In this document: piece after piece, positions 1-39,148 of the stretch | Numbering within the stretch: the first letter of the stretch is position 1 | How the letters are laid out: every line of letters begins with the position of its first letter | DNA from: an uncultured Granulosicoccaceae bacterium | Lineage (GTDB): Bacteria; Pseudomonadota; Gammaproteobacteria; Granulosicoccales; Granulosicoccaceae | Length of the DNA: 39,148 nt | Assembly (NCBI GenBank): GCA_938035945.1 | Contig: CALHOU010000066.1 | Coordinates: forward strand, 1-39,148 | Reading direction: 5' to 3' | Notes under the pieces: model-generated | The model's input: the letters and a program-made list of their open reading frames with translations, nothing else | The model's database searches: none | What the model was told of the DNA's origin: nothing | Made by a program: the position numbers and the translations under genes

Positions 1-1090
1 AATGCTCCGCCTCAAGCACATGTGCGCTTTCAACTGGCCAACTCATGTAATAGGGTACGTCTAACTTTGGGTTTATAGTCTGAAGTTCTTTTTCTTGCAC
101 TTGTGCTTTAAGTTCTGTGCCATCGGCAGATTCGAGAAACAAGGTCACCACGGAACCCACAAATTCTTCCGAAATGAGTCTGCATTCCACGCTGTTTTTT
201 ACGGAGAGGCGCTGCGTCGATACAGTCACTAGATCAGCAGAGACACTGAATGCGACTTCATCTGAAATATCATAGGTATTCGATTCAGGTTTCGGTACAG
301 TGAAATCGCCACTGTCAGTTTTAAGTAAAAGTGTACTTTCGTTAATTGCGTACACTGTCCCCGTAATGATGTTGTTGCGGCCAACAAATTCTGCGACGAA
401 TCGGTTTTTAGGTGTACGGTAAATTTCGCGAGCGCTACCAATTTGCATGATTTCGCCATGCCCCATAATCACTACACGGTCGGCCATGGCGAATGCTTCA
501 GACTGAGAATGCGTTACGTAGACAAAGGTAATACCCAATTCCCGCTGCAATTTGGTTAACACACCTTGCATTCGAATCACTAAGTGAGCGTCGAGTGCTG
601 ACAAGGGCTCATCCAGTAGCAGTATTTTTGGTTCAGTAACCAGTGCCCTGGCTAGGGCAACACGTTGCCTTTGACCGCCAGAGAGCTGTGTAACATTTCG
701 CTCAATAAATTCTCCCATACCCAGCCGCTCCAGCCATTCTATGGCCTTGCGTTTACGAACCTCTTTGTCAAAGCCACGCATTTTTAATCCGAATTCAACA
801 TTTTCACGCGCATTCATAAATGGAAACAGTGCTAGAGACTGCCAAACCAGAGGTGTTTCACGCTCATGCGCCTTAACATCATTCATGACCTCTCCGTCGA
901 GGGTGATGGTGCCTTCGCTGGGTTTCTCTAGTCCGGCTAACAGGCGTAGCGATGTGGTCTTACCACAACCAGAAGGCCCCATCAGCGCTACAAATTCGCC
1001 CTCATGAATGTCCAAATTCATTTCTTTAAGGGCCACGAAGCTATCAAAACGTTTGACCACGTTTTTAAACTGAACAAGTGGTTCAGACAC
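1..1090 (-). CDS. PotA-like ABC importer ATPase (3' end cut by window)
   Basis: ATP-hydrolysing subunit of a polyamine-type (POPT family) ABC importer, acting at the cytoplasmic face of the inner membrane. Read from a GTG at 1090 it gives 363 codons to the window edge, close to the roughly 370-380 aa usual for PotA, so only the last residues are missing. Walker A GPSGCGKTT is at residues 38-46, followed by the signature LSGGQRQRV, Walker B ILLLDEPLSALDA, the H-loop VYVTHSQSEA and a C-terminal TOBE-like region after the FVGRNNIITG motif. The GTG start overlaps the stop of the upstream permease (8 bases shared), implying translational coupling. The substrate cannot be read from an ATPase; spermidine/putrescine is only the family default. 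Confidence 0.9.
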   Translation of the reverse strand, partial: MSEPLVQFKNVVKRFDSFVALKEMNLDIHEGEFVALMGPSGCGKTTSLRLLAGLEKPSEGTITLDGEVMNDVKAHERETPLVWQSLALFPFMNARENVEFGLKMRGFDKEVRKRKAIEWLERLGMGEFIERNVTQLSGGQRQRVALARALVTEPKILLLDEPLSALDAHLVIRMQGVLTKLQRELGITFVYVTHSQSEAFAMADRVVIMGHGEIMQIGSAREIYRTPKNRFVAEFVGRNNIITGTVYAINESTLLLKTDSGDFTVPKPESNTYDISDEVAFSVSADLVTVSTQRLSVKNSVECRLISEEFVGSVVTLFLESADGTELKAQVQEKELQTINPKLDVPYYMSWPVESAHVLEAEH

Positions 1091-1886
1091 TTTGTACTCC
1101 CTTCTTCTGGTTTCGCATAAAAATAATTTGTGCAATAACGACTAGTGTCATTGAAGTAATAAATACAAACGTGCCAATAGCATTAACTCTTGGGTCGATA
1201 TTGCCTTGTACAATTTCTAATATCACTACTGGAATAGTTTTATTTAATCCTGAAACAAACCAAGCAACCGCAAATTCATCAAACGATACGGCGGCCGTTA
1301 AGCACAGGGATGAAACAATGGCTGGCATAGTGAACGGCACAACTATTTCGCGCATCGCGCTCCACTCAGACGCACCAAGATTCCAAGCGGCGGCTTCTAA
1401 ACTCTCATCCATTTGGTTCAAACGTAATCTAATGATTGCCATCGCAAACGGTGTACATAACACCGTGTGTGCAAGAACAATAGATAACTTTGAACCGGAT
1501 AGACCAAATTTGGATAGCCACGCCAGCATGGCTAGCGCCATGATGATCAAGGGTATGGTTGGTGGAAGTAGTGCCAGAGCAAGATAGGGTCCTTTGAATT
1601 TAAAGTCATATCGGTAGTCTGAGTATGCCGTGCAAAAACCTATGAAAGTGGCGAGTATGGATGTGCAAATGGCTACGATAATACTGGTCACTGCAGCTTC
1701 TGCAATATCTGGATCGTTAATTATGAGTTGATACCATTCAAGTGAAAACGAACCCAAGGGAATGGTTGGAAAACGATCAGAATTAAAAGAGAAAATAACG
1801 CTTGCTATTATCGGCGTGAATACAAAAAGAAATAACACCAGCAGATACGCTTTTAATAAGAAGCTTATAAGCCCATCCTTATTCAT
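1083..1886 (-). CDS. PotC-like ABC permease
   Basis: Second inner-membrane permease of the polyamine-type importer, 267 aa. An open frame extends upstream to 1982, but the start at 1886 is preferred: its ATG overlaps the TGA of the preceding permease (ATGA), and the added upstream residues are hydrophilic and Cys-rich, unlike a permease N-terminus. It begins MNKDGLISFLLKAY and has about six hydrophobic segments. The EAA loop, which contacts the ATPase, is visible as ESLEAAAWNLGASEWSAMREIVVP. Overlaps on both sides show a coupled permease-permease-ATPase unit. Confidence 0.9.
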   Translation of the reverse strand: MNKDGLISFLLKAYLLVLFLFVFTPIIASVIFSFNSDRFPTIPLGSFSLEWYQLIINDPDIAEAAVTSIIVAICTSILATFIGFCTAYSDYRYDFKFKGPYLALALLPPTIPLIIMALAMLAWLSKFGLSGSKLSIVLAHTVLCTPFAMAIIRLRLNQMDESLEAAAWNLGASEWSAMREIVVPFTMPAIVSSLCLTAAVSFDEFAVAWFVSGLNKTIPVVILEIVQGNIDPRVNAIGTFVFITSMTLVVIAQIIFMRNQKKGVQSV

Positions 1887-2743
1887 GACTTCGGCTTCCG
1901 GTATGCATAGGCAATAGCCGCAAATGCAATAACAAACAGCGTTGTCATCATGCAAATGGCGACCACGGCTGCGCGTGGCCACTGCTGTCCTGCTTTCGAT
2001 GTATCGATGATTAATATTGATAGTGTCTGCGGAGTAGAACCGCCAAGGTAGTAAGGGCTAACGAAGTCTCCAAACGATAGAATAAAACAAAACAGCGCTC
2101 CTACCACTAAGCCCACTTTTGCCATAGGTACGATGACATTAAAAATGGTTCTTACGCGACCACTGCCCAGGTTATGTGCAGCTTCAATGAGGTTTTTATC
2201 TATTTGGCTCAAAGAGAGTGTTTGTAATAGAACCAACAACGGGAGCACCAAGGTTAAAAAACCAACCATGGTTCCGATGGGAGTGTTGAGCATAGTGTAC
2301 GGACCCAGCCCAATATAGGCCAAAAGCGCATTAACCACACCGGTTTTGGCCAGGATTACGTACCAAGAAAATGTGCGTACCAAATAACTAGTGAAGAATG
2401 GCACTATCAAGAAAAACATCGCCCACCTTCGTGTGTTTGCGGACACTTTGAAGGCCAGCGCATAAGAGGCGGGAAACGCAAGAACCGTAGCCAATACGGT
2501 TGCTAGACTAGCCATACCCAACGTGTACCAGTAACTGCTCCAAAAATAGTCTTTTGATAAAATGCGATTCCAGTTGGCCATATCAAAAGTTTCAATCATG
2601 CGATAGTTCTTCACCAAGAAGAACGACATTGCAATTAGAAAAAGCAGTGGGCCAATAAAGAAGAGCATTTGCCAAAGAATAATCGGCAACCGCCAAACAA
2701 GCGCATACAGGTCAACCCGGCTTTTGCGGTTAGCTTGGCTCAT
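1883..2743 (-). CDS. PotB-like ABC permease
   Basis: First inner-membrane permease of the polyamine-type importer, 286 aa, with about six membrane segments. The EAA loop reads LIEAAHNLGSGRVRTIFNVIVP, as in PotB/PotH. It follows the receptor gene after a 93-base gap that contains an intrinsic terminator-like hairpin, and it overlaps the next permease by ATGA. I see no clear Shine-Dalgarno sequence before its ATG. Family membership is confident; the transported compound is not. Confidence 0.9.
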   Translation of the reverse strand: MSQANRKSRVDLYALVWRLPIILWQMLFFIGPLLFLIAMSFFLVKNYRMIETFDMANWNRILSKDYFWSSYWYTLGMASLATVLATVLAFPASYALAFKVSANTRRWAMFFLIVPFFTSYLVRTFSWYVILAKTGVVNALLAYIGLGPYTMLNTPIGTMVGFLTLVLPLLVLLQTLSLSQIDKNLIEAAHNLGSGRVRTIFNVIVPMAKVGLVVGALFCFILSFGDFVSPYYLGGSTPQTLSILIIDTSKAGQQWPRAAVVAICMMTTLFVIAFAAIAYAYRKPKS

Positions 2744-2783
2744 GAGAAGTAATTATGTGCGCTTATTAATATGTACAGTTAAG

Positions 2784-2814
2784 AAAAAAGCTCCCTAAGT
2801 TACCCTAAGGAGCT
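2784..2814 (-). terminator. Hairpin plus T-run between receptor and permease genes
   Basis: Read on the minus strand, AGCTCCTTAG pairs with TTAGGGAGCT around a six-base loop (two G-T pairs, the last one closing the loop), and a run of six T follows directly. It lies about 20 bases after the receptor stop codon and before the permease, so it probably acts as a partial terminator that lets the receptor transcript outnumber the permease transcript. Confidence 0.75.
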
Positions 2815-2836
2815 CCGTTACGACGTAAGTTTGAAC

Positions 2837-3973
2837 TTACGCGTTTTTATAATCAGACCAGAAATCGTTCCAATCTTCTAAGCCTTGCTGTATAGGGATA
2901 TCACGATAGTGTATGCGTCCTTCGTTTATTAATACGATGGGGTCGTTGGCGGCTCCATCGACTTGGCCTGTTCGTTGCGCTTCTTTTGGGTTCGATTCGT
3001 TCAATAATGCGCGCCCCCCTTTGGTTACGCAAAACGCAGGGTAGGCAGCCATTTCGGTTGAACGAAGTTGACCTTCAGGCGACATCATGTGTTGAATAAA
3101 CTTCTTCACTTCGGCAACTTTCGAACTGCCTTTTCCAATAGAATACGATTCAGTAAATTGAATGCCACCTTCTTTAGGTACTACCGATGCAACTGGTGCA
3201 CCATCTTTTTCAAGTACGCCTGTTATCCAATCGCCGATGCCGCACATGGCTTGCATCTCACCATTCTTCAACGAATTAAACGTACCGCCGTAGTCAAAGA
3301 ACCCACCGGCCTGAGGGCGCAATGACATGGTGGTTTCCTGCAGAGCTTGCCAACCGGCATCATCTAAGTCCCATAGCTTCGCACCGTTGCCATTGAGCAA
3401 ACTCATCATGCCAAGGTTGGGTAGGTGCCAGTCAAAGTGACCAACTTTGCCTTTTAATTCTGGTTTCCAAAAACTTTTGTAGCTCATCGCTTCTTCAGCG
3501 GACATAGCATTGGTATTGTAAGACACGCCCAGGTGCCCGAATCGCACCATTACAGAAAACAATTTGCCGTCTTTCCAGTGTCCGGGAAATTGTTTGAAAT
3601 CATCGTGTAGCATGTCGTCAAAGTTGTAGTCGGCAGCGTCCATCTCTTCGATGTAACCAGCTGCATTAAGTTGGCTCACAAACTCTGCGTCAGATAAAAT
3701 TAGATCGTAGGTACCTGGGGGCGATTGCGATACCAATGCGAGCATATTATCTCCACCAGCGTAGTATTTAGCGTTGAATTTTACGTTGTTAGCTTCCTCA
3801 TACGCACCCACCACATCTGGTTCGCCATGGCCGTACCAAGCCAACATATTTATTTCGGTAGGGGCCGCTTTAGCACTTTTTATGAAAGGAGCGGCAATAC
3901 CTGCAGCTGCTGTATATTTTAAAAGCTCCCGTCGTGCGCGATTTTTTACTGTTTTTTTAGTGTTCTCGTTCAT
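2837..3973 (-). CDS. PotD-like periplasmic substrate-binding protein (Tat exported)
   Basis: Periplasmic receptor of the polyamine-type ABC importer, 378 aa, in the extracellular solute-binding family 1/PotD class. The N-terminus has a twin-arginine signal, ARRELLK at residues 13-19, then a hydrophobic stretch and a likely cleavage site after SAKA near residue 36, so it should be exported folded by Tat. The mature protein begins INMLAWYGHGEPDVVG, the usual first strand of such receptors. AAGGGA lies five bases before the ATG. The LysR gene is directly upstream, suggesting that regulator controls this importer. Polyamine, opine or another cationic amine are all possible ligands. Confidence 0.88.
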   Translation of the reverse strand: MNENTKKTVKNRARRELLKYTAAAGIAAPFIKSAKAAPTEINMLAWYGHGEPDVVGAYEEANNVKFNAKYYAGGDNMLALVSQSPPGTYDLILSDAEFVSQLNAAGYIEEMDAADYNFDDMLHDDFKQFPGHWKDGKLFSVMVRFGHLGVSYNTNAMSAEEAMSYKSFWKPELKGKVGHFDWHLPNLGMMSLLNGNGAKLWDLDDAGWQALQETTMSLRPQAGGFFDYGGTFNSLKNGEMQAMCGIGDWITGVLEKDGAPVASVVPKEGGIQFTESYSIGKGSSKVAEVKKFIQHMMSPEGQLRSTEMAAYPAFCVTKGGRALLNESNPKEAQRTGQVDGAANDPIVLINEGRIHYRDIPIQQGLEDWNDFWSDYKNA

Positions 3974-4035
3974 GGCTGTCCCTTCGGAAGTGATGCGTGA
4001 TACTCGATACTAAGTATGCTGAGCAGATTTAGGAA

Positions 4036-4070
4036 ATTAATCATATTTATTTCATGATTAATCATATTAA
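4036..4070. promoter_or_regulatory. AT-rich inverted and direct repeat before the importer operon
   Basis: ATTAATCAT at 4036-4044 is matched by its inverted copy ATGATTAAT at 4054-4062. The 12-mer ATTAATCATATT also occurs as a direct repeat at 4036 and 4058, a 22-base period (two helical turns). It lies between the LysR stop and the receptor start, where an operator for the importer operon would be expected. That the LysR protein binds here is inference. Confidence 0.5.
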
Positions 4071-4951
4071 TGGCTGGCTGGTTCCTGCGTCAAGCCAGAT
4101 AACACGCTGTCTAAGTGCTCCACCAACAGCAATCCAGCCTTAGATGACTGAGAGTGCCTATAGAAAATTCCGACATGAATAGCCGGGAGCGCCGGAAAGC
4201 CATCTGCTTCGGATAGTACCTTCATACCCTTAAGCAGTGTTTTTTCAGTAAGCGCGGTAACACCGAATCCGGACTGTACTGCGCTTTGTAGTTCGGCGAT
4301 GCCTGGTGCACTAAAAACGACCTCCCAACGATATCGTTCTCTTGAGAGCGTTGACGTCATTCGGTCTCGATAGGCGCAACCTTCATAATGCGCTATGAGC
4401 GGTATGGGGTGATCAGGTTTGGCTACAAATTCTTTTGAACTGGCCCATAACGGCTGTTGAACCCAACTGTTAGACAGATACTGGTTATCTTCATCCGAAT
4501 ATAAAGCAACTATGACATCGTGCTCGCCTCGATGCAGTTCCTCTAAGAGGTTGGCTGATAATCCACAGTGTATTTTTAATTGAGTACCGTTGTTATTTTT
4601 TCCATATTTTAAAATTGCCTCCTGAAGGTATGCGGTTGAGTAATCCGTGGGCAGTCCGACTCGAAGCGCACCGTGTTCTGGCTCGGCTGAAAATTGTGCA
4701 ACCGCTTCATCATTCAACCTAAGAATTTGTCGAGCGTAAACCGCAAGACGTTGTCCGTCATCACTGAGCACCGTTTTTTGCCCCGATTGGGTTAGGAGCT
4801 TCACACCTAGAAACTCGTCCAGGCGTTTTATTTGCAGGCTTATCGCCGGTTGCGTGCGTCCTAGTAAGGCGGCTGCCCGCGTGTGCCCGCCGACCTCCGA
4901 TATGGTGATTAGCGTTCGAAGTAAATCGATGGGCAAGTTTCTGTTGGACAT
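4067..4951 (-). CDS. LysR-family transcriptional regulator
   Basis: DNA-binding regulator of 294 aa, the standard LysR length. The N-terminal winged helix-turn-helix is clear: IDLLRTLITISEVGGHTRAA, then LLGRTQPAISLQIKRLDEFLGVKLL. A periplasmic-binding-like effector domain follows from about residue 90. It is upstream of, and on the same strand as, the polyamine-type importer, and divergent from the BtpA-like/phosphoribosyltransferase pair at 5047, so it could control either or both. The effector cannot be predicted. Confidence 0.9.
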   Translation of the reverse strand: MSNRNLPIDLLRTLITISEVGGHTRAAALLGRTQPAISLQIKRLDEFLGVKLLTQSGQKTVLSDDGQRLAVYARQILRLNDEAVAQFSAEPEHGALRVGLPTDYSTAYLQEAILKYGKNNNGTQLKIHCGLSANLLEELHRGEHDVIVALYSDEDNQYLSNSWVQQPLWASSKEFVAKPDHPIPLIAHYEGCAYRDRMTSTLSRERYRWEVVFSAPGIAELQSAVQSGFGVTALTEKTLLKGMKVLSEADGFPALPAIHVGIFYRHSQSSKAGLLLVEHLDSVLSGLTQEPASH

Positions 4952-4986
4952 GGCGTGTTCAACGAAAATTTTTGTATAACATATAC

Positions 4987-5000
4987 TAATGCAAACATTA
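4987..5000. promoter_or_regulatory. Small palindrome in the lysR divergent intergenic region
   Basis: TAATG-CAAA-CATTA forms a five-base inverted repeat in the AT-rich 95-base region between the divergent LysR and BtpA-like genes. Position and symmetry fit a LysR-type autoregulatory site, but the motif is short and could be chance. Confidence 0.3.
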
Positions 5001-5046
5001 AAACTATAAATTTCTTTAATCCGTCAATTAGCGCTATGTTTGTTCA

Positions 5047-5808
5047 ATGAAAAGAGCTGACTTTCACGAACAATTTAATTGCCCGGGACCGGTGGTGCTG
5101 CCGGTTATCCACGTTTTAGACGAAGAACAAACCGCGCGGAATATTGAAATCGCAAGTAAAGCAGGTGTGACGGGCGTATTTTTAATCAATCATGATTTTC
5201 CGGTCGAACCATTTTTGCCAATAGTTCGCGCTATAAGAAAGCGCTACCCTGATTTTTGGATAGGATTAAATTTCCTCGCCGTCACTGGTGCCGACGCCTT
5301 TCCCATCCTCGGGGATTTGCAAAACGAAAATATTCGTATTGATGCTTATTGGGCTGATGATGCGTGTATAGACGAGCACGCATCAGTTGCTGAACAAACA
5401 CAAGCAAATCATATAAAACAGGTATTAACACAAAGTCTGTGGAAGGGGATGTATTTAGGCGGTACGTGTTTTAAAAAGCAACGTGAAGTTGACCCTATTC
5501 ACTATGGTGTTTCAGCAAAGCTTGCAACGAATTTTATGGATGCTGTTTGTACTTCTGGCATAGCTACCGGAAAAGAAGCGGATACCAACAAGATAGCCGT
5601 ATTTCGAGAAGCGATTGGCGATCACGTTCTGGCGCTCGCTTCAGGCGTAACACCTGATAATGCGATGGTCTATGCCGATGTTGATATTTTTATGGTGGCC
5701 ACCGGGATAAATTTAGAAGATGACTTTTACAATATCGATCCGAATAAGCTTCGGCGACTATTGGCGGTAACACAAGAATTTCAAATTCGTGATGAGGGAC
5801 AAGCATGA
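5047..5808 (+). CDS. BtpA/SgcQ-like TIM-barrel protein
   Basis: Cytoplasmic protein of 253 aa, predicted to be a (beta/alpha)8 barrel. The C-terminal half carries the pattern I associate with the BtpA/SgcQ family: CTSGIATGKEADTNKIAVFR, then LALASGVTPDNAMVYADVDI and a closing DPNKLRRLL. The N-terminal part (NIEIASKAGVTGVFLINHDF) is more divergent. No biochemical activity is firmly assigned to this family. Its TGA overlaps the next gene's ATG (ATGA), so it is made together with a phosphoribosyltransferase-like protein, hinting at a sugar-phosphate or nucleobase substrate. I see no convincing ribosome-binding site before the ATG, so the start is less certain than the frame. Confidence 0.7.
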   Translation: MKRADFHEQFNCPGPVVLPVIHVLDEEQTARNIEIASKAGVTGVFLINHDFPVEPFLPIVRAIRKRYPDFWIGLNFLAVTGADAFPILGDLQNENIRIDAYWADDACIDEHASVAEQTQANHIKQVLTQSLWKGMYLGGTCFKKQREVDPIHYGVSAKLATNFMDAVCTSGIATGKEADTNKIAVFREAIGDHVLALASGVTPDNAMVYADVDIFMVATGINLEDDFYNIDPNKLRRLLAVTQEFQIRDEGQA

Positions 5809-6458
5809 GCAATCAATCAAAAGGCAATTCAGAGTTGGGCGCACGAGATGATCGTTGGTATTTAAACATTATGTCGCCTAACACCAAAGGGGATAAGTTT
5901 GCGTGGTTAGATCCAACGTCTATCTATATAAATGCAAAAGCGTTTCAAGATTTACTCGATGACTTGGATACAGATCTAAAATCCGTGGAATTTGATGTTG
6001 TGGCAGGCCTTGATGCGATGGGCTTTGTATTAGGGGCTGGATTGGCTACCCGTCGTAATGTGGGCTTTTTGCCCATACGCAAGGCCGGTAAACTTTGTGT
6101 GGAAACCGACAGCGTCGAATTTGGGAACTATTCTGGCCGAGTGCAAAATATGGAAATGAGATTGCCTGCGTTTCCTAAAGGTACGCGTGTATTGCTGGCA
6201 GATCAGTGGGTGGAGACCGGAGGCACAATGGATGGGGCAATTCGATTAGTAGAACAACAAAACGGTGTCGTGGCTGGTATGGCAGCAATTGCTATCGAGG
6301 AAAACGAACGCACTCTCGGCTATCGTAAAAGCTACCCGTGTGCTTCCGCAGTAATGCCGGGTTCCCGGTGGCAGGCGCAATGCAATGCGCAATTTCTAAA
6401 GAGTTTTAATGCGTACGACCCTGCAAACACGTTTCCTAATGCTGGACGAGTGGTATAG
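5805..6458 (+). CDS. Adenine phosphoribosyltransferase-like protein
   Basis: Type I phosphoribosyltransferase, 217 aa, probably joining a nucleobase to PRPP or doing a related base exchange. DVVAGLDAMGFVLGAGLA (residues 64-81) and VGFLPIRKAGKL match the Apt fold closely. The PRPP loop is VLLADQWVETGGTMDGAI (129-146). Where Apt normally has two adjacent acids (DD) this protein has D133-Q134, an unusual change at a diphosphate/metal position. It is longer than typical Apt (about 180 aa), with extra N-terminal residues. It is translationally coupled to the BtpA-like gene. Adenine as substrate is a guess from similarity. Confidence 0.75.
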   Translation: MSNQSKGNSELGARDDRWYLNIMSPNTKGDKFAWLDPTSIYINAKAFQDLLDDLDTDLKSVEFDVVAGLDAMGFVLGAGLATRRNVGFLPIRKAGKLCVETDSVEFGNYSGRVQNMEMRLPAFPKGTRVLLADQWVETGGTMDGAIRLVEQQNGVVAGMAAIAIEENERTLGYRKSYPCASAVMPGSRWQAQCNAQFLKSFNAYDPANTFPNAGRVV

Positions 6459-6490
6459 TCGGGTAATAGCTATTCCCACACGGTAGATAT

Positions 6491-6760
6491 ATGGTTACAT
6501 CGATAATCCTCATGACGATTGATCGGCTCAAAGTTAACGACGTTGCTCAAAAATTAACCAACATCGATGGTATATCTGAAGTTTACTCGGTGAGTGGCAA
6601 CTATGATTTGGTGGCAATCGCGCGTGTGTCAAATAACGATGAGCTTGCGGAGCTTGTTACCAGCAAGTTCGTTGAGATTGACGGTATTGAAACAACCGAT
6701 ACCATGCTCGCCTTCAAAGCGTTTTCTAACCACGATCTTGAGTCTATGTTTTCGGTTTGA
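6491..6760 (+). CDS. Stand-alone Lrp/AsnC ligand-binding (RAM) domain protein
   Basis: Protein of 89 aa that corresponds only to the C-terminal effector domain of Lrp/AsnC regulators: a beta-alpha-beta-beta-alpha-beta pattern with the characteristic ISEVYSVSGNYDLVAIARV segment and the final IDGIETTDTMLAFKAF. There is no helix-turn-helix part in this frame upstream. Such single-domain proteins form the same dimers and higher oligomers as full Lrp and may bind amino acids. It sits between the phosphoribosyltransferase-like gene and glutamate dehydrogenase, 32 bases after the former. Confidence 0.85.
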   Translation: MVTSIILMTIDRLKVNDVAQKLTNIDGISEVYSVSGNYDLVAIARVSNNDELAELVTSKFVEIDGIETTDTMLAFKAFSNHDLESMFSV

Positions 6761-6927
6761 AATTTCGCACTAGACCCATTTATACCGCGATTAGTCTGTA
6801 TACGTTAGAACTCGTCACTCCGACACGCTAATGCAGCCTGATAATCTGGCACGACCCTGTAATCGTACTAATTCCCTTTTAAAGACAGAGTCAATATACT
6901 AAAGAACGACCAATCGGAGTTCAGCGT

Positions 6928-9906
6928 ATGCCAATCCCTCACGGCTCTGTTCCAGATGCAATCGTCAAGAATTTAAGCGATTACCGACAAAAGGCTGATG
7001 CAAACCTAGATTGGATACGCGCTGAAATGAGCCCGTATTTTCTTAATCTTAATAAAGAAGAGTTAGACGCATTAACTTTATTAACGATTAGCCTAGACAA
7101 ACTCGAGGCTTTAGAAAAAATCACGCTCGTTGATCGAGACGAACGCTTGATTATTGCGCAGCTTTCAACATCCGGATCCATTTACCGTACGATTGATGAC
7201 TTACCCGATAAGCCACTGAGCTATGCAGAAATAACCACATCATTCAATACTTTACCGGACTGTGATCGTTCGTTGGAAGTTTTAAGGTGTGATTTTAGTT
7301 TAACGTCAAATGCTGATGAATCGCCGTCTACGCTCGAATCACTTCCTCTCGATCTGCGAAACGAAATTGTTGCGTTTTTGAGACTTGATTATCCTGAATT
7401 CGAAGAGCAACGTATTGAGGATATTCTTTCTGTTTTCGTAACAAGTAATTTGGACTACGTACTAACGTCGCCGCCCGAACGGGTTGCCCGCGTTATGAGA
7501 ATTTTTGTTGAAACTCAGATAAATAGCGGTATTCATCTCAATGTTGAGCCCACGGAATATAAGGAAACCCGCATATCGTTTGGCGTAACGAACCCACCAC
7601 ACGCCGGATTCTTGCAACAAGTTCTTGAAGTGTTTCAGCGCCTTCAAATAGGTGTCAGGCGAGCCTATCATTTACGTGTTATCAATGGTTTGACACCCTA
7701 TTTTTTAGCGACCTTTTATGTAAAGCCAATAGACAAATCTGAACTAAGCATTGATAGCTCTCTTTACAGAAATCTAAAACTAGAACTTTACAGTACGCAA
7801 ATTACGTCAACAACAGCTCCGAGTTACGCCAACTTAATTAAGAACGGTATTATGAGTGGTCCGGACTCGACTTTGATAACGGCGTTAATCGGGTTTTGCC
7901 ACACAAATCTAGCGCACAATGCGCCGGATATATATGATCGTGAGAATATATCGCGAGCATTTCAGCATAATCCAGGTATCAGTATAGAACTGGTGGAACT
8001 TTTTTATACGCGCTTTGATCCAAGCCTGGATAACAGGGAAGAAGCGTATAACGCTAAATTAATTCTTGTCTCAGACGCCGTAGAAAACTTTAACTCTGGC
8101 AGAAGATATTTAGATAATCTAAGACGAATAATCTTTCGCTGTGCGCTATCCTTTATCAAGAATTGTTTAAAAAGCAATTTTTTTGTTATCGAAAAACATG
8201 CTTTGAGTTTTCGCCTTGACCCTCACTACTTAGAAGAACTAGGCCCAGAGTTTACCGATGACCTACCTGCACAGCGTCCTTTTCGCATCACTTTTTTTTC
8301 GGGTCGAAGGGGAAGTGGCTTTCACATAGGTTTTTCCGATATAGCGCGCGGCGGCTGGCGCACGGTAATTACGCAAAGTAGTGACGACTATGCGAACAAT
8401 GCAAGTACGCTATTCAAAGAGAACTATGTGCTGGCGCATACCCAACATTTAAAAAACAAAGACATCTATGAAGGCGGCTCCAAAATGGTGGCCATACTGA
8501 ATATTGATTTCCGCACCACACCTGAGCAGCGTGATCAATATTTGTATAAGTTACAACACGCCTTTGCCAACGCATTTTTAGATTTATTTGTTACCGATGA
8601 GACCGGTAAGGCTAAGGATGCTCGTGTCGTTGACTATTACGCTCAGGAGGAACCCATTGAATTGGGCCCTGATGAAAACATGCATAACATTATGATCGAA
8701 CGCATGGCTAAATTAGCTGAAAGACGTGGTTATCTGCTCGGCAAAGGCATCATGTCAAGCAAAGAAATCGGAATAAATCACAAGGAGTATGGTGTTACTT
8801 CTATTGGTGTCATTCGATTCGCAGAGGTCACCATGCAAGAGCTTGGGACAGATATGCACCGACAGCCATTTAGCGTTAAGTTTACCGGTGGGCCGAATGG
8901 CGACGTGGCTGGTAATGGTATGCGCTTGTTGCTAGAGCGTTGCCCCCAAGTGGCGATCAAGCTGATAGTTGATGGCACGGGTGCGTTATATGATCCAGAA
9001 GGTCTTGATAGAGCTGCGCTGTCCGAAATCGTGTTGCGCTCTGATATTGAGGGCTACGAGCCCAAAGCCTTACATGCAGGAGGCTTTATACTGTACCGCG
9101 GAAAAACTCGAAAAGAGGGTATCAGTGACGTTTATAAGAAGCTCACAATGACCGGCACTGGGCTGCAGGAAGACTGGGTATCTACGGATAAATTTAATAA
9201 GGAGTTTAACAGTGCGTTATTCGATGTTGAAACTGATTTGTTCATTCCCGCGGGTGGAAGGCCCGAAACTATAAATGAAAGCAATGTGGAGAGTTATTTT
9301 AATACCGAGGGACGCCCAAGCTCATCTGTAATAGTAGAAGGCGCAAATTCGTTTATTACGCCAGCTGCAAGACAAACCTTGCAACAAAGAGGCGTAGTAA
9401 TTATGCGTGACGCCTCGGCTAACAAGTGCGGTGTGATTTCTTCTTCCTACGAAATCATAGCCAATTTAATATTTTCGGACGAAGAATTTTTGGCCAATAA
9501 AAGTCAATACGTCAACGATGTTATCGATATCTTAAATAAAATGGCAGAGATTGAAGCGCATGCAATCATACGTAAACATCGCGAATTGGAAGGTGCGGAG
9601 ACATACACTGAGATTTCAAGTCTACTAAGCCAGGAAATCAACAATCACTATGCTCGCATGTTTAACTACTTTGAAAGCAACCCGGAACAGCTTAAGTTAC
9701 CAAAGCAGCAAAAAGCCATGCTTGCACATATGCCTAATATGATTAAGCAATCGGAAACGTATAGTGCACGCGTTCAAACGCATTTGCCCGAAAAAGTCAA
9801 ATATGCAATCTTGGCCAGCAAATTGGCATCCGGCTTAGTTTATGCTGGCGATGATGCCAGTCTATACGGCGATATTATTGAAGCTCAGTTGAACAGAGTA
9901 CGATAA
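6928..9906 (+). CDS. NAD-dependent glutamate dehydrogenase, large (about 115 kDa) type
   Basis: Oxidises glutamate to 2-oxoglutarate and ammonia with NAD, the catabolic direction. At 992 aa it fits the about 1000 aa class rather than the about 50 kDa hexameric or about 1600 aa (180 kDa) enzymes. The poorly conserved first 450 residues are a regulatory-type N-terminal region. The catalytic core begins at FFSGRRGSGFHIGFSDIARG, with the substrate-site lysine in YEGGSKMVAILN, the segment KFTGGPNGDVAGNGMRLLLE and the dinucleotide-domain motif VIVEGANSFITPAARQTL. GGAG lies nine bases before the ATG. It stands alone, preceded by a 167-base gap that could hold its promoter and followed by a repeat-containing hairpin. 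It would feed carbon and nitrogen from amino acids or polyamine breakdown into the TCA cycle. Confidence 0.92.
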   Translation: MPIPHGSVPDAIVKNLSDYRQKADANLDWIRAEMSPYFLNLNKEELDALTLLTISLDKLEALEKITLVDRDERLIIAQLSTSGSIYRTIDDLPDKPLSYAEITTSFNTLPDCDRSLEVLRCDFSLTSNADESPSTLESLPLDLRNEIVAFLRLDYPEFEEQRIEDILSVFVTSNLDYVLTSPPERVARVMRIFVETQINSGIHLNVEPTEYKETRISFGVTNPPHAGFLQQVLEVFQRLQIGVRRAYHLRVINGLTPYFLATFYVKPIDKSELSIDSSLYRNLKLELYSTQITSTTAPSYANLIKNGIMSGPDSTLITALIGFCHTNLAHNAPDIYDRENISRAFQHNPGISIELVELFYTRFDPSLDNREEAYNAKLILVSDAVENFNSGRRYLDNLRRIIFRCALSFIKNCLKSNFFVIEKHALSFRLDPHYLEELGPEFTDDLPAQRPFRITFFSGRRGSGFHIGFSDIARGGWRTVITQSSDDYANNASTLFKENYVLAHTQHLKNKDIYEGGSKMVAILNIDFRTTPEQRDQYLYKLQHAFANAFLDLFVTDETGKAKDARVVDYYAQEEPIELGPDENMHNIMIERMAKLAERRGYLLGKGIMSSKEIGINHKEYGVTSIGVIRFAEVTMQELGTDMHRQPFSVKFTGGPNGDVAGNGMRLLLERCPQVAIKLIVDGTGALYDPEGLDRAALSEIVLRSDIEGYEPKALHAGGFILYRGKTRKEGISDVYKKLTMTGTGLQEDWVSTDKFNKEFNSALFDVETDLFIPAGGRPETINESNVESYFNTEGRPSSSVIVEGANSFITPAARQTLQQRGVVIMRDASANKCGVISSSYEIIANLIFSDEEFLANKSQYVNDVIDILNKMAEIEAHAIIRKHRELEGAETYTEISSLLSQEINNHYARMFNYFESNPEQLKLPKQQKAMLAHMPNMIKQSETYSARVQTHLPEKVKYAILASKLASGLVYAGDDASLYGDIIEAQLNRVR

Positions 9907-9908
9907 AT

Positions 9909-9973
9909 GTACTCCAACGCAAGTGGGAATCATTGGAACGTTTCGCGTTGGAGTACGTTTCGCGTTGGAGTAC
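9909..9973. repeat. Hairpin with duplicated 3' arm between convergent genes
   Basis: GTACTCCAACGC at 9909-9920 is followed by two perfect inverted copies, GCGTTGGAGTAC, at 9945-9956 and 9962-9973. The second arises from a tandem 17-base-period duplication of ACGTTTCGCGTTGGAGTAC (copies at 9938-9956 and 9955-9973). Either 3' arm can pair with the 5' arm. It starts three bases after the glutamate dehydrogenase stop and precedes the convergent UspA-like stop, so a transcription end structure for one or both genes is likely, although no strong T-run follows. Confidence 0.6.
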
Positions 9974-9987
9974 TAAGAAAGTTTATA

Positions 9988-10413
9988 TTATCGCGCTATT
10001 AATACATTGCACTTGGCTTTTTCAGATACTGACAAACCTACCGAACCTAACATGAGCTCACCTCCAGCGATGTCTTTCGGATTGCATCCAAAAACAATCA
10101 GATCCGGCTTCCATTCTTCGGCGAATTTTAAAATTTCCTGACTTCGTTTTCCTGATACCACACTGCATTCCGGATTGTTATCAAAATACTTAGCAGCAAC
10201 TTTCTTTAAATCCGAAAGCACCGTTTCTCGCATTTTATCCATCGCATCTGCCGGGAAGAATGTTGACACCAGTGGCATGGAATATCCCGGCATGACTGAT
10301 AGTAAATGCACTTCTGCGCCCCAATCATCCACCATTTTACGAGCCTGTACGCAACTTCGCGCGCCAGGCTCGGGTGATGACATATCTACAGGTACCAGTA
10401 TTTTTTTAAACAT
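9988..10413 (-). CDS. UspA-family universal stress protein (TRAP-associated)
   Basis: Single-domain universal stress protein, 141 aa, starting FKKILVPVDMSSPE with the conserved Val-Asp pair of the nucleotide site. The C-terminal loop GCNPKDIAGGELMLGSVG resembles the ATP-binding G-x2-G-x9-G motif but lacks a glycine at the second position (Pro instead), so ATP binding is uncertain. Its ATG shares one base with the TAA of the upstream TRAP permease (TAATG), so the two are coupled. This is the arrangement of TeaD with the TeaABC ectoine TRAP transporter, where the Usp protein modulates uptake; a similar role here is inference. Confidence 0.88.
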   Translation of the reverse strand: MFKKILVPVDMSSPEPGARSCVQARKMVDDWGAEVHLLSVMPGYSMPLVSTFFPADAMDKMRETVLSDLKKVAAKYFDNNPECSVVSGKRSQEILKFAEEWKPDLIVFGCNPKDIAGGELMLGSVGLSVSEKAKCNVLIAR

Positions 10414-13040
10414 TAGATAGTTGCCTCTTTTGTGTCGGCATTGTTAGATTTTGCTGCGTCCGTTCGTCGACGACGCGCTGATTGAGCCTTCCAAAGCAAG
10501 AACAATAGAGCCAGAGCGGGTAGGTACATAAGTTCCTTAGGCAATGATTTCTGTGGAACCATGAGGCTTTGAATTTCTTGATCAAAATCCAGTCCGGCCT
10601 GTTCCGCCGGGCTATCAAAACCAACACCGTCAATAATTATTTTGCCGTCTTGTTCAAGAAGCTCAATCCCGGTATTCAACAACTTCTCTTCACCAGTTGC
10701 ACCTTCTGCAATTGTTAAAGGCGCTACAAACGAGCGTTCTCGGCCGACTTCATCTTCGCCCAGTATACGTAACCGCATTTCTGAACCGGGCTCTAATTCA
10801 TTTAATGCAGTGGCTATATCGGTTGGCGCTTGCGTACTAAATGGAGGAGAAATACGGTCCATGAAAAAACCAGGCCGGAAGAGAGTAAAAGCGATTAGCA
10901 GTAACGCAATAGTTTCCCACCACTTGTTACGCGTTAACCACCAACCTTGGGTGGCAGCTGCAAAAAGCAGCATGGCAATTGTTGCCACGATAAAGATAAG
11001 GATTCCTTGAAACCAATTAACATCGATAAGTAGCATATCCGTGTTAAATATAAACAAGAAAGGCAACATAGCGGTTCGAAGGCTATAGAAGAATGCAACA
11101 AATCCTGTCTTGATTGGGTCTCCACCAGATATTGCAGCTGCAGCGAATGAAGCCAACCCCACCGGAGGTGTCACATCTGCCATGATGCCGAAATAGAATA
11201 CGAAAAGATGTACAGCAATCAACGGTACGATCAAACCCGATTGCTGTCCAAGCGTAACAATTACTGGCGCAAGCAATGATGACACAACAATGTAGTTTGC
11301 CGTGGTTGGTAATCCCATACCGAGTATCAGGCTTAAAACTGCTGTAAATAACAACATCAGCATTAAGTTACCCATCGAGATTATTTCAACAAGATCGGCC
11401 AGCACCAAACCAACGCCTGTGAGCGAAACGGCACCGACAATGATTCCAGCAGTTGCCGTGGCTATGCCAATACCAATCATGTTGCGAGCGCCTGTCACCA
11501 AACCATCGATCATTTCATCGAAGCCTTGCTTGATGTAGGGACCAAGTTTCAGGTTGCCACGAAACATGGCAAACAGAGGTCTTTGTGTTAACAGAATGAA
11601 TATCATCAATACCGTTGCCCAAAAGGCCGACAGCCCTGGACTGAGTCGCTCGACCATCAGACACCAAATGAGGACGATAACCGGCAGTAGGTAGTGCAAA
11701 CCGGAACGTATGGTTGGTTTAGGATCCGGTAACTCAACAACAGGAGAATTAGGGTCGTCAATTTCAAGATCAGGATACTTTGAGCAAGTCGCTGCTAAGA
11801 AAAAATAAACCACAGCCACACCGGCAGCGATTATCCATGAAGCAGAGTCTCCTGCAACCGGCTTAAGCCAACCCAACCCGTAGTACACGGCAAAACTTAA
11901 AGCGCAAACTAGAAACAAACCAAGTGCGAAGCGGGACAGAGCTTGGATTAGGGGCCTTGGCTCACTACGTCGCGGTAAACCCTGCATATCAAGCTTCATT
12001 GACTCCAGATGTACGATATACACCAATGCAATGTATGAGATTAACGCCGGTATGATCGCGTGTTTAACCACTTCAAAATAGGATATGCCAACGTATTCCA
12101 CCATCAGGAACGCGGCGGCTCCCATTACTGGCGGCATGATCTGACCATTCACTGAAGAGGCGACCTCTACGGCTCCAGCCTTTTCGCCACTAAAGCCAAC
12201 GCGCTTCATCATGGGAATGGTGAAGGTACCCGTGGTGACCACGTTAGCTATAGAAGAGCCCGAAATTAGTCCGGTCATGGCTGATGAAACCACGGCGGCT
12301 TTGGCAGGTCCACCTCGATAGTGTCCTAACAGTGAAAAAGCTACTTTGATAAAGTAGTTTCCCGCACCCGCTTTATCCAGGAGCGCGCCAAACAGTACGA
12401 ATAGAAATACAAAGCCACTGGATACACCCAGTGCTATACCGAAAACACCATCGGTTGAAAGCCACTGGTTATCGGCAATCGCACCAAAGGATGCGCCTTT
12501 CCACGCCAAAATTCCGGGCATGCTTTGACCGCCGAAGCAATACAGTAAAAATATCATGGCAACAATCATGAGCGGAGGCCCGAGAGCTCGCCATGTTGCT
12601 GCGAGCAACAGGATTATACCTACAGACGCAACGACGATATCAAAGTCGTTTGGATTGCCGGGCCGATTGGACAATGAATCGTAAAACAAAAAGAGATACC
12701 CAGCACACAGCGAACCAACAATAGCCAATACCCAGTCGATGGTAGGTATGTAATCCCGAGGAGATTTTTTAAAGGCCGGGTAAGCGGTAAAGGTAAGAAA
12801 AATGGCAAATGCTAAATGAATCGAACGAGATTCTGTATCGTTAAAAACACCAAAACCTAAGATGAATGGCAAAGGTGATGCTATCCATAATTGGAACAGA
12901 GACCACGCTAATGCTACGCCGGTAATTAATTTAGCTATAGATGGGTTACTCGGGTTTCTTCCACCGGTATCCGAAGATGCGACCAGTTCATCGAGATCGA
13001 CTTCAAGATCTTTTTCCACATGTTCTGGGTTGCTGCTCAT
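10413..13040 (-). CDS. TRAP transporter fused permease (4TM + 12TM) with C-terminal DUF3394-like domain
   Basis: Inner-membrane TRAP permease of 875 aa that fuses the small (DctQ-like) and large (DctM-like) subunits, the form used with TAXI receptors; such carriers are typically driven by ion gradients rather than ATP. After a hydrophilic acidic N-terminus (about 35 residues) there are many hydrophobic segments. DctM signatures include SGFVFLFVLFGALLDKAGAG, SGSSIANVVTTGTFTIPMMK and VNGQIMPPVMGAAAFLMVEY. The last 200 residues contain a soluble part ending in a PDZ-like motif (IIIDGVGFDSPAEQAGL) and then one more membrane segment, as in the DUF3394 extension of such permeases. The receptor gene is upstream across two hairpins, and the Usp gene overlaps downstream. 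Confidence 0.92.
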   Translation of the reverse strand: MSSNPEHVEKDLEVDLDELVASSDTGGRNPSNPSIAKLITGVALAWSLFQLWIASPLPFILGFGVFNDTESRSIHLAFAIFLTFTAYPAFKKSPRDYIPTIDWVLAIVGSLCAGYLFLFYDSLSNRPGNPNDFDIVVASVGIILLLAATWRALGPPLMIVAMIFLLYCFGGQSMPGILAWKGASFGAIADNQWLSTDGVFGIALGVSSGFVFLFVLFGALLDKAGAGNYFIKVAFSLLGHYRGGPAKAAVVSSAMTGLISGSSIANVVTTGTFTIPMMKRVGFSGEKAGAVEVASSVNGQIMPPVMGAAAFLMVEYVGISYFEVVKHAIIPALISYIALVYIVHLESMKLDMQGLPRRSEPRPLIQALSRFALGLFLVCALSFAVYYGLGWLKPVAGDSASWIIAAGVAVVYFFLAATCSKYPDLEIDDPNSPVVELPDPKPTIRSGLHYLLPVIVLIWCLMVERLSPGLSAFWATVLMIFILLTQRPLFAMFRGNLKLGPYIKQGFDEMIDGLVTGARNMIGIGIATATAGIIVGAVSLTGVGLVLADLVEIISMGNLMLMLLFTAVLSLILGMGLPTTANYIVVSSLLAPVIVTLGQQSGLIVPLIAVHLFVFYFGIMADVTPPVGLASFAAAAISGGDPIKTGFVAFFYSLRTAMLPFLFIFNTDMLLIDVNWFQGILIFIVATIAMLLFAAATQGWWLTRNKWWETIALLLIAFTLFRPGFFMDRISPPFSTQAPTDIATALNELEPGSEMRLRILGEDEVGRERSFVAPLTIAEGATGEEKLLNTGIELLEQDGKIIIDGVGFDSPAEQAGLDFDQEIQSLMVPQKSLPKELMYLPALALLFLLWKAQSARRRRTDAAKSNNADTKEATI

Positions 13041-13072
13041 ACGCTCGCCTTATTGCATTGTGATAATCGAAC

Positions 13073-13100
13073 AAAAAAAACACGCGATTAACGTGTTTTT
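13073..13100 (-). terminator. Intrinsic terminator between TAXI receptor and TRAP permease
   Basis: On the minus strand AAAAACACG pairs with CGTGTTTTT around a seven-base loop, and the T-run continues to eight or more. It lies about 65 bases after the receptor stop and before the permease start, and probably reduces read-through so that receptor mRNA is in excess. Confidence 0.75.
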
Positions 13101-13118
13101 CGATAGTACAGTTGCACT

Positions 13119-13152
13119 ACCCGGGTTGCATAGTCATTCATACAACCCGGGT
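13119..13152. terminator. GC-rich hairpin directly after the TAXI receptor gene
   Basis: ACCCGGGTTG at 13119-13128 and CAACCCGGGT at 13143-13152 form a perfect ten-base stem with a 14-base loop, 12 bases from the receptor stop codon. On the minus strand no T-run follows it directly; the next hairpin (13073-13100) supplies one. It may protect the receptor mRNA 3' end from exonucleases. Confidence 0.6.
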
Positions 13153-13164
13153 TTTGCTCTTACT

Positions 13165-14139
13165 TTACATCCAACCTTTTTCTTTGTAGTACTTCACTGC
13201 ACCGTCATGCAAAGGCGCTGAAATATTTTTCGTGATCATATCCTTTTCATTTAAATTTGCGAATGCAGGATGCAATCTTTTAAATCGATCAAAGTTGTCG
13301 AATACCGCTTTTACAATCTGATAAACAGTATCTGTGTCTACAGTTGACGCTGTTACGAATGTTGCACCTACACCAAAAGTCGCCGTGTCGGTATCGGTGC
13401 CGGTATACATGCCACCGGGGATACTGGTTTGAGAGTAGTAACTGTTATCAGCAGCTAATGCATCAATAACTGGTCCGGTTACAGGTATAAGAACAGATTC
13501 ACAAGAAGTCGTGGCCTCTTTAATAGTGCCGCTAGGATGACCAACAGTGAAAACCATGGCATCGATCTTGTTATCACATAGCGCTTGAGATTGCTCTGAA
13601 GACTTTAACTCCGCCGCAAGTTTGAAGCTGTCCATAGTCCAGCCCATTTTTTCCATAACAACTTCCATGGTGCCACGGGCACCCGAACCTGGGTTACCAA
13701 CATTCACGCGTTTTCCGACAAGGTCTTCAAATGTCTTGATGCCTGAATCGGCACGCGCAACTACTGTGAACGGTTCTGGGTGAACAGAGAATACTGCTCG
13801 GAGTTCTTCATACGCACCGTCGGGAAACTGTTTTGGGGATGTACCATTGTATCCGTGGTATTGCCAATCTGATTGTGCAACACCCAAATCCAAATCACCA
13901 GCGCGAATGCCATTGATGTTCTTAACCGAGCCGCCTGTGGTATGGGTACACTTAATGTCGTGCGTTTTTGTTCCACGGTTAACAAGTTTACAGATGGACC
14001 CGCCTACCACGTAATACACACCGGTTTGTCCGCCAGTTCCAATGGTTACGAACGTTTCAGCAGTTGCTGTCCCAGCTGTAAACATTGAACTGACAACGAT
14101 ACCTGCAGCTAAAGCAGGTTTCCTAATATTGAAAATCAT
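13165..14139 (-). CDS. TAXI-family TRAP solute receptor
   Basis: Periplasmic receptor of 324 aa for the TRAP transporter. The frame is open to 14277, but the ATG at 14139 is preferred: GGAGG lies seven bases before it, and it starts a good Sec signal peptide, MIFNIRKPALAAGIVVSSMF, with cleavage after TATA near residue 27. The mature protein starts with FVTIGTGGQTGVYYVVGGSI, the hallmark of TAXI receptors, and contains VNVGNPGSGARGTMEVVMEK. It is divergent from the benzoate pathway operon across 337 bases, which makes an aromatic acid a reasonable but unproven ligand; TAXI ligands known so far include other acids such as glutamate. Confidence 0.9.
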   Translation of the reverse strand: MIFNIRKPALAAGIVVSSMFTAGTATAETFVTIGTGGQTGVYYVVGGSICKLVNRGTKTHDIKCTHTTGGSVKNINGIRAGDLDLGVAQSDWQYHGYNGTSPKQFPDGAYEELRAVFSVHPEPFTVVARADSGIKTFEDLVGKRVNVGNPGSGARGTMEVVMEKMGWTMDSFKLAAELKSSEQSQALCDNKIDAMVFTVGHPSGTIKEATTSCESVLIPVTGPVIDALAADNSYYSQTSIPGGMYTGTDTDTATFGVGATFVTASTVDTDTVYQIVKAVFDNFDRFKRLHPAFANLNEKDMITKNISAPLHDGAVKYYKEKGWM

Positions 14140-14476
14140 TATTTTGCCTCCACGGCCGTAGTTACATATCTTTCTTCTATTAAACACGCAAGGTATAAGC
14201 TTGCATAGTTCAGTGTGACAAGATTGCTTTGAATGGTCAAAACAGTGTAGCCGTATGGACACTCTCCGTGCAAACACGGAAAAGAGACAGTGGTTACCTA
14301 ATGGTATTAGTTGTGCGGGGATCCTTGCGACGAAGTAGTCAGGTGTTGCGTACCCAATGGGTACTTTGAATCTCAGTCTCGCTACTGATTGGCGAGGTTA
14401 AAATGATCGCCTGCTTGCATTCAGAGCCTTTTCGAACCATGATTTCAAATACACGGTTGCCTTATAGGGTTAATTC
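14140..14476. other. 337-base divergent intergenic region (TAXI receptor / benzoate-CoA ligase)
   Basis: The only gene-free stretch above 300 bases. It must hold the promoters of the TRAP receptor (minus) and of the benzoate-CoA ligase (plus). I see a GGAGG ribosome-binding site for the receptor at its left end and a 15-base palindrome at 14350-14364. The heptamer TTGTGCG at 14311-14317 also occurs in the operator-like repeat upstream of boxC. No convincing sigma-70 hexamers, RNA gene or small coding gene could be supported. Confidence 0.6.
14350..14364. promoter_or_regulatory. 15-base palindrome GTACCCA-A-TGGGTAC
   Basis: Perfect seven-base arms around a single A, midway between the divergent TAXI receptor and benzoate-CoA ligase genes. 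It is too tight for an RNA hairpin and has the symmetry of a dimeric repressor site. Which protein binds is not known. Confidence 0.4.
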
Positions 14477-16015
14477 ATGAGTGGTAATGCTGCAAATTGG
14501 TTCGTGGAGCGACATCTAAATGAGGGTCGTGCTAACAACATAGCATTCCGCGAAGCTTGGCGTGGCGGGCGGGAGCTTAGCTATGGTGACTTGGCCAAGC
14601 AAAGTGGCGAAGTTGCTGGAGCGCTAACAAACGCTGGCATCCGCAGGGAAGAGCGCGCGGCTATGTTTGTGCTCGACCAAATCGAATTTCCAAGCTTGTT
14701 TTGGGGCGCACTTAAAGCCGGAGTTCAGCCTGTTCCTCTTAATACACTGCTATCAACAGAGGTTTATCGCACAATACTGAATGATAGTCGTGCGGCCATT
14801 GCGTTTATCTCTGCTGAATTAATTGATGTTGTACTCCCAGCCATTAAGGACTCACCGTTCCTGCGTCGAGTTATTGTCATTGGAAAAAATACGCCCGAAG
14901 GGACTAGCAGCTGGGCAGCATTTATGAAAGGTGCAGAGATTTTAGCCCCGGTCGACTGCCTGGGAGATGAAATTGCGTTTTGGCTTTATTCCTCTGGTTC
15001 AACCGGAACGCCAAAAGGAGTACGTCATGTACACGATGCACTTCGCGTTACTTGCGACACGTATGCAAAGCAGGTTTTGGGAATACAGGCAGGGGATACC
15101 ATCTATTCAGCAGCTAAACTTTTCTTCGCCTACGGGCTGGGAAATGGTATGTCGTTTCCACAATCAGTAGGAGCTACGGCATTGCTGTATAACTTACGAC
15201 CCACTCCCGACGCAGTCACATCCATTCTTGAATCCTACAAGCCGACAATTTTTTGCGGTGTACCGACCTTGTACGCTGCTCTAATTCACCATTGGGATGA
15301 GCATGGTGATATTCCGAACGTGCCATTGCGCTGTTGTATATCTGCCGGAGAGGCACTACCTGCGGAAATTGGTCGTAAATGGCACGCTATGCAAGACACC
15401 CATATTATGGACGGTGTGGGTTCTACAGAGTTACTACACATCTTTTTATCCAATAAGCCCAACGACATTGAATATGGCACGTCTGGAACAGCAGTTCCTG
15501 GATATGGGCTCTGTTTGGTTGATGAATTGGGCAACGACGTAGAAGCAGGTGCGATTGGCGAGTTACTAGTGCGTGGTGATTCGGCGGCGGCTGATTATTG
15601 GAATCAGCGTGCAAAGTCCCGTACAACTTTTGAAGGCGAATGGACGCGCACTGGTGATAAATACGAAATGAGTGACAGTGGACGGTACATTTATTGTGGC
15701 CGCACCGATGATATGTTTAAGGTATCCGGTATTTGGGTCAGTCCATTTGAGATAGAACAGGCTCTTGTTGAACACCCAAACGTGTTGGAAGCTGCGGTCG
15801 TTGCACGTAGAGACGAAGACGATCTTGAAAAACCTCAAGCTTTTGTTGTATTAAAAAATAAAAATGATGCTGACAGGGTTCTCGCTGAACTAAAAGACTT
15901 TGTAAAAGAGCGCATCGGGAAATGGAAATACCCTCGATGGATTGACGTACTTGATGAGCTGCCAAAAACAGCCACTGGCAAGATTCAACGATTTCGGTTA
16001 CGAGATAACGCCTAG
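14477..16015 (+). CDS. bclA: Benzoate-CoA ligase
   Basis: Activates benzoate (or a close analogue) to benzoyl-CoA with ATP and CoA, the entry step of the box pathway. At 512 aa it has the usual length of the AMP-forming acyl-CoA synthetase family. The phosphate-binding motif YSSGSTGTPKGVRH is in the first third. The adenylate motif is GVGSTELLHIF, the hinge region has TGDKYEMSDSG, and the C-terminal adenylation lysine is K502 in KTATGKIQRF. The early NWFVERHLNEGRANNIAF and the later FAYGLGNGMSFP are typical of the benzoate/4-hydroxybenzoate subfamily. It heads the operon, 18 bases before the hydrolase-DUF309 gene. Exact aromatic specificity is inferred from the boxABC genes downstream. Confidence 0.9.
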   Translation: MSGNAANWFVERHLNEGRANNIAFREAWRGGRELSYGDLAKQSGEVAGALTNAGIRREERAAMFVLDQIEFPSLFWGALKAGVQPVPLNTLLSTEVYRTILNDSRAAIAFISAELIDVVLPAIKDSPFLRRVIVIGKNTPEGTSSWAAFMKGAEILAPVDCLGDEIAFWLYSSGSTGTPKGVRHVHDALRVTCDTYAKQVLGIQAGDTIYSAAKLFFAYGLGNGMSFPQSVGATALLYNLRPTPDAVTSILESYKPTIFCGVPTLYAALIHHWDEHGDIPNVPLRCCISAGEALPAEIGRKWHAMQDTHIMDGVGSTELLHIFLSNKPNDIEYGTSGTAVPGYGLCLVDELGNDVEAGAIGELLVRGDSAAADYWNQRAKSRTTFEGEWTRTGDKYEMSDSGRYIYCGRTDDMFKVSGIWVSPFEIEQALVEHPNVLEAAVVARRDEDDLEKPQAFVVLKNKNDADRVLAELKDFVKERIGKWKYPRWIDVLDELPKTATGKIQRFRLRDNA

Positions 16016-16033
16016 CATTTAGTTGCGTAGCCG

Positions 16034-17272
16034 ATGAATGCGTCATGGACGCCCAATAGCACGCTTGTTGCTGACGGACAGCAGCTGGAATACGCCTGCT
16101 ATGGACCGCCACCTCAAGAAGCACCAACCATAGTTCTGTTGCACGAGGGCTTGGGCTGCATAGCATTGTGGCGTGATCTACCGCAAAAGCTTGCGCAAGC
16201 CACAGGTTTTGGCGTATTGGTATACTCTCGAGCCGGTTATGGCCAGTCAGAACCAGTTCAATTACCGCGCCCCCTCAATTACATGACGCACGAAGCGCGA
16301 ATGGTACTCCCAGATGTATTAGCCGCTGTTGCCATAGAATCTTGCATACTGGTAGGCCATAGCGATGGTGCGAGCATCGCCGCTATTTATGGCGGTAGTG
16401 ATTTTCGTCCCACTGCTTCAGGTCTCGTTCTGATCGCACCACATTTTTTCACCGAAGCGATTGGCTTGCAAGAAATAGCAAGCGCAAAAGCTGCGTTCGA
16501 TACGGGTGATCTTCGAGCACGTTTGGCGAAGTACCATAACGATCCCGACAATGCTTTTCGCGGGTGGAATGATGCTTGGCTAAACCCTGATTTCAAAGCA
16601 TGGAATATCGAATCTATGTTGAACAGCATAACTACACCCATACTCGCTATCCAAGGGCGCGAAGATCCTTACGGCTCGCTCAAACAAATTGAGGCAATAA
16701 CTAAACGAATAGAATCGACTTTAACTCTGGTAATTGACTCGTGTAAGCACGCTCCGCACATAGAGCACGAAGAAATTGTGGTAACAACAATTGCCGACTT
16801 CTGTACGGATGTGGTCTCACGTTCAGATTTCACGACACGAAATGCTGTCAACAATAAAAGTATCGTTTACCCCGATCACGCGTATGTGCCAGGCCAGAAT
16901 GAAAGGCACCCTGATGACTTATTTGATACGGTAAAGCGATCTGTGTCTACGAATCTAAGCGCTAAGCAACTCAGTGAAACCGAGGCATTTATAACCGGAT
17001 TGGCGTTTTTAAAAAATGGTTATTACTGGGAATCGCATGAAGTATTTGAGGTTGTGTGGATGGCGTTGCCCGAAGCTAGTGCAGAAAAACGGTTTGTTCA
17101 GTGCTTAATTCAACTCGCTAATGCTCGCCTTAAACTGAAAATGGATAAGCCTAAGGCTGCGCAGCGGCTTGTGGGACTATGTCGTGAACTACTGCCAGAA
17201 GATCAAGCTACTCAGCTTTTGGGTATTGAAATTCAGTTGGTCAGTTATTGGATTGAGCAGTTAGAAAAATGA
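16034..17272 (+). CDS. Alpha/beta-hydrolase fused to a DUF309 domain
   Basis: Protein of 412 aa with two parts. Residues 1-260 are an alpha/beta-hydrolase: oxyanion region LLHEGLGCIALW, nucleophile S110 in LVGHSDGAS, acid D211 in QGREDPYG and base H239 in CKHAPHIEH. After a linker, residues about 285-410 match DUF309, with YYWESHEVFEVVW (H335, E336, E339, W342) and a helical remainder. Hydrolases are found in other benzoyl-CoA box clusters and have been proposed to act on a lactone or CoA-thioester side product; the DUF309 role is unknown. The two halves are in one uninterrupted frame. It lies in the ligase operon, followed by the boxC promoter region. Confidence 0.85.
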   Translation: MNASWTPNSTLVADGQQLEYACYGPPPQEAPTIVLLHEGLGCIALWRDLPQKLAQATGFGVLVYSRAGYGQSEPVQLPRPLNYMTHEARMVLPDVLAAVAIESCILVGHSDGASIAAIYGGSDFRPTASGLVLIAPHFFTEAIGLQEIASAKAAFDTGDLRARLAKYHNDPDNAFRGWNDAWLNPDFKAWNIESMLNSITTPILAIQGREDPYGSLKQIEAITKRIESTLTLVIDSCKHAPHIEHEEIVVTTIADFCTDVVSRSDFTTRNAVNNKSIVYPDHAYVPGQNERHPDDLFDTVKRSVSTNLSAKQLSETEAFITGLAFLKNGYYWESHEVFEVVWMALPEASAEKRFVQCLIQLANARLKLKMDKPKAAQRLVGLCRELLPEDQATQLLGIEIQLVSYWIEQLEK

Positions 17273-17290
17273 GTGTATATTACGTTATAA

Positions 17291-17368
17291 TGCGCAAAAT
17301 ATAGATATACAACCAAATAAACGCAGTAAATCTCCTTAAAATTCAATATTTTTGCTATATTGTGCGTA
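17291..17368. promoter_or_regulatory. Paired inverted 14-mers upstream of boxC (candidate BoxR operator)
   Basis: TGCGCAAAATATAG at 17291-17304 and CTATATTGTGCGTA at 17355-17368 are inverted copies with two mismatches, 64 bases apart centre to centre, in the AT-rich gap before boxC. The second copy includes a TATATT that could serve as a -10 box, so binding there would block transcription. BzdR, the studied relative of BoxR, binds TGCA-containing repeats with palindromic flanks at its promoter; here the core is TGCG. Assignment to BoxR is inference. Confidence 0.5.
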
Positions 17369-17434
17369 ACTCATTTGCCCGTTAGATTTTTTCGATACTG
17401 GCTCGTCCGTCTGCGTCTAAGCTTCGAGGCCCAC

Positions 17435-19093
17435 ATGTCCGCACCCATAGATTTTCGAGTTGACGCCACTGCCTACCGTCATTGGCAAGTGGAATACGAC
17501 GGAGCAGTAGCAACGTTGAGCATGAATGTCGACGAATCGGGCGGACTCTTTGAAGGCTATGAATTAAAACTCAACTCTTATGATTTAGGCGTTGATATCG
17601 AATTAAACGATATTGTTCAACGCATGCGCTTCGAACACCCCGAAGTAAAAGTCGTTGTGTTGCGTTCTGGTAAAGACAATGTATTTTGCGCTGGAGCAAA
17701 TATCCGCATGCTCGGTGGCGCTGAGCACAGCCACAAAGTTAACTTCTGCAAGTTCACTAACGAAACCCGAAATGCCTTTGAAGCCGCAGCGGTTGATAGT
17801 GGACAGCAGTACATTGCAGCAGTAAAAGGCGCTTGTGCTGGTGGAGGTTATGAACTTGCCTTAGCCTGTAATTACATCATGCTCACCGATGACAGTACGT
17901 CAGCCGTTGGTTTGCCTGAAGTTCCGTTGCTTGCCGTTTTACCGGGTACGGGTGGTCTTACACGCATAACTGATAAACGTAAAGTGCGACGTGACCTGGC
18001 AGATATTTTCTGTTCGATTGAAGAAGGTGTGAAAGGACAACGCGCTAAGGATTGGAAGCTGGTTGATGAAGTTGTGTCCAATTCAACATTCGATGAAACG
18101 GTTCGCGAACGAGCAACAATATTTGCATCGAGCTCAAATAAACCAGATGTCGAATCAGGCATACGATTAAAAAAACTGGAACGCAATATCACAGAAAATA
18201 ATGTGTCTTGGTCAACTATCAATGTTGAAATCGATAGAGCAGGCCGCAAAGCCACATTCCATTTAAAAGGTCCGACTGAAGCTGCACCAAGTTCAATGGA
18301 AACATTTCAGGCGCAAAGTGATCAGGCGTATCTATTGCGATTATGTCGCGAACTTGAAGATGCCATCTTGCATATGCGTTTTAACGAGATGGATATTGGT
18401 TTGTGGGTGTTTAGCACTCAGGGCGATGCTAAGCTCCTTGCAGAACACGAATCACTACTTAGCGAAAATGCTGAGCATTGGCTTGCCAATGAGGTTCGAC
18501 AATACTGGAAAAGAACGCTAAAGCGTTTGGATGTCACATCACGGTCGCTTGTTGCATTGGTTGAACACGGTTCATGCTATGCGGGTATTTTAGCCGAAAT
18601 TCTGTTCGCCGTAGATCGAACCTACATGATGGAAGATGAGTTTGAAGACGATGATCGATCGCTAGCAACCATCACCCTAACGGATGCTAACTTTGGTCCA
18701 TTTCCCATGGCAAATGAACTGACTCGTTTGCAAACTCGCTTTATCGGCGAGCCCGAGCTGGTTGAATCAGCCAGCGCGCACAAAGGTGCTCAAATAGATG
18801 CCGCTAAGGCACACGAACTTGGGCTAGTCACCATTATTCTAGATGACATAGATTGGGAAGATGAGATTCGAATATTCATGGAAGAGCGTGCCTCTTTTAG
18901 TCCGGATGCTTTGACCGGTATGGAAGCGAACTTGCGTTTTGCAGGCCCAGAGACCATGGAAACGCGAATTTTTGGTCGGCTCACCGCTTGGCAAAACTGG
19001 ATATTTAATCGGCCTAATGCGGTCGGCAGCGAAGGCGCGCTGCAACGTTATGGCACCGGTGTGCGTGGCAACTTCGATTTCGAACGCGTTTAA
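17435..19093 (+). CDS. boxC: BoxC, benzoyl-CoA-dihydrodiol lyase
   Basis: Ring-opening enzyme of aerobic benzoyl-CoA degradation: converts the 2,3-epoxide/dihydrodiol CoA ester to 3,4-dehydroadipyl-CoA semialdehyde and formate. It is 552 aa, as usual for BoxC. The ATG at 17435 is chosen over an open frame from 17360, because GAGG is placed six bases before it and the upstream residues look noncoding. The N-terminal half has the crotonase fold: VFCAGANIRMLGG (oxyanion) and CAGGGYELALACNYIM, then GLPEVPLLAVLPGTGGLTR. The C-terminal half is a second, degenerate crotonase-like domain (LVALVEHGSCYAGILAEILF). It is followed by boxB 35 bases on. Confidence 0.95.
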   Translation: MSAPIDFRVDATAYRHWQVEYDGAVATLSMNVDESGGLFEGYELKLNSYDLGVDIELNDIVQRMRFEHPEVKVVVLRSGKDNVFCAGANIRMLGGAEHSHKVNFCKFTNETRNAFEAAAVDSGQQYIAAVKGACAGGGYELALACNYIMLTDDSTSAVGLPEVPLLAVLPGTGGLTRITDKRKVRRDLADIFCSIEEGVKGQRAKDWKLVDEVVSNSTFDETVRERATIFASSSNKPDVESGIRLKKLERNITENNVSWSTINVEIDRAGRKATFHLKGPTEAAPSSMETFQAQSDQAYLLRLCRELEDAILHMRFNEMDIGLWVFSTQGDAKLLAEHESLLSENAEHWLANEVRQYWKRTLKRLDVTSRSLVALVEHGSCYAGILAEILFAVDRTYMMEDEFEDDDRSLATITLTDANFGPFPMANELTRLQTRFIGEPELVESASAHKGAQIDAAKAHELGLVTIILDDIDWEDEIRIFMEERASFSPDALTGMEANLRFAGPETMETRIFGRLTAWQNWIFNRPNAVGSEGALQRYGTGVRGNFDFERV

Positions 19094-19128
19094 GCCCACT
19101 TATTAATACAGACTCAAGGACAATTCAC

Positions 19129-20580
19129 ATGGCTAGCACATTAGACGTAAGCTACGACACGCGCATCCCCAATAATGTTGGTTTAGGTCAAGACCGAAAA
19201 GTTCTAAAAGCACTCGAGAAGTGGCACCCGGGGTACATTGATTGGTGGAATAAATTAATCCCGCAAAACTTCCAGAACTCGATGGTTTATTTGCGCACCG
19301 CTGTCAGCGTTGACCCGAAAGGTTGGACAAAATTTGATTACGTAAAAATGCCTGAATACCGTTGGGGTGTGTTGCTGGCACCGCAAGTAGAAGAACGCAC
19401 TATTCCATTTGGTGAGCATAAAGGAAAGCCTGCTTGGCAGGAAGTGCCTGGCGAATACCGCAATATGCTTAAACGCCTCATCGTCATTCAAGGTGATACC
19501 GAACCTGGCTCGGTAGAACAGCAACGTTTTTTAGGACTAACTGCGCCGTCACTTTATGATTTACGCAATCTATTTCAGGTTAACGTGGAAGAAGGTCGTC
19601 ATTTGTGGGCAATGGTCTATCTGCTGCAAAAGTATTTTGGCAAGGATGGTCGAGAAGAAGCAGATGACTTATTACGACGCTCGTCCGGTTCGGACGAAGC
19701 ACCGCGCATGTTAGGTGCATTCAATGAAGAAACACCCGATTGGCTATCGTTTTTTATGTTTACATACTTCACCGATCGCGACGGCAAGATGCAACTTGAA
19801 TCCTTGGCACAATCAGGCTTTGACCCTTTAAGTCGAACTTGCCGATTTATGATTACTGAAGAAGCGCACCACATGTTCGTCGGTGAAACAGGTGTTGGCC
19901 GAGTCGTTCAAGCCACGCTAGACGCGATGAACAAGGCAGGCATAAGCGATCCAAACGACATTGCTAACGTGCGAGATTTGGGTGTGATTGATCTACCCAC
20001 TATTCAAAAGAAATTAAACTTGCACTACACATTGTCGCTCGATTTATTTGGTCAGGAAGTTTCAACCAATGCAGCGAACGCATTTAATGCCGGTATTAAA
20101 GGGCGTTTTATGGAACATCGTATCAAAGATGATCATCAGCTCACGAATGATAGTTACACGGTCAAAAACATTGCCGATGGAAAAATTGTTGAAGAAGAAG
20201 TCCCCGCTTTAACGGCGGTCAATATGCGATTGCGTGATGACTATATCAGGGACGCCTCTGGCGGTGTTGGTCGTTGGAACAAGGCGATTAAAAAAGCTGG
20301 TTTCGATTTTCAGCTTACTGTACCGCATGAGGCCTTTCATCGTCAGATTGGGGTATTCGCATCCATTAAAGCTGACCCCAACGGTAACATCATCACGAAT
20401 GATCAATGGGAAGCGGGTAAAAACGAATGGTTACCAACACTTGAGGATGGCACGTTTATTCAGTCGTTGATGAAGCCATGCTATGAACCAGGCCAGTATG
20501 CCAGTTGGATTGCTGCGCCTAAGGTGGGAATTGACAATAAACCGGGTGACTTTGAATTCGTTAAGTTACATATGGCGTAG
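19129..20580 (+). CDS. boxB: BoxB, benzoyl-CoA 2,3-epoxidase oxygenase subunit
   Basis: Diiron oxygenase component that epoxidises the ring of benzoyl-CoA using O2 and electrons from BoxA. It is 483 aa, slightly longer than the about 475 aa reference. The two ExxH diiron motifs are visible: E155-x-x-H158 in VEEGRHLWAMVY and E245-x-x-H248 in TEEAHHMFVGETG. The N-terminus keeps the family's IPNNVGL and WWNKLIPQNFQNS segments. AAGGA lies nine bases before the ATG. It lies between boxC and boxA on the same strand with short gaps, so these are co-transcribed. Confidence 0.96.
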   Translation: MASTLDVSYDTRIPNNVGLGQDRKVLKALEKWHPGYIDWWNKLIPQNFQNSMVYLRTAVSVDPKGWTKFDYVKMPEYRWGVLLAPQVEERTIPFGEHKGKPAWQEVPGEYRNMLKRLIVIQGDTEPGSVEQQRFLGLTAPSLYDLRNLFQVNVEEGRHLWAMVYLLQKYFGKDGREEADDLLRRSSGSDEAPRMLGAFNEETPDWLSFFMFTYFTDRDGKMQLESLAQSGFDPLSRTCRFMITEEAHHMFVGETGVGRVVQATLDAMNKAGISDPNDIANVRDLGVIDLPTIQKKLNLHYTLSLDLFGQEVSTNAANAFNAGIKGRFMEHRIKDDHQLTNDSYTVKNIADGKIVEEEVPALTAVNMRLRDDYIRDASGGVGRWNKAIKKAGFDFQLTVPHEAFHRQIGVFASIKADPNGNIITNDQWEAGKNEWLPTLEDGTFIQSLMKPCYEPGQYASWIAAPKVGIDNKPGDFEFVKLHMA

Positions 20581-20599
20581 GGCGAACTAGAGCTACCTA

Positions 20600-21787
20600 A
20601 TGAATCAACCCATCAAACAGCACCTTATCGACCCGGAAATTTGTATTCGCTGCTATACCTGCGAAAACACATGCCCGATTCAAGCAATCGAGCACAATGA
20701 AGACAATGTGGTTGTGGATGCAAGTAAATGTAATTTCTGTATGGATTGCATCCCAGTTTGCCCAACAGGATCTATCGACGAATGGCGAGTGGTGCAAACG
20801 CCATATTCACTGGAATCACAATTTGAATGGGAAGAACTACCTGAACAAGAAGCTCTGTCGGTAGACGCAACTTCAAACGAGAGCGTGGACGATGACCCTA
20901 TAGCGGCGCTACTCGCTGAGGCCCACAAAGGCGCAGGCGGGAAAGCACACGCACCCATAACAGCATCAAAACCGACGATCAATCTATACAATCTAATCAA
21001 TCCTGTAGAAGCCGTTGTTCAGGGAAACTACCGTCTTACCGATAGCACGAGCGACACCGATGTGCGCCATATTATTCTGGATTTTCAGGGACACCCATTT
21101 CCAGTGCTTGAGGGCCAATCGATAGGTGTGATTGCGCCCGGCTTGGATGACAATCAATCAGCGCATTTACCACGCTTATATTCGGTTTCTAGTCCCCGCG
21201 ATGGTGAACGGCCAGGTTTTCATAATGTGTCGCTAACCGTTAAGCGTGATGAAGGAGGCGTTTGCTCGAATTATCTTTGCGATTTAAGTAAAGGGGATAA
21301 TGTGAGCGTAACAGGACCGTTTGGGTCGACCTTTCTTATGCCCACAGCCCCTGATGCGCGATTATTAATGATCTGTACGGGTACGGGTTCTGCACCTATG
21401 CGTGCATTCACCATGGCCAGAGAACGAACCGTAGGCGCACAAGAGGGAGGCATGGTGATGTTCTTCGGTGCACGCACGCCGGATGCATTGCCGTATTTTG
21501 GTCCGTTAAAAAAACTACCGGATAAATTGCTGCAAAAACACTTAGTGTTTAGTCGTTGCGCTACTGCAGAAAAAGAGTACGTGCAAGACAGGATGCGTGC
21601 AGAGAGTCAATTAGTCGCATCCATGTTGCAGGATAACAATACGCATATTTATATTTGTGGTTTGCGTGATATGGAGCAGGGCGTTGAAGACGCTTTGCAC
21701 AGCATAGCTCAATCTTTTGGTGGCGATTGGCTCAAGCTACGTAATGACATGCGCGAAGCTGGCCGCTACCATGTTGAAACGTACTAG
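20600..21787 (+). CDS. boxA: BoxA, benzoyl-CoA epoxidase reductase subunit
   Basis: NADPH-dependent flavoprotein that supplies electrons to BoxB. It is 395 aa. Two [4Fe-4S] ferredoxin motifs are at the N-terminus: C15-C18-C21-C25 (CIRCYTCENTC) and C44-C47-C50-C54 (CNFCMDCIPVC). A ferredoxin-NADP reductase module follows: FAD-binding RLYSVSSPRDG, NADP-binding LLMICTGTGSAPMRAF, and a C-terminal Tyr in the reductase style (YHVETY). It starts 19 bases after the boxB stop. Confidence 0.96.
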   Translation: MNQPIKQHLIDPEICIRCYTCENTCPIQAIEHNEDNVVVDASKCNFCMDCIPVCPTGSIDEWRVVQTPYSLESQFEWEELPEQEALSVDATSNESVDDDPIAALLAEAHKGAGGKAHAPITASKPTINLYNLINPVEAVVQGNYRLTDSTSDTDVRHIILDFQGHPFPVLEGQSIGVIAPGLDDNQSAHLPRLYSVSSPRDGERPGFHNVSLTVKRDEGGVCSNYLCDLSKGDNVSVTGPFGSTFLMPTAPDARLLMICTGTGSAPMRAFTMARERTVGAQEGGMVMFFGARTPDALPYFGPLKKLPDKLLQKHLVFSRCATAEKEYVQDRMRAESQLVASMLQDNNTHIYICGLRDMEQGVEDALHSIAQSFGGDWLKLRNDMREAGRYHVETY

Positions 21788-21813
21788 CTTGTGTAAGCGA
21801 TGCGAGCATTCCA

Positions 21814-22707
21814 ATGACCATGTCTAAGGATACAAAAATCGACATACTGGATGAGTCGATGAGATCGCTCATCAATCTAGTGGGCATTCGAGTACTTGAA
21901 GCGCGAAAAGCAAAAAGTCTATCGCGCCGGCAACTATCAGAAATTTCTGGCGTGTCCCAGCGCTACCTCGTGCAACTCGAAGGTGGGGAAGGCAATATAT
22001 CAATCGGCCTGCTACATCGCATTTCGATAGCGCTTGAGCATCCGATTGAATGGCTAGTCCGGTCCGATGACGCGTTCAGTGAAGACCTCGACCAACTTAT
22101 TGTGCGATATCAAAACGCAGATGCATCCACCCGCGAACAGGTGCGGCGATTGCTTGAACCGGAAAAGCCACTACAAGACAAAATGCAGCGCATAGGTCTA
22201 ATTGGATTAAGAGGCGCAGGTAAATCGACACTGGGAGCACTTCTGGGCGAAAAGCTAAACATTCCGTTTATTGAGCTCAACCAAGAAATACAACAAAACA
22301 TCGGTATGCCCATTTCTGATGTGATTGCAATGTATGGTACTGACGGTTTTCGGAAACTGGAAGCTAACACCTTGCAACACGTAATATCAACACATGAGCG
22401 TGTTGTATTGGCCGTAGCTGGCGGTGTTGTAGAAGATGAAAGCACGTTCACCGAATTGTTGGCACGTTTCAACACCGTTTGGTTACAGGCATCTCCTATG
22501 GAGCATATGGAACGTGTGCAAGCGCAGGGGGATTTTCGGCCGATGGCTGATAATCCGCAAGCCATGGATCAACTGCGTGAAATCTTAAATGCCAGAACTC
22601 CACGCTATGCAAAAGCAGAACTCCACGTCGACACAAGCGGTAAATCCGTACACGACGCACTAAGCGATTTGCTTGCACTGATCAGTTCGCAGAATATCTA
22701 TAACTAA
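21814..22707 (+). CDS. boxR: BoxR/BzdR-type regulator (XRE helix-turn-helix fused to shikimate-kinase-like domain)
   Basis: Transcriptional repressor of 297 aa for benzoyl-CoA degradation; in BzdR the kinase-like domain senses benzoyl-CoA and releases DNA. Residues about 20-82 are an XRE helix-turn-helix (SRRQLSEISGVSQRYLVQLE). Residues about 126-290 resemble shikimate kinase, with the P-loop GLRGAGKST (131-139) and VLAVAGGVVED. A second ATG lies six bases in, so the start could be residue 3. It is inside the operon between boxA and the FadB-like gene. Candidate binding sites lie upstream of boxC. Confidence 0.94.
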   Translation: MTMSKDTKIDILDESMRSLINLVGIRVLEARKAKSLSRRQLSEISGVSQRYLVQLEGGEGNISIGLLHRISIALEHPIEWLVRSDDAFSEDLDQLIVRYQNADASTREQVRRLLEPEKPLQDKMQRIGLIGLRGAGKSTLGALLGEKLNIPFIELNQEIQQNIGMPISDVIAMYGTDGFRKLEANTLQHVISTHERVVLAVAGGVVEDESTFTELLARFNTVWLQASPMEHMERVQAQGDFRPMADNPQAMDQLREILNARTPRYAKAELHVDTSGKSVHDALSDLLALISSQNIYN

Positions 22708-22727
22708 CCCGAATTGGAAACAAGAAT

Positions 22728-24797
22728 ATGACCGTCAACATGCGGCGTGAAGACAATGTGGGCTACGTGGAAATTGACAATGCACCGGTCAATGCGATTG
22801 GTCTATCAGTTCGTGCTGGTTTACTGGATGCTGTGCGATGGGCAGAAGAGCAAAATCTAGAACGCGTTATTGTCAGCGGAAAAGGTGCCATGTTTGCAGC
22901 AGGTGCCGACGCACGCGAATTTGATGCTGATCCCGTCGAACCGCACTTACCGGATGCACTCAACGCCATTGAAGATAGCTTCGTGCCATGGATTGCAGCC
23001 ATTGAAGGGTTTGCGTTGGGCGGCGGGGCAGAAATCGCCTTAGCGTGTACGATGCGTTTTATGGCCCCATCCGCTCGCATCGGGTTTCCTGAAGTGAACT
23101 TGGGCGTCATACCAGGTGCAGGTGGAACCCAACGATTACCGCACATGGTCGGACTGGCGAACGCCCTGGATATGATCACAAGCGGTAAACCCATTACTGC
23201 TGCGCGAGCTATGGAAACTGGATTGATTCACGGCATAGATGACGACCCAATGGATGCAGCTTTTATGGTAAATGGCGAAGCTCTTGGCAGCGTTGTCAGC
23301 GCAAAAGAGTTGCCAGCACCACCATTAGATGAATCAATTGTTCAAGCGGCTCGAGACCAAGTGCATAGTAAAGCGGCCAATCAAAAAGCACCACTTCGTG
23401 CCATAGACGTTATTGAAAGCGGACTTGGTAAAGCGTTGATTGATGGCTTGGCAATTGAACGTGAAGCGTTCTTAGAACTGCGTAACGGGGAACAGGCAAA
23501 AGCGTTGCGTCATATTTTTTTTGCTGAACGCGGGGCGAAAGCGCCATTATCCCTTGTTGCACAGGCAGTTATTCCGGAGCATGTTGCCGTTGTGGGCGGT
23601 GGTACGATGGGATCAGCAATTGCATACGCATTGCTCAATTGTGGCTTTAAAGTCACGCTATTAGAAAACGATACAGCAGGTGTTGATCGGGCAAAGCAAA
23701 ATGTTGAAAATATCATTGCAGCCAGCCTTAAACGAGCATTCATTAACGAGCAAAGTGCTGGTGAGAAGCGTGCTCGATTCACCGCAACAACCGACTATGG
23801 TGAAATTGCGAATGCTACACTCGCAATTGAAGCTGCTTTTGAAAACATGGAGGTTAAGCGTTTCGTTTTCCACGCGCTGGAAAGCGCTTTACCTGCACAT
23901 GCAATCATTGCTAGCAATACATCCTATCTCGATATAAACCAATTAGCCTTGGCGGTTAAAGATCCAACACGCGTGGTAGGGCTACATTTTTTTGCGCCTG
24001 CACACATCATGAAACTACTGGAGATTGTTCGAGGGGAGCACACATCGGCTACAGCAATCGCTTCGGCCTATGCATTGGCAAAAAAACTACGCAAAATACC
24101 GGTAGTGGTTGGTGTGTGCGATGGCTTTGTTGGCAATCGCATTCTTGCACGTTACCGTGAAGCGGCCGACACACTGTTAATCGATGGGTCAACGCCATGG
24201 GAGATTGACGAAGCCATGGTTGAGTTTGGTTATGCTATGGGTCCTTACACCGCGCAAGACCTGTCAGGGCTCGATATAGCACACGCCAATCGCCGGCGGC
24301 AAGACGCCACACGCGACCCAGCGCGACGGTATATTCCAATTGCCGATCGTATGGTGGAACTTGGTAAATTAGGGCGCAAGAGCGGTGCGGGTTGGTATCG
24401 CTACCCGGATGGTGTTAGTCGCGTTGACGACCCCATCGTTGCTGATATCGGTATTGAGGAAGCACACTTGGCTGGTATATCGCGGGTCGATTACTCTGCT
24501 AGTGAAATACGTGAACGATTGCTGCTTGCGATGATTAACGAGGCCGCCAACATTCTGCATGAGGGAATAGCTCAGAGCGCTAGCGATATTGATCTCGTTA
24601 CTGTCTTCGGTTACGGATTTCCACGTTGGCGTGGTGGACTTATGCATTATGCAGACACCATTGGTGCACTAAACATTGTTGATAAGCTGAGCAAGCTTGC
24701 AGAAGAAGATGCTGTTGCCTGGAAAATCAGCCCACTTTTACAAGAGTGTGTAGAAGTAAACAAAACTCTGGCCTCGGCATTGAATGATGCGGGCTGA
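22728..24797 (+). CDS. FadB-like enoyl-CoA hydratase / 3-hydroxyacyl-CoA dehydrogenase
   Basis: Bifunctional beta-oxidation enzyme, 689 aa. The crotonase domain comes first: oxyanion loop MFAAGADAREF, E102 in GGGAEIALAC and E122 in GFPEVNLGVIPGAGGTQR. The NAD domain then begins VAVVGGGTMGSAIAYALL near residue 289, with the catalytic His in GLHFFAPAHIMKLLEIVRG and CDGFVGNRILARYREA. In this cluster it most plausibly hydrates and oxidises dehydroadipyl-CoA to 3-oxoadipyl-CoA after ring opening. It starts 20 bases after boxR. The next step needs a thiolase, which is absent from the window. Confidence 0.93.
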   Translation: MTVNMRREDNVGYVEIDNAPVNAIGLSVRAGLLDAVRWAEEQNLERVIVSGKGAMFAAGADAREFDADPVEPHLPDALNAIEDSFVPWIAAIEGFALGGGAEIALACTMRFMAPSARIGFPEVNLGVIPGAGGTQRLPHMVGLANALDMITSGKPITAARAMETGLIHGIDDDPMDAAFMVNGEALGSVVSAKELPAPPLDESIVQAARDQVHSKAANQKAPLRAIDVIESGLGKALIDGLAIEREAFLELRNGEQAKALRHIFFAERGAKAPLSLVAQAVIPEHVAVVGGGTMGSAIAYALLNCGFKVTLLENDTAGVDRAKQNVENIIAASLKRAFINEQSAGEKRARFTATTDYGEIANATLAIEAAFENMEVKRFVFHALESALPAHAIIASNTSYLDINQLALAVKDPTRVVGLHFFAPAHIMKLLEIVRGEHTSATAIASAYALAKKLRKIPVVVGVCDGFVGNRILARYREAADTLLIDGSTPWEIDEAMVEFGYAMGPYTAQDLSGLDIAHANRRRQDATRDPARRYIPIADRMVELGKLGRKSGAGWYRYPDGVSRVDDPIVADIGIEEAHLAGISRVDYSASEIRERLLLAMINEAANILHEGIAQSASDIDLVTVFGYGFPRWRGGLMHYADTIGALNIVDKLSKLAEEDAVAWKISPLLQECVEVNKTLASALNDAG

Positions 24798-24967
24798 TTT
24801 TCAGTTTTCAAATACCACTATCTATACCAAAGTGTAAGCTGGATAAACTTTACGCCTGCAATCGGTATAGTCGACATTTTTCTTGGAACCTTGCACAGTT
24901 AATACGTTCTGATTCCTATTACAGCTGCAGTTACTTCTAATTGCGCGATACCGTATGTGGGAATGTG

Positions 24968-26158
24968 ATGAAATTATTATTATCGATAGCAGGAATAGTT
25001 TTTGCCCTGGGTCTAGGCGCTAGTGTACTTTATGCGCCCACCGCACTTACCGAGGAAACACAAACTGAATCCGCACTTATTGAAAATGCCCAACATTCAC
25101 CAACAGCTGTGGCTACGTTTGCCGGAGGTTGTTTTTGGTGCGTAGAAGCCGTATTCGAAACAGTGCCTGGTGTGACAGATGTTATTTCAGGCTACACCGG
25201 CGGAGACGAGATCTCACCAACGTATAAAGAGGTTGCATCGGGTGCGACAGGGCATACCGAAGCGGTTCAGATTCACTACGACAGTTCAGTCATCACCTAT
25301 GATGGATTATTAGAAACGCTATGGCGTACCGCAAATCCAACGGACAACAATGGCCAGTACGTTGATCGTGGTCAACAGTACCGACCAGAGATTTTCTATC
25401 ACAATGAGGTGCAAAAAGTAGCGGCGACAATTTCAAAGAATCGCCTAGACGGATCAGGTCGATACAATAAACCAGTGGTAATCGCGATTACGCCGGCTTC
25501 ACAATTTTACCAGGCAGAAGAATATCACCAGGACTATTACAAAAAGAATCCAGTGCGATATAAATTCTATACACGTAACTCGGGCCGCTATCAGTTTATC
25601 GATAGTGTCTGGCCAGAAGGGCGTGATATAGATTATTCCGCATATCGCCCAGAGCTACCCATCACAAGAACACAAGAGGCTATCTCGATGAATGCTTACG
25701 ATGCAACAAGTTTTGTAAAACCTACAGATAAAGAGCTCAAGGACAAACTCTCTCGCATTCAATACAAGGTCACACAAAAGGACAGTACAGAGCGGCCGTT
25801 TGCGAATCCTTATCACGATGAGAAGCGAACCGGTATCTATGTGGATATTGTCTCTGGTGAGCCCTTGTTTGCATCGGTAGATAAATACGATTCGGGAACC
25901 GGCTGGCCCAGTTTTGATAAACCGATTGCTGAACATGCCGTTATAGAAAAGGAAGATCGATCGCTGTTCGGTTTGCGAATAGAAATCCGCAGCGCAATCG
26001 CCGATTCGCATCTTGGTCATGTGTTTACTGATGGGCCAGCATCAACTGGCTTGCGCTACTGTATGAATTCAGCAGCTATGCGGTTTATTCCCTTGGAGCA
26101 AATGGCAAGCGAAGGTTATGGCGACTATGTAGACCGGGTGACGAACAAAGTGACATAG
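24968..26158 (+). CDS. msrAB: Exported MsrA-MsrB methionine sulfoxide reductase
   Basis: Repairs methionine sulfoxide in exported proteins; both stereospecific activities are in one chain (396 aa). The ATG at 24968 is preferred over an open frame from 24941, because it begins a Sec signal or anchor, [20 protein letters not shown]. The MsrA domain has GGCFWC with catalytic C55 and [12 protein letters not shown]. The MsrB domain has [20 protein letters not shown] and the catalytic Cys in [13 protein letters not shown] near residue 365; the zinc CxxC pairs are absent, as in many fused MsrB. There is no thioredoxin-like domain. It is a single gene, convergent with the cupin gene 13 bases away. 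Confidence 0.93.
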
Positions 26159-26171
26159 CGTGTATGGTCGT

Positions 26172-26636
26172 TTACTCATTGTGCAAATAGTCGGCCGCTC
26201 TGACCGGAGGCAGAAACTCAACACCGTATTGCGGCGCGATCGCGACAACTTCATCAGGCCGCCCCATATTATGCAGCTTACGAAATAGGTCAACCAGTTT
26301 ACCGGTTGGGGTAACCCAGAATAAACACGAAACATCATGCCCAGTATTATTAAAAATACCGTGTGCAACACCGCGCGGCAGACAAATTAGATCGCCATCT
26401 TGCGCGTGTGTTTGCTTCTGTCCAATCACCAAATCCAATGCGCCAGACAATACATGGATGTACTCATCTTGTGTGGGGTGCACATGAGAAGGGATAAATG
26501 TTTCTGACGGTAAAAGAGCATGCCAACTAAAACACTCATCGGTTATAGATTTAGGCGAATAGACTTGGCCAAGTATGTTCCAGTGGACATCATCAATGCC
26601 TTCACCCTTTGAACGCACGCCAGCCTTTAAACTCAT
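26172..26636 (-). CDS. Small cupin-domain protein
   Basis: Single-domain cupin, 154 aa. Cupin motif 1 is HVHPTQDEYIHVLSG (two His and a Glu as metal ligands) and motif 2 is GDLICLPRGVAHGIFN with the third His, so a metal site is likely. Its ATG overlaps the stop of the sulfatase-family gene upstream (ATGA), so it was the second gene of that unit. Function is unknown: small cupins of this kind include dioxygenases, isomerases and sugar-binding proteins. Because the upstream gene is broken, translational coupling of this cupin may be weakened. Confidence 0.8.
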   Translation of the reverse strand: MSLKAGVRSKGEGIDDVHWNILGQVYSPKSITDECFSWHALLPSETFIPSHVHPTQDEYIHVLSGALDLVIGQKQTHAQDGDLICLPRGVAHGIFNNTGHDVSCLFWVTPTGKLVDLFRKLHNMGRPDEVVAIAPQYGVEFLPPVRAADYLHNE

Positions 26637-28352
26637 GTCTTTCTCTCTTTTTGTTTGCGGCGCAACAACGCGTTTATCGTTTTACCCACAATCGGATTGG
26701 AATTGCTCATGCGGGGTCCAAATTCAGTGCGAACCGCATTCTCAAATTCTATTTCATCCCAATAGCCGATAACAATTCCGTTCTCGGTCAACCTGTCTGT
26801 GATATTAGTTGATTCAATTAAGCCATCTGAAATGGTTGTGCGTTGTCGAGGTTTACGGGCCCATTCGAATAGCTTTTCATGCAAGCGTGCGCACTCATCA
26901 GCGTAGGCTTCGTCACCGCCCAAATCGCGCAGTTCGTCAGGATCTTCTTGTGTGTCATACAGCATGGGACGAAAGTGTTCGGCGTGAATATACTTAAAAC
27001 GCCCATCGTAAATCATCCGCAACCAGCAATCGCGTGACGGCATATCCAATTCTAGTCTGGGTTCGACAAACGAGTAATCGTATTCAGAGATGACATATTC
27101 GCGTGGGTCTTGTGTGCGTGTTCCGTGCAAAGTGCCTAACAGTGAATGACCGTCAAACACATGCGATATTGAAGCACCGCCATACATTTCTACAAAAGTA
27201 GGTGCTAGATCAATTGACTCAATAAGGTCATTGTTTACGCTTCCACGCGTGGCGTCCGCTGCTCTGGAAGGGTCATAAATAATAAGCGGTATGCGTAAAC
27301 AGGTCTTTTTCACCCATCCAATGATCACCCAAGTAATCGCCGTGATCGGATGTAAAAATAATCATCGTGTCATCTGCGATACCTCGCGTTTGCAAGTGAG
27401 CAAATAATCGCCCCATCTGATCATCGACCTGGCGTATCAGTCCCATGTAAGCTGGAATGACTTTTTCTCGAACCTCATCACGACTGAAATTCTGACTCAC
27501 ACGCCTGTTCATAAACGCTGCGAACACCGGATGTGCATCTTCGCGTTCTGCTTCGCTACGATTCACGGGCATGACATCATCGGGTCCATACATACTTGCG
27601 TAGGGTTCAGGCACAATGTACGGCCAATGCGGTTTTATATAACTAACGTGTGCCACCCAAGGCTGATCTGGGTTGTTTGTTATCGCATCGTCTATAAAAT
27701 CAATGGCTCGACCTGTTATATACGGTGTCTCTGATAATGCATCTGGTACACGCGCAGGCCGATCAGCGTATTTTAAAAACCATCCCGATAAAAGCTCTCC
27801 GTTATCATCTTCTGCAGCATTTGCAAACTCTTCCCAAGGATTCTCGGCATCCAGGCCATTGTTGCGGGCGAAATCATTGTAGGGCGGGTTGGGTTAATGA
27901 CCTGAATAGGGGTGAAGCCCATCGTCACGTTCAAACGGGTCGAATCCGCATTCAGCTATGCGCACACCAATCCGGCTGTTAGGGTCGATACCTAAGCGCG
28001 CCATACCAGGCGCATCCGCCTTCATATGGGTTTTACCAATTAAAACTGTTTTTACTCCAAGCGGACGTAGATGGTCACCGATGGTTAATTCACCGGCCTT
28101 TAAGGGTACGAAATTCCAACTCGCACCATGCGCATGCACATAACGCCCTGTGTAGGTTGACATTCGAGAGGCGCCACACACAGGAGATTGAACATACGCA
28201 CGCTCATAACGCACTCCGCGCGACGCTAACGCATCGATATTGGGTGTGTGCAGATTTGGGTGTCCATAGCAACTTAGGTAGTCCCAGCGTAGCTGGTCAC
28301 ACATAATAAACAGCACATTTTTAGCTGGCAATGCGTTCTCTCTTTGATTCAA
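26633..28352 (-). pseudogene. Sulfatase / phosphonate-monoester-hydrolase family gene, disrupted twice
   Basis: Alkaline-phosphatase-superfamily hydrolase. The first part (28352-27894) has the metal-binding NVLFIMCDQLRWDYLSCYG and the formylglycine-type motif VCGASR (Cys as C-x-A-S-R). An in-frame TAA at 27896-27894 then interrupts GHxPNPPYNDFARNN. The same frame continues to 27273 with the metal motif TSDHGDYLGDHWMGEKDLF. Near 27288 it shifts frame, and the remainder (to 26633) continues LRIPLIIYDPSRAADATRG. In relatives about four residues separate DLF and the RIPL strand; a loss of about 14 bases there explains both the missing residues and the frame, since 1720+14 is divisible by three. 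The start is either TTG at 28352 or TTG at 28331, the latter with GAGAG six bases before it. Confidence 0.85.
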
Positions 28353-28422
28353 ACTGGCTGTGGTGAAATCGGTCCAGATTGACTCACTGTTTCAACAAAG
28401 TAGCACGTTATGACTTTTCGGA

Positions 28423-28443
28423 CAAAACACGTAATATGTTTTG
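28423..28443. promoter_or_regulatory. Palindrome CAAAACA-n7-TGTTTTG before the SDR operon
   Basis: Perfect seven-base arms with an AT-rich centre, in the 127-base divergent region between the sulfatase-family gene and the SDR gene, 36 bases before the SDR ATG. Its geometry fits an operator of a dimeric regulator. No regulator gene is adjacent. Confidence 0.4.
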
Positions 28444-28479
28444 CAGAATTCAAAGGTATCTCTACAGCAAACATTTAAA

Positions 28480-29190
28480 ATGACATTGAAAAAATCAGTC
28501 GTGGTTACAGGTGGCACGCGTGGTATTGGAGGCGCAGTATCAAAGGTGTTGGATGCCGCTGGGTGGCAAGTAATTGCGGCGAGTAACTCCGAAGAGGAGT
28601 TAGCGCAGTTTGACGGTGCTGGCAGTATCGATCGAGAACATCTTGATGTTACCGACGATTCATCGGTGCAGCAATTATTCGGCAAACTTAAGCAGCTAAA
28701 CGCGTTGGTCAATTGCGCTGGCATTTTACAACGCGGTGCTGAATATGATTTGGCTGTGTTCCAGCAAGTTATCAATGTAAATTTGGTCGGCACGATGCGA
28801 TGTTGCGTTGCATCCCAACCTCTACTTGCTAAAAACAACGGTGCAATTGTGAATACCGCTTCAATGCTAAGTACCTTTGGCGGTCCACTCGTACCGGCCT
28901 ATGCAGCTTCCAAAGGTGGCGTAGCACAACTTACCAAATCACTTGCAGGTAAATGGGCAGAAGAGGGTATTCGTGTAAACGCGATTGCACCTGGTTGGAT
29001 TGAGACTGAGATGACCCAGGGTTTAAGAGAATCGCCTGAGCGTAGCGAAGCGATTCTAGCTCGTACGCCTATGAGGCGGTGGGGTAGAGCGGAAGAAGTT
29101 GGAAACGTGGTTAAATGGTTATTGTCTGATGATGCAAGCTTTGTTACCGGATCTATCTATACAGTTGACGGCGGGTACAAGGCAATTTAA
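28480..29190 (+). CDS. Short-chain dehydrogenase/reductase
   Basis: Classical SDR of 236 aa from the ATG at 28480 (a TTG at 28441 would add 13 unlikely residues). The cofactor motif is VVTGGTRGIGGAVSKVL, followed by VNCAGILQRG (the NNAG element), a serine in NTASMLSTFGGP and the active-site YAASK, then the closing FVTGSIYTVDGGYKAI. It is typical of the FabG-like group that oxidises or reduces secondary alcohols/ketones. It is followed 54 bases on by a dioxygenase-like cupin, so both may act on an aromatic or sugar-derived ketone. Substrate unknown. Confidence 0.88.
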   Translation: MTLKKSVVVTGGTRGIGGAVSKVLDAAGWQVIAASNSEEELAQFDGAGSIDREHLDVTDDSSVQQLFGKLKQLNALVNCAGILQRGAEYDLAVFQQVINVNLVGTMRCCVASQPLLAKNNGAIVNTASMLSTFGGPLVPAYAASKGGVAQLTKSLAGKWAEEGIRVNAIAPGWIETEMTQGLRESPERSEAILARTPMRRWGRAEEVGNVVKWLLSDDASFVTGSIYTVDGGYKAI

Positions 29191-29209
29191 CGGGAACGAT
29201 TAGACTTCT

Positions 29210-29242
29210 TTGAGAGTTTTTTGAGAGTTCCTTGAGAGATAA
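29210..29242 (+). repeat. Three tandem 11-base repeats carrying Shine-Dalgarno-like GAGAG
   Basis: TTGAGAG recurs at 29210, 29221 and 29232, exactly 11 bases apart; units one and two share nine bases (TTGAGAGTT). The third GAGAG sits six bases before the ATG at 29245 and is the working ribosome-binding site; the other two are spare copies upstream. Confidence 0.75.
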
Positions 29243-29244
29243 AG

Positions 29245-29769
29245 ATGAGCGAAAAAAAAGAATATAACGAACGGACGCCATATCAATTGCCGTTTCCTAA
29301 AGATGCGCAAGAGGAAATCGTCATCCCGAATGCGATTCCTGAAGACGATCGACTCTGGGTGCCGCAGGCGGAAAACGTATGGTTGCGTCCCTTGTGTCTT
29401 AATCGCTCTCAGGGGTATTGGACAAACTTGTTAAAAGTAACGAAATCAGGGGTATTGTCCCGTCATCGACACCCGCAGCCTGTGCATGGCTGGGTGTTAA
29501 AGGGTCGATGGCACTATCTTGAGCATGATTGGATGGCCGAAGAGGGTTCTTATGTTTACGAACCACCCGGCGAAACCCATACGCTGGTGGTGCCTGAAGG
29601 GGTTGATGAAATGATTACCTATTTTCAAGTCAATGGCGTTATGTGTTACGTCGACCCGTGGGGTGAAGTGCTCGGTTACGAAGATGTATTCACCAAAATA
29701 GACATGTGCCGAGCCCATTATACTGCCGTGGGCTTGGGCGAAGACTACGTCGACCAGTTCATACGCTAA
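29245..29769 (+). CDS. 2,4'-dihydroxyacetophenone-dioxygenase-like cupin
   Basis: Cupin of 174 aa resembling the 2,4'-dihydroxyacetophenone dioxygenase family, which cleaves the C-C bond between two oxygenated side-chain carbons of aromatic ketones using iron and O2. Ligand candidates are the histidines of RHRHPQPVHGWVLKG and the Glu/His pair in YEPPGETHTLVVPEG. The segment TYFQVNGVMCYVDPWGEVLG is also characteristic. It forms a likely operon with the SDR gene. Family recognition is by motif memory; the true substrate may differ, since the family is broad. Confidence 0.75.
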   Translation: MSEKKEYNERTPYQLPFPKDAQEEIVIPNAIPEDDRLWVPQAENVWLRPLCLNRSQGYWTNLLKVTKSGVLSRHRHPQPVHGWVLKGRWHYLEHDWMAEEGSYVYEPPGETHTLVVPEGVDEMITYFQVNGVMCYVDPWGEVLGYEDVFTKIDMCRAHYTAVGLGEDYVDQFIR

Positions 29770-30029
29770 TTGGTTAAATATTGTACGAATTTTCATTGTT
29801 GTGGCAGAACAGGCTTGAATAGCGCCAGTGCACTAAATGAGCGCGCAAAATCGGCCTTCAAAAGGCAGAAATGTACCGAAATCCAGTGGTTTAACTTGCT
29901 TGCGATCCCGAATTTCGGAATAATCGTCGGTAGAGGCTGATTGGGTGCTTTGGGTTTCACGTCGGACACAGCGTCAACCAACCTGTCATCGCACAGTTTT
30001 ATTTAGCTATTCCTTGGAGAAACATTTAA

Positions 30030-31025
30030 ATGAACAAAAAAATTGCATCCGCTTTAGTTGGCGCTGCTGCGCTAACGCTGTCAGCGGCAACACTTGCAGC
30101 ACCTGCAGTAATTTATGACTTGGGTGGTAAATTCGATAAGTCATTCAACGAGTCTGCCTACAACGGCGCTACGCGCTGGGCCGAAGAAACCGGTGGTAAG
30201 TTTGCCGAAGTTGAGCTGCAATCCGACGCACAACGTGAGCAAGCACTGCGTCGATTCGCAGAGTCAGGCGCTAACCCTATTGTTATGGCTGGCTTTGCGT
30301 TCGCTTCGGCATTAGGTGAAGTGTCAGCTGATTACCCAGATACAAAATTCGTCATCATCGATATGGTTGTTGACCAACCCAATGTGCGTTCAATCGTATT
30401 CAATGAACACGAAGGTTCTTATCTTGTTGGCATGATGGCAGCAATGGCATCGAAGACCAACACGGTTTCGTTTGTTGGCGGCATGGACATTCCATTAATC
30501 CGTAAATTTGGCTGTGGCTATGCTCAAGGTGCGCGAGCTATTAGTGCAGACGTAACTGTTATTGCAAACATGACCGGAACAACAGGTGCTGCGTGGAACG
30601 ATCCTGTAAAAGGTTCTGAGTTAACGATCGCGCAAATCAGTCAAGGTTCTGATGTTGTATTTGCTGCAGCCGGTGGTACAGGACTTGGTGTGCTACAAAC
30701 TGCAGCCGATAAAGGTATTCTATCTATCGGTGTTGATGCGAATCAAAACTACCTACACCCGGGCAAGGTTCTAACCTCAATGCTTAAGCGGGTTGACAAT
30801 GCTGTGTATGATTCTTTCATGAATGGTGAGAATGTTGAGCCTGGCATTAACGCTATGGGTCTGGAAAACGGTGGTGTAGGCTTTGCACTGGATGAGCACA
30901 ACGAAGCTCTTGTTAGCGATGAAATGAAAGCAAAGGTTGAAGAAGCCATCGCAATGATTGCATCAGGCGAGCTTAAAGTTCACGACTACACTAGCGATGA
31001 AACTTGCCCAGCGATTCAATTCTAA
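30030..31025 (+). CDS. BMP-family periplasmic nucleoside-type receptor
   Basis: Solute receptor of 331 aa in the basic-membrane-protein (BMP/PnrA) family, whose known members bind purine nucleosides. It has a Sec signal peptide MNKKIASALVGAAALTLSAA with cleavage after TLAA; there is no lipobox Cys, so it is soluble in the periplasm. Family motifs are IYDLGGKFDKSFNESAYNGA, SIVFNEHEGSYLVGMMAAM, VSFVGGMDIPLIRKFGCGY and VIFAAAGGTG-like VVFAAAGGTGLGVLQ. GGAGA lies before the ATG. It heads the import and SAH/purine operon and is followed by a hairpin and then the ATPase. Confidence 0.9.
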   Translation: MNKKIASALVGAAALTLSAATLAAPAVIYDLGGKFDKSFNESAYNGATRWAEETGGKFAEVELQSDAQREQALRRFAESGANPIVMAGFAFASALGEVSADYPDTKFVIIDMVVDQPNVRSIVFNEHEGSYLVGMMAAMASKTNTVSFVGGMDIPLIRKFGCGYAQGARAISADVTVIANMTGTTGAAWNDPVKGSELTIAQISQGSDVVFAAAGGTGLGVLQTAADKGILSIGVDANQNYLHPGKVLTSMLKRVDNAVYDSFMNGENVEPGINAMGLENGGVGFALDEHNEALVSDEMKAKVEEAIAMIASGELKVHDYTSDETCPAIQF

Positions 31026-31049
31026 AGCTAGCTGTACTTTGTAAATAAC

Positions 31050-31087
31050 AGGCTATGTCACGGTTGTGGCATAGCCTTATTTATTTG
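31050..31087 (+). terminator. Hairpin after the BMP receptor gene
   Basis: AGGCTATGTCAC (31050-31061) pairs with GTGGCATAGCCT (31066-31077) around a GGTT loop, 12 pairs with one G-T, followed by an interrupted T-run (TATTTATTT). It lies 25 bases after the receptor stop and 50 bases before the ATPase start, and likely acts as a leaky terminator. Confidence 0.75.
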
Positions 31088-31127
31088 GGCCTTTCAATTT
31101 AAGTCTTAAATATTTCACTGGTTAACT

Positions 31128-32663
31128 ATGACTACTGCTGCGCCAGCCATCGAGCTTGTTGGTATTTCTAAAGCGTTCGGTTCCGTTCAAGCCAACAAAG
31201 ATATTTCTATTCGAGTCATGCCGGGCACCATCCACGGCATCATTGGGGAGAACGGGGCGGGTAAATCGACGCTTATGTCGATCCTCTATGGGTTTTATAA
31301 AGCCGACGCTGGTGAGGTCTTCATTGGCGGAAAAAAAACCGCTATTCCAGATAGCCAAGCGGCCATTGACGCCGGTATTGGTATGGTCTTCCAGCATTTC
31401 AAATTAGTGGATAACTTTACTGTGCTTGAAAACGTGGTTTTGGGAGCCGAAGAGGGCTTTATGCTAGGCACATCCATATCCAAAGCGCGGCGTGTACTTA
31501 AATCCTTATCCGAAGACTATGGCCTGAATGTTGAACCCGATGCAAAAATAGAAGACATTGGGGTAGGCATGCAACAACGTGTAGAAATCCTTAAAGCCTT
31601 GTATAGACAAGCTGATATTCTCATATTAGATGAACCCACAGGAACACTAACGCCTGCCGAGGCTGATCAGCTTTTTAGAATATTAGATCGTCTCAAAAAC
31701 GAAGGCAAAACAATTATATTAATCACGCATAAGCTGCGCGAAATAATGGATGTCACTGACACCGTTAGCGTTATGCGCGCTGGTGAAATGACCGCTACGG
31801 TAAAAACAGCTGAGGTAACACCTGCAGAGCTTGCTGAGCTAATGGTCGGTCGCAAAGTGCGTTTAACCGTTGCAAAGAAAGACATAAGCGTTGGTGAAAA
31901 GATTCTCGAAGTTAAGGATTTAAGCGTTAAAGACATCAACGGTGTTGAGCGGTTAAAAGGTGCAAGCTTTGATGTGCGAGCGGGTGAAATTCTCGGCATT
32001 GCAGGCGTTGCTGGTAACGGGCAGTCAGAATTGCTCGAAGCTTTGGGCGGTTATCAAAAAGCCACAGGGTCAGTCACCTACAAAGGTGCTGCGATGGACT
32101 TATCGGGTCTTGTGTCCAATGGTCAGGATCGTCGCAGCAATGGCATTGCCCACGTACCCGAAGATCGACAATCCGAAGGTCTGATCATGGAATTTATGGC
32201 CTGGGAAAATGCGGTTTTTGGTTATCACCTCGACCCTGAATTTCGTAAAGGTTGGCTCACCGACAACGCAGCTATGAAAACCGATGCGGCCGGCAAGATG
32301 GAACGTTTCGATGTGCGACCTCCCGACCCACTCTTAAAAGCCAAAAGTTTCTCGGGCGGTAATCAGCAAAAAATCGTGTTAGCACGAGAATTTGAACGCA
32401 GCCCTGATTTACTCCTCATTGGCCAACCTACCCGGGGTGTAGATATTGGCGCTATCGAGTTCATACATCAAAGCATCGTCGAGTTACGTGATCAAGGTAA
32501 GGCAATCTTGCTGGTATCAGTTGAACTGGACGAAATACTGGCTTTGAGTGATCGCATTGCGGTTATGTTTGATGGACGCATTATGGGTGAACGGCGCCCT
32601 TCAGAAACAGATGAGAGTGAACTCGGTTTGATGATGGCCGGTATGACGAAGGATGTTGCCTAA
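31128..32663 (+). CDS. Nucleoside-type ABC importer ATPase (two ABC domains)
   Basis: Energising subunit of the BMP importer, 511 aa with two tandem ATPase domains as in RbsA/NupA-type proteins. Domain 1: Walker A GENGAGKST (40-48), the family's modified signature VGMQQRVEILK and Walker B ILILDEPTGTLTP. Domain 2: degenerate Walker A GVAGNGQSELL, signature FSGGNQQKIVLAREF and degenerate Walker B LLLIGQPTRGVDIGA, which is usual for this group. The TAA overlaps the following permease ATG by one base. No clear ribosome-binding site precedes its ATG. Confidence 0.93.
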   Translation: MTTAAPAIELVGISKAFGSVQANKDISIRVMPGTIHGIIGENGAGKSTLMSILYGFYKADAGEVFIGGKKTAIPDSQAAIDAGIGMVFQHFKLVDNFTVLENVVLGAEEGFMLGTSISKARRVLKSLSEDYGLNVEPDAKIEDIGVGMQQRVEILKALYRQADILILDEPTGTLTPAEADQLFRILDRLKNEGKTIILITHKLREIMDVTDTVSVMRAGEMTATVKTAEVTPAELAELMVGRKVRLTVAKKDISVGEKILEVKDLSVKDINGVERLKGASFDVRAGEILGIAGVAGNGQSELLEALGGYQKATGSVTYKGAAMDLSGLVSNGQDRRSNGIAHVPEDRQSEGLIMEFMAWENAVFGYHLDPEFRKGWLTDNAAMKTDAAGKMERFDVRPPDPLLKAKSFSGGNQQKIVLAREFERSPDLLLIGQPTRGVDIGAIEFIHQSIVELRDQGKAILLVSVELDEILALSDRIAVMFDGRIMGERRPSETDESELGLMMAGMTKDVA

Positions 32664-33766
32664 TGAATGAGTTACCTCGTTGGGCGGAAATTATTCTGGT
32701 CCCACTTATAAGTCTGTTGTTGGCCGCCGTGTTGTCGGCCTTGGTCATATTGGCCATCGGCGAGAACCCGATCAGTGCGTTGCAATTGATGGTTCAGGGC
32801 GCTTTGGGCTCGACCTATGGTTGGGGCTATACGCTTTATTATGCAACCAATTTTATTTTTACAGGCTTAGCCGTTGCTATCGCGTTTCACGCACGGTTGT
32901 TTAACATTGGTGGCGAAGGTCAAGCGACCTTAGGTGGTTTAGGTGTTGCGCTGGTTTGTGTTTATATACCTTGGCCGCATTGGTCACTGGCCTTAATCGG
33001 GGCCATGGTGGGCGCAGCTGTACTGGGTGCGGCTTGGGCGGCTATACCTGCGTTTCTTCAAGCCAGGCGCGGTAGTCATATTGTTATAACAACCATCATG
33101 TTTAATTTTATCGCCGCAGCCTTGTTGAACTATCTACTAATTGGCTTGTTAAAACCCAAAGGTTCCATGGAGCCGGCCACTGCCAAGTTTGCCGAATCCA
33201 CACACCTGCCTTCGTTTCAAGACATGTTTTCAACAGCCGACAACGTGCTGTTTCGCGGTGCACCGGCAAACGTGACGTTCTTTGTTGCAACGCTTGCCTG
33301 CATACTTGTTTGGTTGCTCATTTGGCATACCCGGCTCGGTTATGAAATCCGCTCGTTTGGTCATTCTGACTCTGCCGCCAAGTACGCAGGCATAAGCCCA
33401 ACAAAAATCATTATGATCACGATGATGATCTCCGGTGCACTTGCCGGACTAATGGCAATCAACAATGTAATGGGAGAAGCAGAGCGCTTAATCCTTGGTT
33501 CTGTCGAAGGGGCTGGGTTTATTGGTATCGCTGTCGCATTGATGGGGCGCAGCCACCCTTTCGGCATATTCATCGCTGCTATATTGTTTGGTTTCTTATA
33601 CCAAGGCGGTGCGGAGCTTGCGCTCTGGACATCCATTCCGCGTGAACTTATTGTGGTCATACAGGCGTTGGTTATTTTGTTTACCGGTGCATTGGATAAC
33701 ATGGTGCGTATGCCCCTGCAAAAACTTTTTTCATTGTTCAAACGAACACCTGTGTCAGAGGTATAA
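32663..33766 (+). CDS. Nucleoside-type ABC importer permease 1
   Basis: Inner-membrane permease of the BMP importer, 367 aa, with about nine hydrophobic segments. Family motifs are FIFTGLAVAIAFHARLFNIG with GGEGQATLGGLGVAL, then RRGSHIVITTIMFNFIAAAL and YAGISPTKIIMITMMISGALAG. It starts inside the ATPase stop codon (TAATG), showing coupling. YufP/NupP-type proteins are the closest named relatives I recognise. The next permease follows three bases after the stop. Confidence 0.92.
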   Translation: MNELPRWAEIILVPLISLLLAAVLSALVILAIGENPISALQLMVQGALGSTYGWGYTLYYATNFIFTGLAVAIAFHARLFNIGGEGQATLGGLGVALVCVYIPWPHWSLALIGAMVGAAVLGAAWAAIPAFLQARRGSHIVITTIMFNFIAAALLNYLLIGLLKPKGSMEPATAKFAESTHLPSFQDMFSTADNVLFRGAPANVTFFVATLACILVWLLIWHTRLGYEIRSFGHSDSAAKYAGISPTKIIMITMMISGALAGLMAINNVMGEAERLILGSVEGAGFIGIAVALMGRSHPFGIFIAAILFGFLYQGGAELALWTSIPRELIVVIQALVILFTGALDNMVRMPLQKLFSLFKRTPVSEV

Positions 33767-33769
33767 ACA

Positions 33770-34738
33770 GTGGACTTACTGACTTTACTTTTGATTTTAG
33801 ATTCAACCATTCGATTGGCCACGCCGCTATTACTGGCTTGTCTTGCCGGGCTTTATTCCGAACGCGCTGGCATATTCGACATAGGCTTGGAAGGGAAAAT
33901 GCTAGCCGCTGCTTTCTTTTCAGGTGCAGTGGCCTATACAACCGGTTCTGCGTGGCTAGGATTGCTTGCTGGCATTGGTGCTTCGTTAGTTTTATCAGCC
34001 GTTCACGGTATTGCGTCGATTACCTTTCGCGGTAATCAACTCATTTCTGGTGTTGCCATCAACTTTCTCGCAGCAGGGCTTACGGTTGTTATCGCACAAA
34101 GCTGGTTTAAGCAGGGAGGAAGAACGCCACAGCTAGTGGGTGATGCACGGTTTGAGCCTATAACCTTGCCATTTGCTGATGCGGTGAAAGATATTCCCGT
34201 GTTTGGTGTTGTTTATAACGAGCTTATCTCAGGTCACACCAGCATTGTGTACATCGCCTTATTGCTGGTGCCGTTGACCTGGATCTTGCTATACCGAACG
34301 CGGTTTGGGTTGCGATTGCGGGCGGTGGGCGAAAACCCAGCATCAGTGGATACCGCCGGTATATCCGTTGTACGGCTTCGTTATATTGCGGTACTTATTT
34401 GTGGCGTGTTATGCGGTCTTGCTGGTGCCTATCTAGCCACTGCTCTGCAAGCTGGATTTGTTAAAGACATGAGTGCGGGTCGCGGCTTTATCGCATTGGC
34501 CGCGCTAATATTTGCAAAATGGCGTCCTTGGCAAGCATTGTTCGCGTGTTTGTTGTTCGGCTTTTTACAGGCAATGGCCTTGCGACCAGATGTGTTAGAA
34601 CAGTATTTAGGCTTTAAAGTGAATGCACAATTGCTTGATGCTCTGCCTTACATATTAACGGTGGTTATCCTTGCAGGCTTTGTTGGCAAAGCGATACCGC
34701 CAAAAGCTGGTGGTGAACCGTACGTCAAAGAGCGCTAG
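33770..34738 (+). CDS. Nucleoside-type ABC importer permease 2
   Basis: Second permease of the BMP importer, 322 aa, starting at a GTG with AGAGG about eight bases before it. Family motifs are RLATPLLLACLAGLYSERAG, FDIGLEGKMLAAAFFSGAVA, RGNQLISGVAINFLAAGLTV and LRAVGENPASVDTAGISV. About eight membrane segments are expected. The AhcY-like gene begins six bases after its stop, tying the enzyme to the importer. Confidence 0.92.
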   Translation: MDLLTLLLILDSTIRLATPLLLACLAGLYSERAGIFDIGLEGKMLAAAFFSGAVAYTTGSAWLGLLAGIGASLVLSAVHGIASITFRGNQLISGVAINFLAAGLTVVIAQSWFKQGGRTPQLVGDARFEPITLPFADAVKDIPVFGVVYNELISGHTSIVYIALLLVPLTWILLYRTRFGLRLRAVGENPASVDTAGISVVRLRYIAVLICGVLCGLAGAYLATALQAGFVKDMSAGRGFIALAALIFAKWRPWQALFACLLFGFLQAMALRPDVLEQYLGFKVNAQLLDALPYILTVVILAGFVGKAIPPKAGGEPYVKER

Positions 34739-34744
34739 CCAAAG

Positions 34745-36010
34745 ATGAACCCTGTTGGCCACAACACCAACGCGCACGCAGAACTCGTTAAAGAAGGTAT
34801 AGACCGAATCAACTGGGTCGATCGCCATTCGCCTGTGCTCAATGGTTTGGTTCGAACAGCCATGCGCGACGGCTCACTTGAAGGCGTCAAAATAGCGGTC
34901 GTTGTGCACCTGGAGGCAAAGACGGCGTTTCTTGCATCGATTTTGGCTGATGCTGGGGCTGACGTCATAGCGGCTGGTAGTAACCCTCTGACTACCAACG
35001 GATCTGTTGTAGAAGCCTTGCGAGATCGAGGCATGATTGTGGTATCTGAACCCGATGGCAATCATGAGTCCTGGGAAAAAGAATTGCTTGCGGCAGCTGA
35101 TCTTGAACCTGAATACATCATTGATGATGGTGCTGAGCTAACCATGCGGATTGGCATGCATCGGCCAGAAATTTTCAAAAAACTCAAAGGCGTATCGGAA
35201 GAAACTACCACAGGCACAGCAAGGCTGTACGCGATGGAAGCAGCCGGGCTGTTACCGTTTCCAGCACTCACAGCCAATGATGCTCGATGCAAACACCTGT
35301 TTGATAATCGATACGGAACAGGTCAAACAACGGTTCAAGCTGTTTTACGTCTAACCAATAGAAAAATGGCCGGCGCCAAAGTTGCCATTATCGGATACGG
35401 CTATGTTGGACGTGGCATCGCCGAATACGCAAAGAAATTAGGTGCACAAGTCTTTGTGGCAGAGACCGACCCTGTGCGTGCATTGGAAGCACACTTTGAC
35501 GGTATGTTTGTCGGTAAATCAACTGACATTGTTCGTGATGCTTCAATCGTTATTACAGCCACAGGCGGTATGCGCGCATTGGGTAGACCCGAATTTGAGG
35601 TGCTAAAGCATGATGCTGTGTTGGCCAACGCAGGTCACCACGATTTAGAAGTCGATGTCGATACCTTGGCTGAGATGGCCGCAAACGTGATCGAAAACAG
35701 AGCGCAAATATCAACGTATGAGTTAGGTAAGCGAGCTATTCATGTTTTATCTGGCGGTGCGTTGGTCAACATAGCTGGTGGTAGTGGACACCCTGTAGAG
35801 ATTATGGATCTTACCTTCGCAGTACAAGGACTCGGCGCGCACCATTTGGTTAACACCGATTTAAAACCGGGCGTTCACGTTTTACCAAAACATGTGGATG
35901 ATCAAATAGCCGCGGCAAAATTAAGCAGCATGGGTATTCACCTGGAACCACCACGGCCTGAGCAGGAAGACGACTTTAAAGATTGGCTCACAGGGATTCA
36001 ATCAACATGA
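34745..36010 (+). CDS. ahcY: S-adenosylhomocysteine hydrolase-like enzyme (GTGQ type)
   Basis: NAD-dependent hydrolase expected to split S-adenosyl- (or S-inosyl-) homocysteine into nucleoside and homocysteine. It is 421 aa. The catalytic set is intact when set against human SAHH: H55, D127/D128 (IIDDGAELT), E153 (SEETTTG), K183 and D187 (KHLFDN), H298 (NAGHHD) and H349 (SGHP). The NAD loop is GYGYVGRG (217-224). It has YGTGQT where the usual proteobacterial/eukaryotic enzyme has YGCRES, a form I associate with archaeal and Thermotoga enzymes, some of which prefer the inosyl substrate. It follows the permease by six bases and overlaps its own paralogue by ATGA. It may not be the cell's housekeeping SAHH. 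Confidence 0.88.
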   Translation: MNPVGHNTNAHAELVKEGIDRINWVDRHSPVLNGLVRTAMRDGSLEGVKIAVVVHLEAKTAFLASILADAGADVIAAGSNPLTTNGSVVEALRDRGMIVVSEPDGNHESWEKELLAAADLEPEYIIDDGAELTMRIGMHRPEIFKKLKGVSEETTTGTARLYAMEAAGLLPFPALTANDARCKHLFDNRYGTGQTTVQAVLRLTNRKMAGAKVAIIGYGYVGRGIAEYAKKLGAQVFVAETDPVRALEAHFDGMFVGKSTDIVRDASIVITATGGMRALGRPEFEVLKHDAVLANAGHHDLEVDVDTLAEMAANVIENRAQISTYELGKRAIHVLSGGALVNIAGGSGHPVEIMDLTFAVQGLGAHHLVNTDLKPGVHVLPKHVDDQIAAAKLSSMGIHLEPPRPEQEDDFKDWLTGIQST

Positions 36011-37176
36011 GCTTGTCGGCGCATAACAGTACGCTAGCACAGGAGGGGCGACAAAAGATTCAGTGGGCATCCGCATCAATGCCGATGCTGAACGATGCGT
36101 CTTTGCGTCTCAAAAATTCAGCTGCTGTTAATGGGTTAAAAGTAGGCGTATGTTTGCCATTGGATGCAAAAGTTGCAAACCTTGCTTTGGCATTAGCGGC
36201 ATCTGGCGCACACGTTTCATGTTGCTCACTTGTTCAAGGGGCCGATATAAGCATTGTTCAGGCCTTACATTCAAACGATATACCCGTTTTTGTGGGAGCA
36301 GATGCAGCGCTAGATGAATTTATTGCTTTAAAACACAACTTCATTCTAGACCATGACGCCCGTTGCTTAACATTGGCCCATCTAAAACGTTCAGAATTTA
36401 TGGAACAACTGACTGGGGCAACTGAAATCACTAAAACCGGTATCGACAGACTGAGTGGTTTGAATAATATTTCTGTACCCATTGTTGATTTGCACAGCAC
36501 ACGAATAAATCAGCTGATTAACAATACCACGGGCACTGGGCAGTCAGCGGTGATGGCGATACTGGATATAACAAATTTGCAAATCGCAGGCAGACGCGCG
36601 CTTGTTATTGGTTATGGCCGAGTCGGTAAAGGTATAGCGGCACATGCGGCAGCAATGGGTGCGCGCGTGACGGTTGCGGAAAGTGAACCTGTAAAAGCAC
36701 TCGACGCTCATTACGATGGCCATAGTGTAAGCACCATCGAAAATGCCATAACGGATGCTGAACTTGTGTTTACAGCCTCAGGCGTACATGGCGTGCTCAA
36801 AGCCGAGCACATCGATGCCATGCGCCCGGGCGCTATACTTTGCGCATCAGGTCATGGGCAGGCTGAGCTACCGATGGAGCACCTGTTACAGGCTGTGCAT
36901 ATTGAATCGGTTAGAGCACACGTGACTAACTACCAGCTAGCAAATGGCAAAAATATACTACTCATTGCTGATGGTCATAATGTGAATATAACAGCAGGTG
37001 AGGGTAGTCCGATTGAGGTTGCGGATAAATTGATGGCCTTGCAGATAATCGCTCTAGAGCATCTTTTATCTAACGCACAGGTAGCCGGACTGTGCAACTT
37101 TCCCGAAAATGCTGAAAATCAGCTCGCACTTTCCTATTTAAACCACATTGGCGCAAACGTAGCCGCCAACTTATAG
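36007..37176 (+). CDS. Catalytically degenerate S-adenosylhomocysteine hydrolase paralogue
   Basis: Homologue of the preceding protein, 389 aa from the ATG at 36007, chosen because it overlaps the upstream TGA (ATGA); the open frame from 35983 adds eight residues. The NAD-binding part is preserved: LVIGYGRVGKGIAAHAAAMG (GxGxxG at 202-207), TGTGQSAV and one GH (H283). Substrate and catalytic positions are changed: H55 to P51, E153 to I141, K183 to N168, D187 to N172 and H349 to S334. It is therefore unlikely to do the SAHH reaction. The frame is clean, so it is a maintained gene rather than a pseudogene. Possible roles are a hetero-oligomer partner or allosteric subunit of the active enzyme, an NAD-linked ligand sensor, or a new reaction. 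Confidence 0.85.
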   Translation: MSLSAHNSTLAQEGRQKIQWASASMPMLNDASLRLKNSAAVNGLKVGVCLPLDAKVANLALALAASGAHVSCCSLVQGADISIVQALHSNDIPVFVGADAALDEFIALKHNFILDHDARCLTLAHLKRSEFMEQLTGATEITKTGIDRLSGLNNISVPIVDLHSTRINQLINNTTGTGQSAVMAILDITNLQIAGRRALVIGYGRVGKGIAAHAAAMGARVTVAESEPVKALDAHYDGHSVSTIENAITDAELVFTASGVHGVLKAEHIDAMRPGAILCASGHGQAELPMEHLLQAVHIESVRAHVTNYQLANGKNILLIADGHNVNITAGEGSPIEVADKLMALQIIALEHLLSNAQVAGLCNFPENAENQLALSYLNHIGANVAANL

Positions 37177-37252
37177 TCTGACTGCTAAAATCCAGCGTTC
37201 AAGGCGTTGTTTAATCTCACTTACGCATAGAAACATACTCGAGGTCGACTGA

Positions 37253-38458
37253 ATGGAAGCTTATATTCTGGAATGGCTCAACCTGCTGGGGCGTTGGGTT
37301 CACTTGGTGGTTGGCATCGCTTGGATTGGTGCATCTTTTTACTTTGTCTGGCTCGACAACAGTCTCGAGGCGCCAAAGGTAGAAGACGATGTAGAGCGTG
37401 GTGTTGGCGGCGAAATATGGTCAGTGCATGGCGGTGGTTTTTATCACGCTCAAAAGTATAAAGTTGCACCGCCTAAACTACCTGAAAAACTGCATTGGTT
37501 TAAGTGGGAAGCCTATACCACTTGGATTACAGGGATGTTCCTGATGTGTCTGATGTATTGGTATCAAGCAGAGATTTATCTGATCGACCCGAATGTGATG
37601 ACCTTAAGCAAACCCGTTGCTGTCATTCTAGGCATGCTAACGATTGTGCTTGGCTGGATTGTGTACGATCAGTTGTGCAAGTCGCCGATCGGCAACGACG
37701 AAAATAAGCTAAGTTTGGTGATGCTGGTATTTGTTAGCGTGGCCGCGTATGTGTTGTGTCAAATCTTTAGTGGGCGAGGTGCCTATCTGCACTTTGGTGC
37801 CATGCTAGGTACCATCATGGTTGCGAATGTGGCGTTTGTGATTATGCCGGGCCAACGTGATCTTGTAGCGGCCAAGCAAGAGGGCCGCGCGCCTGATCCA
37901 ATCCACGGCATACTCGCTAAGCAACGATCGGTGCACAACACGTTTTTCACGCTACCGGTTTTGTTTGTGATGATAAGCAATCACTACGCAATGACCTGGG
38001 GCCATAAGTACAACTGGCTCATACTCATCGTGTTAACGATAGCCGGTGGCCTTATACGGGTGTTTTTCGTGCAACGCCATACCGGTAAACAAACACCCAT
38101 ACCTTTAATTATTGCAGGCTTTCTAATCATGGGTGTAGCCGCAGCCATTGCGCCAAAACCACTTGCGCCCGTTGTTAGTGATAACGGGCCAGTCACACCA
38201 GTCAACTTTGCCGATGTTCAGCAGGTAATGCAAGCGCGCTGTGTTGGTTGCCACGCCAAAGTACCCACGCAACCCGGCTTTTATTCAGCACCAAAAGGCA
38301 TTGCTCTAGAAAGCGCGGAAGACATAGTGAACTATGCGCAGACTATTCATCAACAGGTGGTTGTTACAAAAGCGATGCCGATTGGAAATTTAACCGGCAT
38401 TACTGATGATGAACGAGCACTTATAGACCAGTGGTTTCGATCAGGCGCTACTCAATAG
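37253..38458 (+). CDS. puuD: PuuD, membrane urate hydroxylase with cytochrome c domain
   Basis: Oxidises urate to 5-hydroxyisourate, passing electrons to a fused cytochrome c rather than making peroxide. It is 401 aa. The first 300 residues are a membrane domain with about eight segments (LLGRWVHLVVGIAWIGASFY, WEAYTTWITGMFLMCLMYWY, QRSVHNTFFTLPVLFVMISN). The C-terminal domain has the haem motif C330-V-G-C333-H334 and a likely axial Met in KAMPIGNLTGI. GAGG lies before the ATG. It follows the AhcY-like pair after 76 bases on the same strand and faces a class V aminotransferase, both consistent with purine ring degradation. Confidence 0.93.
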   Translation: MEAYILEWLNLLGRWVHLVVGIAWIGASFYFVWLDNSLEAPKVEDDVERGVGGEIWSVHGGGFYHAQKYKVAPPKLPEKLHWFKWEAYTTWITGMFLMCLMYWYQAEIYLIDPNVMTLSKPVAVILGMLTIVLGWIVYDQLCKSPIGNDENKLSLVMLVFVSVAAYVLCQIFSGRGAYLHFGAMLGTIMVANVAFVIMPGQRDLVAAKQEGRAPDPIHGILAKQRSVHNTFFTLPVLFVMISNHYAMTWGHKYNWLILIVLTIAGGLIRVFFVQRHTGKQTPIPLIIAGFLIMGVAAAIAPKPLAPVVSDNGPVTPVNFADVQQVMQARCVGCHAKVPTQPGFYSAPKGIALESAEDIVNYAQTIHQQVVVTKAMPIGNLTGITDDERALIDQWFRSGATQ

Positions 38459-38555
38459 TGAACACGTGGAGACAGTTGAGCCAATAGTTGCAAGAAACTG
38501 AGCATACAGAAGCAAATTAATCACAATGCCCTACTAAACAGTGAACACGTGGAGA
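38448..38555. repeat. 25-base direct repeat spanning the puuD stop codon
   Basis: The 25 bases at 38448-38472, which include the last puuD codons and its stop, recur at 38531-38555 with two differences (CTACTCAATAGTGAACACG against CTACTAAACAGTGAACACG, then TGGAGA in both). The copies are 83 bases apart. Each contains the palindrome CACGTG. This could be a local duplication, a footprint of an integration event, or a paired protein-binding site. Confidence 0.6.
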
Positions 38556-38578
38556 TTAATTCACTGAAGATGTGTCAG

Positions 38579-39148
38579 TTATACCACCACTTTGCGCAAT
38601 ACAGTCTCAAACCGTTCCACGGCTGCATCCACATCGTTTAGCTTGTCTACGCCAAACAATCCAATTCGAAAAGACTGGTAATCATCAGGCTCGCCAATTT
38701 GCAAAGGCACACCTGCGGCAATTTGCATTCCGTGTGCCGCGAATGCACTGCCATTTTGCATACTCGGATTATCGGTAAAATAAACGGCGACGCCCGGTGC
38801 ATGAAATCCAGACGCAGCAACGCTAACAAAACCTGCATCGTCGAGCAACTGGCGAATACGTAGACCTAACTCGATTTGCTGATCTTTTAATTTGGCAAAC
38901 CCGATATTCTGCATCTCTTTCATCACATCGCGAAGCACAATCAAACTGTCGGTTGGCATAGTCGAATGATAGGCATGTTTACCATCCAAGTACGCGTGCA
39001 TGATGCTGCTCCACTTTTTTAAATCAAGTGAATAGCTGCTACTGGTGGTTTCTTGTAATATTTTACTGGCATGTTCGCTCAGAACCACCAAACCAGCGCA
39101 CGGGCTTGCTGTCCAACCCTTTTGCGGAGCAGACACCAGCACATCCAC
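38579..39148 (-). CDS. Class V aminotransferase, alanine/ureidoglycine-glyoxylate type (5' part outside window)
   Basis: C-terminal 189 aa of a PLP-dependent aminotransferase that uses glyoxylate as acceptor. The PLP lysine is visible near the window edge in SAPQKGWTASPCAGL, and the C-terminal small domain has IGLFGVDKLNDVDAAVERFE. The upstream half lies beyond 39148. It is convergent with puuD. With urate catabolism next door, ureidoglycine-glyoxylate aminotransferase (PucG type), which handles a late purine degradation intermediate, is an attractive assignment, but alanine- or serine-glyoxylate aminotransferase cannot be excluded from this fragment. Confidence 0.8.
   Translation of the reverse strand: MDVLVSAPQKGWTASPCAGLVVLSEHASKILQETTSSSYSLDLKKWSSIMHAYLDGKHAYHSTMPTDSLIVLRDVMKEMQNIGFAKLKDQQIELGLRIRQLLDDAGFVSVAASGFHAPGVAVYFTDNPSMQNGSAFAAHGMQIAAGVPLQIGEPDDYQSFRIGLFGVDKLNDVDAAVERFETVLRKVVV

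Follow-up and report, generated by a model that had tools for sequence, protein, structure and literature searches.

A bacterial gene pair of an S-inosylhomocysteine-hydrolase-like enzyme and an adjoining SAHH paralogue without catalytic residues

Two SAHH homologues that share four nucleotides

The window, a stretch of 39,148 nucleotides from an uncultured Granulosicoccaceae bacterium, closes with a same-strand row of genes: those of a BMP-type ABC importer (30030-34738), then two genes of the S-adenosylhomocysteine hydrolase (SAHH) family, called here P1 and P2, and finally the gene of a urate-oxidase-N protein, which I take to be PuuD-type (Table 1). The stop of P1 and the start of P2 share 4 nt, ATGA, and an earlier note on this DNA had the overlap as well as the coordinates and strand of both genes right. 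P2 is read here from its ATG; the TTG start at 35983 given in the ORF list is a mechanical pick. The two proteins are 32-33% identical to each other. Both are homologues of SAHH, as had been proposed, at scores far beyond chance: against the PDB, phmmer gives 2e-100 for P1 (top structures include 5tov, 3x2e, 7r37 and 7r3a) and 6e-66 for P2, and the Pfam domain AdoHcyase_NAD is matched at 1.4e-33 and 1e-35, respectively.

Table 1. Features of the gene row that closes the window.
Feature	Position	Strand	Remarks
BMP/PnrA-type substrate-binding protein, ABC importer	30030..31025	+	Pfam PF02608
ABC importer ATPase, two ABC domains	31128..32663	+	
ABC importer permease	32663..33766	+	PF02653
ABC importer permease	33770..34738	+	PF02653; ends 6 nt upstream of P1
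P1	34745..36010	+	Intact SAHH-family enzyme, 421 aa, S-inosylhomocysteine-hydrolase-like
P2	36007..37176	+	389-aa paralogue without catalytic residues; GYGRVGKG NAD loop retained
P2 linker helix GTGQSAVMAILDITNLQIAGR	36532..36594	+	P2 residues 176-196; most conserved P2 segment, shrunken members included
Urate oxidase N-terminal domain protein, CxxCH near C-terminus	37253..38458	+	Pfam PF06181; 3' of P2

Active sites were compared in a single alignment of 60 sequences, with residue numbers (H55, D131, E156, K186, D190, H301 and H353) that I take to be those of human SAHH and with positions placed on P1 and P2 through motif and alignment. All seven catalytic residues are present in window P1, as H55, D128 (human D131), E153 (E156), K183 (K186), D187 (D190), H298 (H301) and H349 (H353), and they are likewise kept in all 16 of the paired P1s described below; the earlier note had listed six of these, and the alignment adds D131. 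The same positions in window P2 hold P, H, I, N, N, H and S, so that six of the seven are substituted and H301 alone is matched. The Pro, Ile, Asn, Asn and Ser previously read at H55, E156, K186, D190 and H353 are correct. Beyond these five, D131 is also lost (to His), and the H301 that window P2 matches is absent from 14 of the 16 P2s. What window P2 does contain, in sequence and in its predicted model, is the SAHH fold and the NAD-binding Rossmann loop GYGRVGKG, as the note had recorded. The model is that of a complete SAHH fold (pLDDT 87.6) with no extra N-terminal domain, P2 aligning with SAHHs from about residue 11, and its top Foldseek match is T. maritima SAHH 3x2f (E 1.5e-36).

Database labels would make P2 an ordinary active SAHH: it lies above the NCBIfam NF004005 adenosylhomocysteinase cut-off (303 vs 275 bits), and the P2 on a plasmid labelled Roseateles is annotated as adenosylhomocysteinase. 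This reading is extremely improbable in view of the six substituted positions, and the Lys-to-Asn change of window P2 is also the one in 1xwf, a Foldseek match that is the structure of the rat mutant K185N. Such changes in the SAHH active site cripple catalysis, and the residue content of window P2 rules out SAHH activity for this protein. P2s of full length score above the threshold of the adenosylhomocysteinase model and are given the enzyme's name, which is a misannotation.

Distribution, history and constraint

Among the 48 genomes of the window's order, five contain both P1 and P2, adjacent in every case. Scanning a collection of species genomes with a P1 alignment gave 22 loci; its search patterns were two short peptides drawn from paired P1s, so the paired clade is favoured and the loci are a biased sample, no census. 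A genome-wide scan with P2 alone returned 13 pattern matches and no relatives among them. Close-P1 loci, those whose P1 is at least 62% identical to the window's, number 16 with the window and the Roseateles-labelled plasmid included, the P1 of that plasmid (organism unverified in the record) being counted through its placement in the clade. They span gammaproteobacteria, alphaproteobacteria, actinobacteria and the one plasmid, and thus two phyla. The gene after P1 is P2 in all 16 of those found; its absence beside the first gene in all relatives is what the earlier note would have taken as a refutation. With L046 and L047 being near copies, the independent cases are fewer than 16. In the seven distant P1-like loci (P1-like proteins at 42-56% identity), a blastp search at 1e-8 found no P2; L059, an eighth such locus, is truncated where its stretch ends and stands outside the seven.

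P1 and P2 overlap in 14 of the 15 pairs measured, by exactly 4 nt in ten of them, and one pair has a 15-nt gap, all lengths here using the starts picked by the ORF lister. Coordinate arithmetic gives a 4-nt overlap for L048, outside those 15. Broader P1 searches (E <= 1e-100, with scoring limited to the few top first-look candidates of each genome) recovered the window's own genome only at the level of class (1/369) and of phylum (1/398), the pair in two of 248 genomes for the family of Pseudooctadecabacter, both already in the locus set, and the pair in one of 248, the centre genome, for the order of the Microbacteriaceae genome. The pair is rare and sporadic.

In the tree of P1 and P2, which includes no animal sequences and in which the program flagged several long P2 branches, all P2s group together in a single clade (100/100), and so do the paired P1s (100/99). 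The simplest history would be a single divergence of P2, after which the pair was inherited and spread as a unit, with erosion of P2 coming later in two lineages. Distances among P1s and among P2s correlate across all 16 pairs (Mantel r 0.39; 15 of 5000 permutations as high), after removal of the four shrunken P2s (r 0.42; 20 of 5000) and across the eight standard pairs (r 0.92; 0 of 5000). Outside the standard group the correlation is weak.

P2s differ considerably in what they have lost. H55 and H353 are gone from all 16 (the alignment of these columns is unsure for the shrunken P2s of L043 and L044) and H301 from 14. Eight 'standard' P2s (L041, L042, L046, L047, L048, L049, L051 and L061) share the identical changes H55V, H301G and H353N, and retain D131, E156, K186, D190 and the E57/K59 pair. 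The four window-type P2s (the window, L039, L040 and L060), from Granulosicoccaceae or the same family, carry P in place of H55 and N in place of D190, with a mixture of residues at the other positions, nearly all being lost. Finally, the strongly eroded alphaproteobacterial P2s of L043, L044, L045 and L050 (276, 286, 375 and 358 aa) are all altered in the NAD-loop columns checked; altered NAD-loop glycines are found in four of 16 P2s. The suggestion that relatives might keep the same substitutions as window P2 fails: H55 and H353 are the only positions lost throughout, and E156, K186 and D190 are still present in half of the P2s.

This variation bears on the possibility that P2 is an enzyme of altered chemistry, one that oxidises or epimerises a nucleoside at its 3'-OH by means of NAD, K186, D190 and E156, with no 5' elimination. 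H55 would presumably assist that elimination, and H301 I take to be a gate. Eight of the 16 P2s retain D131, E156, K186, D190, the base-contacting E57/K59 and the NAD-loop glycines, and their identical V, G and N at H55, H301 and H353 look selected, unlike random decay. However, the other eight, the window's included, are without K186, D190 and E156, their replacements differ, and in four of them the NAD loop is altered and the substrate domain reduced as well, yet the gene is still coupled to P1. Altered chemistry is possible for standard P2s, but with the required residues missing from half of the P2s it cannot be the common function, and I regard it as an unlikely explanation.

With domain borders set by the analyst, mean identity among standard, window-type and shrunken P2s is 0.66, 0.46 and 0.24 in the substrate domain, 0.64, 0.65 and 0.35 in the NAD domain, and 0.87, 0.79 and 0.69 in the linker helix, whose motif is GQSxVMAxLDITNLQIAG. 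Judged from these identities, the constraint on P2 has shifted, with erosion centred on the substrate domain and the linker helix held. The 286-aa P2 of L044 has a confident predicted fold (pLDDT 84.9) with matches to SAHH structures. A candidate charge-swap interface between Arg202 of P1 and Asp187 in the linker helix of P2 was dropped, as Arg202 is not fixed in paired P1s.

Nei-Gojobori counts were made for 11 chosen locus pairs, with synonymous change beyond correction in six of the 22 comparisons. The closest pair, L046/L047 (dS 0.19, about 0.2), gives a dN/dS of 0.111 for P2 and 0.034 for P1, about three times as high in P2; the remaining P2 values, which are rough only, run from 0.09 to 0.38 at dS of about 1 to 4.4. 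P2 is under purifying selection. According to these values it evolves more quickly than P1, yet far from neutrally, and mean identity is 44% among P2s vs 69% among P1s. The faster evolution of P2 means that part of its pattern is relaxed constraint.

Might P2 then be a decaying duplicate carried along in the operon? Its quick evolution, the varied substitutions and the alphaproteobacterial shrinkage would fit, as would a premature stop in one relative, an in-frame TAA in the P2 of G009/L040 about 25 codons short of the end of the homologous stretch. Nevertheless, frames of at least 276 aa are open in all 16 loci, the origin of P2 is old and common to two phyla, the overlap is conserved, and even the shrunken members retain the P2-specific linker helix. 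Furthermore, the earlier note had held that relaxed selection on the second gene would count against a functional role for it, and the closest pair gives a P2 dN/dS of 0.11. Simple decay is quite unlikely.

P1 and its probable role in nucleoside scavenging

The motif HxExK (H55/E57/K59) is present in all 23 P1 and P1-like rows of the alignment, and the eight canonical AhcY rows have HxTxQ; Gln stands at the E156 position in three of the seven unpaired P1-like rows. According to the part of PMC10978960 drawn on here, HxExK homologues preferred S-inosylhomocysteine and HxTxE/Q homologues preferred SAH. The mention of S-inosylhomocysteine in the earlier note is apt. The same excerpt of PMC10978960 allows a closer comparison: P1 is like the archaeal-type SAHH/SIH (S-inosylhomocysteine) hydrolases of P. 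furiosus, M. maripaludis and others in its catalytic residues, its HxExK and its short C-terminus, which has no Lys/Tyr tail. The archaeal enzymes solved there are homotetramers, and those with a short C-terminus are described as making no contacts to the NAD of the neighbouring subunit. The argument that NAD sites are shared between SAHH subunits, put forward earlier in favour of a tuning partner, is therefore weaker here, P1 being short at the same end. A pairing-specific change in the C-terminal tail of P1 was also considered and dropped, since the acidic tail occurs in unpaired Acidimicrobiales P1-likes too.

Canonical bacterial AhcY has the fold and the NAD loop in common with P1 and P2, but differs in its HxTxQ, its KPDHYRY-type C-terminal tail and its location, a separate locus in 12 of the 15 pair genomes searched. 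With a canonical AhcY elsewhere in those 12, P1 looks like a scavenging enzyme and not a housekeeping one. Among the 15, canonical AhcY was not found in G792, in Leucobacter soli or in the window's genome; its absence from the last is given no weight, because that assembly is 86% complete and 12 of the 15 carry the gene. A canonical AhcY elsewhere, importers often near and a dead paralogue next to it all set P1 apart from the archaeal SIH hydrolases; a deaminase-like amidohydrolase near several pairs may be a further likeness.

Neighbour counts are minimums, as the fetched stretches differ in length (that of L060 begins inside P1). An amidohydrolase, a CUT1-type importer and a LacI regulator accompany the pair in six of 16 loci (L041, L046, L047, L048, L049 and L061); the amidohydrolase near pairs is distantly like nucleoside or base deaminases and scores under every curated deaminase cut-off. 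An inosine-uridine nucleoside hydrolase occurs in four of the 16 stretches, downstream in L044 and L061 and upstream, beyond the LacI gene, in L046 and L047. Two of the 16, the window and L040, have the BMP-type importer, whose permeases are present in L039 too, and L042 has an amino-acid-type importer. None of the searched neighbour families adjoins the pair in L043, L045, L050 or L051, bar a weak purine-phosphorylase match in L051. In the window neither deaminase nor nucleoside hydrolase adjoins the pair; at other sites of the genome there are three nucleoside hydrolases. Regulators near pairs vary between loci (LacI, LysR, GntR). As for the distant P1-likes, those of Bacillota have an adjoining amidohydrolase in L056-L058 and an upstream BMP importer in L054, and those of Acidimicrobiales in L052 and L055 adjoin a purine nucleoside phosphorylase.

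P1 would be a second SAHH-family enzyme for scavenging imported nucleosides, with S-inosylhomocysteine or a similar 5'-substituted inosine as its most likely substrate; for the exact substrate, the HxExK motif is the pointer together with the gene context, which agrees in part. The pair points to a nucleoside scavenging set composed of importer, deaminase-like protein, SIH-hydrolase-like pair and nucleoside hydrolase, and I found no description of a set with such a pair in the open-licence PMC literature.

A probable dead partner for a live enzyme

Related bacteria keep the two genes side by side, and for that reason P2, the dead copy, is probably a partner of P1. In view of the constant adjacency of P1 amid varying importers and regulators, the coupled translation and the kept scaffold, P2 is best read as a dead subunit in a mixed oligomer, and I consider it somewhat probable that P1 is a nucleoside-scavenging SIH-type hydrolase which P2 joins in such an oligomer and tunes. 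Acting on S-inosylhomocysteine, or on an inosine with a comparable 5' substituent, P1 would yield inosine and a thiol. P2, whose translation is coupled to that of P1, would enter a mixed SAHH-type oligomer, for example a tetramer of two P1 and two P2, and there set the stability, domain motion or activity of P1. The half of P2s that keep hypoxanthine- and ribose-contacting residues may sense ligand, and in the window lineage, where the pocket of P2 is eroded, presumably only a scaffold role can remain. A further proposal is a hetero-oligomeric S-inosylhomocysteine hydrolase with an obligatory dead subunit per catalytic subunit, the dead one serving as a hypoxanthine-nucleoside/NAD-binding sensor in the standard group and as a scaffold of about 280 residues in other lineages; this I put forward tentatively, as possible but doubtful.

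The coupling of two genes is by itself no proof that their products touch. The heteromeric complex or regulator suggested in the earlier note stands insofar as P2 is dead, selected, next to P1 in 16 of 16 loci and overlapping it in 14 of 15, all as expected; physical contact I infer, along with the stoichiometry, the direction of regulation and the exact substrate. P2 could act outside the P1 oligomer, as a free-standing ligand sensor or regulator of an importer or of transcription that shares the operon through co-transcription. Standard P2s do retain nucleoside- and NAD-contacting residues, and the portion of PMC12955632 drawn on here gives such extra roles to animal AHCYL1. However, the adjoining importers (BMP, CUT1-type, amino-acid type) and the regulators vary, leaving P1 as the sole constant neighbour, and a free sensor is quite unlikely.

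As for a mixed oligomer, the nearest comparison is with animal AHCYL1 and AHCYL2 (the IRBIT family), paralogues of SAHH whose catalytic residues are substituted (PMC12955632, in part) and which, like P2, have the SAHH fold and possible heteromultimers with a live enzyme. AHCYL1 is described in the excerpt of PMC7060199 as a negative regulator of SAHH via heteromultimers, whereas PMC12955632, in the portion used, judges the evidence for AHCY/AHCYL1 heteromers weak and reports failed interaction tests. Even with this dispute, the earlier statement that no such system had been described was too strong, although I found no description, in the open-licence PMC literature, of a dead SAHH partner in bacteria or of an operon that encodes one. 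Unlike AHCYL1 and AHCYL2, P2 has no N-terminal IRBIT domain, falls in its own bacterial clade (in a tree without animal sequences) and is translationally coupled to its partner. The best reading makes the pair an analogue of animal AHCY/AHCYL1, yet a bacterial case of its own.

Direct control of live SAHH by dead paralogues is disputed in animals (PMC12955632, in part), and an environmental bacterial pair simplifies the question, as its two coupled genes can be expressed singly or jointly. Such a pair would also trace the evolution of a pseudoenzyme subunit that stays coupled: in P2 the order of loss would run from acid, gate and base-site residues to the pocket and then to part of a domain.

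Naming of P2 in databases

The full-length copies of P2, the paralogue without SAHH catalytic residues, score above the 275-bit cut-off of the NCBIfam adenosylhomocysteinase profile NF004005 (303 bits in the window, 414 in L061, a plasmid labelled Roseateles, and 434 in L049), whereas the shrunken alphaproteobacterial P2 of L044 reaches only 99 bits. The L061 protein is indeed annotated as an adenosylhomocysteinase, a label that on full-length P2s is likely a misnaming of a pseudoenzyme. In a relative's genome, G009 (locus L034), an in-frame TAA interrupts P2 about 25 codons ahead of the end of the homologous stretch.

Features and their coordinates
Feature	Coordinates	Evidence
Full-length P2s above NF004005 cut-off	window 36007-37176; L061:9962-11197; L049:11206-12441	profile scores
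P2 frame with TAA	L034:6393-7646	
Acidimicrobiales P1-like enzymes	L052:3282-4631; L053:209-1510; L055:9875-11224	alignment
SAHH-like, D131N/D190E clade	L062:9001-10149; L063:8965-10173; L064:9001-10164; L071:3755-4933	alignment and tree
SAHH-like family, 374-388 aa	L067:3336-4460; L068:2779-3903; L069:169-1293; L070:3150-4316	alignment
Ligase-to-HTH-shikimate-kinase gene row	window 14477-22707	
Overlapping weakly BtpA-like and phosphoribosyltransferase-domain genes	window 5047-6458	Pfam
Erythrobacter pair locus	L050:9992-12321	

SAHH relatives with altered catalytic positions

All three Acidimicrobiales P1-like enzymes align Gln with E156 (human SAHH numbering), and in L052 and L055 a purine nucleoside phosphorylase gene immediately adjoins. 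The proteins carrying both D131N and D190E form a separate SAHH-like clade (support 100/99, on long branches). On a Vibrio nigripulchritudo plasmid such a gene is flanked by a nucleoside hydrolase and an adenosine deaminase, a ribokinase comes next, and a CNT nucleoside transporter is encoded close by; the clade is possibly a second altered SAHH with a role in nucleoside catabolism. The 374-388-aa family, carried by genomes from the window's own order, retains H55 and K186 in the alignment but replaces D131 with V, E156 with I or V, D190 with G, H301 with S and H353 with V.

Other gene neighbourhoods

The L050 pair (P1 with P2), from an uncultured Erythrobacter, begins 3 nt downstream of an AcnB-like gene, and an imidazolonepropionase (HutI) gene lies nearby with a GntR/UTRA regulator in between, a neighbourhood that differs from those of the other loci.

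Within the window, genes for an AMP-binding ligase, an alpha/beta hydrolase, enoyl-CoA hydratase-like and weakly PaaA/PaaC-like proteins, a ferredoxin-FAD/NAD reductase and an HTH-shikimate-kinase protein stand in a row, an arrangement that resembles the aerobic benzoyl-CoA (box) pathway. The overlapping BtpA-like (a weak match, under the Pfam cut-off) and phosphoribosyltransferase-domain genes, adjoined by a LysR regulator, may be a further base-salvage pair.
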